From Deltaproteobacteria bacterium (GTDB lineage Bacteria; Myxococcota_A; UBA9042; DTJE01): a stretch of DNA of 64,000 nt. Below, piece by piece: positions 1 to 64,000 of the stretch; position 1 is the first letter of the stretch; each line of letters opens with the position of its first letter. The translations under genes were made by a program, and so were the position numbers. The notes beneath the pieces were generated by a model, which did not search any database, had not been told where the DNA came from, and saw only the letters and a list, made by a program, of their open reading frames with translations. Where the stretch lies: the NCBI GenBank assembly GCA_029547805.1, contig JAKPOP010000014.1:124001-188000 (forward strand), in the 5' to 3' direction.

Positions 1-2
1 GG

Positions 3-1409
3 CGAGGCGGGGCCTTCACGGCCGGCGCTGACGACCCCTCGGCGATCTGGTGGAATCCCGCGGCGCTGGCCCGCATGCGGGGGACCCGACTGATGTACAA
101 CCACACCCTCTCGGACCTGACCCTGTCGTTCGATCGCCTGGCGGCCCGCCGGTGCAAGGGAGGGCCCTCCCAGGACCCCTGCGACCCGGACCCGGCCTAC
201 AACAACGGTACCGGAGAGGTGACCTTCCCGACGATCCACCAGCAGGAGGGCTTCTTCCCGATGGGGATCAGCCTCGGCCTGACCAGCGATTTCGGGCTGA
301 AGGACTGGACCTTCGGCCTGGGACTCGCAGGGCCCTCGGCCTACGGCAAGGTCTCCTACCCGAACACCGCTCCGGCCTCGGGACAGACCGATCCGGCGGC
401 CTCGGCCTCCCGGTACTCCGTCACCGACCTGGACGCGATGCTGGCCTTCGTCTCCCTCTCGGCGGCCTACAAGTACCAGCAGTGGTTCGGGGTTGGCGTC
501 ACGCTGCAGTATGTGACGGTGCCCTGGGTGCGCTACACGGTCGACATCGTGGGTCCTGCGGCGGCGGTGAACCAGAACGACCCGGCCAGGAACCTCAATG
601 ACCTCCGGGTGGACCTGGACGTGGCCGACTGGGCCGGCGTGTCGGGCATTGCGGGCTTCTGGGTCCGGCCGCTGCCCCAGCTGGAACTGGCGATGGCGGC
701 CCGGGTCGCGCCGATTCCGGTCCGGGCGAAGGGGGACCTGACGATCTCGGGGACCCAGAACTCGATCTATGCCCGGTCGGCGCCGGTGAAGGTCCCGGGT
801 CGGCTCTCCTTCGACTACCCGGTGGACATCCGGACGGCCCTGCGGTTCGTCTGGCCCGACGGGGACCGGGAGGTCTTCGACGTCGAGCTGGACTATGTCT
901 GGGAGCAGTGGTCGGTCCAGGACGCCTTCCGGATCCGGTTCGACCAGCAGGAGGTCGAGGCCTTCGGGACCTCCCTGCTGCTGAAGTCCCTGGAGTTGCC
1001 CCGGAACCTCAAGGACACCCACAGCCTGCGCCTGGGAGGGACCTGGAATGCCCTGCCCCGACACCTCTGGGTCAGCCTCGGTGGCTGGTGGGAGACCGGG
1101 GCCCAGCCGAATGCCTACACGGCCATCGACCTGCCCTCCTGGGACCGGTTCGGGCTGGGCCTCGGGGTCCGGGGGGCCTGGCGGGGCCTGGAGGTGGGGA
1201 TCTCCTACGGCCACGTCTTCCAGGTGTCCCGGACCGTCAAGGCGGGGGAGGGGCGCGTTTACCAGCAGTTGCTGGACTTCGAGGGGAACGTCCGGAACGG
1301 CTATCCGGTCAACGAGGGGCGGTACCGGTCCTCTTTCGACGTGATCTCCCTGGGCCTGACGATCCTGTGGGAGGAACTGGTCCACGGCCGGCCGGTGGCC
1401 GGACGCTGA
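3..1409 (+). CDS. FadL/OmpP1-type outer-membrane transporter, 5' end missing
   Basis: This is an outer-membrane beta-barrel of the FadL/OmpP1/TodX (toluene_X) family, which moves hydrophobic compounds such as long-chain fatty acids or aromatics across the outer membrane. The reading frame is open from base 3, before the first ATG at 75, and encodes GGAFTAGADDPSAIWWNPA, the family's conserved N-terminal plug signature (small residues, DDPSA, NPA). The real start and signal peptide therefore lie outside the window. The rest alternates short amphipathic strands rich in Tyr, Trp and Gly. The last residues do not end in an aromatic, which is unusual for a barrel. It is followed after 67 bases by a forward run of secreted-protein genes and probably shares their transcript. 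The family is clear; the substrate is not. Confidence 0.85.
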   Translation, partial: RGGAFTAGADDPSAIWWNPAALARMRGTRLMYNHTLSDLTLSFDRLAARRCKGGPSQDPCDPDPAYNNGTGEVTFPTIHQQEGFFPMGISLGLTSDFGLKDWTFGLGLAGPSAYGKVSYPNTAPASGQTDPAASASRYSVTDLDAMLAFVSLSAAYKYQQWFGVGVTLQYVTVPWVRYTVDIVGPAAAVNQNDPARNLNDLRVDLDVADWAGVSGIAGFWVRPLPQLELAMAARVAPIPVRAKGDLTISGTQNSIYARSAPVKVPGRLSFDYPVDIRTALRFVWPDGDREVFDVELDYVWEQWSVQDAFRIRFDQQEVEAFGTSLLLKSLELPRNLKDTHSLRLGGTWNALPRHLWVSLGGWWETGAQPNAYTAIDLPSWDRFGLGLGVRGAWRGLEVGISYGHVFQVSRTVKAGEGRVYQQLLDFEGNVRNGYPVNEGRYRSSFDVISLGLTILWEELVHGRPVAGR

Positions 1410-1476
1410 GGGGGTTGCGGGACCCCGGGACTCCCGTATCCTTGGAGGGCGGTTCCCTTCGGCTGCAACAAGGAGG

Positions 1477-2307
1477 ATGGCGATGAGGTGGTTCCGCTGG
1501 GTGGCCTTCGGATGGCTGGCCTGCCAGGCGGGGGTGGCGCTGGCCCAGTCCGTCTCCTTCAAGGACCCGACGGGGGATGACGACGGTCCGGGGACCTACG
1601 TGTACCCGACCGATGCGGTCTATGCCCCCGGGTCCTTCGACCTCACGGGGTTCTCGGTCGAGGTGAAGGGGTCCGACGCGGTCTTCACGGTGGAGTTCCG
1701 GACGCGCATCGGGGACCCCTGGGACAGCAAGTCCTGGTCGCCGCCGGGGAACGGCTTCTCCCTGCAGTTCGTGCAGGTCTACATCGACCAGGACCACAAG
1801 TCCGGAAGCGGCTTTCGGGACGCCCTGCCGGGGATCAATGCCCGGTTCCGCCCCGAGTCGGCCTGGGAGAAGGTCGTGCTGATCAGCCCCCAGGGACGCC
1901 AGCGACTGGAGTCGGAGGTGGCCACCAAGGCCGGCCCCCTGAAGACGGGCGTGGTGATCCCGAAGTCGGTCCGGGTCCAGGGGCGGTCGCTGGTTGCAAC
2001 GGTGCCCTTGAAGGACCTCGGGGGCGCTCCGGCGGGATGGGGGTACGGGGTCCTGGTGCAGTCCAACGAGGGCTACCCCTCCGCGAAGGACCTGCTGACC
2101 CGGAAGGTGAACGAGATCGCCGGGGCCCACCGCTTCGGGGGCGGGTCCGACTGGGACTGCGACCCCCACGTGATCGACCTGCTGGTGGCCCCGGGAAAGG
2201 GCGGGGCCGACGAGGTGAAGACGCAGCACGAGGCGCTGAAGTACCAGTGCGACCCGGCGAACCCCGAGGGGAGCCCCCTGGTCGAGATCCCGATGATCTA
2301 CCCCTGA
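1477..2307 (+). CDS. secreted protein with glucodextranase DOMON-like domain
   Basis: A 276-residue secreted protein. Residues 1-23 form a signal peptide ending in ALA-Q. From about residue 25 the sequence (SVSFKDPTGDDDGPGTYVYP, later FSLQFVQVYIDQD and YGVLVQSNEGYPS) matches the DOMON-like C-terminal module of glucodextranase (Glucodextran_C family), a beta-sandwich that binds carbohydrate or a surface partner. Here it stands alone without the catalytic domain. The acidic DPTGDDDGPG stretch could bind calcium. The start ATG follows an AGGAGG-type ribosome site. The next gene, a large beta-barrel, begins 12 bases after the stop, so the two are probably co-expressed and may act together at the cell surface. 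Ligand and true function are unknown. Confidence 0.75.
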   Translation: MAMRWFRWVAFGWLACQAGVALAQSVSFKDPTGDDDGPGTYVYPTDAVYAPGSFDLTGFSVEVKGSDAVFTVEFRTRIGDPWDSKSWSPPGNGFSLQFVQVYIDQDHKSGSGFRDALPGINARFRPESAWEKVVLISPQGRQRLESEVATKAGPLKTGVVIPKSVRVQGRSLVATVPLKDLGGAPAGWGYGVLVQSNEGYPSAKDLLTRKVNEIAGAHRFGGGSDWDCDPHVIDLLVAPGKGGADEVKTQHEALKYQCDPANPEGSPLVEIPMIYP

Positions 2308-2319
2308 CGGGAGGCATCG

Positions 2320-4308
2320 ATGGCGTCGTTGCGACACCGGGCCCTGGAAGTCTGTTGCGCCGTGCTGCTGGTGGGGGGCGCCGGTCCCGCCCGGGCGGAC
2401 CTCGTGAACTTCGACCTGGCCGGGCGGATCTACACCAAGTACCTCTATCGGAACAACGACCGCCAGGGTCTGGTCTCCTACGGCAATCCCTTCTGGACCG
2501 ACAACATCAGCGGCGACAACGGCGTCGGCACCGAGTTCGAACTGAAGGTCTTCGGGCGTGTCAGCAAGTACGTGTCGGCGTACGCGAGGCTCCAGAGCCG
2601 CTTCGGGGAACTGTGGCAGGACTGGTGGGAGAACGGGGACCTGAACCCGACCGGGGCCAACACCTCCGGGGAGTCCCTGGGGATGAACCACGCCTCCTAC
2701 ATCAAGTTGCGGGGGACCTGGGTGCGGCTCCAGATCCCGACCCCCTCCTGGTGGACCCACACCCTGACCTGGGGATCCTCGGACCTGGGGATGTTCAACC
2801 CCTGGACCATCGGCAAGGTTCGCTACATCGACCGGGACAACGGCAAGGGCATCTTCCTCAACGGCATCGTGAAACAGGGGCTCGTGTCCTACGACCTGGC
2901 GATGATCGCGATGCCCAAGCTGTGGGTGGGCCCCTGGTGGTCCACGGGGATCGGGGACCCGATGCTGTCCAACCCCTTCTGGAGCCGGGACTGGGCCTAT
3001 GGAGCCAGACTGACCGTGGCTCCCGACTGGGGGTCCTTCACGCTGATCAGCACGCTGACCAACGATGTGGAGGTGGACCGGACGGACCCCGATGCCGTCG
3101 GGTCCGCCTATGCCACCTGCCAGGACGACCTGGGCAATCCCATCGTGGGGTGCCAGAAGGACCATGCGGTGGACACCTTCAGCCGTTTCTGGAACAGCGT
3201 CACGACGCTGGAGGTCCAGGCGGATCCGCTGTCCTGGCTGTCACTGAACGGCCTCGTGGTGCTGTCCATGCAGGGGATCGACCCGAAACTGACCGCCGAC
3301 GGGGTGCAGTTGAACCAGGGCGTTTCTCCGGTGGTCTTCCGGAGCACCTACGGGGATGCCTTCCGGAGCGCCGATGACTGGGCCTTCCGGCTCCGGGGGG
3401 AGTTCCAGACGGACTTCGGCCTGGGGGTGAAGGTCGAGTACTTCCACATCGGGCAGCACGTCAACGCCATCTTCGGCGCTCGGCGGGAGGCCGACGTGCT
3501 GCTGACCGAGGGGTTCATCGAGGGGGGACAGTTGCCCACGCTGAACCTGGCCAACGAGTTCATCGACTTTGACGAGGCCTTCGTGGAGTCCTGCATCGGG
3601 TGGCACGGGGCCACGGTGGTGCCGTCCTATGCGACGTCGTTCTCCGGGGGGTCGCTGGAGGTGACCGGCGAGGGGACCGTGCTGACCTACAACCAGAACG
3701 CCCAGAACCGGGACGTGGACCGGGTCTATCCGGACTTCCTGCACAGCGACGGCTTCACGGACACGGACCTCTACGACTACGCCAACACCACCGACCGGGG
3801 CCGGGACCCCCGGAGCGTCTTCCGGCGCAACCAGGACCGCCTCACGGGAATCGGCGTGCTGCAGGTCCGGACCACCTTCGACGCCTACAAGGGGGTCGAA
3901 CTGGCCCTGAAGGGGAAGTACCTCTGGGACCGGGACTGGCGGAGCCACCTGACCACGCAGGACGACTACCTGGGACAGCAGTTGCAGGTCCGGGCGCGGC
4001 TGGCCATGGGGCTGGCCGACGGGCTCCGGGGGGAGGTCGGGGTCCAGTACGACCACTGGTGGGAGAAGGGCCGGAAGGGGACCCTGCTGACCGACGAGGC
4101 CGGGCGCCGGGTCCTGTCGGTGATCGGCTACAACGACGACCGGACCCGGAAGTGGAAGGCCTTCCTGGGTCTGACCTACGAGTACGAGGGCCTGAAACTG
4201 GGCTACCGGCTGGAGTTCCTGGACAAGTACCAGTGGCGGAGGCCGGTGGACGAGAACCAGCACTGGCTGGTGGTCCGGTCCAAGGCAACGATGGAGGTGG
4301 CCTGGTGA
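2320..4308 (+). CDS. large outer-membrane beta-barrel protein, function unknown
   Basis: A 662-residue protein with a signal peptide ending near PARA-D (about residue 27). The body is a succession of amphipathic beta-strands with many Trp and Tyr, typical of a large outer-membrane barrel: FDLAGRIYTKYLYRN near the N-terminus, and long aromatic strands up to the C-terminal KATMEVAW, which ends in an aromatic residue like a barrel-assembly signal. I cannot place it in a named porin family; it has the general look of alginate-export or DUF-type barrels of Myxococcota and related groups. ATG 2320 has GAGG eight bases upstream. Its stop overlaps the start of the following lipoprotein gene, so the two are translationally coupled. 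It could export or import a substrate handled by the DOMON-like protein encoded just before it. Confidence 0.75.
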   Translation: MASLRHRALEVCCAVLLVGGAGPARADLVNFDLAGRIYTKYLYRNNDRQGLVSYGNPFWTDNISGDNGVGTEFELKVFGRVSKYVSAYARLQSRFGELWQDWWENGDLNPTGANTSGESLGMNHASYIKLRGTWVRLQIPTPSWWTHTLTWGSSDLGMFNPWTIGKVRYIDRDNGKGIFLNGIVKQGLVSYDLAMIAMPKLWVGPWWSTGIGDPMLSNPFWSRDWAYGARLTVAPDWGSFTLISTLTNDVEVDRTDPDAVGSAYATCQDDLGNPIVGCQKDHAVDTFSRFWNSVTTLEVQADPLSWLSLNGLVVLSMQGIDPKLTADGVQLNQGVSPVVFRSTYGDAFRSADDWAFRLRGEFQTDFGLGVKVEYFHIGQHVNAIFGARREADVLLTEGFIEGGQLPTLNLANEFIDFDEAFVESCIGWHGATVVPSYATSFSGGSLEVTGEGTVLTYNQNAQNRDVDRVYPDFLHSDGFTDTDLYDYANTTDRGRDPRSVFRRNQDRLTGIGVLQVRTTFDAYKGVELALKGKYLWDRDWRSHLTTQDDYLGQQLQVRARLAMGLADGLRGEVGVQYDHWWEKGRKGTLLTDEAGRRVLSVIGYNDDRTRKWKAFLGLTYEYEGLKLGYRLEFLDKYQWRRPVDENQHWLVVRSKATMEVAW

Positions 4309-5900
4309 AGGGGACGCAATGGGGAGGACCGGTGGGCGGCCTGCTGCTGCTGGCCGGGCTGACGGGCTGCCTCGACGGGACCATCGTGAACTGGGCGATG
4401 CAGGACCGGAGCCGGGAGTTGCCCCCGGTGGCCGACAACCTGGTGCTGGTCGCGATCTCCGGCGCACCGTCCGGGGCCCAGGTGAGGGTCTTCGCCGGCG
4501 GCGAGGCGATCGAGGGCGTCCGGGTCACCGAGCAGACCGCCGGGGCCTTCCGGCTGGCCTTCCCGGGGAACACGGCCTTCTCGGGCCTCCGGGTCGAGGC
4601 CCGCTGGGATGGGGGGCAGGCCTTCGGCGTGATCCCATCGGTGCCGCGGCAGCGGTCGGTGATCTGCCCGGAGCGGGTGGTGGCCTGCCTGACGGGGGAG
4701 GACTGCCGGTCCTATCACGATGCCCTGGCCCCGGAGTGCCGAGAGGCCCTGCCGCCGGCGGTGATGCCGCCGCTGGGGGACGTGGCGACCGCGGCCACGC
4801 TGACTCTGCTGGGAAAGGGGATCGATGCCGGCGGCGGCCTGGCGTCCTTCGCCTGCGTGCTGGGAGACCAGGTGGAGGAGTTCGTGGCCAGATTCCAGGG
4901 CAGCGACCCCGATGTGACGGCGTTCGTGGACCTGGTGCGGGGGTGGACCGCTCTGGCAGGTCGGGAGGGGAAATACCCCTTCGTGGGACCCTTGGGGCCT
5001 GGCGCTGGTGTGGAGGACCTGGCGGATGAGGCCTTCCTGCAGGCATTCGCGGCCCAGTTGCCGGCACCGCCGACAGGATGCGGCGGCGCCGAGCCGTCGG
5101 TGCCCCCGACGCCGGGGGACCAGCGGTGCGCCTTCGCGTCGCTGCTGCGGGCCGCGGCAGCCCGGGTGACGGTGCTGCCGCAGCCGGCGACGGATCGGGT
5201 CCGGGTGGTCTTCCAGGTGGACTTCCGGGCCGGGGCCAAGGATGGCAATTGCACGGTGGTGGACCGGTTCAAATGGGCCCGGGAGGGGAGCGGCAAGCGG
5301 GTGTACCTGACCGGCGGGATCCACAAGACGACGCCCATCTGCGGATCCGGGGCCACGGCGCCGTTCTGCCTGACCCAGCAGCAGGTGGACGAGGCCAACG
5401 CGGTGCTGGGCAACTGGGTGCCGAACCTGAGGGAGATGGTGGACGACGGGACCCAGGGGGACACGGTCCGGGGAGACGGAATCTGGACCTTCGTGGCGGA
5501 CCTGCCGGCGATTCCCCTGGAGGGGTCGCCCCACGGGATCGGGGTCCGGATCGGCTACAAGTTCACCTACGGCCTGCCGGGACAGGGGTGGACCGACAGC
5601 GAGGAGTGGCCCGGGAACCAGCGCCTGCTGGAACTGGTGGATGTCAACGGCGACGGGATCGTGGTGCGCCGGGACGTCTTCGGGGACGAGGCGACCAACA
5701 AGGACAAGGCCAACCAGTTGCTGCCGTCGAACGGCGGGTGCGGGGGCGTCAATCTCTGGGAGACCGACCCGGCCCCGGCGGCCTGTTCCCGCCATCTGCA
5801 CGACACCCGGGAGCGCCCGGTGGACCTGGACGGGGACTGCGTGGCCGACGGCTGGCCCCAGGCGGGGTCCGTCGCCCCAATCTTCCTGGGCTGCGACTGA
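4305..5900 (+). CDS. lipoprotein with calcium-binding-like DxDGD loops
   Basis: Starts at GTG 4305, overlapping the preceding stop as GTGA, and encodes about 531 residues. The N-terminus (LLLLAGLTGC) is a lipoprotein signal with the lipobox Cys near residue 22, so the protein is probably anchored to the outer membrane or displayed outside. The middle is low in recognisable motifs and has several Cys pairs. Near the C-terminus are DVNGDGIVVRRD and DLDGDCVADGW, which have the DxNxDG spacing of EF-hand or dockerin-like calcium loops. I do not recognise the family. Gene order (barrel then lipoprotein, coupled) suggests an accessory part of the barrel. It converges on the reverse gene that ends at 5928. 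Confidence 0.7.
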   Translation: MKGTQWGGPVGGLLLLAGLTGCLDGTIVNWAMQDRSRELPPVADNLVLVAISGAPSGAQVRVFAGGEAIEGVRVTEQTAGAFRLAFPGNTAFSGLRVEARWDGGQAFGVIPSVPRQRSVICPERVVACLTGEDCRSYHDALAPECREALPPAVMPPLGDVATAATLTLLGKGIDAGGGLASFACVLGDQVEEFVARFQGSDPDVTAFVDLVRGWTALAGREGKYPFVGPLGPGAGVEDLADEAFLQAFAAQLPAPPTGCGGAEPSVPPTPGDQRCAFASLLRAAAARVTVLPQPATDRVRVVFQVDFRAGAKDGNCTVVDRFKWAREGSGKRVYLTGGIHKTTPICGSGATAPFCLTQQQVDEANAVLGNWVPNLREMVDDGTQGDTVRGDGIWTFVADLPAIPLEGSPHGIGVRIGYKFTYGLPGQGWTDSEEWPGNQRLLELVDVNGDGIVVRRDVFGDEATNKDKANQLLPSNGGCGGVNLWETDPAPAACSRHLHDTRERPVDLDGDCVADGWPQAGSVAPIFLGCD

Positions 5901-5927
5901 GACCCATTGGACCAGATTCCCGGGACC

Positions 5928-6779
5928 CTACCCAGGGCGGCGGACCAGGTCCCTGAGGGCCGAGAGGCCCCGGAACCACAGGGCCGCCAGCCCCAGCAGC
6001 GTCAGGGCGAAGACCATCACCCCCAGCAGCACGCCGAGGCCCGGTCCCAGCAGGCCCAGCACCTGCGCCGTCGGGTCCAGGAAGAGGCCCAGCACCAGGT
6101 TCAGCAGCAGCAGGGCCACCACCAGCACCAGGAGGCCCTTCCAGGCACCCCGGAGGTCCGCGGTGCTCAGGTGCACGCCGGTGGAGATGCTGAAGGACAG
6201 GAACAGGAACAGCCAGAAGGTCCATCGACCGAGATGATCGGTCCGGAACAGCGACGACAGGGTGCCCAGGACCACCGCCAGGGCCTGGCTTCCGAGACCG
6301 AGCAGGATTCCCCAGAGACCCTGCCCCCGGGAGGGGTCGATCTGGGGCAGGGCCTCGAAGGAGGACGCCGGCAGCAGCATCCGGGCCAGGAGGTAGATCG
6401 CCGCCGGTCCCGACAGGAGGGGCCCCACGCCGATGAAGAAGTTGCCTGCCTGGGCCCAGGGGTTTCGCGGGTTGTAGGCGTGTTCCACGGACCCCTGCAC
6501 CGGCGCCGCCGGGTCCGTCGTGAAGGGCCGAAAGCGGGTGATGCGGTGGCCGAAGAGGGGACACGGCACGGCGTGGCCCAGTTCATGGACCAGGGTCCCA
6601 AGCATCGCGAACCCGTAGTGCCAGACCCGGATCCCCAGCACCCGGACCGCGTGGCGTCCGGTGAAGACCGCCAGGACATGCATGGCGAGGCCGATGCCCA
6701 GTGCCGGCCCCAGCAGCAGCACCAGCTGCACTCCGGTCCGACCCAGCACCGCCCACAGAAAAGACCCCAGGTTCTCCAT
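5928..6779 (-). CDS. integral membrane protein with HELGH motif, M50-like
   Basis: A 283-residue polytopic membrane protein with about six hydrophobic segments. In the second quarter is LVHELGHAVPCPLFGH, an HExxH zinc site inside a membrane segment as in M50 (site-2 protease/SpoIVFB) peptidases, with a later NPRNPWAQAGNFFIGVGPL region resembling the N-P-x-x-D/E/A area where M50 enzymes supply the third ligand. I do not see a clear NPDG motif, so it may be a degenerate or non-canonical member. ATG 6779 has GAGGAGG about seven bases upstream. It lies 25 bases after icmF on the same strand and may be read from the same transcript, although no functional link is obvious. An intramembrane metallopeptidase role is inferred from the motif only. 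Confidence 0.65.
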   Translation of the reverse strand: MENLGSFLWAVLGRTGVQLVLLLGPALGIGLAMHVLAVFTGRHAVRVLGIRVWHYGFAMLGTLVHELGHAVPCPLFGHRITRFRPFTTDPAAPVQGSVEHAYNPRNPWAQAGNFFIGVGPLLSGPAAIYLLARMLLPASSFEALPQIDPSRGQGLWGILLGLGSQALAVVLGTLSSLFRTDHLGRWTFWLFLFLSFSISTGVHLSTADLRGAWKGLLVLVVALLLLNLVLGLFLDPTAQVLGLLGPGLGVLLGVMVFALTLLGLAALWFRGLSALRDLVRRPG

Positions 6780-6804
6780 GGCGGATCCTCCTCGGCGGCC
6801 GGAG

Positions 6805-9800
6805 TCAGAGGTTGCGTCGGTACCGGCCGCCTGCCTGGTAGAGGGCGTGGGTCATCTGCCCCAGCGTGCAGCACCCGGCGGCCTCCAGCAAGGCCTCGAA
6901 GAGATTGCGGCCCGCCAGGGCATCCTGCCGGAGGCGGTCCAGCGCCGCGGCGGCCTCGGGGGCCCAGGCCTCCTGGAAGCGCCGCACCTGTTCCACCTGG
7001 GCCTGCTGCTCCCCCGGGGAGGCCCGGACCAGGGCCGGGACCTGGGAGACGGTCGCCTCCCGATGAGGGTCCAGGAAGGTGTTCACGCCGACGATGGGCA
7101 GGGCCCCCGAGTGCTTCTTCTCCTCGTATTCCAGGCTCTCGTCCTGGATGCGGTTGCGCTGGTAGCGGGTCTCCATGGCCCCCAGCACCCCGCCCCGCTC
7201 CGAGAGGCGGTCGAACTCCCGGAGCACCGCCTCCTCGACCTGATCCGTGAGCCATTCCACGAAGTCGGACCCCTGCCAGGGGTTCTCGTTGCGGCTCAGC
7301 CCGAACTCCTGCTGCAGGATGCGCTGGATGGCCAGGGCCCGGCGCACCGACTCCTCGGTGGGGGTGGTGACCGCCTCGTCGTAGGCGTTCGTGTGCAGGC
7401 TCTGGCAGTTGTCGAAGACGGCATAGAGGGCCTGCAGCGTGGTCCGGATGTCGTTGAAGGCCACCTCCTGGGCATGGAGCGATCGCCCGGAGGTCTGGAT
7501 GTGGTACTTCAACTGCTGGGCCCGCTCGCCGGCACCATAGAGGTCCCGGAGGGCCACGGCCCAGATCCGCCGGGCGACCCGACCGATCACCGCGTACTCC
7601 GCCTCCATGCCGTTGCTGAAGAAGAACGACAGGTTGGGGGCAAAGTCGTCCACGGCCATGCCCCGGGCCCGCCAGGCCTCCAGGTAGGTGAAGCCGTTGG
7701 CCAGCGTGAAGGCCAGTTGCGTGATGGGGTTCGCCCCGGCCTCGGCGATGTGGTAGCCGCTGATGCTGACGGAGTAGAAGTTCCGGACCTGTTCCCTCAG
7801 GAAGAAGTCCTGGATGTCGCCCATCAATCGCAGGGCGAAATCCGTCCGGAAGATGCAGGTGTTCTGGGCCTGGTCCTCCTTCAGGATGTCCGCCTGGATC
7901 GTGCCCCGGACCAGGCGCAGGACCCGGGACCGGACCTCGGCCAGTTCGGCCGGGTCCAGGAGGTCCTCGGCCCGGGTCCCCAGCAGGGCCAGGCCCGTCC
8001 CGTCGTGGCCTTCCGGCAGGTCTCCCCGATAGACCGGCGGGTCGTCGCCGAAGCGTCGTCTTGCGGCCTGGCGGGCCTCCTCCAGGCGTCCCCGATCCCG
8101 GAGCAGCCGCTCCACCGCCTGGTCGATGGCGGTGCGGAAGAAGAAGGCCAGCATCATCGGGGCCGGGCCGTTGATCGTCATCGAGACGCTGGTCGTCGGC
8201 GCCAGCAGGTCGAACCCCGAGTAGAGCCGCCGGGCATCGTCCGCCGTGGCGACGGAGACCCCCGAGTTGCCCACCTTGCCCAGGATGTCCGGTCGGGGGT
8301 CGGGGTCCTCTCCGTAGAGCGTCGGGCTGTCGAAGGCCGTGGACAGGCGCACCGCCGGCTGCCCCTGGCTCAGGAAGTGGAAGCGGCGGTTGGTTCGCTC
8401 CGGGAGTCCTTCCCCGGCGAACATCCGGGTGGGGTTCTCGTGGGTCCGCTTGAAGGGAAAGGCCCCTGCCGTGAAGGGGAAGCGGCCCGGGACGTTCACG
8501 AGACCCAGAAACCGCACCCGCTCGCCCCAGTCCCGCATTCGGGGCCAGATCACCTTCGGGACGACGGTGCCCGAGAGGGTCCGGGAGGTGGCCGGGACCC
8601 GGATTTCCTGGCCTCGGACCGAGTAGGTGACCTCGTCCTGGGCATGGCGTCGAGACTCGCGATCGAAGTCCTGGAGGGATTGCCGGAGGTCCGGCCGCAT
8701 CCGATCCAGGGCCTCCCGATAGCGCCGCCGGAGGTCCAGGACCGTCGGGTCCGCCGTGGCAACAGCCTCGTCGGGCCCGTCGGGGTCCAGACCGAGGTCC
8801 AACAGGGTCCGGCGGATGCCGTCGGCCCGGGCGGCCTCGGCGGCCTGGGCCTCGACGGTGGCACGCCAGAGGCGGCAGGTGGCCGCGATCTCCGAGAGAT
8901 AGCGCTCCCGTTCCGGCGGCACCCCGACCGGGACGAAGACCGGTTTTGGAGGAGGTGGCCCCGGAGACCACTCCCTCCCGGTCTTCTGCTGGAGGAGGTC
9001 GCAGAGGGCCCCGAAGAGGGCATCGACCCCATCGTCTCCGAACCGGCTCGCCTGGGTGGCGAAGACCGGCAGGGCCTCCTCCGGGAGGTCGAAGGCCTCC
9101 CGGTTGCGCCGGACCTGGCGGCGGACCTCCCGCAGGGCGTCCGCGGACCCCCGGTGGTCGGCCTTGTTCAGGGCCACCAGGTCCGCCAGGTCCAGCATGT
9201 CGATCTTTTCCAGTTGAGAGGGTGCCCCGAAATCGGGGGTCATCACGTAGAGCGAGAGGTCGCAGAGGTCCACCACCTCCGAGGACCCCTGGCCGATGCC
9301 GGCGGTCTCGAGCACCACCAGGTCATGGCCGGCGGCCTGGAGGACCCGGAGGAGGTCCGGCACCTCCTCGGCGGTGGCCAGGTGGGCCCGGCGCGTGGCC
9401 ACGGAACGGACGAAGACCCGGGGCAGGCTCGCAGAGGTGAATCGCAGGCGATCCCCCAGCAGGGCGCCCCCGGACCGGCGCCGGGAGGGGTCCACCGCCA
9501 GCACCGCGACCCTCCGGTCCGGGAAGTGGTGGCCCATCCGGATCAGCACCTCGTCCAGCAACGAGGACTTGCCGGCGCCCCCGGTGCCCGTGAGGCCCAG
9601 CACCGGGGGACGCGGTCCCGCCATTCCCTGGAGGAGTCCTCGCACGGTCTCCAGTCGGGGGTCCCTTGCCTCGTGGAGGTGCTCGATGCAGGAGAGCGCT
9701 CGAGCCACCGAGGCCGGGTCGTCGGACCGGGGAAAGGGGGGCATCGGGAGGTCCCGTCGGTCCACCAGGGGCTGACAACGTCCCAGGAGGTCCCGGATCA

Positions 9801-10209
9801 TCCCCTGGGGGCCCAGGCGGCGACCGTCCTCCACGGAGTAGACTGCCGTCACCCCTTGTCGCACCAGCTCCCGGGCCTCGGTCTCCGTGATCGTGCCCCC
9901 GCCGCCCGCGAAGACCTTCACATGGGGGGCTCCCAGGTCCCGGAGCCGGTCCACCAGGAACGGGAAGTACTCCATGTGTCCGCCCTGGTAGGACGAGACG
10001 GCCACTGCATCGGCGTCCTCCTGGAGGGCCGCCTCGGCCACCGCGTCGGCGGATCGGTCATGTCCCAGGTGGATCACCTCGGCGCCGGCGGACTGGAGCA
10101 GGCGCCGGACCATCTGGATCGCCGCGTCGTGGCCGTCGAAGAGGCTCGTCGCCGTGACCACCCGAACCGGCCGGGACAGGACTGGCAGGGGGGAAGTGGT
10201 GGATTCCAT
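6805..10209 (-). CDS. icmF: fused isobutyryl-CoA mutase (B12, GTPase chaperone and mutase domains)
   Basis: An adenosylcobalamin-dependent acyl-CoA mutase of the fused IcmF type, interconverting isobutyryl-CoA and butyryl-CoA or similar branched acyl-CoAs. Domain order matches the family: B12-binding domain (about 15-150, with DGHD at 25-28 providing the cobalt-ligating His), MeaB-like G-protein chaperone (about 190-460, P-loop GTGGAGKSS near 208-216, NKAD base-recognition motif), linker, then the TIM-barrel mutase (from about 570, with TSVSMTINGPAP). ERTNRRFHF and HIQTSGRSLHAQ carry the Phe and Gln positions that separate IcmF from methylmalonyl-CoA mutase. Length (1134 residues) is typical. 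Start choice: in-frame ATGs lie at 10221, 10218 and 10209. A TTGACG-17-CATGAT promoter whose -10 covers 10217-10222 places the RNA start at the 10209 ATG, so this mRNA is probably leaderless. Confidence 0.93.
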   Translation of the reverse strand: MESTTSPLPVLSRPVRVVTATSLFDGHDAAIQMVRRLLQSAGAEVIHLGHDRSADAVAEAALQEDADAVAVSSYQGGHMEYFPFLVDRLRDLGAPHVKVFAGGGGTITETEARELVRQGVTAVYSVEDGRRLGPQGMIRDLLGRCQPLVDRRDLPMPPFPRSDDPASVARALSCIEHLHEARDPRLETVRGLLQGMAGPRPPVLGLTGTGGAGKSSLLDEVLIRMGHHFPDRRVAVLAVDPSRRRSGGALLGDRLRFTSASLPRVFVRSVATRRAHLATAEEVPDLLRVLQAAGHDLVVLETAGIGQGSSEVVDLCDLSLYVMTPDFGAPSQLEKIDMLDLADLVALNKADHRGSADALREVRRQVRRNREAFDLPEEALPVFATQASRFGDDGVDALFGALCDLLQQKTGREWSPGPPPPKPVFVPVGVPPERERYLSEIAATCRLWRATVEAQAAEAARADGIRRTLLDLGLDPDGPDEAVATADPTVLDLRRRYREALDRMRPDLRQSLQDFDRESRRHAQDEVTYSVRGQEIRVPATSRTLSGTVVPKVIWPRMRDWGERVRFLGLVNVPGRFPFTAGAFPFKRTHENPTRMFAGEGLPERTNRRFHFLSQGQPAVRLSTAFDSPTLYGEDPDPRPDILGKVGNSGVSVATADDARRLYSGFDLLAPTTSVSMTINGPAPMMLAFFFRTAIDQAVERLLRDRGRLEEARQAARRRFGDDPPVYRGDLPEGHDGTGLALLGTRAEDLLDPAELAEVRSRVLRLVRGTIQADILKEDQAQNTCIFRTDFALRLMGDIQDFFLREQVRNFYSVSISGYHIAEAGANPITQLAFTLANGFTYLEAWRARGMAVDDFAPNLSFFFSNGMEAEYAVIGRVARRIWAVALRDLYGAGERAQQLKYHIQTSGRSLHAQEVAFNDIRTTLQALYAVFDNCQSLHTNAYDEAVTTPTEESVRRALAIQRILQQEFGLSRNENPWQGSDFVEWLTDQVEEAVLREFDRLSERGGVLGAMETRYQRNRIQDESLEYEEKKHSGALPIVGVNTFLDPHREATVSQVPALVRASPGEQQAQVEQVRRFQEAWAPEAAAALDRLRQDALAGRNLFEALLEAAGCCTLGQMTHALYQAGGRYRRNL

Positions 10210-10216
10210 GGGGGCC

Positions 10217-10245
10217 ATCATGCAAGAGACACCGCGGGCCGTCAA
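10217..10245 (-). promoter_or_regulatory. predicted icmF promoter, leaderless
   Basis: On the minus strand TTGACG (10245-10240), a 17-base spacer and CATGAT (10222-10217). The -35 contains the TGA stop codon of the upstream channel gene. The expected RNA start falls within a base or two of ATG 10209. Confidence 0.55.
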
Positions 10246-12890
10246 CCGCTCCGCGGATGCCGGACGCGTCCCCTGGGGAAGGCACCATCGACGGCTTCCA
10301 CGAGCGTCTTTTCGTCCTCGGCAAGGGCGATCAGCGAATCGCCGTCCTCGAGCAGGAACCGGGAGGGCGGGTTCAGGAGGACCTTTCCGGGCAAGGGGGA
10401 ACAGGGGGACTGGAGCAACCAGGCCCGGACGTCGGCAGCGGACTCGGTCGCGGCCGGCAGACAGTCGGGGTCGCCCGAAGGTCGGAAGATCCCGATCGGC
10501 ACGACCCCGGATCGCCGGCTGCCCCGAACGAGCGCCTCTCGGAGCGCGCGCCAGGTTCGGGACGCGGAGGAACGGGGGAGCAGGGCCGTCCAGATCTCCG
10601 CATTGCAGTTCTGGTACGACAGGAGATGGCTGATCACGGTCGAGAAGGACGGATCGAAGGCAGCCCGGGCCAGGAGGTGTTCCAGCAACAGCCGGGTGGG
10701 CGCCGAGACGAGCCAGTCGGTGTTTGGAATCAGCAGGTCGTTGGCATTCTCGGTGTCGGAGTCGATGACGGTCCAGGGGTGCCGGGATCCCCGGGAGCGG
10801 TGGTTCTCTTCGGACCCGGCCCGCGCCCGGACCCCCTCCTGCAGGGTCGCTTGCCGGGCACTCGGTTCGGCACCGGGAACCGATGCGAGCCGGATGGCCC
10901 GGACGACCCGGAGGGGGTGGAAGCCCTGTCCGGCGGGCTTGCCGTCGATCTCGGTTCGTTCGCCCAGCACGATCACCCGTCGGGAGGTCGCCGGGCACAG
11001 GAGCCGCAGGTCGGCCATGACCTCGGCGTCCAGGTCATGCAACAGGACTCCACGGATCCGCAGCAGTCGGTTCCTCAGGCGGACCGGCAGGTTCTTCGCA
11101 ACGATGTGAACGATCGGAAGCCGGAGGGGACCCGGACTTCGGAGGACCTCGACCAGGCGGAACAGGGCATCGTGGGCATTGATCACGATCACGTGCCCGG
11201 CGTATCGCTTGCGCCAGAGGGCGCGCCCGGTGGTGAAGAGCGCGGTGAGGCTCGCGGTGAACCAGGCCAGGATGCCGAGCCCGCCGAGCGTCGTCAGGAT
11301 CCCGATGAATCGCGACCAGGGACTCTTGAGGCGATCGGACTCGAAGTTCCCGGTGGCGAAGGAGGCCATGGACCAGAACGCGTCCATGACCTTCTGGATC
11401 GCCGGGTTGATCGGTTGCTCGATCTGCTGCACCGTGAACGCCGAGACCCACATCAAGGCCAGGACCGAGACGATTGGCCATGCGGGGTTCTCGAACTGGT
11501 TGCGCATGTTCCCGAGCAGGGGGTGGCGGCCTCGTTTCAGACGGTTTCGAAGCAGCCACACCGACATCAGGAAGACGGCCACGGAGACGAGCAGCAGGGA
11601 CGGGCGGCCCCAGGATCGGGCCAGTTCCTGTCGCAGCCGGATGCGGGCCGCCGGGTGGAGATCCATCCGGTCCTCGTCGCCGAAGTCCCTCCATTTCAGG
11701 CGGATGCTGGACGAGGAGACCCCGCTGCCGTCAGTCGAGTCCAGGTGTTCCAGGGCCTGGAGCACCTCTTCCACCTCCTGATCCGTGGGGGCATCGAGAT
11801 GGGCCGTATTGGTGACCAGCACGGTGTCCACGCAGATGGTCTGGACGGTCCTCGGCCCCATGCCCGGGTAGGTGCCCTTCGGGATCTCGCAGGGACGAAA
11901 GTAGGGATGCGCCTCGATCAGCCGGCGGACCACATCGTCGGGAAGGGACTGGATGGTGACCAGGCCCTCCCGGATCAGGCGGGCCACTTCCTGGTCTCCG
12001 GGGGAGATCGTCCGGATCATCGCCAGGAGATTCGATTCGGGGTTGCCGATTTCCTCGATGGCCTCCTTCCATGTTCCAGGAAACGCCACATCCGAGGCGA
12101 CCAGTCCGGCGGCGCCCAGGATCGTCCTGGCGGTCTCGTAGCTGCCGGACAGGGGAGTCCCGAAGAAGACCCGGTAGTTTCCAAGGGTCGAGAAGTCCTC
12201 GATGATCAACGGGCTGCGAACCAGCAGATGGACGCTCTCGTCTCCGACCCCCGCAACGACCTTCAGGTTCGCCTGGCTGGCGAGCCACGGGGAGATCCCG
12301 CACATCCAGAGGGACCGACGGATGTCCTGGTTCCGGATCCAGGTGGACAGGTCCACGAGTCGATCCTGCTGGGACAGGACGGTTTCCGGCGGGCAGAGGG
12401 ATGTCTTCCCCGGGTCGACTGGCCCGAACCATCCCCAGCATTGCTCCGGCAGACAGTCGCACCGTGTCTCCTGGTCGAGGCAGGGCCAGCTTCCCAGCGG
12501 GAGGACCGGAGACGTCGGTCGTTTCAGGAACGCCGACAGATGTTCTTGCAGGTCGTTGGCCGCCTCCGGGGAACCGGCAATCACCGCCTCGGAGGCGATG
12601 TCGTACTGGAGCAGGGCGAAGGCCACCTGACCATCGAGGAGCGACTCGATGTTCTGGCACGACCCGTCGCTGGCCACGATCCGCATGCGCACCGAGGCAT
12701 TGTTCGAGACCAGTCGTTGCCTCAGGGTCTCGGCGATGCCGTACATCCCGCCACCCGGTCGGCCTGCGCCGATCCGGCATTCCCGGGCTCCGGATCGCCC
12801 GGGCAGCAGGAGACAGAGGGACAGCAGCAAGGCACCGCAGGACTGGAATTCCCGGTGGAAGACCGTTGCCTGGGGAAGCGCCTTTCTCAT
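10242..12890 (-). CDS. TAXI solute-binding domain fused to CASTOR/POLLUX-like ion channel with RCK domain
   Basis: About 882 residues. Order: signal sequence (about 17-32); periplasmic TAXI-family (TRAP-type, NMT1-like) solute-binding domain (about 40-425), shown by GAGRPGGGMYGIAETL and NIESLLDGQVAFALLQYD; a Cys-rich insert at 137-166; transmembrane helices at about 430-447 and 470-488; pore helix and filter DAFWSMASFATGNF (about 503-516); inner helix about 526-552; then a cytoplasmic Rossmann-type RCK domain (HVIVINAHDALFRLVEVL onward) with a C-terminal RCK_C-like tail. The pore resembles CASTOR/POLLUX (DALWxxxxFVADSGN) rather than the potassium TVGYG filter. It ends 32 bases before the icmF start and overlaps its upstream partner as ATGA. 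The architecture implies a channel gated by an extracytoplasmic ligand, like GluR0 but with an unrelated sensor. Domains are convincing; ligand and ion are unknown. Confidence 0.85.
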   Translation of the reverse strand: MRKALPQATVFHREFQSCGALLLSLCLLLPGRSGARECRIGAGRPGGGMYGIAETLRQRLVSNNASVRMRIVASDGSCQNIESLLDGQVAFALLQYDIASEAVIAGSPEAANDLQEHLSAFLKRPTSPVLPLGSWPCLDQETRCDCLPEQCWGWFGPVDPGKTSLCPPETVLSQQDRLVDLSTWIRNQDIRRSLWMCGISPWLASQANLKVVAGVGDESVHLLVRSPLIIEDFSTLGNYRVFFGTPLSGSYETARTILGAAGLVASDVAFPGTWKEAIEEIGNPESNLLAMIRTISPGDQEVARLIREGLVTIQSLPDDVVRRLIEAHPYFRPCEIPKGTYPGMGPRTVQTICVDTVLVTNTAHLDAPTDQEVEEVLQALEHLDSTDGSGVSSSSIRLKWRDFGDEDRMDLHPAARIRLRQELARSWGRPSLLLVSVAVFLMSVWLLRNRLKRGRHPLLGNMRNQFENPAWPIVSVLALMWVSAFTVQQIEQPINPAIQKVMDAFWSMASFATGNFESDRLKSPWSRFIGILTTLGGLGILAWFTASLTALFTTGRALWRKRYAGHVIVINAHDALFRLVEVLRSPGPLRLPIVHIVAKNLPVRLRNRLLRIRGVLLHDLDAEVMADLRLLCPATSRRVIVLGERTEIDGKPAGQGFHPLRVVRAIRLASVPGAEPSARQATLQEGVRARAGSEENHRSRGSRHPWTVIDSDTENANDLLIPNTDWLVSAPTRLLLEHLLARAAFDPSFSTVISHLLSYQNCNAEIWTALLPRSSASRTWRALREALVRGSRRSGVVPIGIFRPSGDPDCLPAATESAADVRAWLLQSPCSPLPGKVLLNPPSRFLLEDGDSLIALAEDEKTLVEAVDGAFPRGRVRHPRSG

Positions 12891-13753
12891 GACTGCCTCG
12901 AACCGGCCCGCGAGGCCGCCTCGTCGAGTTCCTCCCAGGTGAACGTCCTGGGGGCCAGGATCACCAGGGAGGTGGCCGCCGCCAGTGGGAAGTCGTATCC
13001 CGGGGCCAGGAAGATTCCCGATTCCGCCGCAAGGGATGCCCCGCGGACCAGCCGCATCCAGAGGGACCGGGAGGCATCGGCCTGGGACTGCCGCACGCCC
13101 AGCAGGGAGATGGGGGTCCCATCCGGGAGTTCGTCCAGGCCGATCAATGCGTCGCCGAAGGTCCTGGAACGCAGCGTCTCCGGAACTGGCGCCTCCAGCA
13201 GCATCTCCTGTCCGGCGATGATCTCCTCGATGGCGCGGAAGGCGGCCACGTCCATCGAGGCCGATGCCAGGAGGGTCGCCCTCAGGGAGTCCTCGTGGAG
13301 GATGGTGCAGTCCGGGAAGGTCGAGAAGTCGGGTTGGGCATCGGGGTCCGCAATCACCACGACCAGGTGGGGGGAAGGCCGATTCTTCCGGCCGGCCCTC
13401 AGGCACGAGCAGATCCGCCGGGAATGGGAGTCCGGGTCGGGCAGGGACCGGTCCGGCAGCACCAGCAGGGAATGGGCCGATTCGGGGTGGATCGCTTCGA
13501 TCATGGCCTCGAGGGAGGGCCAGTCCTCCGGACACTGGAGATACTCCACGATGTCGTTCCACGCCGGGGACAGGGAGGAGGCGAAGTGCGTCCAGCAGGA
13601 GGGGTCGCCCTTGCCGACCAGGAGGATCCGGAGACACCGCGGAAGGGAGGCGGAGGGAATCGTCCCGGCATGCTCCAGGAGTGCCAGTGGAAGGTGTTTC
13701 CACCTGGGTTCCCACCCGAAGACGAGGATGCGGCGGGGGTCGTCGTTCGACAT
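12887..13753 (-). CDS. cytoplasmic RCK-type partner of the channel (CASTOR/POLLUX second RCK-like)
   Basis: A 288-residue soluble protein starting at ATG 13753. It begins RRILVFGWEPRWKHLPLALL, like the nucleotide-binding repeat that follows the pore in CASTOR/POLLUX proteins (LICGWxxxxxxML). Later come HSLLVLPDRSLPDPDSHSR and PSPHLVVVIADPDAQPD, the same pattern as the plant channels' ILILADESVxDSxxHSDSR stretch, and a C-terminal beta-rich RCK_C-like part ending VILAPRTFTWEEL. There is no signal peptide or membrane segment. Its stop overlaps the channel start as ATGA, so the two are coupled. In CASTOR/POLLUX both RCK units are in one chain; here the second seems to be encoded as a separate subunit, upstream of the pore gene. 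A gating-ring role is inferred. Confidence 0.72.
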   Translation of the reverse strand: MSNDDPRRILVFGWEPRWKHLPLALLEHAGTIPSASLPRCLRILLVGKGDPSCWTHFASSLSPAWNDIVEYLQCPEDWPSLEAMIEAIHPESAHSLLVLPDRSLPDPDSHSRRICSCLRAGRKNRPSPHLVVVIADPDAQPDFSTFPDCTILHEDSLRATLLASASMDVAAFRAIEEIIAGQEMLLEAPVPETLRSRTFGDALIGLDELPDGTPISLLGVRQSQADASRSLWMRLVRGASLAAESGIFLAPGYDFPLAAATSLVILAPRTFTWEELDEAASRAGSRQS

Positions 13754-13787
13754 CTGCGAGGGCCCTTCGTTGGACTGATCAGCGGAT

Positions 13788-13816
13788 GTTCTAGATGGAG
13801 TTCCCGATGGAGTCAA
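13788..13816 (-). promoter_or_regulatory. predicted sigma-70 promoter for the channel operon
   Basis: Minus strand TTGACT (13816-13811), 17-base spacer, TAGAAC (13793-13788). The RNA would start near 13781, leaving about 27 bases before ATG 13753. This rules out the earlier ATG at 13897. Confidence 0.6.
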
Positions 13817-13913
13817 CCGGGAATGATCCCGACCGCCCGGAGGGGAGGGACGCCGGGGCGTGGCGGCCCGATGGTCGGGAGCGAAGCGCTCGGTCATGCA
13901 GGGCCGGTCGATG

Positions 13914-13922
13914 TGGTATCGT
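13914..13922 (+). promoter_or_regulatory. possible extended -10 promoter for the nitrilase gene
   Basis: TGGTATCGT fits an extended -10 (TG-n-TATnnT) about 55 bases before ATG 13978. No good -35 is present. Confidence 0.35.
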
Positions 13923-13977
13923 CGATGCCCTGGGAACGGATCGGGTGTTTCGAGACCTCGGTCGGGAGAGATCGACG

Positions 13978-14772
13978 ATGCGGGTCGGCTTTCTCCAGAC
14001 GAGCCCCCGGCGGTTGCAACGGGAGGCGAACCTCCTGGAGGTGGATGGGTTGCTGGCGGGGGCGCCGGCAGCGGACCTCTGGGTCCTGCCGGAACTCTTC
14101 TCCTCGGGGTATCTCTTTCGGGACCGGGAAGAGGCGGAGGGGCTGGCCGAGGCGGTCCCGGAGGGGCCCACCACCGTCGCGCTGGTCTCCTGGGCCCGGC
14201 GCCACCGGTCGGCCCTGGTGGCCGGCGTGCTGGAGCGGGGTCCCTCGGGCCGCCTGTTCAACAGCGCGGTGGCGGTCGATGCCTCGGGTCTCCGGGGCCT
14301 CTATCGCAAGGTCCATCTCTTCGGGACCGAGAAGGGCTGGGCGACGCCCGGAGACCTGCCCTTCCCGGTGCTGGAACTCGCCGGGGCCCGGGTCGGGGTG
14401 ATGATCTGCTTCGACTGGAGGTTCCCCGAGGTCGCACGGACGCTGGCGCTGGCCGGGGCCCAGGTGATTGCCCATCCCTCGAACCTGGTCCTGCCCCATG
14501 CGCCGGAGGCGATGGTGACCCGGGCGCTGGAGAACCGGGTCTTCACGATCACGTGCGACCGGGTCGGGTCCGACGAGGCCGGTGGGCAAAGGGTGTCGTT
14601 CATCGGCCGCAGCCGTGTCGTCGGTCCCGACGGAGAGGTGATCGCCGAGGGACCCCCGGGGGACCCGGCGGTCGCGGTGGTCGAGATCGACCCGCGACGG
14701 GCCGACGACAAGAGGGTCGGGGAGGCCAACGACCTCTTCGGAGACCGGCGGCCGGACCGCTATCGCCTGTGA
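13978..14772 (+). CDS. carbon-nitrogen hydrolase (nitrilase superfamily amidase)
   Basis: A 264-residue cytoplasmic hydrolase of the nitrilase superfamily, which cleaves amide or carbamoyl C-N bonds through a Glu-Lys-Cys triad. The triad is visible: Glu39 in LPELFSSGY, Lys111 in YRKVHLF and Cys144 in MICFDWRFPE. The length is normal. The sequence is closest in feel to the omega-amidase/predicted amidohydrolase branch, but the substrate cannot be read from it. The reading frame is open back to 13795, but ATG 13978 is preceded by GGGAGAG and begins directly with the first beta-strand (MRVGFLQTSP), so it is preferred. It is transcribed away from the channel operon and converges on the gene ending at 14877. 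Confidence 0.88.
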   Translation: MRVGFLQTSPRRLQREANLLEVDGLLAGAPAADLWVLPELFSSGYLFRDREEAEGLAEAVPEGPTTVALVSWARRHRSALVAGVLERGPSGRLFNSAVAVDASGLRGLYRKVHLFGTEKGWATPGDLPFPVLELAGARVGVMICFDWRFPEVARTLALAGAQVIAHPSNLVLPHAPEAMVTRALENRVFTITCDRVGSDEAGGQRVSFIGRSRVVGPDGEVIAEGPPGDPAVAVVEIDPRRADDKRVGEANDLFGDRRPDRYRL

Positions 14773-14876
14773 CCGAGGACCCTCGCAACGGGGGCATGGC
14801 GCCGCGACCGGTGTCCGGCGTGCAGAGAGGGGTCGAGCCGTTCCTCCGGTGCAGGCGATTCGGGATCGAGAGGGAA

Positions 14877-15860
14877 TCAGAGGCGGTTTTCCGAGGCCTC
14901 GGGCAGCCGGGAGGGGGCGATCTCGGGCGCCGAGGCCGGAGGGCCCGGAGGCAGCCCTGCATCGCGTCGCGCCGCGTCCCGAAGGCGCCGGACCTCCTCC
15001 ATCTCGGGGGTCGTGGCCGGGGCCCGCTCGGGCGAAGGCGTTGCCTGGACGATGGGGGCCTCGGCCGTACCGGTGCCCTTCGGAGGCTCCGGGGTCCCGT
15101 ACCGGGCGGCCATGCGGTGGTAGAGGGCCCGGGCCTCGGGGGACCCCGATTGTTCCGCCAGGTCCCGCAGTTCTGCAAGGCGGGCCGCCTGGGCCGCCGG
15201 GAGGGTGGCGTAGTTCTGGGCCCCCCGCTGGAGGTCCTCGACGACCTGCAGCGCCCGCTCCATGGCCTCGGCCCGCTGCCGTGGCGGCACCTCCGAAGGG
15301 ACCTCGGCAGGCGCCTGGGAGGCCTCCGGGGACGGGGGGCCCGAGGCGTCCGGGGAGGCGGCCCGAGGCGGAGACCCGCCGGTGCGGTCGGCGGCCCGCT
15401 GGGCCTCCTGGGACAGGCGGTCATCGACCGTGGCCCGGCAGGCGGCAAACCCTCCGGTCGGGGGCACCAGGGTGCCGTCCTGGGCGATGGGCAGGCAGGC
15501 CTCCGGGGGGATCCGAAGGACATTGCAGCGGTCGAAGACGTAGGCACGGCACTCGGTATTGGGCACCGGCGCCGGGGGTGCCGAGGGGGTCCGGGGACCC
15601 GGCGGGAGGAGACGGGTCGGGGGTTCGGTTCCCGGGGAGGGATTCGCTCCGGGGGTCTCCACGACGGAGGATGCCGGCGGGGGGACTGGTTCCAGGACTT
15701 GCGGAGGCAGGGCCCGGTCGTGGCGCACCCAGTCGATCCACAGGGGCAGCGAGAGGGCCATCAGCAGGAAGACCACCGCCAAGGCGACGGTGGCCCGGTA
15801 CCGAGGTCCCCGGGGAGGTGCGGGCCTTCTTCCGGGTCTCTGGGACGGCGGCAGGCTCAC
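14877..15860 (-). CDS. single-pass membrane protein, Pro/Ala-rich, unknown
   Basis: A 327-residue protein with a short basic, Pro-rich cytoplasmic N-terminus, one transmembrane helix (about 26-46, ATVALAVVFLLMALSLPLW) and a long extracytoplasmic part. That part is rich in Pro, Ala and Glu, apart from a compact Cys-containing segment around 100-145 (TECRAYVFDRC, EACLPIAQDG, AACRATVDDRL) with four Cys that could pair. A charged, possibly helical region follows (ERALQVVEDLQ to RALYHRMAARYG). I do not recognise the family. ATG 15860 has GGAGGAAG upstream. It is divergent from the GT2 gene at 15906 and may share its promoter region. Real coding is supported by codon pattern and start context. Confidence 0.6.
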   Translation of the reverse strand: MSLPPSQRPGRRPAPPRGPRYRATVALAVVFLLMALSLPLWIDWVRHDRALPPQVLEPVPPPASSVVETPGANPSPGTEPPTRLLPPGPRTPSAPPAPVPNTECRAYVFDRCNVLRIPPEACLPIAQDGTLVPPTGGFAACRATVDDRLSQEAQRAADRTGGSPPRAASPDASGPPSPEASQAPAEVPSEVPPRQRAEAMERALQVVEDLQRGAQNYATLPAAQAARLAELRDLAEQSGSPEARALYHRMAARYGTPEPPKGTGTAEAPIVQATPSPERAPATTPEMEEVRRLRDAARRDAGLPPGPPASAPEIAPSRLPEASENRL

Positions 15861-15889
15861 GGGCGCGCTTCCTCCAGTCCAGGCCCCCT

Positions 15890-15898
15890 ATGATACCA
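15890..15898 (-). promoter_or_regulatory. possible extended -10 promoter in divergent region
   Basis: Minus strand TGGTATCAT upstream of ATG 15860. Read on the plus strand the same spot gives TATGAT (15889-15894), which could serve the GT2 gene at 15906. Confidence 0.35.
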
Positions 15899-15905
15899 TG
15901 CCTCC

Positions 15906-16898
15906 ATGAACGGACTGGACCTGTCGCTGGTCATCCCGGTCTTCAATGAGGAGCAGAGTCTTCGTCCCCTGCACCGGGAGATCCGGGCGGCCCTCGACCC
16001 GACGGGATGGTCCTACGAGGTGCTGTTCTGCGATGACGGCAGCCGGGACGGGAGCCTCGACGTCCTGAGGGCCCTGGCCAACGAGGACTCCCGGGTGAAG
16101 GTGCTCGTGATGGCCCGCAACTACGGGCAGACCGCGGCGCTGGATGCGGGGTTCCACCATGCCTCGGGGCGGGTGGTCGTCCCGTTGGACGCCGACCTCC
16201 AGAACGACCCCGCGGACATCCCGGACCTGGTCCGGCGGCTCCAGCGGGAGAACGTCGATGTCGTTTCGGGGTGGCGCCGCAGCCGCCAGGACCCCTTCTG
16301 GACCAAGACCCTGCCGAGCCGCATCGCGAACCGGCTGGTCTCCTGGGTGACCCGGGTGCCGCTGCACGACTATGGATGCACGATGAAGGCCTACCGGACG
16401 GAATTTCTCCGGGAGGTTCGCCTCTACGGGGAGATGCACCGCCTGATCCCGGCCTATGTCGTCTGGGCCGGCGGGCGAGTCGTGGAGCAGGAGGTGCATC
16501 ATCGCCCCCGGCAGTTCGGCCAGAGCAAATACAACCTCTCGAAGACCCTGCGGTTGCTGCTGGACCTGCTGACGGTCCGGTTTCTCCTGGGCTACACCTC
16601 CAAGCCCCTGTATTTCATCGGGAAGTATGGCGTCTGGACGCTCCTGCTCGGGATGCTGTGCTTTGCGTGGGTGCTGGTGAAGAAGGCCATCTGGGGCCAG
16701 CCCCTCTACACGGACCCCTTCTTCCCCGTCTCGATCTTCCTGTTGCTGGCCGGGGTCCAGATCCTGCTGTCGGGGCTGCTGGCGGAACTGACGATGCGGA
16801 CCTACTTCGAGAGCCAGGGGAAGACCCCCTGGCGACTCCGCGGGACCCTGAACCTCGCGACCCCGTCGGACTCGCCGGAGCGGGACCGGGAGTCCTGA
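15906..16898 (+). CDS. GT2 glycosyltransferase, undecaprenyl-phosphate sugar transferase type
   Basis: A 330-residue family-2 glycosyltransferase of the DPM1/ArnC/GtrB branch, which puts a sugar from a nucleotide donor onto undecaprenyl phosphate at the inner membrane. The catalytic domain (about 5-220) shows LVIPVFNEEQSL, the CDDGSRDGS nucleotide loop and the metal-binding PLDADLQNDPADIPDL (DxD-type). Two C-terminal transmembrane helices follow (about 242-262 and 277-297), as expected for GtrB/ArnC. The next gene, asparagine synthase, starts 18 bases after the stop and is probably in the same operon, an association common in cell-surface polysaccharide loci. The sugar donor is unknown. Confidence 0.88.
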   Translation: MNGLDLSLVIPVFNEEQSLRPLHREIRAALDPTGWSYEVLFCDDGSRDGSLDVLRALANEDSRVKVLVMARNYGQTAALDAGFHHASGRVVVPLDADLQNDPADIPDLVRRLQRENVDVVSGWRRSRQDPFWTKTLPSRIANRLVSWVTRVPLHDYGCTMKAYRTEFLREVRLYGEMHRLIPAYVVWAGGRVVEQEVHHRPRQFGQSKYNLSKTLRLLLDLLTVRFLLGYTSKPLYFIGKYGVWTLLLGMLCFAWVLVKKAIWGQPLYTDPFFPVSIFLLLAGVQILLSGLLAELTMRTYFESQGKTPWRLRGTLNLATPSDSPERDRES

Positions 16899-16916
16899 GG
16901 GACCGGGAGGCCTCCG

Positions 16917-18824
16917 ATGTGCGGCATCGCCGGTTTCGTGAATCCCGCGGGGCCCTCCCCTGCCGATCCGCGAATCCTCTCCCGGATGGTCCGATCCCTG
17001 GCCCACCGGGGCCCGGACGACGAGGGGACCTGGGCGGGAGAGGGGGCCTTCCTGGGTCACCGGCGCCTCTCGGTGATCGACCTGCAGGGGGGACACCAGC
17101 CGATGACCGGCGAGGATGGCCGGGTCGTGGTGGTCTTCAACGGGGAGATCTACAACCACCGGGTCCTCCGGGAGGACCTGGAACGCAAGGGACACACCTT
17201 CCGGACCCGGGCCGACACCGAGGTGCTGGTCCACGGCTGGGAGGAGGAGGGACACGCCTTCTGGCAGCGCCTCCAGGGGATGTTCGCTCTGGCGCTGTGG
17301 GACTCCCGGACCCGGACCCTGGTCCTGGTCCGGGACCGGATGGGCAAGAAGCCCCTCTACCATGGGGTCTTCGGTCGGGAGGTGGTCTTCGGTTCGGAAC
17401 TGCGGGCGATGATGGCCCATCCCGCCGTGCCCCGGGAGGTGGACCCGGAGGCCCTCTGGCGCCTGCTGGTGATGGAGTCCGTGCCGGCCCCTCGGTCGAT
17501 CCTCCGGGGGGTCCGGAAGGTGCTCCCCGGGGGCGTGGTGGAGTGGCAGGACGGCCAGGTCCGGGAGTGGCTCTGGTATTCCTTGAGGCCGAGCGTCGTG
17601 GGGGAGGCCGGGCCCCGGAGCGAGGGAGAGGCCGTCGCCCGGATCGAGGCGACGCTCCTGGAGGCCGTGGGGGACCGGCTGGAGGCGGAGGTGCCCCTGG
17701 GGGTGTTCCTGTCCGGGGGACTGGACTCGACGGCGGTTCTCTGGGCCCTGACGCGTCTGCGGGACCCCGGGACCGTGGACACCTATACGATCGGCTTCGA
17801 GGACCCCTCCTACGACGAGTCGGCCCCTGCCCGGGAGGTCGCCCGGTTCCTCGGGACACGCCATCACGAGGAGGTCCTGGGGCCTCGGGTCGCGACGGAC
17901 CTGGTGCGTCGTGTGGCGGACCTGGCCGACGAGCCCCTGGCAGACCCCTCCCTGGTCCCGACGCACCTCCTGTCCCGGTTCGCCCGGAGGTCCGTGACCG
18001 TCGCCCTGAGCGGCGACGGGGGCGACGAGTTGTTCTACGGCTATCCGACCTTCCTCGTGGACGCCCTGGCCCGGAGGGTGGTCCAGTGGGCCCCCCGGAG
18101 GTTGTGGCAGCAATGGTTGCCTCGGTGGGTCGATGGGCTCCCGGTGTCCGATCGGGACATGAGTCTGGACTTCCGTCTTCGGAGGTTGTTGCGGGGGCTT
18201 CCCTTCTCGGCGGCCCGCCGCCACTTCGCCTGGGTCGGGGGCTTCTTGCCCGGGGAGGCCTGGAGGGTCCTCTCGCCGGAGGTCCGATCGGCGGTGCCGG
18301 ACCCCGAGGGGAACCCCTTTCCCGAGGTGGACTTCTGGCATGAGACCTGCGGATCGGGGCAGGACCTGCGGACCATCGCCTGTCTCTATGCCCGTCTCTA
18401 CCTGGGAGACGGGGTCCTCACGAAGGTGGATCGGGCCTCGATGGCCGTGGGCCTGGAGGTTCGGAGTCCCCTCCTGGACACCCGGATGGTGGAACTGGCC
18501 TTCACGATGCCGCCGGAGTGGAGCCTGCGGGGAGGCACGACGAAGCGCCTGCTGCGGCGGTTGCTGGCCGGTCGGGTGCCCCGGTCGATCCTCCGGCGTC
18601 CCAAGAAGGGATTCGGGATCCCCCTGTCCCGGTGGCTCCGGGAGGACCTGCGTCCCCTCGTGGAGGAGCACCTGTCCGGGGACCGGTTGCGCCGGGAGGG
18701 GTTCTTCGACCCCGAGGCGGTCCGGGGGATCGTGGAGGCCCACCTGGCCGGACGGCGCAATCACCGGAAGGAGATCTACCCGTTGCTGGTGTTCCAGTTG
18801 TGGCTGTCTCGGCATCTGCTCTAG
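16917..18824 (+). CDS. asnB: asparagine synthase (glutamine-hydrolysing)
   Basis: A 635-residue AsnB-type amidotransferase. The ATG is followed at once by Cys2 (MCGIAGFVN), the nucleophile of the class-II glutaminase domain (about 2-200, with AHRGPDDEG and GHRRLSVIDL). The synthetase domain has the ATP pyrophosphatase P-loop FLSGGLDSTAVLWAL (near 260), SGDGGDELFYGYP and KVDRASMAVGLEVRSPLLD. It makes asparagine from aspartate, glutamine and ATP, or amidates a related acid; AsnB paralogues in polysaccharide clusters often act on a sugar acid or peptide. Its position straight after the GT2 gene leaves that option open. The stop TAG shares bases with the stop of the convergent map gene. Confidence 0.92.
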   Translation: MCGIAGFVNPAGPSPADPRILSRMVRSLAHRGPDDEGTWAGEGAFLGHRRLSVIDLQGGHQPMTGEDGRVVVVFNGEIYNHRVLREDLERKGHTFRTRADTEVLVHGWEEEGHAFWQRLQGMFALALWDSRTRTLVLVRDRMGKKPLYHGVFGREVVFGSELRAMMAHPAVPREVDPEALWRLLVMESVPAPRSILRGVRKVLPGGVVEWQDGQVREWLWYSLRPSVVGEAGPRSEGEAVARIEATLLEAVGDRLEAEVPLGVFLSGGLDSTAVLWALTRLRDPGTVDTYTIGFEDPSYDESAPAREVARFLGTRHHEEVLGPRVATDLVRRVADLADEPLADPSLVPTHLLSRFARRSVTVALSGDGGDELFYGYPTFLVDALARRVVQWAPRRLWQQWLPRWVDGLPVSDRDMSLDFRLRRLLRGLPFSAARRHFAWVGGFLPGEAWRVLSPEVRSAVPDPEGNPFPEVDFWHETCGSGQDLRTIACLYARLYLGDGVLTKVDRASMAVGLEVRSPLLDTRMVELAFTMPPEWSLRGGTTKRLLRRLLAGRVPRSILRRPKKGFGIPLSRWLREDLRPLVEEHLSGDRLRREGFFDPEAVRGIVEAHLAGRRNHRKEIYPLLVFQLWLSRHLL

Positions 18825-19669
18825 CGGCCGGGTGGGGTCGGGGGCGTCGAGCTCCCTGGCGGGACCGGGAAGGTCCCGACAGGCGCCTGGGTCGGCGGCA
18901 GGCGCCAGGGGGTCAGGACCTCGCAGCCGTCGGTGGTCACCAGCAACGTGTACTCGAAATGGGCGGCAGGTTTCCGGTCCCGGGTCACCACGGTCCAGCC
19001 GTCCTTCTGGACCCGGACCTCGGGGTTTCCCAGGGTGAACATCGGCTCGACGGCCAGCGTCATGCCGGGTCGGAGCACCGGTCCGGTCCCGGGGCTGCCG
19101 TAGTTCGGGATCGGCGGGTCCTCGTGGAGGGACCGGCCGACCCCGTGGCCGCAGAACTCCCGGACCACGCCGAGGCCCTCGGCCATCGCCCACTGCTGCA
19201 CGGCGAAGGAGACGTCCCCGAGGCGGGCCCCGGGGCGGGCCTTGGCGACGGCCTCTTCGAGGGACCGTCGGGTGGTCCGGACCAGACGGGAGATCTCGGG
19301 CGAGGGTTCTCCGGCGACCACCGAGAGGGCGGCGTCGGCAATCCATCCCTTCCAGGTGACTCCACAGTCGATGCTCACCAGGTCTCCATCCTGCAGGACC
19401 CGGGGACCGGGGATGCCGTGGATCACCTCCTCGTTGATGCTGATGCAGGTCGCCGCAGGATAGGGCGGGGCATGGGACACCATGCCCGGCTGGCCCCGGA
19501 AGGTGGGGGAGCAGTTGGCTTCGCGGATGCGGCGATCCGCCAGGGCCTCCAGTTCGCCGGTGGTGATGCCCGGGCGGACCTCCTGGGCCAGTTCGGTCAG
19601 GAGGTCCGCCAGGATCCTTCCCGCGACGCGCATCAAGGCGATCTCGGGTTCGGTCTTCAGGATGATCAT
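18821..19669 (-). CDS. map: methionine aminopeptidase, type I
   Basis: Removes the initiator Met from new proteins using two metal ions. The pita-bread fold is evident: VSIDCGVTWKGWIADAA with the metal Asp residues, GHGVGRSLHEDPPIPNYG with the metal His, LAVEPMFTLG with the metal Glu, and TLLVTTDGCEVLTPW with the last Glu. At 282 residues it is slightly longer than Escherichia coli Map because of a Pro-rich C-terminal tail. ATG 19669 is preceded by a GGGGAG ribosome site. A promoter of the TTGnnn-17-TAnnnT type lies upstream. The gene converges on asnB: CTAG at 18821-18824 supplies a stop codon to each strand. Confidence 0.95.
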   Translation of the reverse strand: MIILKTEPEIALMRVAGRILADLLTELAQEVRPGITTGELEALADRRIREANCSPTFRGQPGMVSHAPPYPAATCISINEEVIHGIPGPRVLQDGDLVSIDCGVTWKGWIADAALSVVAGEPSPEISRLVRTTRRSLEEAVAKARPGARLGDVSFAVQQWAMAEGLGVVREFCGHGVGRSLHEDPPIPNYGSPGTGPVLRPGMTLAVEPMFTLGNPEVRVQKDGWTVVTRDRKPAAHFEYTLLVTTDGCEVLTPWRLPPTQAPVGTFPVPPGSSTPPTPPGR

Positions 19670-19696
19670 CGAGGCTCCCCCGGGGTCTCGGCACAG

Positions 19697-19725
19697 ACAC
19701 TACTCCCAAGCCGCAGGCACGGCAA
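19697..19725 (-). promoter_or_regulatory. predicted map promoter
   Basis: Minus strand TTGCCG (19725-19720), 17-base spacer, TAGTGT (19702-19697). It follows the same spacing rule as the other promoters found here. Confidence 0.45.
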
Positions 19726-19835
19726 TGTCGGACCGCGTCGGGGCAGGGCCACGGCGGGTCGGAGAGGGTCGCGCTGCGGCGCTGCCCGCCACGGCGAGGA
19801 CCGGGACCGGCGGATCGGGAACCCGGCGTGGATCG

Positions 19836-20720
19836 TCAAGGGGAACTCGCGGGAGCGGTGAGCAGACGCCGGGCCTCCTCCCGGGCGGCCCGTTGCTCCG
19901 GTTCCCCGTCGGGATAGGCGTCGTCGGGGGACTCCAGGGCCGCTTCGAGGTCCTGTCGATACCGGTCCCGATCCCTCCGGGGCAGCCAGACGTTTCGGGC
20001 ACGACACAGGCGGTTCTCGGCCCATCGGGGAAACAGGCGCACGGCGGCATCGGCGTGCCGGGCCGCCAGGTCGTCGTCTCCCCCCATGATTCCAGGGGCC
20101 TGATGCAGGAAATCGGCCAGGGTCCGGTGGGGTCCCCCCTGGAAATACGTCTCGTCCAGCGAAAGGCACCGTTGCAGGAGGCGGTGGAAGCGCCGGGCAC
20201 CGGAGGCCTGTCGGAACAGGGAGAAGCCCGGGATCGTGTTGCCGTAGCAGAGGGTCGTCCAGAAGAGAATGCCCACGGCGCTCTTCTCGATGCGGTCCCG
20301 CAGGCGGTCGACGTCCTCGATGTCACGGACCGGCAGTCCCCCGGCGGCTCCGTGCCGGGCAAGGCCCTGGACCCCGTCGGCGACACAGCGGTGCCAGGCC
20401 TGCATCCGTCGTGGGGACTCCTCCGGGAGGACCCGGTCCCCCTGGAAGAATCTCAGACGAACCAGGCGTTCATGGACGATCCGGTCGGCGGGCTCGGACC
20501 GGACGGCGTCCTCGAGGGCCTCGAGGGCCCGTTCGAGGCCCCCGGGAGCCGACCGCTCCGCCCAGAGGCGTTCCAGGGCATTCCCTGCCCGCCGGGAAGG
20601 GCTCCGCCCCTCCTCCTCGCTTCGCCCGGTGCCATCGGGCCGATCGGCGCCGGCGGATGGTCCCGGAGCCGCGATCAGCAGCGCCATGATGACGAGGCAG
20701 CAGAGAATCCCGCGAGGCAT
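19836..20720 (-). CDS. TatT-like protein (TRAP transporter T-component family)
   Basis: A 294-residue secreted helical-repeat protein. Residues 1-24 form a signal peptide ending SAG-A. The C-terminal two thirds match the TatT family first described in the Treponema TatPT TRAP system: LFWTTLCYGNTI, GGPHRTLADFLHQAPGIMGGD and HADAAVRLFPRW follow the family pattern of a small residue-rich helix, a GGPHR turn and P-x-x-MGGD. TatT homologues are periplasmic TPR-like adaptors that bind a TRAP solute-binding protein. No TRAP permease is in the window, and the only TRAP-type binding domain is the one fused to the channel at 10242-12890. The stand-alone TatT families of Myxococcota and Acidobacteria are common and mostly uncharacterised. 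Confidence 0.7.
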   Translation of the reverse strand: MPRGILCCLVIMALLIAAPGPSAGADRPDGTGRSEEEGRSPSRRAGNALERLWAERSAPGGLERALEALEDAVRSEPADRIVHERLVRLRFFQGDRVLPEESPRRMQAWHRCVADGVQGLARHGAAGGLPVRDIEDVDRLRDRIEKSAVGILFWTTLCYGNTIPGFSLFRQASGARRFHRLLQRCLSLDETYFQGGPHRTLADFLHQAPGIMGGDDDLAARHADAAVRLFPRWAENRLCRARNVWLPRRDRDRYRQDLEAALESPDDAYPDGEPEQRAAREEARRLLTAPASSP

Positions 20721-20746
20721 CTCGGCCCCCGAGTCGATGCGCGACG

Positions 20747-20752
20747 ATTGTA
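20747..20752 (-). promoter_or_regulatory. possible -10 box of the TatT-like gene
   Basis: Minus strand TACAAT, five of six bases of the consensus, 26 bases before ATG 20720. No convincing -35. Confidence 0.3.
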
Positions 20753-20792
20753 GCGACCCGGGGAGGAGGGGGCCACGGTTCGGATTCCAGGG

Positions 20793-21815
20793 TCAGAACC
20801 AGCGGAAGATCCGCAGGGCGACCACCGATGCGATCCAGCCCCCGGCCGCCAGGGCGACCAGGGGACCGGCCACCGATCCCAGGCCTGCGCCCTCGTTGAT
20901 CACCGCCCGGAGGCCGTCGTTGAGGAGGGTCAGGGGCAGGACCCCGATGACCGGCTGCAGGAAGTCCGGAAAGCGGCTGGCGCTGAAGAAGACGCCCGAC
21001 AGGACGAACATCGGCAGCATGATCAGGTTCATCAGGCCGGCCACGGTCTCGGTGGACCGGGTCCGGGAGGCGGCCAGCAGCCCCAGGCCGCCAAAGGCCA
21101 TGGCCCCGGTGGCGGCCAGGAGGACCAGCGCGGCCCAGGACCCCTGGACCTCGAGGCCGAAGACGGCCATCGCAAAGGCCAGGATCACCGCCACCTCGGT
21201 CCCCAGGAACAGCAGGCGGGCCAGGAAGAACGACACCAGGAAGTCGCCCCGTCGCATCGGGGTGGCGGCCAGCCGTTTCAACAGTTTCCGCTTCCGGGCC
21301 TCGACCAGGGCATACCCGATGCCCCACATCGACCCCGACAGGATGTTCATGCCGATCAGGCCCGGGACCAGGAAGTCGATGTATCGGGCACCCGGGGCCT
21401 CGATGGGAGCGTCCTGGACCGGGAGCAGGGGTTCCGAGGAGGCCTCCCGCAGGTGCTGGAGGACCCGGCAACGGGTCGCCGGCGCCTCCGGGTCCCGGGG
21501 GTCGTAGGTGAGCACCAGGTCGCGGGTTCCCGAGACCGCCATCGTCACGCGGGCACCCAGGAACCGCCGCCGCGTCTCCTCCTCCGAAAGGGCCTCGACC
21601 CGGATGCCCGGGTCGGCTTGGAGGGCGTCGATGCGCCGTTGCTGGTCCGGCCCCGGCCAGACGGCGACGACCACCTGCTTCGGGTCCGGGTTCTGAAAGG
21701 CCATTCCCAGGGCGAGGGTCAGCAGGGTCGGAAAGCCGTAGGTCCAGAAGAGGGCCGACGGCTCCCGGAAGAACTCCCGCAGACGCGCGAGGATCAGTTG
21801 TCCAAGGGGATTCAT
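20793..21815 (-). CDS. ABC-2 type transporter permease
   Basis: A 340-residue inner-membrane permease of the ABC-2 exporter class. One N-terminal helix (about 22-42) is followed by a periplasmic domain of about 120 residues (starting QNPDPKQVVVAVWPG), then five membrane helices from about 165, with the typical DFLVPGLIGMNILSG entry and GVLPLTLLNDGLR near the end. This DrrB/YadH-like topology with a large first loop is usual for lipid, drug or heme exporters. Its start overlaps the stop of the ATPase gene as ATGA (21812-21815), so the pair is translationally coupled. No substrate can be inferred. Confidence 0.85.
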   Translation of the reverse strand: MNPLGQLILARLREFFREPSALFWTYGFPTLLTLALGMAFQNPDPKQVVVAVWPGPDQQRRIDALQADPGIRVEALSEEETRRRFLGARVTMAVSGTRDLVLTYDPRDPEAPATRCRVLQHLREASSEPLLPVQDAPIEAPGARYIDFLVPGLIGMNILSGSMWGIGYALVEARKRKLLKRLAATPMRRGDFLVSFFLARLLFLGTEVAVILAFAMAVFGLEVQGSWAALVLLAATGAMAFGGLGLLAASRTRSTETVAGLMNLIMLPMFVLSGVFFSASRFPDFLQPVIGVLPLTLLNDGLRAVINEGAGLGSVAGPLVALAAGGWIASVVALRIFRWF

Positions 21816-22735
21816 CCGTCGGCCTCCAGGGATCGCCCGGTCAGGCGCAGGAAGACGTCGTCGAGGGTCGCCCGGTGGATGTCCAGGGAGGCCAGGGCGG
21901 CCCCCTGGCGCTCCGCGTGTCGGATGAGTTCCGGGAGGACCTCGCTGCTGCGGTCCACCGTGAGGCGCGCCCCCCGGGGGCCTGGGAGGGCCTGATGGAC
22001 CCCGGGCACGACCGCAAATACGGCCGGGGGCAGGGGTGGATCGGTGGCCAGTTCCACCACCTCGCTGGCCCCCAGGGTGGCGACCAGTTCGGCGGGGGTC
22101 CCCTGGGCGATCACCCGGCCGTGGTCCAGGATCGCCACGCGTTGACAGAGGCGCTCGGCCTCCTCCATCGAGTGGGTGGTCAACACGCAGGTGTGTCCCC
22201 GGCGCAAGGCGTCCTCGACCACCTGCCAGAGGTCCCGGCGGGCGGTCGGGTCGAGACCGGTCGTGGGTTCGTCCAGGAACAGGATGTCCGGGTCGCCGAC
22301 CAGGGCCGTCGCCAGCGCCAGGCGTTGACGCTGGCCCCCCGACAGGCGCATCACCCAGGCGTCCCGCTTGTCCGTCAGCCCCACCTGGGCCAGGACCTCC
22401 TCGGGGTCCCTGCCCCGCCGATGAAAGGAACGAAACAGGCGGATCACCTCCAGACAGGTCAGCCGATCCGCGAGGGTCGTCTCCTGCAGGGCCACTCCCA
22501 GGCGCTCCCGGAGGTCCCCGTTGCCCTCGTCCCAGGTTCGTCCCAGGATGCGGACCTGGCCGGACGTCGGGGTCAGCAGGCCTTCGAGGATCTCCATGGT
22601 GGTCGTCTTGCCGGCCCCATTGGGTCCCAGGAGGCCGAAACACTCGCCGGGGGAGACCTCGAGGTCGATGCCGGCCACGGCGGTGACCGTTCCGTAGCGG
22701 TGCACCAGGCGGGAGACCTCGATGGCGGGGGTCAT
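21812..22735 (-). CDS. ABC transporter ATP-binding protein
   Basis: A 307-residue ATPase partner of the ABC-2 permease. Motifs in order: Walker A GPNGAGKTT, Q-loop ALQETTLADRLT, signature LSGGQRQRL, Walker B ILFLDEPTTGLDP, switch His in LTTHSMEEA, then a C-terminal extension ending THRATLDDVFLRLTGRSL as in DrrA/CcmA-like exporters. The frame extends to ATG 22774, but ATG 22735 is preceded by GGGAG at a suitable distance and leads straight into PAIEVSRLVHRYG, so it is preferred. Confidence 0.88.
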   Translation of the reverse strand: MTPAIEVSRLVHRYGTVTAVAGIDLEVSPGECFGLLGPNGAGKTTTMEILEGLLTPTSGQVRILGRTWDEGNGDLRERLGVALQETTLADRLTCLEVIRLFRSFHRRGRDPEEVLAQVGLTDKRDAWVMRLSGGQRQRLALATALVGDPDILFLDEPTTGLDPTARRDLWQVVEDALRRGHTCVLTTHSMEEAERLCQRVAILDHGRVIAQGTPAELVATLGASEVVELATDPPLPPAVFAVVPGVHQALPGPRGARLTVDRSSEVLPELIRHAERQGAALASLDIHRATLDDVFLRLTGRSLEADG

Positions 22736-23122
22736 GGACCACTCCCGGGGCGGGCCACCGGAGAGGATGGTCATGGAAGTTCGTCGGTGCCAGTGGGACC
22801 CGGAGAAGCCGGGGGAGGCCTCGGGGCAGGGCCCGGCGACGGGAGGTCGTCGTATCGTTCGGGCGGAGGCGCGGCGGGAACCGCGCGCGGTGCGACTGGC
22901 CCGACACGATCAGCACCAGGGTCCCGTTCCGGAGGTCCCCGGGGCCCTGGAAGGACCGTCGCGGGTCGGGACTCCGGGTCGGGGACAACGCGGGGAGGAG
23001 GACGGCGGAGACCTTCCCCTCTCACAGGGAGGAGGCCTTGGATTCTTTGGGGGTCCCTGCGGCCGGTTGCAAGACCCGGGGCCGAGGTGGTCCAGGTCAG
23101 GGAAGGGGACCGCCGGGGCAGG
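22736..23122. other. 387-base gap without a recognised gene
   Basis: Lies between two reverse-strand genes. Open frames here are low-complexity shadows rich in Pro, Arg and Gly. I see no RNA gene or terminator. It may hold the promoter of the ABC pair. Confidence 0.5.
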
Positions 23123-23949
23123 TCAAGGGGCTCGTTCCCACGGGAAGGGGATGACCTCGGGGAAGCGGGCCAGCAGGAGGGAGTCCCTGTCGGCGAGGTA
23201 GAGGCCGCCTTCCTGCTTGCGGTCATCGCCGATCCACTGGTGGAAGGGCGTCTGGTTCAGCAGGTTCAACAGGGCCAGCGTCTTGGTCTTCTTGGAAGGT
23301 TTCTCGGTGATCTCCCGGATGCTGTTCTGGAAGCGGGTCTCGGCCACCCAGGGGGCATGCTGGAGGTCCAGTTCCACGAAGCAGCACTGGCGGAAGACCT
23401 TGCCTGGGCGGCGCGTGGCATACCAGGCGTACTCGACCGGCGAGAGATTGCTGATGACCAGCAGTTCCAGCGGCGAGAGGACCATGTACATCCGGGGCTT
23501 CCGGGTGGCGGGTTCGGGCTGGCCGATCCGCCGGGCGATCTCCTGGGGCGGGAGGTTCTCCGGGCAATCTCCCGCGGGCAGGGCCATGACCTGGGCCAGG
23601 GGGTCCAAGGTCAGGACCTGCCCGCCGGTCTTCACCACGTGGACCTGCTGGATCGCCGAGAGGGGGTGCAGAGGAAGCCCGAGTTGGACAGGGCGGTCTT
23701 GGTCCGTTTTCCGGCGGCGATGGCCGCCAGGGCCGCCCGGGAGTCACCCTGGGCGTCCCGCCAGCCGCCCTCGTCCAGGTACCGGAAGTCCGGGGCGAGG
23801 TTGGCGATGCGAAGTTCCAGGAACAGCGACCGACCCTGGAAGTGCTTGCCGGAGCCGGGACTCAGGTGCGTTGCAAGACCTTCGATGCCCAGGCTCGTGG
23901 CCAGGACAGAACCCTGGGAAAGAATCAGGACCAGCTGGGGACTGCTCAT
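23123..23949 (-). pseudogene. unknown protein gene split by a -1 frameshift
   Basis: Two reverse reading frames join into one sensible protein of about 275 residues. The first starts at ATG 23949 with a perfect AGGAGG ribosome site (MSSPQLVLILSQGSVLATSL) and runs to a stop at 23632. From about 23675 the sequence makes sense only in the -1 frame (LHPLSAIQQVHVVKTGGQVL), which continues to 23123. Adding one C in the TTCCTCTGCAC stretch would restore a continuous GFLLHPLSAIQQ reading. The cause may be a sequencing error, a true mutation or programmed slippage; no slippery heptamer is apparent. I do not recognise the family. The C-terminal half (VLSPLELLVISNLSPVEYAWYA, FVELDLQHAPWVAETRF) looks like a structured cytoplasmic protein. 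A promoter precedes it. Confidence 0.65.
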
Positions 23950-23980
23950 CGATCCTCCTGGAAACGAGGTTCCTGCCCGA

Positions 23981-24008
23981 ATGCTAGGACGGCGGGAGAG
24001 TCCGTCAA
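23981..24008 (-). promoter_or_regulatory. predicted promoter of the frameshifted gene
   Basis: Minus strand TTGACG (24008-24003), 16-base spacer, TAGCAT (23986-23981), about 32 bases before ATG 23949. A small inverted repeat, TCCTGT-CAAA-ACAGGA at 24025-24040, lies just upstream and could be an operator. Confidence 0.5.
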
Positions 24009-24616
24009 CGGGAATCTGGTCCGATCCTGTCAAAACAGGACAGTCAGGGTCCTGATGGTGGAACCCACGGGGGAGACCGGCGTATTCCGGGAGGTCCTGG
24101 AACGAGGGAAGGGGTTGTCTCCTCGCCCGGCGCCGGGCACGGGTCGTGACGCACCCCCTTCCTCCCGCATGACCGGCGCCCCTCGGGTTGATCCCCTCCA
24201 GCGGCGCGCCCCTGCGCGCGGGCGACGATTCCGCAAGGACTGCAAGGCCCGTTCTTCTTGTGCGTGGAGGGGGAGGCCATGGGGGAATCGGAGGGTTCCT
24301 CGGGGGATCGCCGGAAGGATGGGTGCAGTGGCCGCCCGCGAGGCGGGAAGGGGATGCCAGGGCAGGGAATGCCCCGGAAGGATCCGCCTGGCAGGTCTGG
24401 CGAAGGGCCATGGGCAACGGGAGACGGGACCAGGGAAGGTCCGGACGGATGTCTCCTTGGAGCGGATGGGGCGTTCGGGATGCCGGGAACCTGGCAACGT
24501 CCGTTTCCAGGCATCCACACTCCGCCTGCCGTCGCCAGCCCGGGGAACTCGAGGGGAGTCCGGGCGGATTGAAACGCGCCGGGGGTTCTGGCAATCTTCG
24601 GCCGGCCGAGCCGAAG
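24009..24616. other. about 600-base region before parA, no recognised gene
   Basis: Open frames on both strands are rich in Arg, Gly and Pro and show no family features. In many bacteria rsmG precedes parA, but nothing like it is visible here. The parA promoter should lie in this stretch; a weak candidate is TTGAAA at 24569-24574 with a poor -10 seventeen bases later. Confidence 0.4.
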
Positions 24617-25429
24617 GTGTTTCACGTGAAACGGACGGACAGGCAGGAACCCGTTGTCATTGCCGTGGCCAACCAGAAGGGGGGCGTCGGCAAGACCACC
24701 ACGGCGGTGAATCTGGCGGCCTCCCTGGCGGTTCTGGAGGTTCCGACCTTGCTCGTGGACCTGGACCCCCAGGCGAACGCAGGGCTCGCCCTGGGACTGG
24801 ACCACCGGGAGGGACACCGGCAGGTCTACGAGGCCCTGTTGCAGGGGGTGCCGCTGGCCGACCTGGCGATGCCCACCGAGGTCCCGGGACTCCGGATCGT
24901 CCCGTCCCATCCGGATCTGGTCGCCGCCGAGGTGGACCTGGTGGAGGCCGATCGACCGGCATTGCGCCTCCGGGAGGCCCTGGCGGCCCGGGAGACCGGC
25001 GCCCGGATCGTGCTCGTGGATTGCCCGCCGGCACTGGGGTTCCTGACGCTGAACGCCCTGGCGGCGGCCCGGCACGTGCTGATCCCCGTCCAGAGCGAGT
25101 TCTATGCCCTGGAGGGCCTGACCCGACTGCTCCAGACCATCCGGCGTACCCGGGAGTCCTGGAACCCGGACCTCCGGCTGCTGGGCCTGGTGCTGACGCT
25201 GTTCGACAAGCGAAACCGCCTCTCCTTCGAGGTTGCGGACGAGGTGCAACGGAACTTCCCGACGGAGGTCTTCCAGACCCGGATCCCCCGGAATGTTCGC
25301 CTGGCAGAGAGTCCTTCCCACGGGAAGCCGGCCCTCTGGTTCGACGTCCAGTCCCCCGGGGCCCAGGCCTATCTGGCGCTGGCCGAGGAGGTCCTGGAAC
25401 GACTGGGCGGTCGTGCCCGATCGGAGTGA
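24617..25429 (+). CDS. parA: chromosome-partitioning ATPase ParA (Soj)
   Basis: A 270-residue deviant Walker-type ATPase that moves ParB-parS complexes over the nucleoid. The deviant P-loop is NQKGGVGKTTTAVNLA, followed by LLVDLDPQANAGLALGL and, later, VLVDCPPALGFLTLNAL. The start is uncertain. GTG 24617 gives VFHVKRTDRQEP, because the parS site overlaps the first codons; parA genes elsewhere also begin with this MFHVK sequence for that reason. GTG 24626 is an alternative with GAAGG seven bases upstream. The much longer upstream open frame is low-complexity and rejected. parB follows 71 bases downstream. Confidence 0.93.
   Translation: MFHVKRTDRQEPVVIAVANQKGGVGKTTTAVNLAASLAVLEVPTLLVDLDPQANAGLALGLDHREGHRQVYEALLQGVPLADLAMPTEVPGLRIVPSHPDLVAAEVDLVEADRPALRLREALAARETGARIVLVDCPPALGFLTLNALAAARHVLIPVQSEFYALEGLTRLLQTIRRTRESWNPDLRLLGLVLTLFDKRNRLSFEVADEVQRNFPTEVFQTRIPRNVRLAESPSHGKPALWFDVQSPGAQAYLALAEEVLERLGGRARSE
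24618..24633. other. parS: parS centromere site
   Basis: TGTTTCACGTGAAACG matches the bacterial consensus TGTTNCACGTGAAACA at all positions but the last. It overlaps the start of parA, so ParB bound here could also repress parA-parB. This is the only full match I found in the window. Confidence 0.9.
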
Positions 25430-25500
25430 GGAGAAACCCGGTCTCGAGTGCCGCCCGGGTGGGTCGATGCCGGGGTCGGAAGGGCACAGGAGGAAGCGAG

Positions 25501-26370
25501 ATGAAGGAACGACGTCCGGCTCTCGGGAAGGGCCTCTCCGCCCTGTTTCCATCGGTGGCGGCAGGGGAAGGCGTGTCGGGGATGGTGGATTGCCCCATCC
25601 ACCTGATCGACGCGGCGCCAGACCAGCCCCGGCACCGGTTCGATGAGAAGGCGATGGAGGAACTGGTCCGGTCGATTCGGGAGAGCGGGGTCATCCAACC
25701 CCTGCTGGTCTCCCGGGAGGGGGATCGCTACCGATTGATTGCGGGGGAGCGGCGCCTCCGGGCGGCCCGGATGGCCGGGCTGATCTCGGTGCCGGTGCTG
25801 ATTCGGCAGGCCGGGGTACAGGAGGCATTCCTGATGGCCCTGATCGAGAACCTGCAGCGGGAGGACCTGAGTCCCCTGGAGCAGGCCCGGGCCTACCAGC
25901 GACTCATGGAGGAGTACGGGTGGAGCCAGGAAGAGGTCGCTCGGCGGGTCGGCAAGGACCGATCGACGGTGGCCAATGCCCTTCGGTTGCTGCACGGCTC
26001 CGCCGCCCTGTCCCGGGCCCTCGAGGAGGGCCGGGTCTCGGAGGGGGTGGCCCGGGCGCTGCTGGGCCTTCCCGAGGCGGCACAGGAGACCCTCCTGGTG
26101 CGAGTGCTGGAGGAGGACCTCTCGGTTCGGCAGGTGGAGTCGCTGGTTCGGCGGATGCGACCCGAGGAGTCCCGTCGACGGCGGGTCCGGGGGTCGGCGC
26201 TGGACGACTATTTCCGGTCCTCCCGGGAGCGACTGGAGGCGTCCCTGGGAGTTCCCGTGACCATCTCCCATCGGGGGCACCGGGGCCAGGTGCGCCTCGA
26301 GTTTCGCAGCCTCCAGGAACTGCGCTCCCTGGTGACCAGAATGGCCCCAGAGAAGCAGGATCCCGGATGA
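25501..26370 (+). CDS. parB: chromosome-partitioning protein ParB (Spo0J)
   Basis: A 289-residue parS-binding CTP-dependent clamp protein. The N-terminus KERRPALGKGLSALFP contains the ParA-interacting stretch. The CTPase/ParB nuclease-like domain carries QPRHRFDEKAMEELVRSI, LIAGERRLRAARMAG and the ENLQREDL motif. The central helix-turn-helix (WSQEEVARRVGKDRSTVANALRL) binds parS, and a C-terminal dimerisation segment follows. ATG 25501 has AGGAGGAAG upstream. The longer frame back to 23842 is a shadow across parA. Confidence 0.95.
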   Translation: MKERRPALGKGLSALFPSVAAGEGVSGMVDCPIHLIDAAPDQPRHRFDEKAMEELVRSIRESGVIQPLLVSREGDRYRLIAGERRLRAARMAGLISVPVLIRQAGVQEAFLMALIENLQREDLSPLEQARAYQRLMEEYGWSQEEVARRVGKDRSTVANALRLLHGSAALSRALEEGRVSEGVARALLGLPEAAQETLLVRVLEEDLSVRQVESLVRRMRPEESRRRRVRGSALDDYFRSSRERLEASLGVPVTISHRGHRGQVRLEFRSLQELRSLVTRMAPEKQDPG

Positions 26371-26540
26371 CTCCTCCCAGGCGACCCGGTTGCGTCCCCG
26401 CGGGTTGCGACCTGTCCCCCCGATTTCGGACGAATCCCGGAACCGCTCGTCGATGACCCGGTCGCGGCGCGCCTTCTTCCCCGGGCACCGCTTCCGCGGC
26501 TCCCGGAGCCATCTTGCTCCCGGAGGCCTCCGGCCGTGGG

Positions 26541-27185
26541 TCAGGCCAGCCACAGCAGGACGAGCCAGCACAGCAGGAGTCCCAGGGAGCCCAGGCCCCA
26601 GCGCAGCGCCGGCCCGGCCCGCAGGGCGCCGGCGGGGGTCACGGCCCGGAAGGCCCCGGCCAGGGAGACGGCCACCCAGGCCAGAAAGACCCAGGAGGCC
26701 AGGAAGGCCGGCCAGGGACGCGGGAGGTCGTCCCGGAGCAGAAAGGCCAGGTGCCCCGCCTCGTCGAGGCCCGGGGATCCGTCGGGGAGGCGGTCCCGCC
26801 GGGCCATCTCCTGGGCAATGCGCCGATTCGCCTCCTCCAGGAGGTCCGGGTCGGGCACCCGCAGCCAGCGACTTCCCAGGATGGACCCCCGAAGGCTCTG
26901 CCAGGCCCGGAGGGCCAGGTCCGGGTCCCCTCGGGTCGATGCCTCCTCGGCGAGAGCCTGGAGGAGTTCCCGGGCCTCCCGGGAGACGCCGCCGATCGGC
27001 AACTGCCATCGGGCCGCCCGCCCGGCCATGTCCACGGCGGTCTGCAGCAATCCGGCCTCCCGGCAGGCCCGGGCGGCCTGGAGGTCCGCCACGCCGGAGG
27101 TCCGGACCCGCACCGCGACGGCCACCAGCAGCACGGCCCCCGTCCCGAGAGTCGCCGCCAGCACCCGGAGTCCCGTCGGGCTCAC
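26541..27185 (-). CDS. membrane protein of the ABC operon, unknown
   Basis: A 214-residue protein beginning at GTG 27185, which overlaps the preceding permease stop as GTGA. It has one N-terminal membrane helix (about 6-25), a charged helical region with repeated Ala/Leu (about 30-150, TPR-like in feel: ACREAGLLQTAVDMAGRAARW), and two C-terminal membrane helices (about 155-175 and 190-213). The family is not recognised. As the last gene of a six-gene coupled operon behind an ABC-2 ATPase and permease, it may be an accessory subunit of that transporter. Confidence 0.65.
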   Translation of the reverse strand: MSPTGLRVLAATLGTGAVLLVAVAVRVRTSGVADLQAARACREAGLLQTAVDMAGRAARWQLPIGGVSREARELLQALAEEASTRGDPDLALRAWQSLRGSILGSRWLRVPDPDLLEEANRRIAQEMARRDRLPDGSPGLDEAGHLAFLLRDDLPRPWPAFLASWVFLAWVAVSLAGAFRAVTPAGALRAGPALRWGLGSLGLLLCWLVLLWLA

Positions 27186-27991
27186 GTGAAGTCCCTCCGC
27201 TCGAAGACCAGGACCGCCAGGCTGAAGAAGAGCAGCACCCAGCCCAGGGCATATCCCCCTGCGGCGGCCACGTAGTCCCATCCGACCGGGATGCCCAGCA
27301 CCAGTTCCTTGCCGACATGGAAATGACCGAGGTCCGGCAGCAGGAAGACCGCCGCCCGGGCCAGGGCTCGAGCCGTGGGCTCCGTGACCAGGGCCCCCTT
27401 CCGGGCCGAGAGGTGATCCTGGAGCACGGTCAGGGAACTCCCGATCAGGTAGAAGCCCACGGTGAAGACGCCCGACATGAGCGGGGTGGCGAAGGCGCTG
27501 AAGAAGAGGGCCACCGAGGTCAGCACGGCGGCCTGCATCCAGACCAGCACGAGGGCCGGGGCCATGTCCCGATGAAGGGGAACTCCCTGGATTCGCAAGG
27601 CCACGAGCCAGGCCGCTGCCATCCCCACCAGGGCGATCGCCAGCACCCCGTAGAGGCCCAGCAGTTTGCCCGCCAGCACCTCGTAGCGCCGGATGGGCTT
27701 CGTCAGCACCACGTAGAAGGTCTTCCGATCCACCTCCTGGAAGACCAGGATGACCCCCATCGTCACCGCGATGACCACCAGCAGCAGCGCGATCGCGAAG
27801 AGGCCGAAGTCCGTCAGGACCCGGGCCTTCTGGTCCGAGATGGCCAGGTTCGCCAGGGCCAGGGACGCGACCACCAGTCCCATGGCCGCGATGCCCAGAC
27901 CCAGGAAGGCCCGATTTCGGGCGGCCTCCAGAAAGGTGTTTCGGGCGATGGCGTTCACCCGGCGAAACGGGCCTCCGATGCCCTCGATCAT
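27182..27991 (-). CDS. ABC-2 type permease (NosY/GldF-like)
   Basis: A 269-residue permease with six predicted membrane helices. The N-terminal amphipathic stretch AIARNTFLEAARNRAFLGL and VFQEVDRKTFYVVLTKPIRRYEVL after helix 2 are typical of the NosY/ABC-2 membrane-2 family. Its start overlaps the ATPase stop as ATGA (27988-27991), so it is the pore for the ATPase encoded just before it. The substrate is unknown. Confidence 0.85.
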   Translation of the reverse strand: MIEGIGGPFRRVNAIARNTFLEAARNRAFLGLGIAAMGLVVASLALANLAISDQKARVLTDFGLFAIALLLVVIAVTMGVILVFQEVDRKTFYVVLTKPIRRYEVLAGKLLGLYGVLAIALVGMAAAWLVALRIQGVPLHRDMAPALVLVWMQAAVLTSVALFFSAFATPLMSGVFTVGFYLIGSSLTVLQDHLSARKGALVTEPTARALARAAVFLLPDLGHFHVGKELVLGIPVGWDYVAAAGGYALGWVLLFFSLAVLVFERRDFT

Positions 27992-28935
27992 TCCCGTTCC
28001 TCCCGGGCCCCCACGGGGCCCTCCCCCGCCGTGGCCATGAAGAGGTCCTCCAGCGACACCTTCCGGTCACTGACCTGCAGCACCTCGAGCCCCGCCCCGA
28101 GCAGGCGTTTCAGGACCTCGCCGGTCTGTTCGCGATCCACCAGCAGTCGGTGCACGTCGGGGCCGATCCGCTGGGGCTCCCCGGCGCCCGGAAGGGCCTC
28201 CATCTCCCGGGGCCAGGGCCCCGAGACCACCACCTCCCGCCGGTCGCCCCGGGACAACAGGGCGTCGAGGTCCCCGAAGTGGCGGACCTCGCCCCGGTGC
28301 AGGATGAGCACCCGGTCGCAGAGGCGCTCGATGTCCGCCAGGATGTGGCTCGAGAAGAAGATGGTCTTCCCCTGGTCCTTCAACGAGACGATCAGGTCCG
28401 CGACCTCCTTGCGCCCCACCGGGTCCAGGCCCGACATCGGCTCATCCAGCAGGACCAGTTCCGGGTCGTTCAGGAGGGCCTGGGCGATGCCCACCCGCTG
28501 GAGCATTCCCTTGCTGAACTTCCGGAGTCGGCGGTCGCGGGCGTGCTGGAGCCCCACCCGTTCCAGCAGGGCGTCGATCCGACGCCGTCGCTCCCCGGCG
28601 GAGAGGCCGAAGATGCGTCCGAAGACGTCCAGCAACTCCCGCGGGGTCAGGTAGTCGTAGAAATAGGGCTGCTCGGGGAGGTAGCCGACCCGGGCCATCA
28701 CCGACAGGGCGCCGGGGTCTCCCCCGAGGACCCGGACGCGGCCCGCCGAGGGACGAATCAGGCCCACCAGCACCTTCAGCGTCGTGGTCTTTCCGGCCCC
28801 GTTGGGCCCCAGGAAGCCGAAGACCTCGCCCCGGCGCACCGAAAAGGTCGCCTCCCGGACCGCGACGACCTTCCGTTGCACGAAGGGGGTCCGGAAGGTC
28901 TTCTGGAGTCCCTCGACCTGGATCACTTCCTCCAT
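27988..28935 (-). CDS. ABC transporter ATP-binding protein
   Basis: A 315-residue ATPase. Motifs: Walker A GPNGAGKTTTLKVL, Q-loop YLPEQPYFYDYLT, a signature that reads FSKGMLQRVGIAQAL (SKGM in place of SGGQ, common in NosF/CcmA-like exporters), Walker B LVLLDEPMSGLDP, and switch His FFSSHILAD. A C-terminal domain of about 90 residues follows. Its start lies 13 bases inside the end of the aminotransferase gene, so translation is coupled. The set resembles NosF-NosY or Gld-type systems. Confidence 0.88.
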   Translation of the reverse strand: MEEVIQVEGLQKTFRTPFVQRKVVAVREATFSVRRGEVFGFLGPNGAGKTTTLKVLVGLIRPSAGRVRVLGGDPGALSVMARVGYLPEQPYFYDYLTPRELLDVFGRIFGLSAGERRRRIDALLERVGLQHARDRRLRKFSKGMLQRVGIAQALLNDPELVLLDEPMSGLDPVGRKEVADLIVSLKDQGKTIFFSSHILADIERLCDRVLILHRGEVRHFGDLDALLSRGDRREVVVSGPWPREMEALPGAGEPQRIGPDVHRLLVDREQTGEVLKRLLGAGLEVLQVSDRKVSLEDLFMATAGEGPVGAREERE

Positions 28936-30080
28936 CGATCTGCCTCCGTCGGGGGAGTCGCCGGTCCCATCGCCTCGGCCAGGTGACGGACGACCTGCCG
29001 GACCTGGAAGGGGGCCATCTCGACGTAGAGGGGCAGTGCCAGGGCCTGGCGGGCCAGGGCCTCGGCCGTCGGGCAGGGGGCCGCCTCCGGGAACCGCCGG
29101 TGCCAGAAGGTCTGCAGCGTCAGGGCATGGGCGGCGACCCCGGCCTCCACGCCCTGCTCCGCCAGTCTCCGACGGACCTCCGCCGCCGATCGGTCCAGGC
29201 GCACCACGAGGGTCTGCCAGGTCTGTCCGGGCCGGTCGTACCCGCCGACCCAGCCCACCCCCGACACCTCCCGGAGGGCCTCGCGGTAGACCCTGGCCAG
29301 CATGCCTCGGGCCCGGATGCCGTCCTCGACCCGGGTCCACTGCACCCGGGCCACCGCCGCCGCCAGTTCCGAGAGGCGGAAGTTCAGCCCCTCCTCCCCG
29401 AAGGCGTCCTCGGTTCCGGTGGGCGTCCGACCGTAGTCCCGCATCGACCGGACCCGACGAACCACCTCCGGGTGTCGGGAGGTCACGGCGCCGCCTTCCC
29501 CGGCCACGAGATTCTTCCGGGGATGCAGCGAGAAGACGCCCACGTCGCCGACGGTCCCCGAGGGGGCGCCTCCCGGCGTCCTGCCCCCGATGGAGCAGGC
29601 GGCATCCTCGATCAGGGGAACGCCCTGGGACCCGCAGACCCGGGCGATCTCCTCGATGTCCGCGGGGATCCCGAAGGCGTGGGCCACCACCACCGCCGCA
29701 GGTCTCCGGGCCCGGATCTCCCGGTCGAGGGCCTCGGGGGAGGGAGCCAGGGTGTTCTCCTCCACGTCGACCGGGATGGGGAAGGCCCCGATCCAGAGGG
29801 CCGCCTGGGCCCCCGCCGGAAAGGTGAAGGCGGGTACCAGGACCTGGTCCCCGGGGCCCACGCCGAGGGCCTTCAGGGCCAGGAGCAGCGCTGCACCCCC
29901 GCTGGACACGGCGACCACCTCGGCCCCGTCCAGCCTCCCCCGGGTCTCTTCCTCGAAGGACTGCACCTCCGGGCCCTGGGTCAGGCGCCTCGAGGACAGT
30001 ACCCGGCGCAGGGCCTCCCACTCCTCGGCCCCGAGGTAGGGGCGCGCCAGGGGGATCCTCCGATCGTCGTCCACCGTCAC
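28923..30080 (-). CDS. DegT/DnrJ/EryC1 family PLP sugar aminotransferase
   Basis: A 385-residue PLP enzyme that transaminates a keto-sugar nucleotide. It shows IPLARPYLGAEEWEAL at the N-terminus, VAVSSGGAALLLALKALGV (cofactor phosphate site), PLIEDAACSIGG (Asp contacting the PLP pyridine nitrogen) and FSLHPRKNLVAGEGG (Schiff-base Lys). Start GTG 30080 overlaps the epimerase stop as GTGA; GTG 30074 is an alternative, and there is no ATG. It pairs with the epimerase upstream, which suggests an amino-sugar made for a surface glycan or lipid, perhaps exported by the ABC genes downstream. Confidence 0.88.
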   Translation of the reverse strand: MTVDDDRRIPLARPYLGAEEWEALRRVLSSRRLTQGPEVQSFEEETRGRLDGAEVVAVSSGGAALLLALKALGVGPGDQVLVPAFTFPAGAQAALWIGAFPIPVDVEENTLAPSPEALDREIRARRPAAVVVAHAFGIPADIEEIARVCGSQGVPLIEDAACSIGGRTPGGAPSGTVGDVGVFSLHPRKNLVAGEGGAVTSRHPEVVRRVRSMRDYGRTPTGTEDAFGEEGLNFRLSELAAAVARVQWTRVEDGIRARGMLARVYREALREVSGVGWVGGYDRPGQTWQTLVVRLDRSAAEVRRRLAEQGVEAGVAAHALTLQTFWHRRFPEAAPCPTAEALARQALALPLYVEMAPFQVRQVVRHLAEAMGPATPPTEADRWRK

Positions 30081-31033
30081 TTCCTCCGCTCCCGGTACCA
30101 CGCGATGGTCCGGGTCAGCCCCTCCTCCAGGTCCACCCGGGGCTCGTAGCCCAGCAGCCGCCGGGCCTTGCCGATGTCGGGGATCCGGAGCTCGACGTCC
30201 ACGTAGGGCCAGTCCACGAGCCGGACCTCGCTGCTGGACCCGGTGAGGCGCACCACCTCCCGGGCCAGGTTGAAGATCGTCAGGGTGCTCCGGGGGTTGC
30301 CGATGTTGAATGCCTCGCCCACCGCCTCGGGAACCTCCAGGACCCGAAGGATGCCGTCCACGATGTCGTCGATGTAGCACCAGGACCGGATCTGGGCCCC
30401 GTCGTTGTGAACGATCAGGGGATCGCCGGCCAGGGCCCGGACGATGAAGTGGTGCACGGCTCCCTCTCCGACCTGTCGGGGGCCGTAGATGTTGAAGGGG
30501 CGGATCGAGCAGGCCGGGAACCCGTACTGCCGGTGGTAGGACAGGGCCAGGTGCTCCGTGGCGAGTTTGCTCACGGCGTAGGTCCACCGGGCCTCCCCCA
30601 CGGCCCCCAGTTCGTGGTGGTCCCCCTCGGTGACCTTGTAGGCATATCGGCCGAAGACCTCGCTGGTGCTGAAGTCCACGAACCGCCGGCAGATGCCCGA
30701 CTCGTAGGCGGCCCGCAGGACGTTGCGGGTTCCCATCAGGGCCACCTCCATCGTCCGGACCGGCATCCGCATCACCGTGTCCACCCCGGCGATGGCGGCC
30801 ATGTGGACCACCTCGGTGCATCCGGACGCCGCCTCTCGGACCACCGCCTCGTCCAGCACGTCCCCCTGGATCAGTCGCACGGCCGGGTGTCCCGGGAGGG
30901 GGGTCTCGGCCAGGGCGTTCCGATGGAGGTTGTCCAGCAGCACCACCTCGCAGTCACACTGCTTCACCAGTCGCAGGGCCAACGAGGTCCCGATGAATCC
31001 CGCACCGCCGGTCACCAGCACCTTGCGGCCCAT
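30077..31033 (-). CDS. NAD-dependent sugar epimerase/dehydratase (extended SDR)
   Basis: A 318-residue nucleotide-sugar-modifying SDR. The NAD site VTGGAGFIGTSLALRL is at the N-terminus. Next come DFSTSEVFGRYAY (catalytic Ser/Thr region), the active-site Tyr and Lys in WTYAVSKLATEHL, and RPFNIYGPRQVGEGAV. This pattern is that of UDP-glucose/GDP-mannose 4,6-dehydratase or epimerase relatives. Two ATGs stand in tandem at 31036 and 31033; AGGAGGA ends one base before the first, so 31033 is the better-spaced start. The stop of the preceding gene overlaps. Confidence 0.88.
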   Translation of the reverse strand: MGRKVLVTGGAGFIGTSLALRLVKQCDCEVVLLDNLHRNALAETPLPGHPAVRLIQGDVLDEAVVREAASGCTEVVHMAAIAGVDTVMRMPVRTMEVALMGTRNVLRAAYESGICRRFVDFSTSEVFGRYAYKVTEGDHHELGAVGEARWTYAVSKLATEHLALSYHRQYGFPACSIRPFNIYGPRQVGEGAVHHFIVRALAGDPLIVHNDGAQIRSWCYIDDIVDGILRVLEVPEAVGEAFNIGNPRSTLTIFNLAREVVRLTGSSSEVRLVDWPYVDVELRIPDIGKARRLLGYEPRVDLEEGLTRTIAWYRERRK

Positions 31034-32031
31034 CATTCCTCCTCGGGGGATGGCCCCTGCATGTAGCCTGTCGCCAGTCGCAAGGTCATGCGTCCCTGGT
31101 CGTCGATCAGCGAGAAGAGGGGAGTGGGCAAGAAGGGCCATCGCTCCTTCCGACGATGCTCCTCCTGATCCAGGCCCTCGGCCAGGGCCGAGGAGAGGTG
31201 GCGGATCCGCCGGAGCAGCAGGGTTCGCTGCTCGGGGGTCGCCTCATAGTACTTCTGGAGCGCCAGGGTGATCCCCAGCGTTCCCCGGCCCTGGTTGTCA
31301 AAGATCTCGGCGACGAAGTTCGGGTCGATGGGGGCTCCGGGGATCCCCGCGGCGATCACGAAGTGGTCCCGGGCCTTCAGGCGACTGAGGGCCTTCTCCT
31401 CCTCCGACAGGCCCGTCAACTCGAAGTTGAGGTTGTAGCCGAGGTCCATGTGGAGACGCCAGTCCCGGGGGAAGCGTTCGATTCCCTCTTCCAGGAAGCG
31501 GTTGCTGTGGGCAATGACCTCCCGGTCCACGCTCTGACCCAGTTTCACCACCTGGGCGGCCCAGAGATAGACCCGGGGATTGTCGGGGTCCAGGGCCGTG
31601 ATGCTGTTCACGTAGGCGTCGAGCCACTCGAACCGCCGGTCCCCGAAGAAGTGCGACAGGAAGTAGGCATGGGCCCGGACGAACAGCAGGTCCGCCAGGG
31701 CACTGGGGTTTCCCAGGGAGAAGATCGCCAGCACCACCGGCGGTGGCAGGTAGAGAGTCTCGGCGGCGAGGCTGGACCCCAGGGCCCGGTGATGGGACCA
31801 CTCTTCCTCGGTGGCGAGGCCCTCGCCGATCCGCTGCCACAGCACCGGGTCCCGGACGGGGTTCATCGACGCGTAGCGGACGGCCACCAGTCCTGCCCGG
31901 GTCCCCAGGAACCCGACGGCGGCCAGGAGCAGGAAGGCCATGGTCGTCAGGGCGGCCCTCCGGGACCGCACCAGGGGGGCCAGTCCTCGCAGCAGGGGGC
32001 TCCGTTCCGTGATGGGTGCCTTCGGGGCCAT
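31033..32031 (-). CDS. membrane-anchored TPR-like protein, unknown
   Basis: A 332-residue protein with one N-terminal transmembrane helix (about 26-45) and an extracytoplasmic domain of helical repeats: NSITALDPDNPRVYLWAAQVV and GIERFPRDWRLHMDLGYNL have the spacing of TPR units. The C-terminus is DEGxx-poor and acidic. ATG 32031 follows GGGAG. It is the first gene of the six-gene operon that continues with epimerase, aminotransferase and ABC exporter. Similar 'hypothetical' TPR proteins are frequent in Myxococcota-type genomes. I do not infer a specific function. Confidence 0.65.
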   Translation of the reverse strand: MAPKAPITERSPLLRGLAPLVRSRRAALTTMAFLLLAAVGFLGTRAGLVAVRYASMNPVRDPVLWQRIGEGLATEEEWSHHRALGSSLAAETLYLPPPVVLAIFSLGNPSALADLLFVRAHAYFLSHFFGDRRFEWLDAYVNSITALDPDNPRVYLWAAQVVKLGQSVDREVIAHSNRFLEEGIERFPRDWRLHMDLGYNLNFELTGLSEEEKALSRLKARDHFVIAAGIPGAPIDPNFVAEIFDNQGRGTLGITLALQKYYEATPEQRTLLLRRIRHLSSALAEGLDQEEHRRKERWPFLPTPLFSLIDDQGRMTLRLATGYMQGPSPEEE

Positions 32032-32074
32032 CTTGCCGCTCCCTGGGTCTCCCCGGCCTCCGCCGGGGTCCCGA

Positions 32075-32083
32075 TGGTATCAT
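32075..32083 (+). promoter_or_regulatory. possible extended -10 promoter
   Basis: TGGTATCAT, about 30 bases before ATG 32113, is identical to the box at 15890-15898. No clear -35. Confidence 0.4.
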
Positions 32084-32112
32084 GACCGCAGTCCTGGTTG
32101 CCGGACGCCGTG

Positions 32113-33948
32113 ATGGAGCGCCCCCCTGCCCCCCGATGGAGCCGCCTGGCGGCCGTGGTCGCCGTGGGGATCGGCGGCCTCGCCGCCTGCTTCCCCTCGG
32201 CGGACCCGGACCTCTGGTTCCATCTGGCCCTGGGGCGCCAGATGGTCCAGCAGGGGATGCCGGCGGTGGAGGGGATCTGCGTCCTCTCCCAGGGGACTCC
32301 CTTCACGAACCACGAGTGGCTCTGGGACCTGGCGGCCTACGGGGCCTGGCAGGCCGGCGGACTGCCGGCCATCCTGGCCGGGCGGGTCCTCTCGGCGGCC
32401 CTCCTGTTCGGTCTCTGCTGGGCCCTTGCCCTTCGCCTGGGGGCCCGGCCGCTGGTGGCCCTGTGGACCCTGGTGCTGGCGGTGCCGGTCGTGCGGCCCT
32501 GGCTCGGGGATCGGCCCCACGTGCTGGCCTATGCCCTGGCGGCCGCCGTGGCCCTGGTCGTGCTGGACCGAAGGCCTCCCGGGCCCCGGCGCCTGGTGGC
32601 CCTGGGTCTGCTGACGGCCCTCTGGGCCAACGTCCACGGGTCCTTCCCGCTGGCCGTGGTGCTGGTGGCCCTTCCCTGGACCCGCCGGGAGACCTGGCGG
32701 GACCCGGTGGCCCGGAGACGCTGGGCGGCCGCCCTGGGGCTGGTGGTGATCGCGACGCTGTGCAATCCCTGGGGACCGGCGATCTACCGCACGGTCGCCC
32801 ACCACCAGGGGAAGGTCTATCGACTGCTCAGCGAGTGGGCCCCCTGGAACTTCGCCGAGGACCCGGCCCGGGACCTGGCGCTGGTGGTGCTGGTGGGCGG
32901 TGCGGCGGCGGGCTTCCTGGCCCGGACCCGCCGGCGGGCACTGGAGGAGGTGCTGCTGCTGGGGGTCTTCCTGGTCCCGTTCTGGCGGGCCGAGAAGTTC
33001 GCCCCGGGGCTGCTGGTGGGGGCCGTGCCGGTGCTGGCGGCCCACCTCTCCCTGCGGGCCTGGAACGTGCCGGTCCGGGTCCTCGGAGCGGCCGTGGCGG
33101 TGCTTCTCGGGGTCCTGGCCCGGCCGGGGGCCGTGCTGGACCTGTCGCTGGACCTTCAGGAGATGCCTCGGGAGGCCCTCGCCGATGCCCGGCAGTCGGG
33201 GATCCGGGGCCCGGTGTTCCATCCCTTCAATGTGGGGGGATACGTGGCCTTTTTCGGGTTTCCGGACATCCGGCCCCTGATCGATGGCCGGATCTACATC
33301 CACGGGGAGCAGGGCCTGGCGGCCTACTTCGGGGCCCTGGGTTCCGGGGAGCGCCTCCGGGAGATGATCGGGGCCCTCGGCATCCAGGGCGTCCTGGTGG
33401 ACCGCCAGGACGCCTCCTTCCAGGGCATGGTGGGGCGCCTGGACGGGGACCCGGAGTTCGGGCTGGCCTGGCTGGATGACCGCTTTGCCTGGTTCCGCCC
33501 GGTCGCGCAGGTGGCGCGGCCTTTCCGGGTCCTCCGGGCCGGGACGGACCCCCGCTTTCTGCTGGAACTGCCCGAGGACCAGGTCCCCCTGGCCCGGGCC
33601 GAGGCGGATCGGGTCTCGAGGACCGGCCGCGGCGAGGAGACCCGGGCCCTGGTGGAGGGGTTGCTGGACCTCCGGGAGGCCCGGATCGGATGGAGCCCCG
33701 AGACGGCCTTCCGCTCGGAGGTCCTCCGGGATCGGAGCCGGGAGGCGGCCGAAAGGCTTGCCGTGCTGGCTCGACGGCGTCCGGACGTGCCGATGTTCGG
33801 CTACTTCCGGGGCCTGGCCCTGGTGGGGGCCGGCGAGTGCGAGGAGGCCCGGAGGGTCCTGGTCCAGGCCCGGGCCTTCCCCGATGCCCGCCACCTGCTG
33901 GAACTGCTGGACCGACAGGGATGTCCCGCCGGGGGCGCGGGACGTTGA
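32113..33948 (+). CDS. polytopic membrane protein with C-terminal soluble domain
   Basis: About 611 residues from ATG 32113 (TTG 32098 and GTG 32110 are upstream alternatives). The first 340 residues hold about ten membrane helices, with PSADPDLWFHLALGRQMVQQG and TPFTNHEWLWDL after the first helix; this acidic first loop, and NVHGSFPLAVVLV later, recall GT-C type lipid-linked glycosyltransferases and related 'hypothetical' proteins. The rest is soluble, with VFHPFNVGGYVAFFGFPDIRPLIDGR, a stretch often seen in this family, and a helical tail. Function is unknown; a role in envelope glycosylation is plausible. The kinase-like gene follows 11 bases later. Confidence 0.72.
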   Translation: MERPPAPRWSRLAAVVAVGIGGLAACFPSADPDLWFHLALGRQMVQQGMPAVEGICVLSQGTPFTNHEWLWDLAAYGAWQAGGLPAILAGRVLSAALLFGLCWALALRLGARPLVALWTLVLAVPVVRPWLGDRPHVLAYALAAAVALVVLDRRPPGPRRLVALGLLTALWANVHGSFPLAVVLVALPWTRRETWRDPVARRRWAAALGLVVIATLCNPWGPAIYRTVAHHQGKVYRLLSEWAPWNFAEDPARDLALVVLVGGAAAGFLARTRRRALEEVLLLGVFLVPFWRAEKFAPGLLVGAVPVLAAHLSLRAWNVPVRVLGAAVAVLLGVLARPGAVLDLSLDLQEMPREALADARQSGIRGPVFHPFNVGGYVAFFGFPDIRPLIDGRIYIHGEQGLAAYFGALGSGERLREMIGALGIQGVLVDRQDASFQGMVGRLDGDPEFGLAWLDDRFAWFRPVAQVARPFRVLRAGTDPRFLLELPEDQVPLARAEADRVSRTGRGEETRALVEGLLDLREARIGWSPETAFRSEVLRDRSREAAERLAVLARRRPDVPMFGYFRGLALVGAGECEEARRVLVQARAFPDARHLLELLDRQGCPAGGAGR

Positions 33949-33959
33949 GGGAGGTGCCG

Positions 33960-34997
33960 ATGGAACGGGCCCTGCTGGCGGTGGACGGAGGCAACACGAA
34001 GACCATCGCGGTGCTGGTGGGGGAGGAGGGGGTCTTGCTGGGCCACGCCCGCACCGGGTCCTCCAACTGGCAGACCCTGGGCGAGGAGGGGGCCCGGCGG
34101 GCCCTGGGGGAGGTCCTGGGACCCCTGCTGGCCGAGGCGGACCGCCAGGGACGGCGGATCGGTGCGGCGGCCCTGGGGCTCACGGGTTGCGACCGGCCTC
34201 GGGACCAGGAGGTGCTTCGGGGCATCGTGGGGGGCCTGTTGCCGCGGGGACCCGGGGGGGCGGACCACCCGGAGGCCTCGTTCGTGGTGTTGAACGATGC
34301 CTTCCTGGTCCTGCGGGCCGGTACGGCCGACGACGTCGGGGTTGCGGTCTCCTCGGGGACCGGGGGCAACTGCGTCGCCCGGGGGCCCGACGGCCGGCGC
34401 CTCCAGGTGGGGGGGCTGACGACCGAACTGGGGGACGGGGGCGGCGCCGGGGACATCGCCCTGCGGGGGCTCCAGGCCGTGGGCCTGGCCCGGGACGGCC
34501 GGGGATGGCAGACGGTGCTGACGGACCTGCTGCTGGAGGTGGCGGGCCTGGAACGGGTCGAGGACCTGATGGACTTCGCGATTCCGGGCCCCGGGGGCCG
34601 GGACCCGGCGGAGGACCTCCCCCGGATCGCGGACCTGGCGCCCCTGGTCTTCGAGGCGGCACGGCAGGGGGACCCGGTGTGCCGACGCATCCTCGAGGAC
34701 GTGGGCCAGTCCCTGGGGCGCCAGGCGATCATCGCGGCCCACCACTTCTTTCGGCGGGAGGATGCCTTCCCCCTGGTGCTGGGGGGATCGGTGATCCGGC
34801 GCGGCGTCGTCGAGGACCTGTCCCGGGCGGTGGTGCTGGAGACCCGGACCCTCTTCCCGAACGTGCGCCCCGTCATGCTGTCCCACGAGCCCATCCTGGG
34901 GGCGGTGCTGCTGGCCCGGGACCTGCTGGACCCGCCGGTGCCCTGGGCGGCCGACCTGGTCGAGTCCCTGGGCCGGGACCTCGATGCCCTGCTGTGA
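33960..34997 (+). CDS. BadF/BadG/BcrA/BcrD-type ATPase, N-acetylglucosamine-kinase-like
   Basis: A 345-residue ASKHA-fold ATPase. The phosphate-1 loop is LAVDGGNTKTIAVLV, the phosphate-2 loop is VAVSSGTGGNCVARG, and the adenosine motif is VLGGSVIRRG. The pattern LTTELGDGGGAGDIALRGL (usually GGxGxxLGDEGSG) places it with eukaryotic-type GlcNAc kinases, not with the Fe-S dehydratase activators, whose CxxxC-type cluster ligands are missing. It is likely to phosphorylate an amino sugar in the cytoplasm, for example in wall recycling. It probably forms an operon with the preceding membrane protein. Confidence 0.82.
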   Translation: MERALLAVDGGNTKTIAVLVGEEGVLLGHARTGSSNWQTLGEEGARRALGEVLGPLLAEADRQGRRIGAAALGLTGCDRPRDQEVLRGIVGGLLPRGPGGADHPEASFVVLNDAFLVLRAGTADDVGVAVSSGTGGNCVARGPDGRRLQVGGLTTELGDGGGAGDIALRGLQAVGLARDGRGWQTVLTDLLLEVAGLERVEDLMDFAIPGPGGRDPAEDLPRIADLAPLVFEAARQGDPVCRRILEDVGQSLGRQAIIAAHHFFRREDAFPLVLGGSVIRRGVVEDLSRAVVLETRTLFPNVRPVMLSHEPILGAVLLARDLLDPPVPWAADLVESLGRDLDALL

Positions 34998-35021
34998 GGA
35001 GCCTCCTCGGCGGGGCCCGGG

Positions 35022-35975
35022 TCATGGGGCCGGGGGACCGGCCCACACCTGGACCCGGACGTGGCGGTCGGTCGTGGCCCCTGGTGGCAGCATCACGATG
35101 CCGACCTTCTGGTCGAAGGGCTCCTGGACCACATGGTCGTCCATGCCCTGCCAGGGCTCGATGCAGGCAAAGGGGGCCCCGGCATCGGACCACAGGCCCA
35201 GGTGGGGCATGTCGGGGAAGGCCACTTCGATGCCCATCGCCCCGTCGGGATCCTGGATCGCGACGACGCGCCGATCCGGCGGCACCGCCGAGAAGTCCAG
35301 CATGCAGGTGCGGTCCCACTCCTCCTCGGCCAGGACCAGACGCCCCCCCGGGAGCGGCCACCGGGTGCCGTCCAGAAAGCACCGGTCGTCGTTGCCGAGG
35401 CGCCAGACCTCCTCCGGCACCGTCAGCCGGCAGTCGGCCTTGGTCCCGGCGCCCGGCCGGAGGGGCAGCCGGAATCCCGGGTGCCAGCCCACCTGGAAGG
35501 GCATGGGTCGCGTGTCGTGGTTGGTGACCGACAGGACGACCTCCAGGGAGCGACCCTCCAGGCGATAGGCGACCTGGAACCGGAACCGCCAGGGGTACAT
35601 GGCCAGCGTCTCGGGGTCCCAGTCCCGGCGATAGACCAGCCGCCCCTGGTCCACCGCCACCTCGGCCAGGTCCATCGGGAGTCGCCGGAGGAACCCGTGA
35701 AGACCCGGGAAGCGGACCTCTTCGCCGGTGGTGCAGCGGGACTGGTTGTCGTGGAGGCCTCCGACCGCCGGGAACAGGATCGGGGCATGGCTCTTCCAGA
35801 AGCGGGGCGGGTCCGCCAGGTCCCCGTCGCGCCACAGCAGGCCCAGGACCTCTCCCTCGGGGTTTCGCCATCGCAACGAGACGACCTCGGCCCCCCGGCG
35901 ACGGACCGAGATTCCCATCTCCTGGGTCCCCAGGACGTCCAGATCCTGACCTTCGTCATGGTGCCAGCAATTCAT
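35022..35975 (-). CDS. aldose 1-epimerase-like protein (galactose mutarotase fold)
   Basis: A 317-residue beta-sandwich of the aldose-1-epimerase superfamily, which interconverts sugar anomers or binds sugars. Features: an N-terminal GISVRRRGAEVVSLRW, a SHAPILFPAVGGL segment equivalent to the substrate-loop Arg/Phe region, LHGFLRR with the catalytic His, and QVGWHPGFRLPL with the second His; CIEPWQGMDD near the C-terminus supplies the conserved Glu. This matches the LACX-like subgroup. ATG 35975 has GGGAGG upstream. Its promoter is divergent from that of the thioredoxin-like gene. Confidence 0.85.
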   Translation of the reverse strand: MNCWHHDEGQDLDVLGTQEMGISVRRRGAEVVSLRWRNPEGEVLGLLWRDGDLADPPRFWKSHAPILFPAVGGLHDNQSRCTTGEEVRFPGLHGFLRRLPMDLAEVAVDQGRLVYRRDWDPETLAMYPWRFRFQVAYRLEGRSLEVVLSVTNHDTRPMPFQVGWHPGFRLPLRPGAGTKADCRLTVPEEVWRLGNDDRCFLDGTRWPLPGGRLVLAEEEWDRTCMLDFSAVPPDRRVVAIQDPDGAMGIEVAFPDMPHLGLWSDAGAPFACIEPWQGMDDHVVQEPFDQKVGIVMLPPGATTDRHVRVQVWAGPPAP

Positions 35976-36011
35976 CGTGCCTCCCGGTCTGCGCGAGGGT
36001 CCTGGCGTGCA

Positions 36012-36039
36012 ACGATACTTCCCTGGCGGGTCTTGTCGA
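36012..36039 (-). promoter_or_regulatory. predicted promoter of the aldose-epimerase gene
   Basis: Minus strand TCGACA (36039-36034), 16-base spacer, TATCGT (36017-36012), about 37 bases upstream of ATG 35975. Confidence 0.45.
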
Positions 36040-36046
36040 GGCCTCG

Positions 36047-36075
36047 TTGACAGGGGGCCGACCCTCTTGCAGATT
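36047..36075 (+). promoter_or_regulatory. predicted promoter of the thioredoxin-fold gene
   Basis: TTGACA (36047-36052), 17-base spacer, CAGATT (36070-36075), 30 bases before ATG 36105. The -35 is perfect and the -10 is weak. Confidence 0.45.
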
Positions 36076-36104
36076 CTTGCACGACACGAACCGGAGGAAC
36101 GACG

Positions 36105-36662
36105 ATGGCCTTGCTGGAATCGAGTCCGAGTCCCCTGGGGACCCCCCTCCCGGATCACCGGCTGGTTCAACCCGAGGGGGGAACGGTGGATCTCGGCTCC
36201 CTGGTCGGGGATCGGGGACTGCTGCTGGCGGTGACCTGCAATCACTGCCCCTATGCCCGGGCCGTGTGGCCTCGGCTGGTGCGCCTGGCCCGGGAGTTCC
36301 GGCCTCGGGGCATCCCCACGGTCGCCGTGAATCCCAACCTGCATCCCGACTACCCGGAGGACTCCCTGGAGGGGATGGTCCGGGCCCGCGAGACCTGGGG
36401 GATCGACTTCCCCTATCTGGCCGATTCGGACCAGTCCCTGGCCAGGACCCTCGGGGCGGTCTGCACCCCCGAGTTCTTCCTCTACGATGCCCGCCGCCGC
36501 CTGGTCTATCACGGGCGCCTGGACGATTCCTGGCAGGACGAGTCCCGGGTGACCCGCCAGGACCTCCGGGAGGCCATGGAGGCCCTGGTCGATGGGCGAC
36601 CGGTGTCGGCCGAACAGTTCCCATCGATGGGCTGCAGCATCAAGTGGATCGAGGAGGCGTGA
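36105..36662 (+). CDS. thioredoxin-fold (AhpC/TSA-like) protein
   Basis: A 185-residue cytoplasmic protein of the peroxiredoxin/TlpA-like class. LLLAVTCNHCPYARAVW carries a CxxC pair (Cys45 and Cys48) at the thioredoxin active-site position, followed by PTVAVNPN and, later, the cis-Pro region AVCTPEFFLYDARRRLVYHG. The SFNxxHPDYPEDS-like segment and total length fit the widespread 'thioredoxin family protein' subgroup with a CNHCPY motif, probably a reductant-dependent peroxidase or oxidoreductase. ATG 36105 follows GGAGGAACGACG. Its 3' end overlaps the convergent symporter gene by 23 bases. Confidence 0.88.
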   Translation: MALLESSPSPLGTPLPDHRLVQPEGGTVDLGSLVGDRGLLLAVTCNHCPYARAVWPRLVRLAREFRPRGIPTVAVNPNLHPDYPEDSLEGMVRARETWGIDFPYLADSDQSLARTLGAVCTPEFFLYDARRRLVYHGRLDDSWQDESRVTRQDLREAMEALVDGRPVSAEQFPSMGCSIKWIEEA

Positions 36663-38115
36663 TCAGGGATCCCTCCCCGGCTGCCAGATCGGCCCTGGGC
36701 CCCCCCTGGGGATCCAGGTCCGGTCCCTGGACCGGCCTCCGGGACGACCGGCCACGGCCGAGAAAGAACGCCGCTCCAACGACCAGCCCGAGGTAGATGG
36801 GTTCGATGCCCAAGAGGTAGGTCCCGTCGTCGCCCAGGTATCGGGAGGCCAGCCAGGAGGTCGTGACGACCAGGACCGTGGCCATCTGGAGAAGCGTCCT
36901 TCGGGGGGGGAGGCGGAGTCGCGGCCAGAAGGCCCCCAGGACCGGGAACAGCAGCGTGGCGGTGCTGATCGTGCCCATGTGGTGCCACAGGCGGACGACG
37001 GACCGCGACGCCAGGGCGATGACCAGCGAGGCGACTGCGATCGCCACGAGGGCCCAGCGGGTGGCCGTGGCCTCCCGGTCCCGAAAGCGGTCCAGGCGGC
37101 CCAGGAGGTCGCGACCGAGGGTCGAGGCGGCGACGAAGAGATAGCCCTCCACGGTGGACATCACCGTGGCCAGCAGCGCGACCAGGAAGACCCCCATCAG
37201 ACCGGGTGGCAGCACCGCTCGTGCCAGTTGGGGATAGGCCTCGGCCGAGGGGATGTCCCCGAGGTCCACCAGGGCCCGGGCATAGAGGCCCGTGAACGTG
37301 GTCATCAGGTCGAACAGGACCCAGAAGGCGATGGACCACGCGATGCCACGCCGGGCCACGGCGGGGCTTCTGGCGGCGAAGCAGTGCTGGTAGAAGGTCG
37401 GTTCCACCAGGGTCGAGGACGCGACGAAATACCAGAGGAGGATGGACTGGGCCGGGAGCCCGCCATGCCAGGTCCAGTGACCCGGCGGCACCGAGGCCTG
37501 CAGGAAGGACAGGCCCCCGCGGGTCCCGACCAGGATTCCGAGGACCAGCGCGAACCCCCCATACATGCAGGCGAACTGCAGGAACCCGGTGCGGATGATC
37601 GTCCGGAACCCCCCTCGCCAGACATAGAGGACCGAGAACAGGGTCATCAGCGAGGCCGAGACCTCCAGGGATCCGCCGAAGACCTCCCGGGTCAGCACGC
37701 CGAGCTCCAGCAGGTAGGCCGCCGGGAGGGACGTGACGGTCACCACGATGGAGGCCAGGAGGCCCGGCCCGGGGCCGTGGACCGCCCGGACCCGGTCCGG
37801 CAGGGTCAGTGCCCGCGACTGGCAGGCCCGACCGGCCAGAAAGACGGCGAAGAGGGCCGCGTAGAGGTAGTACGGGACCCCAAAGACGAGCCAGTTCGAG
37901 ATCCCATGGTCGTAGGCGTACTCCCCGACGCCCAGGACGCCACCGTAGAAGGTGGAGACCGTGGTGGCCACGAAGGCCGGCAGGGTCAGGCGCCGTCCGG
38001 CCAGCAGGTAATGGCCCCGGGCGGGGCTCCCGGTGGCCTCGGGCCTCCGCAGGAATCCGAGGCCCAGGGTGACCCCCAGGTAGAGGACCACGATGGCGAC
38101 GTCCAGGGCGGCCAT
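36640..38115 (-). CDS. sodium:solute symporter (SSS family), third gene of the TPP-riboswitch operon
   Basis: A 491-residue inner-membrane transporter with about 13 helices and the SSS (SSF) fold: an N-terminal VLYLGVTLGLGFL, HYLLAGRRLTLPAFVATTVSTFYGG (helix 1 sodium-site region) and GVFLVALLATVMSTVEGYLFVAASTLGRDLL, the family signature around the conserved Ser/Thr pair. SSS proteins carry sugars, amino acids, pantothenate and other vitamins with sodium. It lies 19 bases after a lipoprotein gene, which in turn follows an outer-membrane barrel gene led by a TPP riboswitch. Import of thiamin or a thiamin precursor is therefore the best guess. SSS-type thiamin transporter candidates under THI elements have been proposed before from comparative genomics (ThiV); direct homology is not tested here. 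Confidence 0.85.
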   Translation of the reverse strand: MAALDVAIVVLYLGVTLGLGFLRRPEATGSPARGHYLLAGRRLTLPAFVATTVSTFYGGVLGVGEYAYDHGISNWLVFGVPYYLYAALFAVFLAGRACQSRALTLPDRVRAVHGPGPGLLASIVVTVTSLPAAYLLELGVLTREVFGGSLEVSASLMTLFSVLYVWRGGFRTIIRTGFLQFACMYGGFALVLGILVGTRGGLSFLQASVPPGHWTWHGGLPAQSILLWYFVASSTLVEPTFYQHCFAARSPAVARRGIAWSIAFWVLFDLMTTFTGLYARALVDLGDIPSAEAYPQLARAVLPPGLMGVFLVALLATVMSTVEGYLFVAASTLGRDLLGRLDRFRDREATATRWALVAIAVASLVIALASRSVVRLWHHMGTISTATLLFPVLGAFWPRLRLPPRRTLLQMATVLVVTTSWLASRYLGDDGTYLLGIEPIYLGLVVGAAFFLGRGRSSRRPVQGPDLDPQGGPRADLAAGEGSLITPPRST

Positions 38116-38134
38116 GGGGACCTGCCTTCTGCCG

Positions 38135-39469
38135 TCAGAGGGGCAGGATCAGGCTGAGGGAGGACTCCTGTTCATTGGCGACCACCACGACGCCCCCATC
38201 GGAGGTCGCCGAGATGCCCTCGGGCCGGACCGTGCTGCCGTTCTCGTCCGCCGCGCCTCGCTCCTCCCGACCGACGGCGATGGCCTGCACGAAGGTCGGG
38301 GCCCCCGGGTCCGAGAGGTCATAGACGGCCACGGCGCCGGCATGTCGCAGCGTGAAGGCCCCATGGACCCGGCCCCCCCGGACGAAACACGCCACCGAGT
38401 CGGGGCTGAACAGGGGGGACCCCTCGTCGATCACTCGAGGGAGATCGGCCGGGATGTCCCGGGGAGAGATCTCGGTGGTCGATCGAATCGTGCCGGCGCC
38501 GTCCAGGATCGAGAAGGTGTCGTTCCACTCGCCGGCCACCACGAAGAACTCGCTTCCGTCGGGTCCCACGCAGCGCGCCACGCCGTCGGGCCAGGGGAGG
38601 GCCCCCAGGGCATTGGCAGGCAGGGGCACGATCCGCAGGTCGTCGGAGGAGGGGGCCGCCTTCGCCGCGACCTCCGAGACGCGGAACAGGGCGACCTCGT
38701 GGGAGTCCTGCAAGGTCGCCACGACCAGGTCATGGTCCTTCGCAAAGACGATGCTCTCCGGTTCCCGGGGCCCGGTGCCTCCGTCCCTCATCGGGATGCG
38801 GACCTGTTCCTGGGCCGAGGTGGGCCCGGCAGGCAGACTCAGGATGCTGATGGAGGGGATGGCCCCCGGCACCTCGCACTTGCCCCAGGCCTCGGGGCCG
38901 TCCCGCTCGTTGGCCACGGCCACCAGCCGGTCGTCATCGGAGATGGCCACGGCGTCGGGCATCGGCCCCACCTCCACCTCGGCCAGGATGGTCCCGAAGG
39001 ACTCCGAGTCGGTGATGTCGAAGAAGACGGCCATGCCGCCGCAGCGCACCTGTTGTCCGTCGCCGTTCACCTCCAGGATCGTCCGGGTGGCGACGGCCCA
39101 GGTGCCGTCCGAGGACACGTCCAGGTTTGTCATCTCGCTCTCGGTGGGGTCCGCCGGGTAGAAGGCCTTCTCCCGGGCCCATGCCAGTCTTCCGTTCGCG
39201 ATGCGAAACAGCGTCGCCTTGCGGGCCTTCGAGGACAGGAGCACCGCCCCCTGGCCTCCGGGCAGCACCCGGACCGCCTCGGCATTGTCGGCCTTGCCCA
39301 TCTGGTAGGTGTCCGCCAGATGCCCGGTCCATCGCGTGTCCCCGGTCGTCCCGTCGTGGGAGTCCTCGCAGCCCGTGGCCACCGCACCCAGGAGCCCTCC
39401 GATGACCAGGAGGCCTCCCATCCCGATCCCCCGTCGGTCCCGCACTCTTGCCTGAAGCCTGCTCGCCAT
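38135..39469 (-). CDS. lipoprotein, beta-propeller-like, in the TPP-riboswitch operon
   Basis: A 444-residue protein with a lipoprotein signal (GAVATGC, lipobox Cys at about 34). The rest has repeated beta-propeller-type blades: LDVSSDGTWAVATRTI, AVAISDDDRLVAVANERD, ESIVFAKDHDLVVATLQD, SPDSVACFVRGGRVHGAF and ISATSDGGVVVVANEQES. This resembles the choice-of-anchor-I/SMP-30-like propellers of Myxococcota-type genomes. It is probably in the periplasm or on the outer-membrane surface. ATG 39469 has a strong AAGGAGGTG site. It sits between the barrel and symporter genes, with 15 and 19 bases between genes, so it may be the ligand-binding or linking part of the uptake system. Confidence 0.78.
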   Translation of the reverse strand: MASRLQARVRDRRGIGMGGLLVIGGLLGAVATGCEDSHDGTTGDTRWTGHLADTYQMGKADNAEAVRVLPGGQGAVLLSSKARKATLFRIANGRLAWAREKAFYPADPTESEMTNLDVSSDGTWAVATRTILEVNGDGQQVRCGGMAVFFDITDSESFGTILAEVEVGPMPDAVAISDDDRLVAVANERDGPEAWGKCEVPGAIPSISILSLPAGPTSAQEQVRIPMRDGGTGPREPESIVFAKDHDLVVATLQDSHEVALFRVSEVAAKAAPSSDDLRIVPLPANALGALPWPDGVARCVGPDGSEFFVVAGEWNDTFSILDGAGTIRSTTEISPRDIPADLPRVIDEGSPLFSPDSVACFVRGGRVHGAFTLRHAGAVAVYDLSDPGAPTFVQAIAVGREERGAADENGSTVRPEGISATSDGGVVVVANEQESSLSLILPL

Positions 39470-39484
39470 GAAACACCTCCTTGT

Positions 39485-40765
39485 CTAGAAACGGACCTCG
39501 GCCTGAACGACCAGTTCGTTGTTCCGGACCGGCTGGTCGGCGATCCCCAGGGCCGGCACGCCGTTCTTCTCCCAGAGGAACGTGTACTCGACCCGCAGCC
39601 GCAACAGGTCCCGGTACACCTCCGTGATCACCGCCAGGGTCAGCACGTCCCAGTCCCAGGAAGGGGCGTTGGCCACCGCCGGGGAACGGAGGGCCGTCTC
39701 CCCGTCGATGGGGTCCGCGCTTCCCAGGACCCGGTAGGCCTCGTAGCGGACCAGCGGTTCGATGGTCGGGATCCAGGGGGTCTGCCGCAGGACCGGGATG
39801 GCCCAGGACACCTGGCCGTAGGCCCCCCAGCGGGTCAGGAGGTCCTCCTGGAACACGATGGCCTCGGCCCAGGCGTGGACCCCGTAATCCTCGTAGCCCA
39901 CCCGGCCGCCGTACCAGCGAAAGCGCCCGTAGGATTCCTGCGACGGGTCATGGCCCGGAAGCCGGCGATAGTTCATGAGTCCGGAACGGAGCACGTCGGT
40001 GCCGCCCTGGGCGGCCAGGCGTCCCCAGAAGGCGAAGGCCTCGGCGAAGGCCCCCCAGACCACGAGGCGCAGGCGGCCGCCCCCGACGGGGCCGTTTCCC
40101 GAAAACGGCCGCGCGGGACCGTATGCCAGCACCGACAGGGTGCTGGGCTGATTGCGGGAGTCCTGGACGCTGACCAGGTCCAGGGGCCGCATCATCGCCA
40201 GGGAGGCCCCCAGTTCGAAGGCCACTCGCCTGGCCACGTCGAAGGTCGCTTCGTAGGCCAGGTGGGCCTCCGAGTCTCGCCAGGCGATCATGCCCACCAG
40301 GGGATACCGCTCGGACCGCCGGTAGACCTTCACGATGGGCGGCGCCCAGCCGGCCTCGACGTGGTGTCCCCACCAGGAGGGTCCCCGGGAACGCCAGTCG
40401 ATCCAGACGGCGTTCACCATGGCCCGGGAGAGCGTGAAGGCCACCTCGGTGTTCAGTTCCAGGGTCTCTCCCACGCCCAGCCGGAAGGCCAGGGCGAAGG
40501 AGTCGATCTCGACGAAGGGGCTCCGGGTTCCGAGGGTCTTCGTGTCCGACGGGGAGTCATATCCCGGGCCGCCCTGGCCCTGGAGGTCGTGCAGTTCCAG
40601 TCTCACGGCCCCCTTGAAGGCCAGGCGGAACAGGCCCGATCGCAACTCGAAGCGCGGCGGGGCCATGGAGTCGGCGAACTCGTCCCGATCGGGCCGGGCC
40701 ACCGCCGGAGTCGATGGCAGCAGCCACGCGGCGCAGAGGACCAGGGCCGTGATCGAACGGGACAT
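39485..40765 (-). CDS. outer-membrane beta-barrel protein under TPP riboswitch control
   Basis: A 426-residue barrel. The signal peptide ends at about residue 24 (PAVA-R). Amphipathic strands follow, such as GVRLELHDLQG-type segments, FALAFRLGVGETLELNTEVAF and a C-terminal NELVVQAEVRF that ends in Phe, the usual barrel-assembly signal. No TonB box or plug domain is seen, so it is porin-like, unlike the TonB receptors that import thiamin in Bacteroidetes. Start ATG 40765 is preferred over GTG 40771 because the GGGGAGG ribosome site ends six bases before it. That site lies in a hairpin just downstream of a TPP aptamer. It is the first gene of a barrel-lipoprotein-symporter operon. Confidence 0.8.
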   Translation of the reverse strand: MSRSITALVLCAAWLLPSTPAVARPDRDEFADSMAPPRFELRSGLFRLAFKGAVRLELHDLQGQGGPGYDSPSDTKTLGTRSPFVEIDSFALAFRLGVGETLELNTEVAFTLSRAMVNAVWIDWRSRGPSWWGHHVEAGWAPPIVKVYRRSERYPLVGMIAWRDSEAHLAYEATFDVARRVAFELGASLAMMRPLDLVSVQDSRNQPSTLSVLAYGPARPFSGNGPVGGGRLRLVVWGAFAEAFAFWGRLAAQGGTDVLRSGLMNYRRLPGHDPSQESYGRFRWYGGRVGYEDYGVHAWAEAIVFQEDLLTRWGAYGQVSWAIPVLRQTPWIPTIEPLVRYEAYRVLGSADPIDGETALRSPAVANAPSWDWDVLTLAVITEVYRDLLRLRVEYTFLWEKNGVPALGIADQPVRNNELVVQAEVRF

Positions 40766-40770
40766 CGTCA

Positions 40771-40790
40771 CCTCCCCGGCGCAGGGGAAG
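40771..40790 (-). promoter_or_regulatory. ribosome-site-sequestering hairpin (riboswitch expression platform)
   Basis: Minus strand CTTCCCC, loop TGCGCC, GGGGAGG. The seven-pair stem (one G-U) buries the ribosome site of ATG 40765. A second CTTCCCC lies slightly upstream. This points to control at translation initiation. Confidence 0.6.
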
Positions 40791-40829
40791 CGCCCGATTC
40801 CGTCCTGGAGGGGAAGCGGCGAGGCGCCT

Positions 40830-40911
40830 GTCGATCCCTACGCCGGTATTACCCGGATCAGGTGTTGCGGGTCTGTTCTCAGATCGCCGGTCTGGCGACC
40901 ACCCCGTCAAC
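40830..40911 (-). promoter_or_regulatory. TPP riboswitch (THI element)
   Basis: Minus strand aptamer with all conserved blocks in order: a P1 strand GTTGA, GGGGTG, CTGAGA, ACCCGCAACACCTGATC, GGGTAATACC, GGCGTAGGGA and the closing P1 strand TCGAC, which pairs with GTTGA. These match the thiamin-pyrophosphate riboswitch consensus almost base for base. It lies about 65 bases upstream of ATG 40765, so TPP should repress the barrel-lipoprotein-symporter operon. Confidence 0.95.
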
Positions 40912-40921
40912 AAGCGCCAAC

Positions 40922-40950
40922 AGTTTACGACCGTCGATGGGACGAGGCAA
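40922..40950 (-). promoter_or_regulatory. predicted promoter of the TPP-riboswitch operon
   Basis: Minus strand TTGCCT (40950-40945), 17-base spacer, TAAACT (40927-40922). The RNA start falls near 40915, just before the 5' edge of the aptamer. Confidence 0.6.
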
Positions 40951-41382
40951 CCCCACGAGGGAGATCTGGAGGCCCGAGGCCACCGATCCGGCTCCTTGGC
41001 GGGGGTGGCACCCTGGGCACGCTCAACGGGTCCGGGCCATGGTTTCTCGATGGAGGAGAAGGGCCCCGACTCCCATCGCGTCTACGAGCCGCCGCCGGTG
41101 CTGGTGACGGTCCACGCCGGGCCCTTCGGGTGCCTCCCGGAGGGGAACGCCCCGATGCAGCCCAGGGGCGCCTCCATCGAGGCCCGATGGGACCCATCGG
41201 CGGCCATCCCGGACGGCGGCGTCCGGACCTCGAGGAAGATGAACCGCCCCAAGGACCAGCCCCGATGTTTTGTCATCTGTCCCCGAGTTCCTTGGAACCA
41301 GAGCGAAGAAAACGGGTTCCGTCGGCGCACGTTCCTGGTTCGTGTTCGAGAAAATCGGGCGGGTCACGGCGACCCCGTGGGG
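40951..41382. other. about 430-base region without a recognised gene
   Basis: Lies between the riboswitch promoter and the end of the M29-like gene, both on the minus strand. Short open frames exist on both strands but show no family features. A GACCC-CACG-GGGTC hairpin at 41371-41384 sits at the stop of the M29-like gene and could help terminate its transcript, although no T-run follows. Confidence 0.4.
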
Positions 41383-42510
41383 TCATGTCACGTAGCGCCC
41401 GTCTCGCATCAGAGGAAGCGTGTCGCCGTTGGCCAGGACCAGGTCCACGACCGGCACCTGGATGCGGGGCTGCAGGGAAGGCAGATAGACCCGATCGATG
41501 TGCACCACCGCTTCGGGGTTTCTGAAATCCCTGGGCCCCACCTGCCCCCCGAAGTGGTCGCTGCGTCCGAACGCGACATGCAGGCCCAGTTTCTCGTCCA
41601 GCAGGACCTTCCCGATGGGCTCGATGCCCATCTCGGCCAGGACTCCGAGTCCCAGTTCCGCCAGGTTGCCACAGGCCGGCTCCCGGGACAGGGCGTCCCG
41701 TTCCCGCGAGGCCACGGGGCCGTCCCCCTCGACGGAGACGGCCCGGTTTCCCTCCACCCGGTAGCGCACCACCTCCCCGTCCAGTTCCACCGGGAGGACC
41801 CCCTCGCTTCGGGAGGGTTCCTCTTCCCCTTCGTAAGGCACGATGTATGCCTCCCCCGACGGGAGGTTTCCCACCTGCCCCGGCTCCCGAAGCAGGCCGC
41901 TGCTGCGATGGGCCTTGCGGAATCGCAGGTCCAGCCGGAGGTCCGACGCCTCCCGGCCGTCCACCAGGAAATGGAGTCGGGCCTCGGTGGCCTCGTCCAG
42001 CAACCGGGCCAGCCGCTCCACCCGCCGGTGCACCTCCTCCAGGTCCAGGCGCAGGGCGGGCACCATCGCTTCCGTGAATCCCGGCAACGTGGCCCCCCGG
42101 AACCCGATTCGGGCCGCCAGCCGTTTCAAGGGAGCCGTGGCCGAGAAGCGGGTGGGGGCCAGCACCAGGGGCCGGGAAGCCAGGAGGTCCCAAAGGGGTC
42201 TGGTCGCCTCCGGGTCCAGTTCCCCGGCGGAACCGGGCATCCGTCGGGGGTCCAGGAGCCACGCAACCTCCGGAAGGTCGGCATTGTTGCGTCGGGCGTT
42301 CCGAATCCCGAAGATCCGGGCCTGGAAACGCCCTCCCTCCAGGGAGGCCACCCACCCAGCGGCCAGTTGTCGGAGCCCCTGCCAGGTCGGGGTGTCAGGG
42401 ACCGCCTCGTCCGGCAGGTCCACCAGCACCAGCACCGCTCCTTCCTCGGGGGACGGAAGGAAGACCCGTTGCAACAGCGCCTCCAGTTCGACACGGCTCA
42501 GGTTCTCCAC
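41383..42510 (-). CDS. M29-like aminopeptidase (thermophilic metalloprotease family)
   Basis: A 375-residue protein of the M29/aminopeptidase T relatives (COG2309-type), which remove N-terminal residues using two metals. The C-terminal half has the characteristic pattern: LPSGEAYIVPYEGEEE (metal Glu region), CGNLAELGLGVLAEM, GKVLLDEKLGLHVAFGRSDHFGG (metal Glu and His residues) and AVVHIDRVYL. The N-terminal half is a Rossmann-like domain. It lies 63 bases downstream of the large lipoprotein gene on the same strand. The normal M29 length is about 400 residues. The true substrate may not be a peptide, as many members are uncharacterised. Confidence 0.78.
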   Translation of the reverse strand: MENLSRVELEALLQRVFLPSPEEGAVLVLVDLPDEAVPDTPTWQGLRQLAAGWVASLEGGRFQARIFGIRNARRNNADLPEVAWLLDPRRMPGSAGELDPEATRPLWDLLASRPLVLAPTRFSATAPLKRLAARIGFRGATLPGFTEAMVPALRLDLEEVHRRVERLARLLDEATEARLHFLVDGREASDLRLDLRFRKAHRSSGLLREPGQVGNLPSGEAYIVPYEGEEEPSRSEGVLPVELDGEVVRYRVEGNRAVSVEGDGPVASRERDALSREPACGNLAELGLGVLAEMGIEPIGKVLLDEKLGLHVAFGRSDHFGGQVGPRDFRNPEAVVHIDRVYLPSLQPRIQVPVVDLVLANGDTLPLMRDGRYVT

Positions 42511-42573
42511 GTAAACCTCCCAGTCGGGGCCGTGGGATGAGCGGAAACCCGGGATATCGGGGGGCGCCCCGGG

Positions 42574-45459
42574 TCAGGGGCCCGTCCGGCAGGAGACCTG
42601 GTAGTCCCAGGCGGTGCCCGGCTCGCCGCCGATGACCCGGACCGTGAAGAAATCGGTCCGTCCCTTCACGAACAGACCCGAGACGCTCCCGCCTCCGGGG
42701 CCCGCGATCCCCCCGGGGTAGCGAGGGTTGCCCTCGTAGGAGGAATCGCCACGCCACCCCGTCGAGAGGACCAGGAGGCCGTCGGGATACTCGGCCAGGA
42801 ACATGTCCGGGATCGAGTAGGCATCGAACTGGAGGTCGAACACCGCCCCCTTGGGAATCATCGAGATGTCCCAGGTGTCCACGGTCCCCGAGGAGCCCCC
42901 GGACCCGGCGGCCTGCCAGGTGTTGCAGATGGTCAGGTCGTACTCCCGCTCCGGGACCTCGCCGATGACCACCATCGCAGTGCCGTCGGCCAGGTTCTGT
43001 CCGTCGGCCTGGGCCACGGCATAGACCCCGAAGGACCCCTCGGCGGCGAAGCGGTGGTAGATCGTCGTCCCGGCCTGGCCCGCCTGGACCGGCAGGACCT
43101 GCTGGCCCGAGGCGGTCTCGGACCCGTCCCCGAAGTTCCAGGACAGGGTCACGGCGCTCTGGCCCGCCGGGATCCCCACCACATCGATCTGGAACGGGTA
43201 CTCGCTTTCGGGGTCCCCGGAGAGGAAGGATGGCACGATGGTCAACTGGGTCCCGACCGTCACCGAGGCCCGGGCATCGGCCATCTGTTCCCCCGTGTCG
43301 GGCCGGATCACCTGGGCCGTCACGATGTAGGACCCCGGTGCGGTCCAGGCGTGGTCGATGGAGGTCCCCGCCTTTCCACCTGCCACGGCCTGGTCCTCTT
43401 CTCCGGTGGTCCCATCCCCAAAATCCCAGACAAAGCGGACCGTTGCCACCTCCGAGGGGATCCGGGTCGCCTGGAGGGTGAAGGGGTAGGTCTGTCCGAC
43501 CTGTCCGCCCTCGATCCGGGTCGGATCGATGGTCAGCGAGGTGTCCACGATCACCTCGACCTCGGGCATCTTGTCCGGGTCCCCCATTCCGTAGGGCAGC
43601 CCGACGACACCAAAGAAGTCGTCATAGACGCGAACGTTGAGGGCGTAGCGGCCGTCGTCCCCCTCCTTGGGCTTCCACTCCTGCTGGGCGATGCCGTCTT
43701 GGGGCATCGTGGTCTCGATCAGGGTCCGCATCGGGGGGGTCGGGTTGGCCTCGGTCGGTTCCGGGAAGGCCACGAAGACCGTCCGCAGGCCCCCGGCCCC
43801 GATGGCGTCGGCCCGCAACTGAACCACCTCGTCCACCGTGACCTTCCGGGGACTCGCCCGGAGCCTCGGTTTCGGGGAGTTCTTGAGCACCCGCTTGTAC
43901 TGGAACAGCACCACGTCGATGCTTCCCATCGAGGGCAGACCCAGGCGACGCAGCAGGCGGTTCACCGGGTCCAGCGTCTCCATGAGCGGCGAGAGGTCCG
44001 CCACGACCCCCGCATAGACGTTCCACTCGGGTCCCTTGTAGGACCGATCCGTCGGGTCGAAGGGGAGCGCCAGGGCCAGGTCCAGGCCCCCGAAGATCTT
44101 CAGGCTCACGGTCTTCGCCGCCAGGAGCTCCCAGTGGGCCAGGGTGATCGACTTGGCCAGGATGGCCCGGAAGAAGGGCTCCAGGGAGACCTTGAACTCG
44201 TTCTTCATCGCGCCGCTCGCTCCCCCCAGCGTGACGCCCTCGCCGGTGTCCTGGCGATCTCGGATGGGGTAGAAGCCCTGGCCCGCGTCGTAGCCAAAGC
44301 CGATCTTCACCTCGACCCCCTTGTCCACCTTGGGGCCGTTCAGTTTCAACTCCCCGGCGGCATAGGAGACCTTCAGTTCGAAGCCAAACTCGGGCTTCAC
44401 GCTGGGGGCGATCCCCACCGGGCCCAGCAGCGGGACGAAGGCGAAGGGGATCGTTGCCACCTCCTGGGAGCACTCCAGTTTGCCGGTCAGCCCCCCGGTC
44501 AGGGAGACCTCGCCGAGGGTCCCCACGATGGCCGCCTGGCCCCGGAGGTAGAACTCGAACTTCTCGACCGTGCTGGAGACCCAGCCTCTTGTGATCCGGA
44601 TCTCGACCACGGGCCAGAGCTCGAAGCGCTGCTCCAGCGAGAAGCCCGAGATCCCGACCTGGACCGTGCTGCCCTCGGTCTTGCACGTGAGGCCCGAGAG
44701 GGACAGCGGCGACCGGATCTCGCCATCTGCCGCCGCCGGCGTCTCCTCGGGAGCCTCTCGGGACCAGTCCCGGGAGGTCCGGGTCACCCGGACGCCATCG
44801 TCGTCCAGCACCCCCTCGAAAATGACTGGCCCGCCCTCCGCCACCACCGAGAGTTCCTCGAAGACCTCGGTCAGGCTCGCGGGGACCGTTTCGTAGGTCC
44901 CGCGACTGCTGCCCTCGTCCACCACGTCCACCACGCGGTCCAGCAACCCCCCGGTCCAGCCCCCGAACAGCACCGAGCCGACCCCGACGGCCTCGGTGGC
45001 CCCGGTCTTCCGCAGGGTGACCCAGGCCCGTTCCCGGTTCTCCGGGTCCGGGTAGGCGATGCCTTCGAGGGCGTCCCGGGGGACCACTACGGCGCCGGCG
45101 GCCATCTCGGCGATGGCCACGACCACGACCGTGGGCGGCAGGGTCCCGGCCTTCACGGTGATCGTGGCCGACCCCAGGTCTCCGGTCATCGCCGTGACGA
45201 GCCCCGAGTCGTCCACCGTTGCCACCTCGGGGGCGCTGGACTCGAAGGACAGGGCGACACCGTCCAGCACCCGACCGTTCCGGTCATGGACCTTCGCCTG
45301 GATCCGGGCCGTCTCGCCCGCCTCCCGGAACACCAGGAATCCCTCGGAGACGATCTCGATGTAGCCTTCGTCCGGTGGTGACGACGACCCGCAGCCCCCA
45401 AGAGTCGACAAGGCCCCAAGAGCCAGCACCACATGGACCCAGAAGGATCGGCCGGACAT
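42574..45459 (-). CDS. large lipoprotein with Ig-like (BIG2) and PKD domains
   Basis: About 961 residues. The lipobox is STLGGC near residue 22. Residues 40-130 form a BIG2-type Ig domain (VALSFESSAPEVATVDDSGLV then GSATITVKAG). The large middle (about 150-560) is beta-rich with no recognised family, including a Cys-containing stretch LTCKTEGSTVQVGISG. Two PKD-like domains follow (VRFVWDFGDGTTGEED and VTLSWNFGDGSETASG), then a unique C-terminal domain (YDLTICNTWQAAGSGG to YQVSCRTGP) with a likely disulfide. ATG 45459 is preferred over ATG 45486, which has no ribosome site. It is likely to be exposed at the cell surface, with a role in adhesion or binding; this is an inference from domain type. 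Confidence 0.8.
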   Translation of the reverse strand: MSGRSFWVHVVLALGALSTLGGCGSSSPPDEGYIEIVSEGFLVFREAGETARIQAKVHDRNGRVLDGVALSFESSAPEVATVDDSGLVTAMTGDLGSATITVKAGTLPPTVVVVAIAEMAAGAVVVPRDALEGIAYPDPENRERAWVTLRKTGATEAVGVGSVLFGGWTGGLLDRVVDVVDEGSSRGTYETVPASLTEVFEELSVVAEGGPVIFEGVLDDDGVRVTRTSRDWSREAPEETPAAADGEIRSPLSLSGLTCKTEGSTVQVGISGFSLEQRFELWPVVEIRITRGWVSSTVEKFEFYLRGQAAIVGTLGEVSLTGGLTGKLECSQEVATIPFAFVPLLGPVGIAPSVKPEFGFELKVSYAAGELKLNGPKVDKGVEVKIGFGYDAGQGFYPIRDRQDTGEGVTLGGASGAMKNEFKVSLEPFFRAILAKSITLAHWELLAAKTVSLKIFGGLDLALALPFDPTDRSYKGPEWNVYAGVVADLSPLMETLDPVNRLLRRLGLPSMGSIDVVLFQYKRVLKNSPKPRLRASPRKVTVDEVVQLRADAIGAGGLRTVFVAFPEPTEANPTPPMRTLIETTMPQDGIAQQEWKPKEGDDGRYALNVRVYDDFFGVVGLPYGMGDPDKMPEVEVIVDTSLTIDPTRIEGGQVGQTYPFTLQATRIPSEVATVRFVWDFGDGTTGEEDQAVAGGKAGTSIDHAWTAPGSYIVTAQVIRPDTGEQMADARASVTVGTQLTIVPSFLSGDPESEYPFQIDVVGIPAGQSAVTLSWNFGDGSETASGQQVLPVQAGQAGTTIYHRFAAEGSFGVYAVAQADGQNLADGTAMVVIGEVPEREYDLTICNTWQAAGSGGSSGTVDTWDISMIPKGAVFDLQFDAYSIPDMFLAEYPDGLLVLSTGWRGDSSYEGNPRYPGGIAGPGGGSVSGLFVKGRTDFFTVRVIGGEPGTAWDYQVSCRTGP

Positions 45460-45514
45460 CGCAGCCCCCGGTGATGGAGACCCCATTGGACACGGTTTTT
45501 AGCCGGATCGCAAG

Positions 45515-47047
45515 TCAGGACACGAAGAGTTTGTTGGTCTCGAAACTGGGCACGGAGGTCAGGTTCACCCCGAGGCGTCGCAGGGCCTTCTCGTCGCCGG
45601 GGCCGGGAATGTGCGTGAGGTGGACCTCGCAGCCTCGCAATCTCGGCAGTTGCTCCATCGCCAGACCCGCCGCCGGGTTCGTGGTGGCGCTGATGGACAG
45701 GGCGATCAGGGTCTCGTCGAGGCTCAGGCTCGGGAAGTCCCCACCAAAGACCTGTCGCTTCAGGCTTCCGATGGACTCCATCACGCTGGGGCTCAGGAGG
45801 TCCAGGCGGTCCGGCAGGCCGGCCAGGCGTTTCGCTGCATTGAGCACCAGGGCCGACGCGGCGTGCATCACCGGGGAGTTGCGGCCGGTGACCAGCGTCC
45901 CGTCCGGGAGCTGGATGGCCGCGCCCACAAAGACCCCCCGGTGGCCCTTGACCCCGGCGACCTGGGCCTCGTCGGCGGTCCGGTGGGCCTCCCGGACCAC
46001 GGCCCGGTCCTCGGGGTCGATGTCGTGTTCCTGCAGGAGCCGTTCGAGGCGCTGGACCGCCTCCTGGCTGCCGTTGCCGTTGGCGTGGTCGCAGGCGTAG
46101 CGGTAGTAGCGCCGCCGGATCTCCTCCCGGGCCGCCGTCCGGGCCGCATCGTCATCGATGATGGCGAACCCGGCCCGGTTGACCCCCATGTCCGTGGGCG
46201 ACTGGTAGAGCGACCGGTCCCCGCTGATCCGCTCGAGGATGCGCCGGAGCAGCGGGAAGGCCTCCACGTCCCGGTTGTAGTTCACCGCCGTGACCCCGTA
46301 GGCCTCCAGGTGGAAGGGGTCGATCACGTTGACGTCTCCCAGGTCCGCGGTGGCGGCCTCATAGGCCACGTTGACCGGGTGCCGGAGGGGGAGGTTCCAG
46401 ATGGGGAACGTCTCGAACTTGGCGTAGCCGGCCCGGTTCCCGCGACGATGCTCGTGGTAGACCTGGGACAGGCAGGTGCCCAGTTTGCCGCTGTTGGGTC
46501 CCGGAGCTGTCACCACCACCAGGGGTCGCTCGGTGGCGATCCAGGGATTGGCGCCGTAGCCGGCGTCGCTGACGGTCCGGTCCACATTGGCAGCGTAGTC
46601 GGCGATCGGGCGGTGGGTGTAGACCGGAACGCCACGTCGTTCCAGGCGCTCCCGGAAGGCGATGGCCGCCGGCTGGTCCTGGAAGCGGGTGATCACCACC
46701 GCCCGGACCAGCAGTTCCCACTCTCGGAGGTCGTCGATCAACTTGAAGGCGTCCGAGTCGTAGGTGATGCCGAAGTCCGCCCGGACCTTGCGTCGTTCGA
46801 TGTCCCCGGCGTGGATGCAGATCAGGATCTCGGCCTGGTCCCGGATCTTCTGGAGCATCCGCATTTTGACGTTGGGGTCGAAGCCCGGGAGCACCCGGGC
46901 GGCGTGGTAGTCGAAGAGGAGCTTGCCGCCGAACTCCAGGTAGAGTTTGTCGAACCGGGAGACTCGTTGCAGGATCGCCTCGGTCTGCTCTGCCAGGTAG
47001 CGGTCGTTGTCGAAGGCCCTGGGTCCGTGGACCACGGTCCGGTACAT
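45515..47047 (-). CDS. DUF1846 family protein
   Basis: A 510-residue cytoplasmic protein whose whole length matches the DUF1846 family, a conserved family of unknown function with a Rossmann-like nucleotide-binding N-terminal region. Recognisable stretches: KLYLEFGGKLLFDYHAARVLPGF, ILICIHAGDIERRKVRADFGI, RPLVVVTAPGPNSGKLGTCLSQVYHEHRRG (a phosphate-binding-like loop) and GVKGHRGVFVGAAIQLPDG. Start ATG 47047 has GGAAGG upstream; the frame extends to 47104, but the promoter at 47076-47104 overlaps that part. It borders the accessory region downstream. Confidence 0.88.
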   Translation of the reverse strand: MYRTVVHGPRAFDNDRYLAEQTEAILQRVSRFDKLYLEFGGKLLFDYHAARVLPGFDPNVKMRMLQKIRDQAEILICIHAGDIERRKVRADFGITYDSDAFKLIDDLREWELLVRAVVITRFQDQPAAIAFRERLERRGVPVYTHRPIADYAANVDRTVSDAGYGANPWIATERPLVVVTAPGPNSGKLGTCLSQVYHEHRRGNRAGYAKFETFPIWNLPLRHPVNVAYEAATADLGDVNVIDPFHLEAYGVTAVNYNRDVEAFPLLRRILERISGDRSLYQSPTDMGVNRAGFAIIDDDAARTAAREEIRRRYYRYACDHANGNGSQEAVQRLERLLQEHDIDPEDRAVVREAHRTADEAQVAGVKGHRGVFVGAAIQLPDGTLVTGRNSPVMHAASALVLNAAKRLAGLPDRLDLLSPSVMESIGSLKRQVFGGDFPSLSLDETLIALSISATTNPAAGLAMEQLPRLRGCEVHLTHIPGPGDEKALRRLGVNLTSVPSFETNKLFVS

Positions 47048-47075
47048 GGGGAGAATCCTTCCTTCGGCCCGATGC

Positions 47076-47104
47076 CTTCTATGCCGAACGGGGCGGCATT
47101 TCAA
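47076..47104 (-). promoter_or_regulatory. predicted promoter of the DUF1846 gene
   Basis: Minus strand TTGAAA (47104-47099), 17-base spacer, TAGAAG (47081-47076), 28 bases before ATG 47047. Confidence 0.55.
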
Positions 47105-48104
47105 GCCCGGGTGGGAGCGACTTCAAGGCCTCGAGCCTGCCGTTGCCGGGATGGGCCGCGCCTGGTCCATATGGAAACGGCCCGTACCTCGAATGCCGTC
47201 CGATGACTTTATCGAAAAATTCAAGGGTTCCGTTGCAACTGGGCGAACTGATGCCCTGGATTGCCGCCCGGGTCTCCACTCCCTCTCTGCCGTGCATCGC
47301 GGCCAACATGGAGCCCGATGGTTCGATGGCGCGGCACGTACGCCGGGAAAAGGCGGCTCGGTTGCGGTGGTTGCCTCCCGCAGTGCACCATGCAGCGTTT
47401 TTTCCCGTGTGGGGCCTAGATGGTGCCTGCGTTGTCCTGGAGAAGGACCCCGAAGAAGGGATGGGCCTGGCCCGGAGACTGGCGGCACTGGTCATTGAGG
47501 CCCGATCGGTTGCTCTGTTCTTCGTGCCTGGACCGGGCAAGCCTGTGATCCTGTCTCTGGACGGGCCTGGGGATCTCCTCCAACGGAAACCTGCGGCCGG
47601 GGATCACTCGATGGGGTGCCCTGATTGCCGAGCCAATTGCACAACCGTCTCCGGAAGCGATGATCCTCGGTTTTCATGGGGACGAAAGCCTTGGGGTGTC
47701 ACGGTTCGTTTCCTGCTCCGGCTGGCGAACCCCGTGCCGGGGGCAGTCCATCGGCCGAGCGATCTGCGGCTGTCGCTGCTCGATAACCATCGTCCTCCAG
47801 GGATCCGTCCTCCCTATCTTCATGCGGTCGAGCGGCTGGTGGGGGTTGCCCTAGGCCGAGCATTTGGGCGCGACCCGGACATTGTCCTTCGGGGAGCTGC
47901 GGAGGATTCCCCCAAGGAGCCTGTTCGTGTGGCACGCCGAAGACGGACGTTTAACGGGAAGAGAATGCCCCTCCGAGGGAACGTGAGGGACAGATCCCGC
48001 TGGGCCTGGTGGCTTCGACCCATGCCGCCGAAGAGGTGCTCTCTCCCTTTTTCTCTCTTCGCTATCGACCAGTTGGAGTTTTTCGAGGACCTGGGGTTTC
48101 CGGT

Positions 48105-48120
48105 AGTGTGCATGCACACT
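48105..48120. repeat. 16-base perfect palindrome
   Basis: AGTGTGCATGCACACT reads the same on both strands. It could be an operator relic or chance. Confidence 0.5.
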
Positions 48121-48333
48121 GTCGAGGCGGTAGACAGGGAAACCAGTCGTCCCCAGGAGGAATCAGCAGGCTCCCTTCGCCGGTCGTTACCGCCGGTTCC
48201 TTTGGACGAGGTGAGCATTGGTGACTACTCCCTACCGGCGACACCGACCTTCCTGGAAGGGGTCTACCCGGTCGTTCTGGGGGTTCCGGTTCTCTGGCTC
48301 ATTGACAATGCTCCGGCGTGCGCTCTGGAACTG

Positions 48334-48354
48334 GGACGTGCCACAGGCACGTCC
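48334..48354. repeat. perfect hairpin, 9-bp stem
   Basis: GGACGTGCC-ACA-GGCACGTCC. It lies 18 bases from a second hairpin, as in REP-type paired elements. Confidence 0.6.
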
Positions 48355-48372
48355 TCCCCTGCACTTCGTGTC

Positions 48373-48409
48373 GGGAGCCGGGGCCCCGCCTCCGGGGCAC
48401 CCGGCTCCC
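48373..48409. repeat. large double hairpin
   Basis: A 10-bp outer stem GGGAGCCGGG/CCCGGCTCCC and a 6-bp inner stem GCCCCG-CCTC-CGGGGC, with one bulged A. There is no T-run on either side, so it is more like a REP element than a terminator. Confidence 0.6.
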
Positions 48410-48529
48410 TCTCCAATGCCTTGCCCTGCTCGTTGTTCCTGTCCCATCTCTTTGGACCTCCTTCCGGGGGCTTCTTACCCCAGTTCCGTGTCCAAGGAAA
48501 TCGGGTGCAGGTCAAGATTTGTCCATGTA

Positions 48530-49205
48530 CAGGACATGGAACACCGGAAGGTGGAAGGTGACGTTACTCGGGAAGAGTTGCGGGCCTATTGCATGACGGG
48601 ACGCACGGGAGTCGACTGCATCGAGACCGGGGGGCCGGAGCCAGGGCGGGGTCGTGCCGGCGTGGTGTTGAACAAAATGCTGCAGGTGGTCGAGCAAACT
48701 CTGGGGTTCCTGCCCCAGAATGGCATCGTAATGAACGACGTGCTGGGAGACGTGGTCGGCGGAGGGTTCGCGATCCCGATGCGTGGGGGCCGGTTCTGCG
48801 AAATCCACATCATCGCGGGGTTCGATGTCGCTTCGACCTGCGCGGCCAATCACATTGTCAGAGCCGTGAGCAACAACGGCAGGACGGGGGCGCGACTTAA
48901 GGGGATTGTGGTCCATCGCGCCATCCCCGAAACAGGACTTTCCCTGCCCAGTCTTGAACGACTGGCGGCGCGGCTTGGCACCCGGGTCGTCGGTGTGCTT
49001 TCGAAAGACCCCCTGCTGATGCGTGCCTTGCCCTGGGTGCGACGGTTCTCGAGGGGTTTCCCGAGAGTCTCCGATGGCCCAGGCCTACCGGGCTCTGAGG
49101 GGCCGGATTGAGGCCGTGCGCCCCACTGATCTGGCCGCGCCGAGTCCCCTGACAAACGAGGAACTGTTTGCGTTCCTGTGCGACGAAGGGGCCTACGGCC
49201 AGCCT
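48530..49205 (+). pseudogene. remnant of a NifH/BchL-like Fe protein, cysteine ligands lost
   Basis: The frame that includes 48218-49111 contains unmistakable Fe-protein sequence: CIETGGPEPGRGRAG (NifH CVESGGPEPGVGCAG), MNDVLGDVVGGGFAIPMRGG (NifH YDVLGDVVCGGFAMPIR) and ERLAARLGTRVVGVLSKDPL. Both Fe-S cysteines are replaced, by Arg (CGT, 48653-48655) and Gly (GGC, 48758-48760), each one base away from a Cys codon. The C-terminal part (AQAYRALRGRIEAV to LTNEELFAFL, about 49075-49190) is in another frame, so a frameshift lies near 49050-49075. The N-terminal P-loop region is not visible upstream. It is therefore judged a decayed gene of the nitrogenase/protochlorophyllide-reductase Fe-protein family. 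No partner subunit gene is recognised nearby. Confidence 0.8.
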
Positions 49206-49278
49206 TCGAGCGACCCTGGGGGCGCCTCGATTCTGGAGTCCGGGCCTTGTGGACGGTTTGCGTCTTCTGCGGTGGCGG

Positions 49279-50358
49279 TCAATGGGCGAGGGAACGAAGG
49301 AGGCTTGAAACCGCTCGGGTTCTTTTCAACCAGGGCAACAGGTCCAGTCCATCCATTCCGATGGCCTCCCAACAGAAACAGGAACGCTGTTTGGATTCCA
49401 TCGCTTGCCGGACTTGTTGTGCGGTCGGGCCTCGCCAGAGGTTCTCCATCTCCTCTTCGGCGAGGTTCCCCAGCACTGATTCGGGCCGTCCATAGCATGC
49501 CAGTACCGTCCCATCCGGCATCAGCACCGCCGAGAGTGATGGAACCACGAGGCATCGAAAGTCTGTCGCCGCGGCCACCGGGTGTTCCAGGACCGACGGC
49601 AGCAGGGCGTAGTAGCGCCGCCGATACTCGGGCCATTGATTCCCAAGGGCTTTCAAGACACGCCGCAGTCGTGGCAGGTCCTCTGCTCGGAGCAGGACCC
49701 CATGGTCCCGGACTGGGTGAATGGAGTTGTTCATCGCCGCCTGGAGCACGACCCGATCGGCCCGTTGCCGCCAGCGGGCCACGATCGCAGGGATGTCCTC
49801 GAGGTTGTCGCGATGCAGGGTGACACGGATGATCAGCTGGGGATGCCGACCCTTCCGATGATGCAATCTTTCGACGGACGCCTCGATCTCTTGGAGCAGT
49901 CCTGGCCGGTTTCGAAAAGTGTCGTGGTCCTGTGGCCGAAGTCCGTCCACGCTCACGACCAAGAGGTCCAGCGAGGCCTGGACCAGTTCGTCCAAGTGCT
50001 CGGCAAGCCCTGCTCCCGAGGTTCCCAGGCTCACGAATTTGTCGGACCGTTTCAACAGAAGAAGAACATCCGGCAACTCCCGGAGCAGCAGAGGCTCGCC
50101 CCCAATCAACGATACCCAGCGAACACCCGATCTGGCCACTCGTCTTGCTAGTTCCAGGGGGTCCCGGCGCGGGCCGGACCGGGGCTTCATGTCACAATGG
50201 CGACAACGCAAGGGGCACTGTTCGACCACCGCCCATGTCAGTGCCAGAGGATGGCGCAACCAGCGGGTTCCCAGGAAGAGGTCGAATCCCCCATGGACGA
50301 GGGGAAGGCCCAGTCTCCGCAGGTCCCGAATGTCCAGTGTCCCACCCGCGATTCTCAT
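49279..50358 (-). CDS. radical SAM protein with SPASM/twitch-like C-terminus
   Basis: A 359-residue radical-SAM enzyme. The cluster motif CPLRCRHC (Cys48, 52, 55) binds the 4Fe-4S that cleaves SAM. LIGGEPLLLRELP is the GGE motif near 85. The C-terminal region has RCLVVPSLSAVLMPDGTVLACYG, a VLGNLAEEEMENLWRG stretch and CFCW, the layout of SPASM/twitch domains that bind an extra cluster. Such enzymes modify peptides, sugars or lipids. Its start overlaps the end of the PLP-enzyme gene as ATGA, so the two are coupled and probably act in one pathway. Confidence 0.85.
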   Translation of the reverse strand: MRIAGGTLDIRDLRRLGLPLVHGGFDLFLGTRWLRHPLALTWAVVEQCPLRCRHCDMKPRSGPRRDPLELARRVARSGVRWVSLIGGEPLLLRELPDVLLLLKRSDKFVSLGTSGAGLAEHLDELVQASLDLLVVSVDGLRPQDHDTFRNRPGLLQEIEASVERLHHRKGRHPQLIIRVTLHRDNLEDIPAIVARWRQRADRVVLQAAMNNSIHPVRDHGVLLRAEDLPRLRRVLKALGNQWPEYRRRYYALLPSVLEHPVAAATDFRCLVVPSLSAVLMPDGTVLACYGRPESVLGNLAEEEMENLWRGPTAQQVRQAMESKQRSCFCWEAIGMDGLDLLPWLKRTRAVSSLLRSLAH

Positions 50359-51614
50359 GGACTTCTATCTACCGAGGCCACTGCATGGACAACCCGTTCG
50401 AGGTCCTGGTCAGACATGCAGGAATGCAGAGGCAGATAGAGCATGTCGTCGCAATAGGACTCGGCGTTGGGACAAAAAACCCGGAACTCCTGGAAGGCCG
50501 GTTCCCGGGAGACGCAGGGCAGATTGGTCGGCACGGCATCCACTCCGAGTTGCGCCAGGCGGACCGCGGCGGCCGTTCGGTTGCGCGGCCACCATGGAAG
50601 GCGCCAGAAGCCCGGGTTCGCCCCGGGGGGCACTTTCGGGAGGCCCACGACGCCAGCGTCTTGCAAAGATCGGAGCAGGCGGTTGCCCAGGTCTCGTCGC
50701 CGATTCAACCGCTGATCGAGGTCCTTCAGGAGGTGTAGCGCGATGGCCGCCTGGACGCCCGAGTATCGACGAAACATGCCCTCCGGAAACGACTCCCGCC
50801 GCGCGATGGTGTCATCGTAGTTCTTCCAGGGGCCGAAGGCCCCGATCTGGGCCCTGCGAACCGCCGAGGGCCTGGTTCGTTCCAGCCTCCGAATCGCGGG
50901 ATGCACCAGATGACCAAACAGGAGAGGCTCAGTGGCCACTTTCAGGATGCTGTCCCGGATCCACCAGCCCAGCAATGTGGACCAACGCTCCGTGGCCCAC
51001 GAGTCCGAGACTCGTCGAAGCGTGCGTGCGATGCGTGGATCCCGAACCAGGGCCAGGCCGCCATGGAACGAGCACAGGGGCTTCAGGGTGGTGAGGCTGC
51101 AGACCGATCCGTCTCCGAATGTGCCGAGAGGCGAGCCGTTCCAGAATGCCCCATGAGCCTGGGAGAAGTCCTCGATCAGGAACAACCCTCGGGCTCGCGC
51201 GAAGGATGCGATGTGGTCCATGTCCGCCGGAAACCCCGCGAGATGGGTGACCAGGATGCCGCAGGTGCGGGCGTTCGTCGCGGCGGACATTGCCTCAAGG
51301 TCCATCGAGCAGGATCGGAGCCCAAGGTCCACGAATACCGGCCGGAGCCCGGCCAGCAGGATGGCGTTGACCACATCCGGGATCGTGACCGGCGTGAGGA
51401 GGACCTCCATTCCTGGGCGGATCTCCATCGCCAGGAGCATCTCGTAGACCCCGATGCGGGCATGAGGCATCGCAACTGCGTAGAGACCGGGATATCGAGC
51501 CTCCATTGCGGACTCGAATCTCGAGACGACCTCCCGGTCCGGCGGCTTCCCAAGCAGATAGCCCAGCGACCGAAGTGGCCGGAAATCGACCTCTGCCCGA
51601 GGGACGACCCTCAT
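50355..51614 (-). CDS. DegT/DnrJ-like PLP-dependent aminotransferase
   Basis: About 419 residues, starting at ATG 51614 (ATG 51659 is an alternative). It has the fold markers of the DegT family in less conserved form: AMPHARIGVYEMLLAM (cofactor phosphate region), TPVTIPDVVNAILLAGLRPVFVD, FLIEDFSQAHGAFW (Asp and the QAHG motif) and VCSLTTLKPLCSFHGG, where the Lys is the probable Schiff-base residue. The extended C-terminal half contains aromatic-rich GFWRLPWWPRNRT. It may act on a non-sugar ketone. It is coupled to the radical-SAM gene downstream and divergent from the UbiA gene. Confidence 0.8.
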   Translation of the reverse strand: MRVVPRAEVDFRPLRSLGYLLGKPPDREVVSRFESAMEARYPGLYAVAMPHARIGVYEMLLAMEIRPGMEVLLTPVTIPDVVNAILLAGLRPVFVDLGLRSCSMDLEAMSAATNARTCGILVTHLAGFPADMDHIASFARARGLFLIEDFSQAHGAFWNGSPLGTFGDGSVCSLTTLKPLCSFHGGLALVRDPRIARTLRRVSDSWATERWSTLLGWWIRDSILKVATEPLLFGHLVHPAIRRLERTRPSAVRRAQIGAFGPWKNYDDTIARRESFPEGMFRRYSGVQAAIALHLLKDLDQRLNRRRDLGNRLLRSLQDAGVVGLPKVPPGANPGFWRLPWWPRNRTAAAVRLAQLGVDAVPTNLPCVSREPAFQEFRVFCPNAESYCDDMLYLPLHSCMSDQDLERVVHAVASVDRSP

Positions 51615-51747
51615 CGTGCCCGCCAACGTTCCTCCTTCCCAGCGGATGGGACCTTCCATCGGACCTGGGAACAACACCTGCCAGGATCTCATTGTTCCAC
51701 GGTTCGGTGCTCTTTTCCAGCAACTCCAGGGAGAACGCCAATGTCGA

Positions 51748-51776
51748 TTGCGCTGGGACCCGGAGGAACCTAGAAT
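51748..51776 (+). promoter_or_regulatory. predicted promoter of the UbiA-radical SAM pair
   Basis: TTGCGC (51748-51753), 17-base spacer, TAGAAT (51771-51776), about 31 bases before ATG 51807. Confidence 0.55.
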
Positions 51777-51806
51777 CCAGCCGTCCCGAGAGAGCGAGGA
51801 AGGTCC

Positions 51807-52685
51807 TTGGGGGATGTCGTTGGGTTCGGCGGTTCTGTTCCCGGCAGACCGTCCCATCCGGTCGTGCTGGGGCTTCGGGCCATGCGCGTCCACCACTGGT
51901 GGTATTTTGCACTGTTGCCAATGGCGGCCTTTCCCAGGCTGCTGCGGTGGCCACCGGAACTGGATTCGGAAACGGCGATTCGCTTGCCGCTGGCCATCGG
52001 GGTCGCCCTGACCGCCCTGGCCCATGCCTACCTGGTCAATGCCGTTTCGGACCGGCAGATGGATCGCAATCCCCGGAAGAACGCCCTTCCCCCCGAAGGA
52101 CCTTTGCCGGTTTTCGTGCCCTGGCTTGCGGTCATTCTGGCGACCAGTTCCGTCGGGATGGCGACGATGCTGGGCCCCTTGGCGCTCTCGGCGGCCCTCA
52201 TCAGCATCGTTGCCGGGACGATCTACAGCCTGCCTCCGCGCCTCAAGAGTCTTCCGTTCCTGGGGCTGGTCGGAAACGCCCTGATCTTTTTTCCTCTTCT
52301 GTTTCTGGGATTTCAGCACATCGAACAGATCACGCCGGAGATCCAGGCGATGGGCGTGGTGTTCCTGACCTTGTTGACCCAGAACCAGTTGGTGCATGAA
52401 CTGGCGGATCGGGAAGAGGACGCGGCCCGAGGGGACCGTACCACCGGGAGAACGCTGGGGACCTGGGGCACCGCCGGGGCCCTCGTCGTCCTGGGAGGGA
52501 GTGGGCTGGTCGCGGTTGCCAGGGTTCTGCCAGGGCAAGACCGGTCCTGGGCGGCCTTCTGTGGTCTCGGGTGCTCGACGCTGCTCTGTTGCGCCCTGCT
52601 GGGGCATCCCTCGCTTGCAAGGCGCCTCCACCGTGTCCTGGCCCTGGTCGTCGGGGCCTTGCTGTTCGCGCAGGCGTCGGGATGA
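51807..52685 (+). CDS. UbiA family prenyltransferase
   Basis: A 292-residue membrane prenyltransferase with about nine helices. It carries the first Asp-rich motif NAVSDRQMDRNPRKN (NxxxDxxxD) and a second, HELADREEDAARGD, both of which bind magnesium-diphosphate. The family attaches polyprenyl chains to aromatic rings, sugars or glycerol phosphates. LGLRAMRVHHWWYFALLP is the usual N-terminal segment, so the longer start at 51807 is kept rather than the ATG at 51882, which would cut into it. Its stop overlaps the next radical-SAM gene as ATGA. Confidence 0.85.
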   Translation: MGDVVGFGGSVPGRPSHPVVLGLRAMRVHHWWYFALLPMAAFPRLLRWPPELDSETAIRLPLAIGVALTALAHAYLVNAVSDRQMDRNPRKNALPPEGPLPVFVPWLAVILATSSVGMATMLGPLALSAALISIVAGTIYSLPPRLKSLPFLGLVGNALIFFPLLFLGFQHIEQITPEIQAMGVVFLTLLTQNQLVHELADREEDAARGDRTTGRTLGTWGTAGALVVLGGSGLVAVARVLPGQDRSWAAFCGLGCSTLLCCALLGHPSLARRLHRVLALVVGALLFAQASG

Positions 52686-53677
52686 GGAAACCTCCGATCC
52701 AGGCATGGAAGGCTCTATGGCAGTGGATTCGCTATCGTCGCGTTCCCCTCTCGGTGACTTTCGTGCTGACCAACCGATGCAATCAGACCTGCTCCTACTG
52801 CGACATCCGGACGGACCGGTCCATGGAGATGTCCACCGATGCATGGATCGCCGCGCTGCAGGAATTTCACTCCCTCGGGCTTGTCCGGGCCTCCTTCAGC
52901 GGGGGCGAGGTGTTGCTGCGCGCCGACCTCTCCCGGATTCTTTCGGAGGCGCGGTCTCTCGGGATGACGACCTCGATCAACACGAACGGCTCGCTGCTGG
53001 CAGATCGGTGGCCCGAGATCGCCCCATGGCTCGACATGCTCGTGCTTTCGCTGGACGGTCCTCGGGAGGTCCACGATGCACGATGTGGGAGGCGCGGTTC
53101 CTTTGACCGGGTGCTGGAGGCGATTCGGCTGGCGCGTCGGTCCGGGGTACCGGTGGCCACCATCTTCGTTGCGGACCGGGACAATCTGGCTACCTTGCCG
53201 TTCGTGATGGAAATGGGGGCGCGCGAGGGATTCTTCGTCTACGTGCAGCCTCGCCACGCCTCCTGTTTCTCTGTGGACCAGGGGCTTGGGGATCTCGATT
53301 CGGATTTCCTGCAGCACCTTGGGCACATGTTGGAGCGGGCTCGGCGCCTGGGCCTTCCGATCGGAGCCTCGAGGTCCTTTGTGGCCACGCTCTTGGACCC
53401 AGAACAGGTTCCGTCGTGCCGTGCCTGCGCCGCGGGCAACTTCTTCGCGACCGTGCTGCCGGACGGCGAGTTGATCCCGTGCCATCTGACCCGTCGGGAG
53501 CATCCGCGAGACCTGGTGGCGCAGGGGGGGGTCGAGAAGGCCTGGAGGAGCCTGGCCCATCCGTGGACCGGGCGCGGGTGCCTCATTGCGCCTTATCAGG
53601 AGTTGAACAGGATGTTTCATCTGGACCCCGAGGCGATTCGCAGTGCCCTGATGCGGCTGGCTGGACGGCGCAGGTGA
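52682..53677 (+). CDS. radical SAM protein coupled to UbiA
   Basis: A 331-residue radical-SAM enzyme: CNQTCSYC (Cys33, 37, 40), SFSGGEVLLRADL (GGE motif), SINTNGSLL and LVLSLDGPREVHDARCG, the classical TIM-barrel strand motifs. CRACAAGNFFATVLPDGELIPCHL in the C-terminus suggests a truncated SPASM-like site with extra Cys. The first bases overlap the UbiA stop, so the two are made together. The product could alter the prenylated compound. I cannot name a specific family such as PqqE or HpnH. Confidence 0.85.
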   Translation: MRKPPIQAWKALWQWIRYRRVPLSVTFVLTNRCNQTCSYCDIRTDRSMEMSTDAWIAALQEFHSLGLVRASFSGGEVLLRADLSRILSEARSLGMTTSINTNGSLLADRWPEIAPWLDMLVLSLDGPREVHDARCGRRGSFDRVLEAIRLARRSGVPVATIFVADRDNLATLPFVMEMGAREGFFVYVQPRHASCFSVDQGLGDLDSDFLQHLGHMLERARRLGLPIGASRSFVATLLDPEQVPSCRACAAGNFFATVLPDGELIPCHLTRREHPRDLVAQGGVEKAWRSLAHPWTGRGCLIAPYQELNRMFHLDPEAIRSALMRLAGRRR

Positions 53678-53687
53678 TCTGGAGGAA

Positions 53688-53716
53688 CCGGGAGATCCGC
53701 CCGCTGGTCCTCCCGG
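53688..53716. terminator. possible hairpin between convergent genes
   Basis: CCGGGAG and CTCCCGG are separated by a 15-base loop, between the ends of two convergent radical-SAM genes. No T-run, so it is weak evidence. Confidence 0.25.
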
Positions 53717-53788
53717 AAAAGGTCAGAACCGGGACGCCAGTTTTTCAGGAAGGGGGGTCCAGGCGCCTCGATCGCATGCAGAGGGGTC

Positions 53789-55411
53789 CTAGAGTTCTGC
53801 GGACGTTCCGATACGGTCCGGTCCTCCGGACCCGTTGACTGTCTGTGAGGGCGCCGGGGCGTTCGCGTCCTCCCCGAACAGCGGACCTGGGACCGTCAGG
53901 TAATCCTTCCGAGGTAGCAAGGCTTGCAGCATCGTGCGGCCGTAGATTCGTCCGTAGATCTTCCAGTCCAGACTGCCCCGAAGGGCGGAGCACCCGACGT
54001 CCATCAGGAAGGGGATGGCCCGGGCCACGGGCACGGGCAGCCTCCGGAAGGCTCCCCGGGGCAGGATCCTGCGCAACCGATCGCCCAGTAGCGGCAGGCT
54101 CTTCAGGATGGTTTCGTAGTACAGGTAGTCCTGCAGCATTGCGCCTTCAATGCCCGCACCCTCCACCAGTTCCGGGGTGTAGTACGAGGTCACCTCGCCA
54201 CGAGCAATGCATTCCGCCTCCTCCTCAGAGACCCGTCCCTCCTGGACGGCGTCCAACAGCATCTTCGTTCCGGGAAGGTAGCGAAACCAGAAAGTGGCGA
54301 TGCGCTCGGGTCCGATGCGGGCGAAGTAACGGATTGCCTCGTCAAGGGTTTCGAGGGGTTCCTCGGGAATCGCCAGAATCTGGTCCATCCGCACCCGAAT
54401 GCCGGCGCTCTTCAAAGCCCATGCACTGGCCGCGATTCGTTCCTGGTGCTGCCATCCGCGATCCATGCGTCTCAGACTCTGAGTGTCGAGCGACTGCACC
54501 CCCAGAATCACCATCTCGCAGCCGGCGTTTCGGAGGCTGCGGGCCATCTGGTCGTCCACCCGTGTCGGTACTGTCTGGCACGAAAACGGGATACCGATCT
54601 CGTTTCGGTATTGCGGCAGAAACTCGAGCATCCAGCGTCGATTCGTGAGAAAGACGTCATCGAAGAATTCGACCCATTTTGGCGCGTAGCGTTGCTTCGC
54701 CAGACGCAACTCCTTGAGCACGTGGCCTGGCGATCGCATCCTGAGGCGTCGAGAGGGGCTCGTCGTCAGGTCGTGCCAGAAACTATTGAAGCAGAAGGCA
54801 CAATGCATTGGGCAACCGCGGCCTGCCATGACCCCATAATTGAGGGAGAGGTCGATCGCGTCTTCATACAGCCCCTTGTCGGGGAAAGGCAGGTCGTCCA
54901 GGTTTCCGACAGCTCGCGCGGGGGCGCCAGGAAGCGGTTCGCCATTCGGCCCCCGGGTCCAGAAGCCGGGCACCAGGCGTGTCGGCCGCCCGTCGGCCAG
55001 CGCGATCAACAGTTCCTCGAAGGCGAGTTCTCCTTCCCCGACGCAGCCGGCGTCCACGGAAGGCTCCGATAGCATCGTACGAGGCACCGCGGATGCGTGG
55101 GGACCCCCGAAGAGGATCATCGGTGTCGGGCCCAGCGTCTCTCGCACCTTCCGGGCCGTGGACAGCGCCCATCGACAAGAGGGGGCGGTGGGTGAGAAGA
55201 GCACGACGTCGGGTTGCCAGGCCGCCAGTGCCCCCAGGAACCCGACCCGGGAGGTTCGATTTCCAAGCAAGTCCGTGTCGAGGTAGTTCCGATCTCCGAA
55301 GGCCGCCGGGCTGAAGGCCAGGCGCACCTCGTGGCCTCGACGCCGTGCGACGGCGCTGAGAATCTCGAAACCCATCTTTTCGAGACCCTCCGAGACAAAG
55401 GCTAGGCGCAT
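53789..55411 (-). CDS. cobalamin-binding-domain radical SAM protein
   Basis: A 540-residue class-B-like radical-SAM enzyme. The N-terminal B12-binding-type Rossmann domain (about 1-145) shows FVSEGLEKMGFEILSAVARR, QPDVVLFSPTAPSCRWA, MILFGGPHASAVP and CVGEGELAFEELL. The radical-SAM core has GRGCPMHCAFC (Cys200, 204, 207) and LGVQSLDTQSLRRMDRG. The usual DxHxxG His of B12-ligating proteins is absent, as in other members of this class. Relatives methylate hopanoids or form rings in tetraether lipids, among many other jobs. ATG 55411 follows a good promoter. It is transcribed toward the UbiA-radical SAM pair. Confidence 0.85.
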   Translation of the reverse strand: MRLAFVSEGLEKMGFEILSAVARRRGHEVRLAFSPAAFGDRNYLDTDLLGNRTSRVGFLGALAAWQPDVVLFSPTAPSCRWALSTARKVRETLGPTPMILFGGPHASAVPRTMLSEPSVDAGCVGEGELAFEELLIALADGRPTRLVPGFWTRGPNGEPLPGAPARAVGNLDDLPFPDKGLYEDAIDLSLNYGVMAGRGCPMHCAFCFNSFWHDLTTSPSRRLRMRSPGHVLKELRLAKQRYAPKWVEFFDDVFLTNRRWMLEFLPQYRNEIGIPFSCQTVPTRVDDQMARSLRNAGCEMVILGVQSLDTQSLRRMDRGWQHQERIAASAWALKSAGIRVRMDQILAIPEEPLETLDEAIRYFARIGPERIATFWFRYLPGTKMLLDAVQEGRVSEEEAECIARGEVTSYYTPELVEGAGIEGAMLQDYLYYETILKSLPLLGDRLRRILPRGAFRRLPVPVARAIPFLMDVGCSALRGSLDWKIYGRIYGRTMLQALLPRKDYLTVPGPLFGEDANAPAPSQTVNGSGGPDRIGTSAEL

Positions 55412-55439
55412 GATCGTCTCACGACTGTTCTCTAGGGTA

Positions 55440-55468
55440 AGTAAATGAATTTGTCGACGTTCTGTCAA
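55440..55468 (-). promoter_or_regulatory. predicted promoter of the B12 radical SAM gene
   Basis: Minus strand TTGACA (55468-55463, perfect -35), 17-base spacer, TTTACT (55445-55440), 29 bases before ATG 55411. Confidence 0.6.
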
Positions 55469-55546
55469 GATCGCTGGCGACTGACCTTGTTGTGATGAGC
55501 TGGAACCACGGGTCCGGCCCCCGCTACCGAACTCGGTGATTCGTGG

Positions 55547-55575
55547 TTGCTGCGATCGTCTGCCGGTGCTAGAAA
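55547..55575 (+). promoter_or_regulatory. predicted promoter of the membrane protein gene at 55591
   Basis: TTGCTG (55547-55552), 17-base spacer, TAGAAA (55570-55575). The RNA would start only about nine bases before GTG 55591. Confidence 0.5.
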
Positions 55576-55590
55576 GAGCAGGACGTTGAG

Positions 55591-57330
55591 GTGCTGGTAG
55601 CCGTGGAATGGGTGGCTGGGATCGTGTTGGTTGCCATTGTTGTCTGGTTCGCCATCCGACTGGTGCGGACCACCGTTCGGGACCTGTCCGAAGGACCTTT
55701 CCCTTCGGGGCGGCGAGCGGCATTGATGGCCCTGGCGCTGATGGGCGTTCTGGTACCGGTGCGCCACCTGTTGGTGCCGATCTCGTTTTCTCACAGCAAC
55801 TACTTTGGCCCTCAACTTCTGGATGCCGTTTTGGGGTACGGAGGGCTTCGAATCCGGGAGTACGGCCCCCTTGGTTTCCTGTTCTACCGAGTACCTGCGA
55901 CTCTGGGACGCGACCCCCTCGAGGCATTGGCATTGACCAATGGGCTCCTCTCCGCTCTGGCGTCTTTCGCCCTATCGGCCGCGCTTGCACTGGGCACTAG
56001 GAGGCCCGCGGTGCTGCCGTGGGGGATGGCGCTCTCACTGCTGCACCCGATGGTGGCCCGCCTGTCCCTTTCGGAGGATGCCATTCTTCTGAACCTGTTC
56101 CTGTGCTTCTTTGCATTTCACCAGACGGTTCGTTTCTTGATGCGGCAGGACCGGACATCGGGGATGCTGGCGCTGTCTGCCGCGATTCTGGCCCTGTGGA
56201 CCCGCCAGATCGGCTTCCCCTGGCTCCTGGCAACCTTTCTGGTCCTGCCTCTGGTGACCAGGAAGGCCTCCCGGTGCATGGCGTTGGCCCTCTCGGGCAC
56301 CTTCCTGTTGCTGCTGGCGGTTCGCGTGTTCGAGGACCTCGGGACCGACGATCGTGTGAGTTATGAACTCCTGGCTGGATTTCTGAAGGCCCCCTCGTGG
56401 TGTCTTGCCGCTCTGGTTCGCCATCCACTGGTCGATCCCGCGGCTGCCGCGGTCCTGCTGCCGCTGCTTGTGGTCGGTGTCGCGGCGATTCGCCGAAGTC
56501 CCGTGGCAGGTCTCTTTCTGGCTGCCTTCCTGGTTGCCTTCCTGGCCACGGCTGTTGCAGGCCTGGACAATATCGGGGATGGAATCGGCTTTCGTTCGCC
56601 AGCCCTGTTTGCCGGAATCGCCCTGGGAGGGGCAGGTCTTGACGCGTTCATGCGCTGGATGCCAAGAGGAACCTGGGGCCGGTCGGGTCTCCGGTGGCTA
56701 CTGAGTATGGGGGCACTGGCCAACGGACTGATTCTTCCTGCCTCGGAATGGGCATTTCGGGTCTCTCCAGAGACTCGGGAATACCGTTATCTCGAGGCCG
56801 TGATTCCCTTTCTGGGCGACTTCTACGCCCTAAGGACCTTTCGGTCCTGGCGATATTCGCCGGACCTCGTGCCACCCCAGCACCTGTTTCGACGGTCGGG
56901 CCGCGAGGTGGAGGTCCTGGACATCCGAGAAGCGACCGGTCATCGCAGAAACCTGGTGTTGCTGGGACTCTATTGCGATGTCAGGTCCGTTGCGGAGTTG
57001 TACTACCAGAGTCAGTGCGCCTGCGGACTCCTTCCTCGGGACGAGGACCCGGACGCGATGGCCGTCCAACAACGCCTTCCGTTGGACGAGTTTCTGGCGG
57101 AATCTGCCCAGGGACGCTTGCCAATCGGAATCGAACGTCCGACGGACGAGCGGGCGATCTGCAAGTTGATTCGTCGGTTCGGCCATCCGGTGAGTCCCTC
57201 CTGGGTGCTTCCTCCAGGACCGGATGACGTTCCATTCGGAGTGTGGACCGGCAAGGACGTGACGCTGGAGATCGTCGAGATCGACGACGAGGACTTGGCG
57301 ATGCTGCGCTCCGTCTGCATGGAACAATGA
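55591..57330 (+). CDS. polytopic membrane protein, GT-C glycosyltransferase-like
   Basis: A 579-residue protein starting at GTG 55591. The first 380 residues hold about eleven membrane helices, with YFGPQLLDAVLGYGGLRIREYGPLGF after the second helix, a loop that recalls the ArnT/PMT (GT-C) family, although no DxD or ExD pair is certain. The last 190 residues are soluble and contain a Cys-rich stretch (YCDVRSVAELYYQSQCACGLL). The family is not identified. In an island with UbiA and radical-SAM enzymes, a polyprenyl-linked substrate is plausible but unproven. Confidence 0.7.
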   Translation: MLVAVEWVAGIVLVAIVVWFAIRLVRTTVRDLSEGPFPSGRRAALMALALMGVLVPVRHLLVPISFSHSNYFGPQLLDAVLGYGGLRIREYGPLGFLFYRVPATLGRDPLEALALTNGLLSALASFALSAALALGTRRPAVLPWGMALSLLHPMVARLSLSEDAILLNLFLCFFAFHQTVRFLMRQDRTSGMLALSAAILALWTRQIGFPWLLATFLVLPLVTRKASRCMALALSGTFLLLLAVRVFEDLGTDDRVSYELLAGFLKAPSWCLAALVRHPLVDPAAAAVLLPLLVVGVAAIRRSPVAGLFLAAFLVAFLATAVAGLDNIGDGIGFRSPALFAGIALGGAGLDAFMRWMPRGTWGRSGLRWLLSMGALANGLILPASEWAFRVSPETREYRYLEAVIPFLGDFYALRTFRSWRYSPDLVPPQHLFRRSGREVEVLDIREATGHRRNLVLLGLYCDVRSVAELYYQSQCACGLLPRDEDPDAMAVQQRLPLDEFLAESAQGRLPIGIERPTDERAICKLIRRFGHPVSPSWVLPPGPDDVPFGVWTGKDVTLEIVEIDDEDLAMLRSVCMEQ

Positions 57331-57347
57331 CGCCTCGTCGTTTTTTT
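57329..57347 (+). terminator. weak intrinsic terminator
   Basis: A 4-bp GACG-CCT-CGTC hairpin followed by G and seven T residues, directly after the stop at 57330. Confidence 0.35.
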
Positions 57348-57382
57348 ATTGGGGGTTTTCACTGCTCTTGGGCCGTCGCGGC

Positions 57383-57411
57383 TTGACCAGAGCCCAGGGG
57401 TCTTCTATGGT
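57383..57411 (+). promoter_or_regulatory. predicted promoter of the Tes-like radical SAM gene
   Basis: TTGACC (57383-57388), 17-base spacer, TATGGT (57406-57411). The RNA start near 57418 excludes the ATG at 57349. Confidence 0.6.
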
Positions 57412-57444
57412 GGTCAGGGTCGCCCAATGGGAGGCTCGCGGGCA

Positions 57445-58794
57445 ATGGGGGCAGTCATCGAATCGCCCTCCCCTCAGGTTCCCGGCAAGGTCCTTCGCCG
57501 GACCGAGTCCCTCTGCCCAACCTGTGGTCGGGTTTGCCAGGCTCGCGTGGTGCAGCGCGACAGGGCGGTCTTCCTGCAACGAACCTGTCCTCTGGACGGC
57601 GCTACCGAGGTTCGACTGAGCCGGGACGCGGATTGGTATCACTCCCTCTCGGCCACGCTGCACGACACGCGTTCTCCCAGGCTGATCCACTCTCCCCTGC
57701 GAGTCGAAGACCCGGTTCGCGGCGTCTTCGTGGACGTGACCTCCCGGTGCAATCTGCATTGTCCGAACTGCCTCTCCAATGTGCAACCCGGGGTTCCGGA
57801 GCAGGCACCGACTCTTCCGGCACTGCTGGAGTCCTTGAGGGCCATGCATCCGGCTCGACCGGTGGTCTATCTGGGGGGAGGCGAGCCCACCATTCGCCCC
57901 GATCTGCCAGAGTGGATCCGGGTGCTGCGGGCGCAAGGCCATGCGGTCAAGCTGCTCACGAACGGACTTCGGCTGGCGGATATCGACTACTGCAGGGCCT
58001 TGCAGCAGGCAGGGGTCACCTGGGTCTGTCTGCAGTTCGATTCCCTCGAGGAGGGGCATCTGGCGCGGATTCGGGGGCGACGGGGGTTGTCAAGAGCCAG
58101 GCAGGACGCGTTGAGGAACCTCTCGACGCTTGGGATGAACGTGGACCTGGCCTGCATGATCGACCGGGAGACCAACTTCCATTCCCTGGGCGATCTGGTA
58201 CGACTGGGACTCTCGACACCGGGCGTCCGGCATGTCTCCCTGATGCCCTCTCGACGGATCGGAAGGGGACGACTGACCGATTCCGAATCCTTTTTGGAGG
58301 ACATTGATCTGGTGGAGGCACTTGAGGATCAGACCGACGGCGCCGTAACTCGACAGGATTGGTTGTGGTTCCAGCGGATCACCTCAGCGATCTACCGATT
58401 GACCGGACGCGCGGACTGGAAGCCTCGGCGGTGCTTTCTGGCCCTTCCCCTCGTGGGGGAGGCCCGGAGGTTCGCTCCCTGGACCCGGCCCTGGAAGTTC
58501 GCCTTCGACACCCAGGACGTTGAGGCCGTTCTCCGGACGGCCCTGCACCGGGGTCCTGTCGAGGAGGCAAGGTGGAGCGAGAGGACACTCTTGCTCTCCA
58601 TCGAGAGTTTCTGGGAGCCAGAGAACATCGATTTGCTTGAGGCCTCCCGGTGCAACCGCTACTACCTCGTGGACGGGACGCTGCGACAGGCCTGCATCTA
58701 CAACGTGCTGAACCGACCGGTTCGGGAATGGCCGGGCGTTGCTCAATCGAGCGGCTCGCCTCGTCGCATGTCCGAGGAAATCCAGACACCCTAG
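57445..58794 (+). CDS. radical SAM protein of the tetraether-lipid-synthase (Tes)/COG1964 type
   Basis: About 449 residues from ATG 57445, which has GGGAGG upstream; ATG 57427 is possible. The N-terminus has the metal-binding layout LCPTCGRVCQARVVQRD then LQRTCPLDGATEV and DADWYHSL, the conserved opening of COG1964 proteins. The radical-SAM core follows: DVTSRCNLHCPNC (Cys102, 106, 109), YLGGGEPTIRPDLPEWI, LLTNGLRLADIDYCRAL and WVCLQFDSLEEGHL. The C-terminus has SIESFWEPENIDLLEASRCNRYY and LRQACIYNVL, matching the family's final conserved region. The characterised archaeal member Tes joins lipid tails to make tetraethers. Whether this protein couples lipids is not shown; the family contains other activities. 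Confidence 0.83.
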   Translation: MGAVIESPSPQVPGKVLRRTESLCPTCGRVCQARVVQRDRAVFLQRTCPLDGATEVRLSRDADWYHSLSATLHDTRSPRLIHSPLRVEDPVRGVFVDVTSRCNLHCPNCLSNVQPGVPEQAPTLPALLESLRAMHPARPVVYLGGGEPTIRPDLPEWIRVLRAQGHAVKLLTNGLRLADIDYCRALQQAGVTWVCLQFDSLEEGHLARIRGRRGLSRARQDALRNLSTLGMNVDLACMIDRETNFHSLGDLVRLGLSTPGVRHVSLMPSRRIGRGRLTDSESFLEDIDLVEALEDQTDGAVTRQDWLWFQRITSAIYRLTGRADWKPRRCFLALPLVGEARRFAPWTRPWKFAFDTQDVEAVLRTALHRGPVEEARWSERTLLLSIESFWEPENIDLLEASRCNRYYLVDGTLRQACIYNVLNRPVREWPGVAQSSGSPRRMSEEIQTP

Positions 58795-59618
58795 CGCGGA
58801 GCGACGGGCACGAAGACCTCGAAGTCCGGTTCCTTGCCCTGTTTCAGAAGGGAGAACCAGTCCTCGTCGGAATAATAGAGATACAGGGGGGAAACCGGCA
58901 CAAGCCCCCGGGATCGGGCCTCTCGGACCCGATCGTCCAGGACACGGTTTCGCTGGTCCGTGGGGATCCCCCGGGGGGTTCGGATGACCCGAAGGGTCGG
59001 CTGTTGCCGGAGCACCAACGGGGGCTTCACCGCGGTATCAGGAAGCACGGGAATCAAGGCTTCGGCGAGGACCTCGAGAGAATCACGATTCGGTTGTTCC
59101 AGCACCCGGACGTCGGGAAAGCGAAGCATCGGGTGAGCCAGGGTGGGCAGGCGTTGCTTCTCCGCCTCGATGATCAGGTCCCGGAGGCGGTCCAGGTTCG
59201 TGGTGCCTGGAGCGGATCTCGGTTTCTCGATCGTGGCATACGAGAACCCGGCCACTTCGGCAGGATCCTCGGTTCCCAACGGCGCCCCCAGTTTCTGGGA
59301 CTGGAGTCGGAACAAGGCCCACTGCTTTGGGGAGAGGCCGAGGTCTTCCCGAGTCACATGAGTCATCCAATGGCGGGGTGCCACCGGGGCGAACAGGGCA
59401 TTGGGGGATTCGGTGGGCAGAGGTGCTGGCCGTGCTTCATTGGCCGAGGGAGGGGGTGTTGAAGGCGTCTCTGCCTTCGGTTCCGATGCCTGGACCACCT
59501 TTCCGGGATCCGGAGAATGCTTTCTCCCAGTTCGGTTCCAGAGGACCCAGATCAGACCGGCTCCAACCAGCGATGGAACAATGACCAGGACAGCCACTAT
59601 CAAGCTTTTTTGCCGCAA
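58791..59618 (-). CDS. single-pass membrane protein, unknown
   Basis: About 275 residues. Start TTG 59618 is preferred over TTG 59636 because GGAGG lies seven bases before it. One N-terminal transmembrane helix (about 5-27, SLIVAVLVIVPSLVGAG) is followed by a Pro-rich extracytoplasmic linker and a compact domain (MTHVTREDLGLSPKQWALF to the C-terminus), with no recognised family. It overlaps the end of the Tes-like gene by four bases in convergent orientation. Confidence 0.6.
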   Translation of the reverse strand: MRQKSLIVAVLVIVPSLVGAGLIWVLWNRTGRKHSPDPGKVVQASEPKAETPSTPPPSANEARPAPLPTESPNALFAPVAPRHWMTHVTREDLGLSPKQWALFRLQSQKLGAPLGTEDPAEVAGFSYATIEKPRSAPGTTNLDRLRDLIIEAEKQRLPTLAHPMLRFPDVRVLEQPNRDSLEVLAEALIPVLPDTAVKPPLVLRQQPTLRVIRTPRGIPTDQRNRVLDDRVREARSRGLVPVSPLYLYYSDEDWFSLLKQGKEPDFEVFVPVAPR

Positions 59619-59648
59619 GTCCGGACCTCCGTTCAAGAGCCTTCGGAA

Positions 59649-59657
59649 ATCCTAACA
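59649..59657 (-). promoter_or_regulatory. possible extended -10 promoter
   Basis: Minus strand TGTTAGGAT, about 30 bases before TTG 59618. It fits TG-n-TAnnAT, with no clear -35. Confidence 0.35.
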
Positions 59658-60788
59658 CGCCTCGTTCTTTCTGGGCCCGAAGGAGCATCTCCTGCAAACA
59701 GGAGAGGGACTTCGCCCCGCCAACAGACCGGATTTCAGGTTCCTGGCCATCTCCCCGGAGAGCAGGTTGGTCAACGGATGCTCCAGCAAATTCCCCAAGG
59801 CGTCCTGGGGATGCACCATCCTCTGGCACGGAAAGACGAACCCGCGCGAATCGACCCGGACCTTGTACCACGGGGCCGTCCAGACGACGGGCCACTGGTT
59901 TTTCAGGAGTTCCTCGTCCTGGACATCCCATCTCCCATCAGCAGGACCGCCTGTTCCTTCGGGAGAGAAGGACGCGGAGGCTCTGGAAGAATCACCATGA
60001 CGTTGCGTCGCTTCTCCTCGATCTTCAATCTGGTCAGGGCGATTCGAAGCACCTCTCCTTCCATGCCCCGGAACCGCACGATGCGGCTCCGAACGGCCGG
60101 CCGACCCACCACGAGTTGGGAAAGATGCATGCGGAAGATGCCCAGAACGGCGATCTTCCGAAGAGTGGTATCCAGAAACGGCAACGTTATCGACGTGATG
60201 AGAGCCTGAACACCCACCTGGAGCCGATTCCACCGCGCGTGTCGCAGGAAGGGGACCAGGTTCTTTCGGGGTCTTGGCCAGGTGGACAGAGGCCGAAGTC
60301 AGGCGTAGATCATCTGGGACCGTCGTGTCGATGGACAGGAGCAGGGTGTCGAGGCCCGCTGCCGCCAACGTCTCTCGGAATTCCGGAGTCAACTGACTCC
60401 CGGAGGTCAACAGGCAGGGTTCGGGTCGTGATGCCTGCCGGTACCGTTTGGATCGCAAGGTCCGAATGTGGCGAGGCAGGTCGGGGTCCATCAATGGTTC
60501 GTGTCGGCAGCCGAAAGAGATGTCGTGGGCCAAGGGCTGCACTTCACGCGAGACGGCCTGCGACCACTCATCTCCCGCACAGTGCTGGCTGCGATGGCCT
60601 GTGGGATGGCGAATACGGCATCGCAGGTGACAACTCTTCGTGGGGTCCAGCAGCACCGACCCGCGGCCACGGCCTGGGTCCATCCAGAGGTATCGGGTCA
60701 GGGAGGCTAGACCCGATCCCGCGCGGCGGAGCCTGGCGATTTCGATACGCAGGGGAAGGAGCCGATCAGAAGAGGGAATCGTACGCAT
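59652..60788 (-). pseudogene. degenerate radical SAM/SPASM gene with two frameshifts
   Basis: The outer parts of a radical-SAM/SPASM protein lie in one frame, and the middle in another. The start (ATG 60788) encodes DPTKSCHLRCRIRHP, a CX3CX2C motif whose third Cys is Arg (CGC for TGC), then FGCRHEPLMDPDLPRHI and LDTLLLSIDTTVPDDL. From about 60260 to 59935 the sensible reading is in the second frame (NLVPFLRHARWNRLQVGVQ, then ITLPFLDTTLRKIAVLGIF). The last part returns to the first frame (APWYKVRVDSRGFVFPCQ, VCRRCSFGPRKNEAC), typical of SPASM. Two compensating indels and the lost cluster ligand mark it as inactive. A good promoter remains, with the RNA start at the ATG. Confidence 0.8.
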
Positions 60789-60796
60789 CGACGGGA

Positions 60797-60825
60797 ACTT
60801 TATTGGATGGCGGATCCCCGGTCAA
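60797..60825 (-). promoter_or_regulatory. predicted promoter of the radical SAM pseudogene
   Basis: Minus strand TTGACC (60825-60820), 17-base spacer, TAAAGT (60802-60797). The RNA start falls at or next to ATG 60788, so the message would be leaderless. Confidence 0.55.
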
Positions 60826-60933
60826 GCATTACCTGGACCAGCCTGATCCAGGTGGCATTGAAAGGGTCTCTTCGGTCCACTGGACCGGTGGAACACGATG
60901 GCCAGGCCCACGAGGCGCTCCGGGAAGTTCCGT

Positions 60934-62349
60934 TCAAGCCCGGGTGGGCCGGTGGTCCATCGCGAAATAGGTCCGGGTCCGCTCCACCACCTCGGGGGAG
61001 AGGATCAGGAGGGCGATCAGGTTGGGGACCGCCATGAGCGTCAGCACCGCGTCCACGAACTTCCAGACCATCTCCTTGGCCCAGACGGCCCCGATGAAGA
61101 CGAAGAGGCAGTAGAGGTAGCGGTAGGGGACCACGAAACGACGCCCGAGCAGGTAGCCGACGGCCCGGTCCCCGTAGTAGGACCAGGAGATGGCCGTGGT
61201 GAAGGAGAAGAGCAGCAGGGAGACCGAGACGACCACGCCTCCGACCTGGAGTCCCAGGACCGTCAGGTCCAGGCCCGTCTCGAAGGCCTGGTAGGACATC
61301 GCGGCGCCCATCTTTCCCGAGGACCAGGCCCCGGTGAGCAGCAGCACCATGCCGGTCATCGTGCAGATGATCAGGGTGTCCACGAGGGGCTCCAGAAGGG
61401 CCACGAGCCCCTCCCGCACCGGGTACTCGGTCCGGGCGGCCGCATGGGCGATGGGGGCCGATCCCTGTCCGGCCTCGTTGCTGAAGAGTCCCCGGGCGAT
61501 GCCATAGCGGGCCGTCAGCAGGAACGTGGACCCCAGGAACCCGCCCGTTGCGGCGGTGCCCGTGAAGGCCCCCTCGAAGACCAGTCGGAACATCGTCGGC
61601 AACCGGTCGTATTCGAAGGCGATCACGGCCAGGCAGGCCGTCACGTAGAACAGTGCCATGAACGGGACCAGTCGCTCGGCCACCGAGGCGATCCGGCGGA
61701 TGCCGCCCAGGATCACGGCCCCCACGAGTCCCGCCAGCACGAGCCCCGAGAGCCAGGTGGGGATTCGCAGGCCATCCCTGAGGTCGAAGGCGTGGATTGC
61801 GTCGGCCATGGAGTTGCTCTGAGCCATGTTGCCGGTCCCGAGGCTGCACAGGACGGTGCCGACGGCAAAGAGGATCGCCAGGGGCTTCGCCATGGGGCCC
61901 AGGACCCGGGAGGCGGCCCGCTCGATGTAGTACATGGGACCGCCACTGACGCTGCCGTCGGGGTGGACCTCCCGGTACTGCTGGGCCAGCGTGCACTCGG
62001 CATACTTGGTGGCCATTCCGAAGAAGCCGGTCATCCAGAGCCAGAAGAGGGATCCGGGTCCGCCGTAGTAGATCGCCAGGGCCACGCCGGCGATGTTGCC
62101 GGTGCCCACCGTGGCCGAGAGGGCCGTGCAGAGGGCCTGGAAGTGGCTCACGTCGCCGTGGTCCCCGGGGCGGTCGTAGCGGCCCATCACGAGGTCCTTC
62201 GCGTGTCGCAGGCCCCAGACCTGGATGAGCCGGAGTCGGATCGTGAACCAGATCCCCACCGGGAGCAGCAGCGCCATCAGCGCGTAGGTGCCCACGTAGG
62301 TGTTGTAGGCGTCCAGGACCCGTCCGATCGCCTGGCTGACGTCGTTCAT
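60934..62349 (-). CDS. sodium:alanine/glycine symporter (AGCS family)
   Basis: A 471-residue inner-membrane symporter with about eleven helices. Family landmarks: ALSATVGTGNIAGVALAIYYGGPGSLFWLW, KYAECTLAQQYRE, GSVSGGPMYYIER, GTGNMAQSNSMADAI and FSNEAGQGSAPIAHAAA. AGCS proteins import alanine or glycine with sodium. It starts one base after the stop of the NSS symporter gene, so the two are co-transcribed. The length is normal and no odd residues are seen. Confidence 0.93.
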   Translation of the reverse strand: MNDVSQAIGRVLDAYNTYVGTYALMALLLPVGIWFTIRLRLIQVWGLRHAKDLVMGRYDRPGDHGDVSHFQALCTALSATVGTGNIAGVALAIYYGGPGSLFWLWMTGFFGMATKYAECTLAQQYREVHPDGSVSGGPMYYIERAASRVLGPMAKPLAILFAVGTVLCSLGTGNMAQSNSMADAIHAFDLRDGLRIPTWLSGLVLAGLVGAVILGGIRRIASVAERLVPFMALFYVTACLAVIAFEYDRLPTMFRLVFEGAFTGTAATGGFLGSTFLLTARYGIARGLFSNEAGQGSAPIAHAAARTEYPVREGLVALLEPLVDTLIICTMTGMVLLLTGAWSSGKMGAAMSYQAFETGLDLTVLGLQVGGVVVSVSLLLFSFTTAISWSYYGDRAVGYLLGRRFVVPYRYLYCLFVFIGAVWAKEMVWKFVDAVLTLMAVPNLIALLILSPEVVERTRTYFAMDHRPTRA

Positions 62350-62350
62350 G

Positions 62351-63724
62351 CTAACTGAGGTCCCTCCCGGTGAGGACCAGGATCAACAGCCCCAGGATGG
62401 CCAGGGGGGCCACGACCCGGAGCGCCCATCGAAAGAGGACGAAGGCCGGGCTCCCCTCCCGGATTCCCAGTTCGCTGGCCACCGCCGCCGCCGGGAGATG
62501 CCAGCCGACGAAGAGGGCCGTGCCCAGGCCCCCGAGGGGCAGCATCCAGTTGGCGGCCAGGTGGTCCAGCGTCGCCAGCAGGCCCTCCTTGCCGGCGAAG
62601 ACCCGGAGGGACGAGAGGGCCGGGACGGCCCCGAGGGACAGGGCGCAGGCCACGGACCCCACCCAGATCACCGAGGCCGAGAGGATCGTGGCCCGGCCCC
62701 GGGGGAGGTTCCGGCGATCCACCAGATAGGAGGTCGCCACCTCCCCGAGGCTGATCGTCGAGGTCAGGGCCGCGAAGGCCACCAGCACGTAGAAGAGGGG
62801 GGCCAGGATCGTCCCGCCGGGCATCTGCGTGTAGAAGAGTTCCGGCAGGGTCACGAAGAGCATCGCCACGGTGGACCCGGAGACCCGGTCAGGCAGGCCC
62901 GGGATGCTGTGGAGCAGCGAGAACATCACCATCGCGGCGATCAGCGCCACCGCCGTGTCCAGCCCCACGACCCAGGCGGCGGTCCGGCCGATCCGCTCCT
63001 GGGGAGACAGGTAGGACCCGTAGGCCACCATGGCCCCGAGTCCCAGGGAGAGGCTGAAGAAGGCCTGTCCCACCCCCAGCAGCACGCCCTGGGGCGGCAG
63101 GTCCTGGAACCGGGGCTCCAGCAGGTGCCGCAGGCCCTCGCCGGCCCCCGGGAGTCGCAATGCCGTGACCAGCAGGTAGAGGAGGATGGCGAACAGCACC
63201 GGCATCATCACCTTGGAGGCCCGCTCGATGCCGGCGCCCACGCCCCGGTACACCACGAAGGCCGTCAGGAAGGAGAACACCGTGGTCAGCAGCACCTGCT
63301 GGGGGCCGTCGGCCAGGAAGGCCGGGAAGCGGGCACCGGCATCGGGGGGATAGCCGCCGAAGGACCACTCCAGGCACAACACGAAGGACCGGATCGACCA
63401 GCCGGCGATCACGGTGTAGTAGGCCAGGATCACGACCCCCGCCAGGACCCCCAGGACCCCCAGCCATGACCACGCCGGCCCGCCCAGGGCGGCAAAGGCC
63501 GGCACTGCGCTGGCCTGGGCCCGGCGTCCCACGAGGATCTCGGCCATCATGAGCGGCAGCCCCAGCACCACCACGGCGCCCAGGTAGGTGGCCACGAAGG
63601 CCCCGCCGCCGTTCTCCCAGCAGAGATAGGGGAACTTCCAGAGATTGCCGAGCCCCACCGCGGACCCGGCCGCGGCCAGGATGAAGCCGGCCTGGGACCC
63701 CCAGGTCCCGCGATGTCCTCCCAT
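62351..63724 (-). CDS. sodium-dependent transporter (NSS/SNF family, LeuT-like)
   Basis: A 457-residue LeuT-fold symporter. The N-terminal helix GSQAGFILAAAGSAVGLGNLWKFPYLCWENGGGAF is the family hallmark (unwound helix 1 with the GNLWRFPY-type motif). LGVGQAFFSLSLGLGAMVAYGSY is helix 6 with the substrate and sodium ligands. There are 12 predicted helices, or possibly 11 as in many bacterial members. It carries an amino acid or related amine with sodium. ATG 63724 begins 126 bases from the divergent gene at 63851, and the AGCS symporter is directly downstream. Confidence 0.93.
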   Translation of the reverse strand: MGGHRGTWGSQAGFILAAAGSAVGLGNLWKFPYLCWENGGGAFVATYLGAVVVLGLPLMMAEILVGRRAQASAVPAFAALGGPAWSWLGVLGVLAGVVILAYYTVIAGWSIRSFVLCLEWSFGGYPPDAGARFPAFLADGPQQVLLTTVFSFLTAFVVYRGVGAGIERASKVMMPVLFAILLYLLVTALRLPGAGEGLRHLLEPRFQDLPPQGVLLGVGQAFFSLSLGLGAMVAYGSYLSPQERIGRTAAWVVGLDTAVALIAAMVMFSLLHSIPGLPDRVSGSTVAMLFVTLPELFYTQMPGGTILAPLFYVLVAFAALTSTISLGEVATSYLVDRRNLPRGRATILSASVIWVGSVACALSLGAVPALSSLRVFAGKEGLLATLDHLAANWMLPLGGLGTALFVGWHLPAAAVASELGIREGSPAFVLFRWALRVVAPLAILGLLILVLTGRDLS

Positions 63725-63850
63725 CGGGCCCCCCGACTTCCGGGTCGCCCAAGGCTACCACGAGGCCCGGGTCCCGATGAAGGACTCCTGCCGGGAAATG
63801 TGCCAGAATCGCAGGGAACGGGGAACGGCGGGACTTCGAAGGAGCGGACG

Positions 63851-64000
63851 ATGCACCGACGAACCCTTGCAGTGTGGGCCTTCTGGGCCTTCCTGGCGCC
63901 GGTCACGGCCCGGGCCGGGGAGCGGGTGGGGGTCGTCGTGGAGGGGCCGCCGGAACAGGTCGGGTCCCTCCGGGACCTGCTGCGGGCCGAGGTGGAGAAC
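63851..64000 (+). CDS. start of a secreted protein gene, cut off by the window end
   Basis: Fifty codons from ATG 63851, which has GGAGCG upstream. The first 22 residues are a signal peptide (TLAVWAFWAFLAPVTARA-G) and the mature part begins GERVGVVVEGPPEQVG with a following amphipathic helix. The first strand and helix could be those of a periplasmic binding-type or similar alpha/beta domain, but too little is present to assign a family. Confidence 0.7.
   Translation, partial: MHRRTLAVWAFWAFLAPVTARAGERVGVVVEGPPEQVGSLRDLLRAEVEN

Follow-up and report, generated by a model that had tools for sequence, protein, structure and literature searches.

Among ligand-gated channels, the combination of a periplasmic binding protein with a P-loop pore is known chiefly from the GluR0 and iGluR design, in which the pore is inverted. 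In GluR0, a K+-conducting channel, the pore is inserted in the binding domain and both termini lie outside; GluR0 and its prokaryotic iGluR relatives couple a periplasmic binding-protein fold to the pore (PMC13099474, PMC2950845). MthK instead has a canonical TM1-P-TM2 pore with the K+ filter TVGYG, followed by one RCK domain, and its second RCK layer consists of separate soluble RCK subunits (PMC4565861) that arise from an internal start within the same gene. The plant CASTOR filter is AD(S/A)GNHA, with an essential Asp (PMC6697748), and the CASTOR/POLLUX channels carry their RCKs in tandem in one chain, the plant proteins being without a TAXI sensor. TAXI domains themselves are found outside TRAP systems in the BP0403-type TAXI-GltS proteins, where the partner, joined by fusion or by translational coupling, is a different membrane protein (PMC12344293). 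In bacterial Cys-loop (ART-LGIC) channels with sensor domains, the channel is fused to a periplasmic domain that binds small molecules (PMC549065).

Our analysis concerns two overlapping genes, A and B (Table 1), in a window of 64,000 nucleotides, by which we mean the whole stretch of DNA analysed. A reading of this DNA from sequence alone (hereafter the sequence-only reading) had likened B to GluR0. The likeness stands for the coupling of a binding domain to a pore but not for the build: in B the whole TAXI domain precedes TM0-TM1-P-TM2, a cytosolic RCK domain follows the pore, the filter is FATGNF, and the extra transmembrane segment is predicted to make the pore canonical rather than inverted. 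On this domain order, membership of the GluR0 and prokaryotic iGluR group was rejected. MthK is the best structural match for the pore-RCK half of B and shares its order of canonical pore and single RCK, to which B adds TM0 and, at its N-terminus, a periplasmic TAXI sensor; A recalls the soluble RCK subunits of MthK, although it comes from a distinct upstream gene, and the MthK-type TVGYG filter is missing. Like CASTOR, POLLUX and DMI1 (PF06241), the solved sequences nearest to A as well as to B, the locus has a non-TVGYG filter with a G-N core and would have two RCK units per pore subunit, but with one in B and the second in gene A. The membrane part differs from that of TAXI-GltS, being a channel-type pore with RCK and not a carrier, and its P-loop pore has no relation to the pentameric pore of the bacterial Cys-loop channels. 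A literature search, with most subscription journals outside it, yielded no earlier description of TAXI domains with ion channels or RCK and no account of a channel of this type from these bacteria, in keeping with the sequence-only reading, which knew of no described system of this kind.

Table 1. Positions of the features of the locus within the window
Feature	Position	Strand	Description	Basis
Gene B	10242..12890	(-)	882 aa: signal peptide - TAXI sensor - TM0 - TM1-P-TM2 pore - RCK	sequence and TAXI family profiles
Gene A	12887..13753	(-)	288 aa, stand-alone RCK protein, predicted second RCK of gating ring	DMI1/CASTOR profiles, model, adjacency
ATGA stop/start overlap of A and B	12887..12890	(-)	4-base; putative translational coupling	sequence
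Signal peptide of B (residues 1-36)	12783..12890	(-)	N-terminal	hydrophobic run; typical signal peptides in relatives
TAXI solute-binding domain of B (residues 38-365)	11796..12779	(-)		Pfam, NCBIfam, 1us4 profile match
Five-Cys insert of sensor (residues 137-166)	12393..12482	(-)	window only	relatives' alignment
R293-T294 of sensor pocket	12009..12014	(-)	at place of VcGluP Y200-M201	family-invariant
TM0 (residues 429-447)	11550..11606	(-)	would carry chain from periplasm to cytosol	
TM1 (residues 469-491)	11418..11486	(-)	outer pore helix, invariant E491	alignment, hydrophobicity
Pore helix and filter region (residues 497-522)	11325..11402	(-)		alignment, dN/dS
Filter FATGNF (residues 511-516)	11343..11360	(-)		same in all 12 rows of family alignment
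TM2 (residues 528-552)	11235..11309	(-)	inner pore helix	alignment, hydrophobicity
RCK domain of B (residues 560-870)	10281..11213	(-)		profile and structure matches

Gene layout and the TAXI sensor

The sequence-only reading had placed the two overlapping genes at 10242-13753, in exact agreement with Table 1. An ATGA or GTGA overlap of A and B likewise occurs in relatives (L008-L011, L013, L014 and L006/L021), and solely from the overlap we infer that A and B are co-transcribed. The claim that both share one promoter was not confirmed, a search for a sigma-70-type site upstream of A having found none.

The binding domain of B matched Pfam NMT1_3 (PF16868) at 1e-22, with 81.6 bits against a cut-off of 27, and NCBIfam TRAP_TAXI (TIGR02122) at 4.9e-23, just below the cut-off (81.5 against 84.35); the solved TAXI structure 1us4 was matched by the family profile at 1.3e-26. 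The TAXI-type domain is therefore real, and the fold is present in the region (residues 40-425) to which it had been assigned from the sequence. Within the pocket, S77, Q95, G249, R293 and T294 are conserved. Compared with VcGluP, whose pocket residues have been described (PMC11574862), and TtGluBP, B shares the TAXI fold and keeps the residues equivalent to S75, Q93 and G156, whereas an invariant Arg takes the place of Y200, Thr that of M201, and Phe (in the window, Met) that of Y45. The Arg thus stands where glutamate-TAXI proteins carry Tyr, the key TAXI residues being otherwise kept. As judged from these positions, the ligand pocket is retained but altered, and its ligand is probably anionic.

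The sensor also departs from VcGluP and TtGluBP in having four cysteines conserved across the family (78, 197, 334 and 353) and in being fused to a channel instead of paired with TRAP. The additional five-Cys insert (C137, 144, 146, 151 and 166), which the sequence-only reading had singled out, does exist in the window but corresponds to a gap in every relative, and is a local peculiarity of this genome.

Pore and filter

The pore segment DAFWSMASFATGN (residues 503-515 of B) is of membrane type and lies between two hydrophobic helices (residues 469-487 and 528-546), which fall in TM1 and TM2; the possibility that it is not inserted in the membrane was tested and not borne out. The filter had been described as neither TVGYG nor the plant ADSGN, which holds throughout the family alignment; in L020, outside the 12 aligned rows, it reads LATGNF. 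Every row also has an acidic residue (D/E519) following the filter. Within B, dN/dS is lowest in the pore (0.00-0.12, against 0.26-0.57 in TAXI and 0.14-0.28 in RCK), as expected of a working pore.

To our knowledge, FATGNF is unlike any filter of known selectivity. That it is not a known conducting filter, and that B falls below the Pfam cut-offs for the channel families Lig_chan and Castor_Poll_mid (PF06241; 12.2-13.3 bits against 26.7), would also be consistent with a non-conducting transducer, in which the pore fold is kept as a mechanical link from the state of the TAXI domain to the RCK ring, and the ring signals to other proteins. We consider this unlikely, since the filter region is invariant and the dN/dS of the pore is by far the lowest in the protein, an invariant P-loop would be needless for a mere link, and, A aside, the analysis revealed neither an output domain nor a co-conserved partner.

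RCK domains and the proposed gating ring

The pore/RCK profile of B matched CASTOR/DMI1 and KvAP, and its pore-RCK model, of low confidence (mean pLDDT 59), aligned with full-length MthK (2TM+RCK) over 414 columns (Foldseek 1.6e-12), so that B has the TM1-P-TM2 pore followed by RCK that marks MthK-type channels. The closest matches of both proteins are CASTOR/DMI1 by profile, and that of B by fold is MthK. For A, the profile matches were to DMI1 (2e-7) and CASTOR (2e-4), its model (pLDDT 76) matched the MthK RCK at 5.3e-9 and LjCASTOR at 7e-8 in Foldseek, and the protein is homologous to the RCK of B (231 columns, E 1.7e-8). These matches uphold the Rossmann RCK domain that had been read in B and the RCK protein in the overlapping upstream gene.

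B also aligned from pore to RCK with a single-chain bacterial CASTOR-type channel (328 columns, 4e-10), itself a PF06241 match at 6.8e-25; together with the closeness of A and B to CASTOR and DMI1, this would suit a true CASTOR/POLLUX-type Ca2+ channel to which a sensor was added. Such an identity is nevertheless quite improbable, because the filter Asp that is essential in plants (PMC6697748) is Ala in every member here, the two RCKs are on separate chains, and PF06241 was reached by just 2 of 14 members (best 0.00088). A CASTOR/POLLUX orthologue was rejected on the same three grounds, the Pfam cut-off, the tandem RCKs and the filter Asp. The likeness is kept, and the best fit to the sequences would be a system that works like CASTOR/POLLUX and MthK without being a CASTOR/POLLUX member.

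We propose that A and B probably constitute a heteromeric cation channel that is gated by a ligand and has its gating ring divided between two genes, as the sequence-only reading had suggested and as best fits the evidence collected here. Four B subunits would form the pore, each with a periplasmic TAXI Venus-flytrap sensor, a TM0 that sets the pore in the canonical K+-channel orientation, and a cytosolic RCK domain. Four A subunits, supplied from their own, translationally coupled gene, would add the second RCK layer, giving an MthK-like A4B4 octameric gating ring. By closing around a small anionic ligand, the TAXI domain would exert a pull on TM0/TM1, and a cytosolic signal would be added through the RCK ring. 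There is perhaps an even chance that A and B represent a new class of dual-gated channels, in which an outer TAXI sensor (Arg pocket, anionic metabolite) and an inner two-gene ring act on one pore. They would then be one case of a broader recruitment of TAXI domains as sensors of ion channels in Myxococcota, another being the Cys-loop fusions.

If the proposed channel is correct, some soil and marine bacteria (Myxococcota) have built a nutrient-type binding domain onto a pore and draw half of the ring from a separate gene. This would be a second solution beside the GluR0/iGluR design, and with its canonical pore and cytosolic RCK ring a single channel could respond to signals both outside and inside the membrane. 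As the ring is split over two genes, the contribution of each RCK layer could be separated by omitting one gene, an option that neither CASTOR nor BK offers. The FATGNF filter would be a new test case for selectivity, and the sensor could reveal a chemical cue that these bacteria read electrically.

Distribution and genome context

The TAXI-pore fusion is kept in 15 further loci, at about 33% identity, in Nannocystales and related Myxococcota (16 loci with the window). All of these homologues hold TAXI and pore in a single chain and not as separate genes, and the RCK gene adjoins them consistently, A being upstream of B in 15 of the 15 loci, window included, where the contig allows. A and B co-occur in the same 16 of 290 genomes of the class of Nannocystales and relatives, and in a sample of 284 genomes from across the phylum 3 had the fusion; the scan of all phyla used pre-filters of 8-9-residue patterns. 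Such rarity might be expected if unrelated genes had been joined in a chimera or by an error of assembly, but the fusion and gene order are repeated in many independent assemblies, including complete chromosomes (e.g., Nannocystis poenicansa), which refutes this explanation and leaves it practically no chance.

TAXI proteins usually work with TRAP transporters, and their fusion to the GltS carrier also occurs (PMC12344293), a precedent for binding-protein-dependent uptake (TRAP- or TAXI-GltS-like) in which the TAXI domain delivers substrate to the membrane part. For A and B this is very unlikely, the membrane part being a 3-TM pore with RCK and not a 12-TM carrier. A TAXI-TRAP transporter is recognised by a DctQM partner encoded with the TAXI gene, and none is encoded at the window locus; in the window genome the sole DctM match is on contig C2, the TAXI gene being on C19, and DctM is not matched at all in 4 of the 10 carriers. 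TAXI is confined to B in all ten carrier genomes tested, which have no separate TAXI protein, and is thus not a transporter part in those genomes. With TAXI solely inside B and DctM elsewhere or absent, a TRAP component was rejected.

Searches for plasmid copies, for viral contigs and for a conserved third gene shared with the window found none. A TAXI protein in the same class of bacteria that is cut by a contig end (L066) was not accepted as a further copy, as it had no pore, RCK or gene A match. Six relatives have a TauE/SafE exporter gene divergently upstream, absent from the window. In the class to which the window belongs, fusions of TAXI domains with pentameric channels of the Cys-loop type occur as well.

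The A-B gene pair and its distribution

The fusion of a TAXI sensor, a pore and an RCK domain in one chain (gene B), next to a gene for a separate RCK protein (gene A), was proposed by the sequence-only reading and is confirmed here by 15 other loci in which the fusion recurs and gene A, wherever testable, is linked to it. These B loci emerged when 84,980 species genomes across all phyla were scanned by short conserved patterns, an approach that may have overlooked distant relatives outside Myxococcota; all belong to named Nannocystales (Plesiocystis, Enhygromyxa, Paraliomyxa, Nannocystis) or to MAGs labelled Polyangia, Myxococcales, Nannocystaceae or Deltaproteobacteria. Wherever the contig was complete, TAXI, TM0, pore and RCK lay in a single frame, except in Nannocystis pusilla Na p29 (L022), where the frame is interrupted past the pore, within the RCK domain, by sequencing error or true loss. 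Full-length relatives share 32-35% identity with the window protein.

Gene A was directly upstream of B in 13 of 13 testable loci, as well as in locus L039 and the window, where its stop overlaps the B start as ATGA; this 4-base overlap was found again in seven relatives. Within the class containing Plesiocystis, strong B matches occurred in 16 of 290 genomes and gene A in the identical 16, and in the window's own class B was detected in 1 of 52 genomes, namely the window genome. Neighbor clustering found no third gene in common between the window and its relatives, implying that A and B are the unit. Upstream of the pair in the window, a carbon-nitrogen hydrolase is encoded divergently, and a long downstream ORF on the same strand as the pair resembles a fused isobutyryl-CoA mutase and is a candidate for that function.

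Features of the A-B locus and of related loci in other genomes
Feature	Position	Strand	Remarks
Gene A	window 13753-12887	-	288 aa; followed by B
Gene B	window 12890-10242	-	882 aa
B signal peptide	residues 1-36
B TAXI domain	residues 38-365		Pfam 1e-22, NCBIfam 4.9e-23
Five-Cys insert	window 12393-12482		within sensor
B linker	between TAXI domain and TM0
B TM0	residues 429-447
B TM1	residues 469-491
B pore helix and filter	residues 497-522
B TM2	residues 528-552
B RCK domain	residues 560-870
Interrupted B	L022 4105-6630 onward
Tandem-TAXI B	L008 4093-7374, L009 3931-7383 (+)		two TAXI domains ahead of pore
TauE/SafE exporter	L009 2179-3087, L016 2887-3684, L021 3288-4241 (-); also L010, L014, L018		divergent, directly upstream of gene A
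Two-RCK single-chain channel	L046 766-2694	+	PF06241 6.8e-25
TAXI N-terminal to pentameric Cys-loop-type channel	L058 1428-3590 (+), L059 680-2746 (-), L060 590-3100 (-), L065 498-2267 (-)		Neur_chan_LBD
SGIEDKEP split-ring loci	L047 292-1884 and 1888-2706 (+); L043/L049; L044
Tandem-TAXI protein	L064	-	819 codons

Pore, RCK domains and proposed gating

Basic runs behind TM0 (RNRLKRGR) and TM2 (RALWRKR) are consistent, under the positive-inside rule, with cytosolic ends for both helices, which would place the TAXI domain outside and the RCK domain inside. GluR0 has an inverted pore whose two ends lie outside (PMC13099474), unlike B, where the extra TM0 would give the canonical orientation. The pore-RCK profile matched DMI1 and CASTOR in three colinear stretches (0.002), and also the pore of KvAP (0.013). 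Its AlphaFold model was of modest confidence (mean pLDDT 59), with an unreliable filter structure; Foldseek, taken as fold recognition only, placed full-length MthK first (1.6e-12, 414 columns) and Slo1 channels next, with low TM-scores because domain orientations differ.

Gene A alone gave no match in a Pfam search; its profile matched DMI1 (2e-7) and CASTOR (2e-4), with one other match at chance level, and its model (pLDDT 76) matched the RCKs of MthK, Slo1 and CASTOR (Foldseek, best 5.3e-9). It is related to the RCK of B (hhalign E 1.7e-8, 231 columns), and both proteins align with L046, a bacterial channel that holds two RCKs in a single chain and scores above the Pfam CASTOR/POLLUX cut-off. 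The free and pore-borne domains thus represent two RCK units, which CASTOR and BK carry in one chain but which are here divided between A and B. L046, from a Myxococcota genome, has the filter region ADPGSGASD and is a useful comparator.

The filter FATGNF was invariant over the 12-row family alignment, the sole deviant being LATGNF in the partial locus L020, and every row contained an acidic residue three positions past it and E491 at the outer end of TM1. Among five Nannocystis species, dN/dS of B was 0.00-0.12 in the pore, 0.14-0.28 in the RCK and 0.26-0.57 in the TAXI domain. The low pore values, invariant filter and retained acidic residues favor a conducting, cation-type pore. The filter differs from TVGYG, so that selectivity is not readable from its sequence, and the Asp essential in the plant filter AD(S/A)GNHA (PMC6697748) is Ala in this family.

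A ligand-gated channel with its gating ring split over two genes, as first proposed, is the best available reading. While domain order, homology, linkage and selection are established from sequence, we infer how the parts would work: four B subunits would build the pore, and four A subunits would complete an eight-RCK ring with them, the role played in MthK by soluble RCK subunits, which an internal start within the channel gene supplies there (PMC4565861). From outside, the TAXI flytrap, on closing around its ligand, would act on the pore through TM0; the ring would act from inside. Each module is known; the arrangement appears to be new, with no earlier description found in a search of largely open-access literature.

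The TAXI sensor and its probable ligand

The family TAXI profile matched the T. thermophilus TAXI protein of solved structure (1us4, 1.3e-26), and pocket residues were mapped through the printed profile alignment to VcGluP, for which the residues in contact with glutamate have been determined (PMC11574862). Equivalents of S75, G156 and Q93 are retained, the Gln in 11 of 12 rows; in VcGluP, Q93A weakens binding 990-fold (PMC11574862). Invariant Arg and Thr stand at the positions of Y200 and M201, Y45 gives way to Phe (to Met in the window), and the E125 equivalent is missing from every row except the window's. Since the VcGluP study stressed the lack of any Arg or Lys contribution to its site (PMC11574862), this altered pocket suggests that the ligand is probably an anion other than glutamate. 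The divergent TauE/SafE exporter in six relatives (by clustering; Pfam named three of the six), absent at the window locus, might point to an organic anion, such as a sulfonate, as ligand. All TAXI matches in ten carrier genomes fell within B, implying that the domain serves the channel rather than uptake.

Four sensor cysteines (78, 197, 334, 353) are conserved in the family and could be paired in disulfides. The insert with five Cys noted earlier does exist in the window, possibly for metal binding or additional disulfides, but is missing from all relatives and is no family feature. In the tandem-TAXI locus L008, the first domain has Lys at the key pocket Gln position; Cys197, conserved elsewhere, is missing from the second.

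Other TAXI fusions and split rings

A search for other TAXI fusions revealed a second TAXI-channel architecture, unrelated to B: in the window's own class, four genomes join TAXI to a Cys-loop-type channel. One of the four proteins matched PDB entries for ELIC, GLIC-GABA-A chimeras and further bacterial pentameric channels. Cys-loop-type channels fused to other kinds of binding domain were described in 2004 in a paper that does not mention TAXI (PMC549065). Another Myxococcota genome (L064) encodes a tandem-TAXI protein that has an N-terminal TM but lacks a pore. Myxococcota also contain a second split-ring design, in which a six-TM, voltage-sensor-like channel with an RCK and the filter SGIEDKEP, rather than TVGYG, is immediately followed by a separate second-RCK gene.

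Follow-up and report, generated by a model that had tools for sequence, protein, structure and literature searches.

A TPP riboswitch and the outer-membrane genes behind it most likely serve the acquisition of vitamin B1 in Myxococcota that lack ThiC, and with it the means to synthesize the pyrimidine moiety, a reading to which we assign a probability of about 0.7 on the genomic evidence, with thiamin or a close vitamer as the probable substrate and uptake as the probable direction. The operon lies on the minus strand of a 64,000-nucleotide stretch of DNA (here called the window, whose positions are used throughout), and its three genes follow the aptamer in the order barrel, lipoprotein, and sodium:solute symporter (SSS), with spacers of 15 and 19 bases (Table 1). 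A sequence-only reading of the same DNA had described a near-consensus TPP aptamer ahead of three closely spaced genes on one strand, and this layout was borne out. The RF00059 covariance model was matched over its full length (model positions 1 to 105; window positions 40916 to 40818) above the gathering score of 54.3 bits, with the conserved CUGAGA and ACCUGAU cores present. This aptamer was the sole Rfam match in the window and the only TPP aptamer returned by an RF00059 search of the 4.08-Mb genome. As also stated in that reading, no thiamin gene adjoined the operon, the neighbors being a redoxin-like gene, an aldose-epimerase-like gene, and PKD/DUF proteins.

TABLE 1. Features of the riboswitch-controlled operon, in window positions
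Feature	Position	Strand	Basis
TPP riboswitch aptamer (THI element)	40818..40916	-	Rfam RF00059, 64.5 bits, E = 2.3e-10
Leader, aptamer to start codon	40766..40829	-	CUUCCCC segments able to pair with Shine-Dalgarno GGGGAGG (40777-40771)
Outer-membrane beta-barrel (predicted), 428 aa from GTG, signal peptide	39485..40771	-	ORF, 20 homologous loci, AlphaFold2
Seven-bladed beta-propeller lipoprotein (predicted), 444 aa, putative lipobox ATGC	38135..39469	-	ORF, AlphaFold2 (pLDDT 89)
SSS-family sodium:solute symporter, 491 aa	36640..38115	-	PF00474

The Shine-Dalgarno sequence was predicted to be paired with a probability of approximately 1.0 (ViennaRNA), whether or not the aptamer was constrained. 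A terminator scan of the window leader detected neither a U-run nor an intrinsic terminator, and the leaders of all 10 loci tested were short and without a U-run; an intrinsic terminator was rejected as the expression platform. Short leaders free of U-run terminators, together with a start region open to sequestration, suggest that the riboswitch acts on translation. The barrel gene may start at the GTG at 40771 or at an ATG at 40765; the latter is likelier because it lies 12 bases after the start of the GGGGAGG sequence. A promoter claimed ahead of the aptamer was not recovered by a sigma-70 consensus scan of positions 40700 to 41150, a consensus that may not suit this G+C-rich genome.

No Pfam or NCBIfam family was matched by the barrel. 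Its AlphaFold2 model (pLDDT 79, pTM 0.80) was that of a 16- to 18-stranded porin in which a plug is absent, and, together with the signal peptide, this agreed with the porin-like barrel lacking a TonB plug that had been described from the sequence. Foldseek matched the model to the porin fold with an E value of 1e-10, a similarity of fold only, and comparison with OmpF, OmpC, OprO, and OprP gave a VIA Z of approximately 24 and an rmsd of 3.1 to 3.4 Å over approximately 295 to 317 residues at approximately 8 to 12% identity. A TonB-dependent receptor was considered and rejected, because the protein has 428 residues, no plug, no Pfam plug or barrel match, and a predicted porin fold instead of 22 strands. 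The second gene had been read as a propeller lipoprotein, with which the predicted seven-bladed fold (VIA Z of approximately 35 against seven-bladed propellers) and the putative lipobox are in accord. BtuG was absent among the VIA matches listed for this protein, to which it may nonetheless be related. Sequence profiles (Pfam, NCBIfam) gave sub-threshold propeller-type matches alone, and the sequence relatives found were restricted to a surface-layer protein and hydrazine synthase beta. Circularly permuted homologues exist among the loci described below, which supports a closed propeller ring.

Related loci were sought in 377 Myxococcota genomes and, by pattern scan, in the contigs of GTDB species. 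This survey yielded 20 distinct loci with the barrel, which was spread over six families and present in 19 of the 377 genomes. A TPP aptamer was located approximately 30 to 100 bases upstream of the barrel in all 20 loci (16 above the gathering score and 4 just under it, at 49 to 53 bits with E < 1e-6), and the lipoprotein was the next gene in 18 of the 18 loci long enough to tell. No barrel without an adjoining aptamer was found in the 377 genomes or in the scan of GTDB species contigs. The SSS gene occupied the third position in the window only; in one genome (G132) a carrier of the TLC (ATP/ADP translocase) family stood third, 7 bases after the lipoprotein gene. The three-gene operon was therefore dropped as a conserved unit, and the best reading is that aptamer, barrel, and lipoprotein form this unit, the inner-membrane carriers being interchangeable. 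Thus, the full envelope path of the sequence-only reading, for which the same three genes were to be sought behind THI elements in relatives, was supported as a conserved arrangement for the barrel and lipoprotein but not for the SSS gene, which elsewhere was unlinked or had a TLC carrier in its place. Of the papers searched, those that mention both a TPP riboswitch and a porin did not, judging by title or abstract, concern a link between the two.

Presence of the barrel was correlated with a lack of ThiC. ThiC was detected in 0 of 19 barrel genomes versus 293 of 358 others (Fisher P value = 7e-14) and, among genomes at least 90% complete, in 0 of 12 with the barrel versus 193 of 223 without it (P value = 2.5e-10); these tests treat genomes as independent and leave shared ancestry uncorrected, the barrel occurring in six families. 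The genus-mate G001 keeps ThiC, and where synteny would place the operon it has unrelated DNA. The proposed link to thiamin uptake is thus supported by an aptamer at 20 of 20 loci and by the absence of ThiC from 19 of 19 barrel genomes, with thiamin and its transport as the likely substrate and activity.

The role of the symporter required separate consideration. It matched PF00474 (E = 2.6e-23; 83 bits versus a cut-off of 22.8), but family models identified it as a generic SSS member and nothing narrower, and SiaT (5nv9) was among its matches at the profile level only. Close homologues (at least 40% identity) occurred in eight other genomes, seven with the barrel and one without, always unlinked to the barrel. 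They had neither a riboswitch of their own nor thiamin neighbors; a search for such homologues under their own TPP aptamer found none, and the window alone among the loci examined has an SSS gene behind a TPP riboswitch. The generic family placement and these features of the homologues would be expected if only the barrel and lipoprotein were regulated by B1 and the symporter were a chance passenger for an unrelated solute. On the other hand, ThiC was absent from all nine genomes with a close SSS gene, window included (P value = 1e-6, uncorrected for phylogeny), these genomes represent three families (f1, f40, and f59), eight of them have the barrel, and the spacer in the operon is just 19 bases. 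We therefore regard a passenger as unlikely and the window symporter as a probable inner-membrane carrier of a B1 vitamer. A role of the regulated pair other than uptake, for example in adhesion, in export, or in hydrolyzing B1 derivatives at the surface, is in our view very unlikely: propellers are multifunctional, and the lipoprotein is weakly similar to choice-of-anchor I and lactonase-type propellers, but confinement of the pair to ThiC-less genomes and the general porin fold of the partner favor acquisition.

With respect to the cargo, it is somewhat doubtful that the window genome imports the pyrimidine HMP, or HMP plus thiazole, rather than intact thiamin, as in SAR11, whose SSS protein ThiV follows a TPP riboswitch and likely carries HMP (PMC11452348). 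The window genome, although without ThiC, has a thiM-thiE-thiL cluster and could therefore make TMP from imported halves, and barrel genome G105 is similar, with thiM-thiE-thiD and a CytX-like gene. Yet ThiE was missing in 17 of the 19 barrel genomes, among them all seven f40 genomes with a close SSS homologue; HMP should be useless there, and a single family-wide cargo points to thiamin or its phosphates. The ThiG of the window genome was set aside as proof of thiazole synthesis because its contig (C15) deviates in composition (G+C 0.659; tetranucleotide distance of 0.355 versus 0.11 to 0.25 for pieces of the window and 0.17 for contig C4) and because the genus-mate gave a weak match only. 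Import of an intact thiamin phosphate (TMP or TPP) would suit genomes that keep ThiL in the absence of TPK: TPK (PF04263) was absent from all 30 genomes tested and was discarded as the activating kinase, with 0 of 19 barrel genomes having it, and ThiL exceeded its cut-off in 15 of 19. The TLC-family carrier of G132 and the match of the barrel model to the phosphate and pyrophosphate porins OprP and OprO point the same way. Since OmpF and OmpC match equally well, the OprP match means a porin fold and no more; moreover, relatives able to make thiamin likewise lack TPK, and phosphate esters are not known as SSS substrates, making this cargo improbable.

Under the favored reading of vitamin B1 acquisition, low TPP would cause the riboswitch to permit translation of the mRNA, giving rise to the plug-less barrel and the propeller lipoprotein. 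The two would work as partners at the outer membrane, the propeller capturing or passing on the vitamer and the barrel acting as a selective channel into the periplasm. In the window genome the symporter would then move the vitamer over the inner membrane, presumably coupled to sodium; in other genomes this step may be encoded elsewhere or by a different carrier. A porin without a plug is not coupled to an energy source at the outer membrane, so that accumulation must arise at the inner membrane or from a binder. The lack of TPK in the genomes tested also weighs against this reading, in which imported thiamin would have to be converted to TPP. We give a little less than an even chance to the more specific proposal that thiamin (or its phosphate) is bound by the lipoprotein and handed to a plug-less porin dedicated to this task, an arrangement that would constitute a new, TonB-independent class of importer replacing ThiC-dependent synthesis in several Myxococcota lineages.

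To our knowledge, the passage of B1 vitamers over the outer membrane of Gram-negative bacteria beyond Bacteroidetes is mostly undescribed, and unspecific porins are often taken as the route. The barrel and lipoprotein, which lack family names, were linked to a TPP riboswitch at every locus found, and occurred only in ThiC-less genomes, offer a concrete, testable candidate for what looks like a previously undescribed B1 uptake system without TonB machinery. If so, the lipoprotein-plus-barrel principle would reach past TonB systems and past Bacteroidetes, and the barrel operon could be a genomic marker of B1 auxotrophy for Myxococcota in environmental and animal-gut samples. The predicted barrel has the fold of OmpF, OmpC, OprP, and OprO; unlike these porins, it belongs to no Pfam porin family, is exclusively linked to a TPP riboswitch, and has a lipoprotein partner.

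The combination of transporters had been presented as new, which holds for the barrel-lipoprotein pair; SSS proteins had already been proposed to carry thiamin or its pyrimidine, including ThiV in SAR11, with Tyr78, Asp139, and Phe254 (SiaT numbering) as ThiV/SSSP marker residues (PMC11452348), so the novelty rests on the outer-membrane pair. At the family level the window symporter resembles ThiV, both being preceded by a TPP riboswitch and both coming from organisms without ThiC; it differs in that ThiV is an inner-membrane carrier on its own and in that homologues of the window symporter elsewhere lack the riboswitch. In Bacteroides, thiamin uptake under a TPP riboswitch involves the TonB-dependent receptor OMthi and PnuT (PMC5613172). 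The window operon likewise places outer- and inner-membrane genes, here probably for thiamin, under such control, but its barrel is a 428-residue protein of the porin type, predicted to be plug-less, it includes a predicted propeller lipoprotein, and the inner carrier is an SSS protein here and may be another one elsewhere. In Bacteroides vitamin B12 uptake, the propeller lipoprotein BtuG sits on BtuB, and lipoprotein-capped TonB-dependent transporters were called apparently exclusive to Bacteroidetes in that work (PMC10404256, PMC6143338). Like BtuB-BtuG, the Myxococcota pair combines a predicted seven-bladed propeller lipoprotein with a predicted outer-membrane barrel under riboswitch control, probably also for a vitamin; unlike it, the pair is linked to B1 rather than B12, its barrel is predicted to be plug-less where BtuB is TonB dependent, and no specific sequence relation between the two pairs was seen.

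The sequence-only reading had called the TPP aptamer of this operon near-consensus, and a covariance-model search recovered it as a full-length RF00059 element. It was the sole Rfam match of the window, and the window genome (4.08 Mb, 96.7% complete) yielded no second TPP match. The three genes behind it, on one strand, were separated by 15 bases (barrel-lipoprotein) and 19 bases (lipoprotein-SSS), as had been described, and no thiamin genes were present among the neighbor genes in the window, again in agreement with that reading. The promoter it had claimed was not seen in a sigma-70 consensus scan of 40700-41150, a negative of little weight in a G+C-rich genome.

Features of the window and of the compared loci (L numbers)
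Feature	Location	Strand	Remark
TPP aptamer	40916-40818	minus	RF00059 full-length, 64.5 bits
Barrel gene	39485-40771	minus	no match in Pfam or NCBIfam
Lipoprotein gene	38135-39469	minus	weak propeller matches only
SSS gene	36640-38115	minus	PF00474 match
DUF1846 gene	45515-47104		complete; PF08903 + PF20921
Shifted composition	48000-56000		G+C 0.634
Permuted lipoproteins	L064:479-1888; L065:3286-4689		two species, one genus
TLC (ATP/ADP translocase) family gene	L062:6285-7526		genome G132
AIR-synthase-like gene under TPP aptamer	L013:7888-8985		genus-mate G001
AIR-synthase-like gene under TPP aptamer	L014:4169-5801		genome G003, same family as the window's

Of 52 genomes from the window's class, 12 carried TPP aptamers. 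Most preceded ThiC-like genes (translations read; profile confirmation for G021, G036, and G040), and those of G018, G027, and G033 preceded the barrel-lipoprotein pair known from the window. The barrel alignment picked out eight loci among GTDB species contigs, in MAGs labeled Myxococcota, Myxococcales, Deltaproteobacteria, or Proteobacteria, and a profile search gave full barrel matches in 19 of 377 phylum genomes, a weak match interrupted by stops in G044 (E = 3.4e-4) being left out. In the 20 distinct loci obtained by pooling both searches, an aptamer lay immediately 5' of the barrel every time, above the gathering score in 16 and at 49 to 53 bits (E < 1e-6) in L031, L032, L062, and L067. 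The lipoprotein gene came next in all 18 loci of sufficient length. In two of these, the lipoprotein was circularly permuted, with the equivalent of window residues 278-439 preceding that of ~60-267, an order compatible with a closed propeller.

Of the 377 phylum genomes, 293 had ThiC; it was absent from all 19 barrel genomes (Fisher P = 7e-14, or 2.5e-10 for the better genomes, P values that ignore ancestry), which span six families (f1, f7, f9, f22, f29, and f40). In f1, the window genome was the sole ThiC-less member among 13 listed, its genus-mate being among those with ThiC. ThiE was missing from 17 of the 19, ThiL was above the cut-off in 15, and full-length ThiG occurred only in G018 and in the window genome, there on contig C15, whose G+C and tetranucleotide composition is unlike the rest of the genome and which may be contamination or foreign DNA. 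The window genome retained a thiM-thiE-thiL cluster, and the barrel genome G105 had thiM-thiE-thiD adjoining a CytX-like gene that scored under the curated cut-off. A search of 30 Myxococcota genomes, some of them ThiC-less, turned up no TPK (PF04263). Separately, G001 and G003 each have an AIR-synthase-like gene under a TPP aptamer, with a stand-alone thiamine-phosphate synthase (ThiN) domain behind it, clearly so in G003; both genomes also carry ThiE matches and an ordinary ThiL.

The check proposed with the sequence-only reading, a search of relatives for the three genes behind THI elements, came out positive for the aptamer, barrel, and lipoprotein; an SSS gene directly after the lipoprotein was found in the window alone. 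In G132, a TLC-family carrier of 413 aa followed the lipoprotein by 7 bases and might instead carry a phosphorylated B1 vitamer across the inner membrane; at the remaining loci, downstream genes were unrelated or none was close. Within the phylum sample, the window SSS protein had its closest homologues (~40 to 51% identity) in seven f40 genomes, all with the barrel, and in G334, which lacks it. No TPP aptamer was found near these homologues and no thiamin genes adjoined them (translations read); ThiC was absent from all nine close-SSS genomes, the window's included (P = 1e-6).

G001 was collinear with the window on both operon flanks (~84% identity over 29467-35992 and 41382-45125; 79% over 36044-36647). 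From the redoxin gene to 41.08 kb, however, it had ~4.2 kb of other sequence in place of the operon, so that gain or loss of the operon here occurred inside the genus. In the barrel tree, the window protein grouped with f9 proteins (support, 84/87), deeper branches being poorly resolved. Elsewhere in the window, a stretch of lowered G+C had a tetranucleotide profile shifted from that of the remaining window, and the DUF1846 gene near the operon was ~90% identical in DNA to the genus-mate's copy.

AlphaFold2 models recovered both proposed folds, a porin-like barrel lacking a TonB plug (pLDDT 79) and a propeller lipoprotein (pLDDT 89), the latter predicted to be seven-bladed. The best solved matches of the barrel model were porins of many kinds (OmpT, OprP, and chitoporin among the best by Foldseek; OmpF, OmpC, OprO, and OprP at Z ~24 by VIA), pointing to a plugless porin fold of 16 to 18 strands; this likeness gives no indication of the cargo. 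The best-conserved barrel stretch in the alignment, GxGGxGxDSx(T/S)DTxTxGTRS (residues 65-84), lies within a long, poorly predicted loop behind the first long strand and may serve in binding or in contact with a partner. In the window leader, the Shine-Dalgarno GGGGAGG paired with an upstream CUUCCCC in both modeled states, so that the calculation alone shows no switch. Ten leaders tested had 5 to 76 bases from the aptamer model end to the start codon (some start codons being uncertain) and none had a U-run, which would favor translational rather than terminator control.

Since the outer-membrane pair appears TPP-repressed and is exclusive to ThiC-less genomes, it is best read as a B1 uptake system. 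Intact thiamin or a thiamin phosphate fits the whole family better than HMP, because most barrel genomes also lack ThiE; the window genome could use HMP as well, via its own ThiE and ThiM. We found no description of a TPP-controlled porin in a literature search mostly without subscription journals. The window SSS gene, possibly an orthologue of ThiV (PMC11452348) and a putative B1-vitamer carrier, fits that precedent. BtuB-BtuG (PMC10404256) likewise combines a propeller lipoprotein with a barrel, and OMthi-PnuT (PMC5613172) resembles the window pair in regulation, but both rely on a TonB-dependent receptor, whereas the barrel here has a predicted porin fold.

Follow-up and report, generated by a model that had tools for sequence, protein, structure and literature searches.

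We report a discrete insertion of 13.8 kb in a Myxococcota genome (positions 47100-60948 of the window, that is, of the whole 64,000-nucleotide stretch that was analysed), which carries four intact radical-SAM genes (rSAM1, rSAM2, a B12-binding one and the Tes-like rSAM4) together with a UbiA-family prenyltransferase and a DegT-family PLP enzyme. We see an even chance that this block is a horizontally acquired island at the 3' end of an AGCS symporter gene and a cluster for a tailored prenyl product. The island itself is established by an empty site and 16-bp repeats, and the UbiA-rSAM2 pair within it by translational couplings and deep conservation (Table 1).

The genes flanking the block are 94% and 93% identical to their counterparts in the same-genus genome G001, where they lie 145 bp apart versus 13.8 kb here. 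A perfect 16-bp repeat stands at each end of the block, and the whole 4.08 Mb genome holds exactly these two copies. Occupied and empty sites in close relatives, together with direct repeats, identify the block as a genomic island; third-position GC is 0.64-0.76 within it versus about 0.9 in the immediate flanks, and G001 gave no orthologue of UbiA, rSAM4, DegT or rSAM1 at the chosen thresholds. A tRNA search at the island and its ends found none, an Rfam search of the island gave no match, and a Pfam scan of the block ORFs revealed no integrase or recombinase; the integrase of the island may have been lost or may act in trans. The first-pass annotation had delimited a block at 49279-60788, and the genes are indeed there, but the unit is in fact larger. 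Its nature as a bounded insertion was absent from that annotation.

Table 1. Features of the island, in window positions.
Feature	Position	Strand	Evidence
Left 16-bp direct repeat TTCAAGCCCGGGTGGG, island left end	47100..47115	+	Exact match to other end
NifH/frxC-family remnant, N-terminal P-loop part missing	48575..49024	+	PF00142 E 6.7e-27, profile positions 69-216 of 271
rSAM1, radical-SAM/SPASM	49279..50358	-	PF04055 63 bits, plus SPASM
DegT-family PLP enzyme	50355..51614 (start inferred at 51614)	-	PF01041 169 bits; ATGA overlap with rSAM1
UbiA-family prenyltransferase	51807..52685 (true start 51807-51882)	+	PF01040 56.7 bits
rSAM2	52682..53677	+	PF04055 88 bits; ATGA overlap with UbiA
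B12-binding radical-SAM protein	53789..55411 (start inferred at 55411)	-	PF02310 and PF04055 (64.5 bits)
Polytopic membrane protein, GT-C-like	55591..57330	+	No Pfam match
rSAM4, Tes/TrsS-related radical-SAM	57349..58794 (start probably 57427)	+	70 bits, plus N-terminal Zn_ribbon_HMPTM
Unknown-family protein, one N-terminal membrane helix	58791..59636	-	ORF with coding-like composition; no Pfam match
Decayed radical-SAM/SPASM gene	59652..60788	-	21 bits (below cut-off), partial core
Right 16-bp direct repeat, island right end	60933..60948	+	Last codons and stop of AGCS symporter gene

All four intact radical-SAM proteins score above the Pfam cut-off and have a complete CxxxCxxC, and the fifth gene is called decayed because it scores below the cut-off, has lost the third CxxxCxxC cysteine and has part of its middle in another frame, its SPASM end being kept; scores and motifs thus bear out the earlier count of four intact genes and one decayed. 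Five radical-SAM genes in 11.5 kb, versus 71 matches in the 4.08 Mb genome and 0.2 expected, is not a chance density, although further radical-SAM clusters were seen elsewhere in the host genome. The two couplings that had been claimed are likewise real: one ATGA, at 52682-52685, holds both the stop of UbiA and the start of rSAM2, and another, at 50355-50358, links the stop of DegT to the start of rSAM1 in the same way. Gaps between core genes do not exceed about 190 bp, which leaves no room for a precursor among them and disfavours a RiPP reading, although a precursor might lie at 47.1-48.5 kb. The cluster has no recognisable prenyl-diphosphate synthase, hopanoid and ladderane genes were not recognised in the block, and a tblastn search with neighbour proteins found no match in the two decayed stretches.

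The prenyltransferase has the fold of its family (model pLDDT 88; best PDB match AfUbiA, TM 0.70, E 6.8e-7) and both Asp-rich motifs, NxxxDxxxD and DxxxD. In an alignment of 14 sequences R27, N78, D86, Y140, K147, D201 and D205 are invariant and D82 is mostly D, in some E; the Mg/diphosphate residues of AfUbiA correspond to invariant residues of this protein (PMC4106721). It shares fold, Asp-rich motifs, the YxxxxxxK segment and catalytic residues with AfUbiA and other UbiA structures (4TQ3-4TQ6; DGGGP synthase, 6M31) at a structural identity of 14-20%, but unlike them it is coupled to a radical-SAM gene and belongs to its own clade with a QNQLxHE motif. This clade is separate (support 99/92) and lies outside MenA, MqnP, CtaB, DPPR and DGGGP synthases, so that the phylogeny proposed earlier as a check places UbiA in no clade of known function. 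Reference clade labels were checked by NCBIfam, and L120 was placed as DPPR from the tree and its motif. Identification as a quinone enzyme, a DPPR synthase or a DGGGP synthase was rejected on the tree and model scores.

Of 20 loci that could be evaluated, 19 have a gene like rSAM2 next to UbiA or close by, among them loci of Nannocystis, Polyangium, Paraliomyxa and many MAGs; the unit occurs in at least 10 genera of Myxococcota. The 4-bp overlaps recur, reversed gene order included, and distances among the UbiA proteins are correlated with those among the rSAM2 proteins (r 0.52, p 0.0003, n 11). rSAM2 resembles PTO1314/PqqE/SkfB/MoaA-type enzymes in its core and C-terminal auxiliary-cluster cysteines, the four extra cysteines being invariant among 19 aligned relatives, but it reaches just 97/306 bits with the nearest model and is tied to UbiA. 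All seven Nannocystis genomes found keep the bare pair with the other cluster genes absent, and therefore the tailoring set is non-essential to the core step. All enzyme superfamilies involved are already known; for a translationally coupled UbiA-radical-SAM pair we found no description in the literature searched, and its product is probably an undescribed prenylated lipid or metabolite.

The extended set of rSAM1 and DegT is present in 3 of 377 genomes of the phylum and linked every time to UbiA-rSAM2. Orthologues of rSAM1 are limited to two other genomes, with the same cluster in each. Unlinked genes in relatives had been named as grounds for doubting the block, and the genes proved to be linked, rSAM1 always with UbiA, rSAM2 and DegT, and UbiA-rSAM2 as a conserved operon. 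DegT copies in two related clusters are 40-41% identical. The protein shares the family and the PLP-lysine segment with sugar and cyclitol aminotransferases (scyllo-inositol, ArnB, perosamine), but scores 99-116 bits versus cut-offs near 375-630.

A Tes-like gene is found in 2 of the 3 extended-set genomes, the G210 orthologue of rSAM4 being 43% identical over its full length. rSAM4 matches 7TOL at E 1.4e-37 and shares the zinc-ribbon CxxC...C, the radical-SAM core and C-terminal cysteines with Tes/GDGT-MAS, an enzyme that links lipid tails through a C-C bond, and with TrsS, but reaches 143/450 bits. The N-terminal auxiliary [4Fe-4S] cluster of Tes is held by C73, C77 and C80 (PMC9433317), and the stretch from the zinc-ribbon to the radical-SAM motif is free of cysteines in rSAM4 of both the window and G210. 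The analogy to Tes drawn earlier thus fails on a defining cofactor, and Tes was rejected as an identity for rSAM4. In its rubredoxin site (CxxC...CxxH) the three cysteines are kept, and the histidine is an aspartate in the window and a histidine in G210. The analogy to GrsA or HpnR types also did not hold, since the B12 enzyme is closest to HpnJ and ladderane-type models. It shares with these enzymes B12-binding and radical-SAM cores, but meets no curated cut-off (HpnJ, its best NCBIfam model, 106/578; ladderane 85/360; HpnR 52/650 bits), and it has no counterpart in the G210 cluster at 1e-6. A polytopic membrane protein is present as the first-pass annotation said, but its GT-C character is weak: the protein at the same place in a related cluster scores 27.9 bits with PMT_2, just over the cut-off of 26.1, but the two proteins align at 24% (E 0.005 for one comparison), and the fold model of the window protein, at pLDDT 41, is too low to use. 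GT-C-type proteins are present in several related clusters.

The product of this mobile biosynthetic island is best read as a prenyl lipid or metabolite that is tailored and possibly glycosylated. UbiA would take a prenyl chain off its diphosphate and attach it to an acceptor at the membrane, and rSAM2, made from the same message and putatively holding one auxiliary Fe-S site, may oxidise or rearrange acceptor or product by radical chemistry in an adjoining step. The mutually coupled DegT and rSAM1 might assemble a sugar- or cyclitol-like part or add an amino group to it, rSAM4 and the B12 enzyme may modify an unactivated carbon, perhaps of the chain, and the GT-C-like protein may add a sugar to the product on the far side of the inner membrane. 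The earlier idea of a lipid or prenyl pathway is therefore upheld in its linkage, and the active site of UbiA is complete, in keeping with a prenyl product; a lipid is a putative outcome, and a membrane lipid would follow by analogy. Tentatively, and against our own expectation, UbiA-rSAM2 might represent an undescribed prenyl-lipid pathway of Myxococcota, of which the island would be a mobile form adding an amino-sugar or cyclitol-like part and carbon-carbon changes, hence a new class of bacterial lipid.

A specialised secreted metabolite instead of a membrane lipid, a prenylated natural product tailored by the radical-SAM enzymes, DegT and, in relatives, cupins, PhyH proteins and a halogenase, is doubtful to a similar degree. 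The cluster is patchy in distribution and mobile, its relatives vary in tailoring genes (cupin_8, PhyH and B12 radical-SAM in some, cupin_8 and tryptophan-halogenase family genes in G372, the cupins being 2OG-oxygenase-like), and these genes keep alive the small-molecule alternative raised earlier. However, the bare pair in Nannocystis suits a stable cellular component, and no gene for a dedicated exporter or for resistance was recognised. Since two genes have decayed, the present activity of the island is in question, and it could be a decaying acquisition whose product is no longer made, as the radical-SAM pseudogene, the NifH-family remnant and the absence of the block from G001 would suggest. 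We regard this as improbable, since UbiA, DegT and four of the radical-SAM genes have kept their full length, their motifs and their overlaps.

More improbable still is a role of the pair in place of MenA or MqnP, with a redox lipid or quinone-like carrier as its product. The host genome (96.7% complete) has one other UbiA, of DPPR type, and a second quinone prenyltransferase was not found in it; however, the UbiA of the pair is missing from G001 and separate from MenA and MqnP, and Nannocystis has CtaB- and MqnP-type proteins in addition. Least credible is a phosphoribosyl-type transferase that supplies the GT-C protein with a polyprenyl-phosphate sugar, in the manner of DPPR synthase in arabinan synthesis, although UbiA adjoins GT-C and sugar-type DegT genes in several clusters. 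The same genomes, the host included, have a separate and fully supported DPPR clade, the DxxxD motif of prenyl-diphosphate users is invariant, the DPPR model scores 17/207 bits, and the DPPR structure ranked below AfUbiA, DGGGPS and ApUbiA.

Judging by the empty site and the 16-bp repeats, a pathway with several radical-SAM enzymes appears to travel among Myxococcota as a single unit, and such transfer may account in part for why radical-SAM genes are so numerous and so unevenly spread in their genomes. The pair is present in culturable Nannocystis, Polyangium and Paraliomyxa, which makes a search for its product feasible at once.

The block is an insertion. In a same-genus genome (G001), the DUF1846 and AGCS symporter genes, whose proteins are 94% and 93% identical to those of the window, lie 145 bp apart on the same contig, and in the window they are separated by 13.8 kb. 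In the MAG assembly, a perfect 16-bp repeat, TTCAAGCCCGGGTGGG, stands at both ends, and the host genome holds no other exact copy and one additional site with one mismatch. On the minus strand, the right copy forms the symporter gene's final four codons and stop (PTRA*), as is typical when site-specific insertion occurs at the end of a gene. Third-position GC is 0.64-0.76 in island genes and rises to about 0.9 directly beside the island. A Pfam scan of ORFs from the island and a tRNA search gave neither an integrase nor a tRNA.

Features of the inserted block (window positions)
Feature	Position	Strand	Remark
16-bp repeat, left	47100-47115		
NifH/frxC-family remnant	48575-49024		just within left end; PF00142 profile positions 69-216, N-terminal P-loop part missing
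rSAM1	49279-50358	-	
DegT	50355-51614	-	
UbiA	51807-52685	+	
rSAM2	52682-53677	+	
B12-binding radical-SAM (B12 enzyme)	53789-55411	-	
GT-C-like protein	55591-57330	+	
rSAM4	57349-58794	+	Tes-like
Family-less protein	58791-59636		one membrane helix, no known domain; ends at rSAM4
Decayed radical-SAM	59652-60788	-	
16-bp repeat, right	60933-60948		

All genes of the first-pass annotation were recovered. The four radical-SAM genes annotated as intact all score above the Pfam cut-off and keep CxxxCxxC, and the fifth is indeed decayed, with a score under the cut-off, a broken motif and a frame change. Both proposed translational couplings were recovered: the UbiA stop and rSAM2 start share ATGA, as do the DegT stop and rSAM1 start. 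Since the metagenome-assembled host genome (Myxococcota, judging by related records; 4.08 Mb, 96.7% complete) carries 71 radical-SAM matches, including other local clusters, a radical-SAM cluster per se is not unusual there; further tight groups lie on its contigs C27 (7647-13810), C11 (12612-16441) and C7.

UbiA residues R27, N78, D86, Y140, K147, D201 and D205 are invariant among 14 relatives and correspond to R22, N68, D76, Y139, K146, D198 and D202 of AfUbiA (PMC4106721). The predicted structure (pLDDT 88) best matches AfUbiA, then DGGGP synthase, with a phosphoribosyl enzyme ranking lower, and the phylogeny suggested by the first-pass annotation placed UbiA in a clade (99/92) separate from CtaB, MqnP-type, MenA, DPPR and DGGGP references. 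Together, these residues, the modelled fold and the separate clade indicate that this prenyltransferase is catalytically complete and belongs to an uncharacterised subfamily. Because UbiA enzymes cluster according to acceptor (Hemmi et al., as cited in PMC9385802), its acceptor is probably not among the known ones.

Within a sample of the phylum, UbiA matches occurred in 32 of 377 Myxococcota genomes (E 1e-3), with stronger matches (E < 1e-14) in 15, host included. The aligned family, searched against 84,980 species genomes, returned 22 loci, each from Myxococcota or from a record labelled delta-proteobacteria or uncultured bacterium, including seven Nannocystis, Polyangium, Paraliomyxa, one Archangium MAG and others. 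Two loci (L070, L086) end at a contig edge before the expected neighbour; one or two rSAM2-like genes adjoin or lie near UbiA in 19 of the 20 evaluable loci, 6 kb away in L073, and none was detectable in 20 kb at L083 (UbiA at 10001-10609). Many checked loci share the 4-bp overlap, one of them with rSAM2 first, and sequence distance in UbiA correlates with that in rSAM2 (r 0.52, p 0.0003, n=11). In Nannocystis the pair stands amid unrelated genes without other cluster genes, thus UbiA and rSAM2 constitute the functional unit, of which a literature search found no published description. CxxxCxxC plus C283, C286, C304 and C337 are invariant in 19 rSAM2 relatives, and the four extra cysteines would suit one auxiliary cluster; the closest solved relatives, SkfB, cytosylglucuronate decarboxylase and PqqE, do not fix the substrate.

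Of the 377 genomes, three carry rSAM1: the host, G210, from another family of the same class, and G372, from another class. Checking linkage in relatives placed it with UbiA, rSAM2-like genes and DegT in all three. DegT copies in G210 and G372 are 40-41% identical (next best 27-34%), and a full-length rSAM4 orthologue (43% identity) occurs in G210 only. The clusters of G210 and locus L074 encode GT-C-type proteins above the Pfam PMT_2 cut-off, and other clusters encode proteins resembling them; the GT-C-like membrane protein gene of the first-pass annotation is present, but its similarity to the related-cluster protein is weak. The B12 enzyme has no G210 counterpart at 1e-6, and further members of the host's family encode 31-34% relatives of it next to radical-SAM and DegT genes.

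While rSAM4 has the zinc-ribbon and radical-SAM core in common with Tes, the tetraether synthase (7TOL, E 1.4e-37), it lacks cysteines at the positions of C73, C77 and C80, through which Tes binds its N-terminal auxiliary cluster (PMC9433317), and its identification as Tes was rejected on this ground. The window copy also has aspartate in place of the Tes rubredoxin-site histidine. By analogy with Tes, rSAM4 may act on unactivated carbon.

We propose, with moderate confidence, a pathway in which UbiA would prenylate an acceptor and rSAM2 would perform an adjacent radical reaction. A polar part would be prepared or aminated by DegT together with rSAM1, carbon positions would be altered by rSAM4 and the B12 enzyme, and a sugar may be attached by the GT-C-like protein. 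The product had been proposed as a modified prenyl or membrane lipid, with a small molecule as an alternative. Related clusters contain cupin_8, PhyH, amidohydrolase and halogenase genes, thus tailoring varies and a specialised metabolite is possible. A quinone role for UbiA is unlikely, since the gene is missing from the same-genus genome and Nannocystis has further UbiA proteins. Two UbiA-family genes were found in the host, that of the window and a DPPR-type, and no MenA, MqnP or CtaB type was found in its whole genome, thus the organism may be without quinones.

A second cluster form (L073, L074, L078) has two tandem rSAM2-like genes and cupin_8 adjoining or near UbiA, with PhyH and B12 radical-SAM genes also in L073. 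In the G372 cluster (L064), tryptophan-halogenase-family and cupin_8 genes (359-2002 and 2942-3712) lie near DegT and rSAM1. In other genomes of the host's family, the loci L114 (G002 C34) and L118 (G004 C76) combine B12 radical-SAM, DegT and radical-SAM genes in clusters of another kind, and one of the two also encodes a Tes-like protein.
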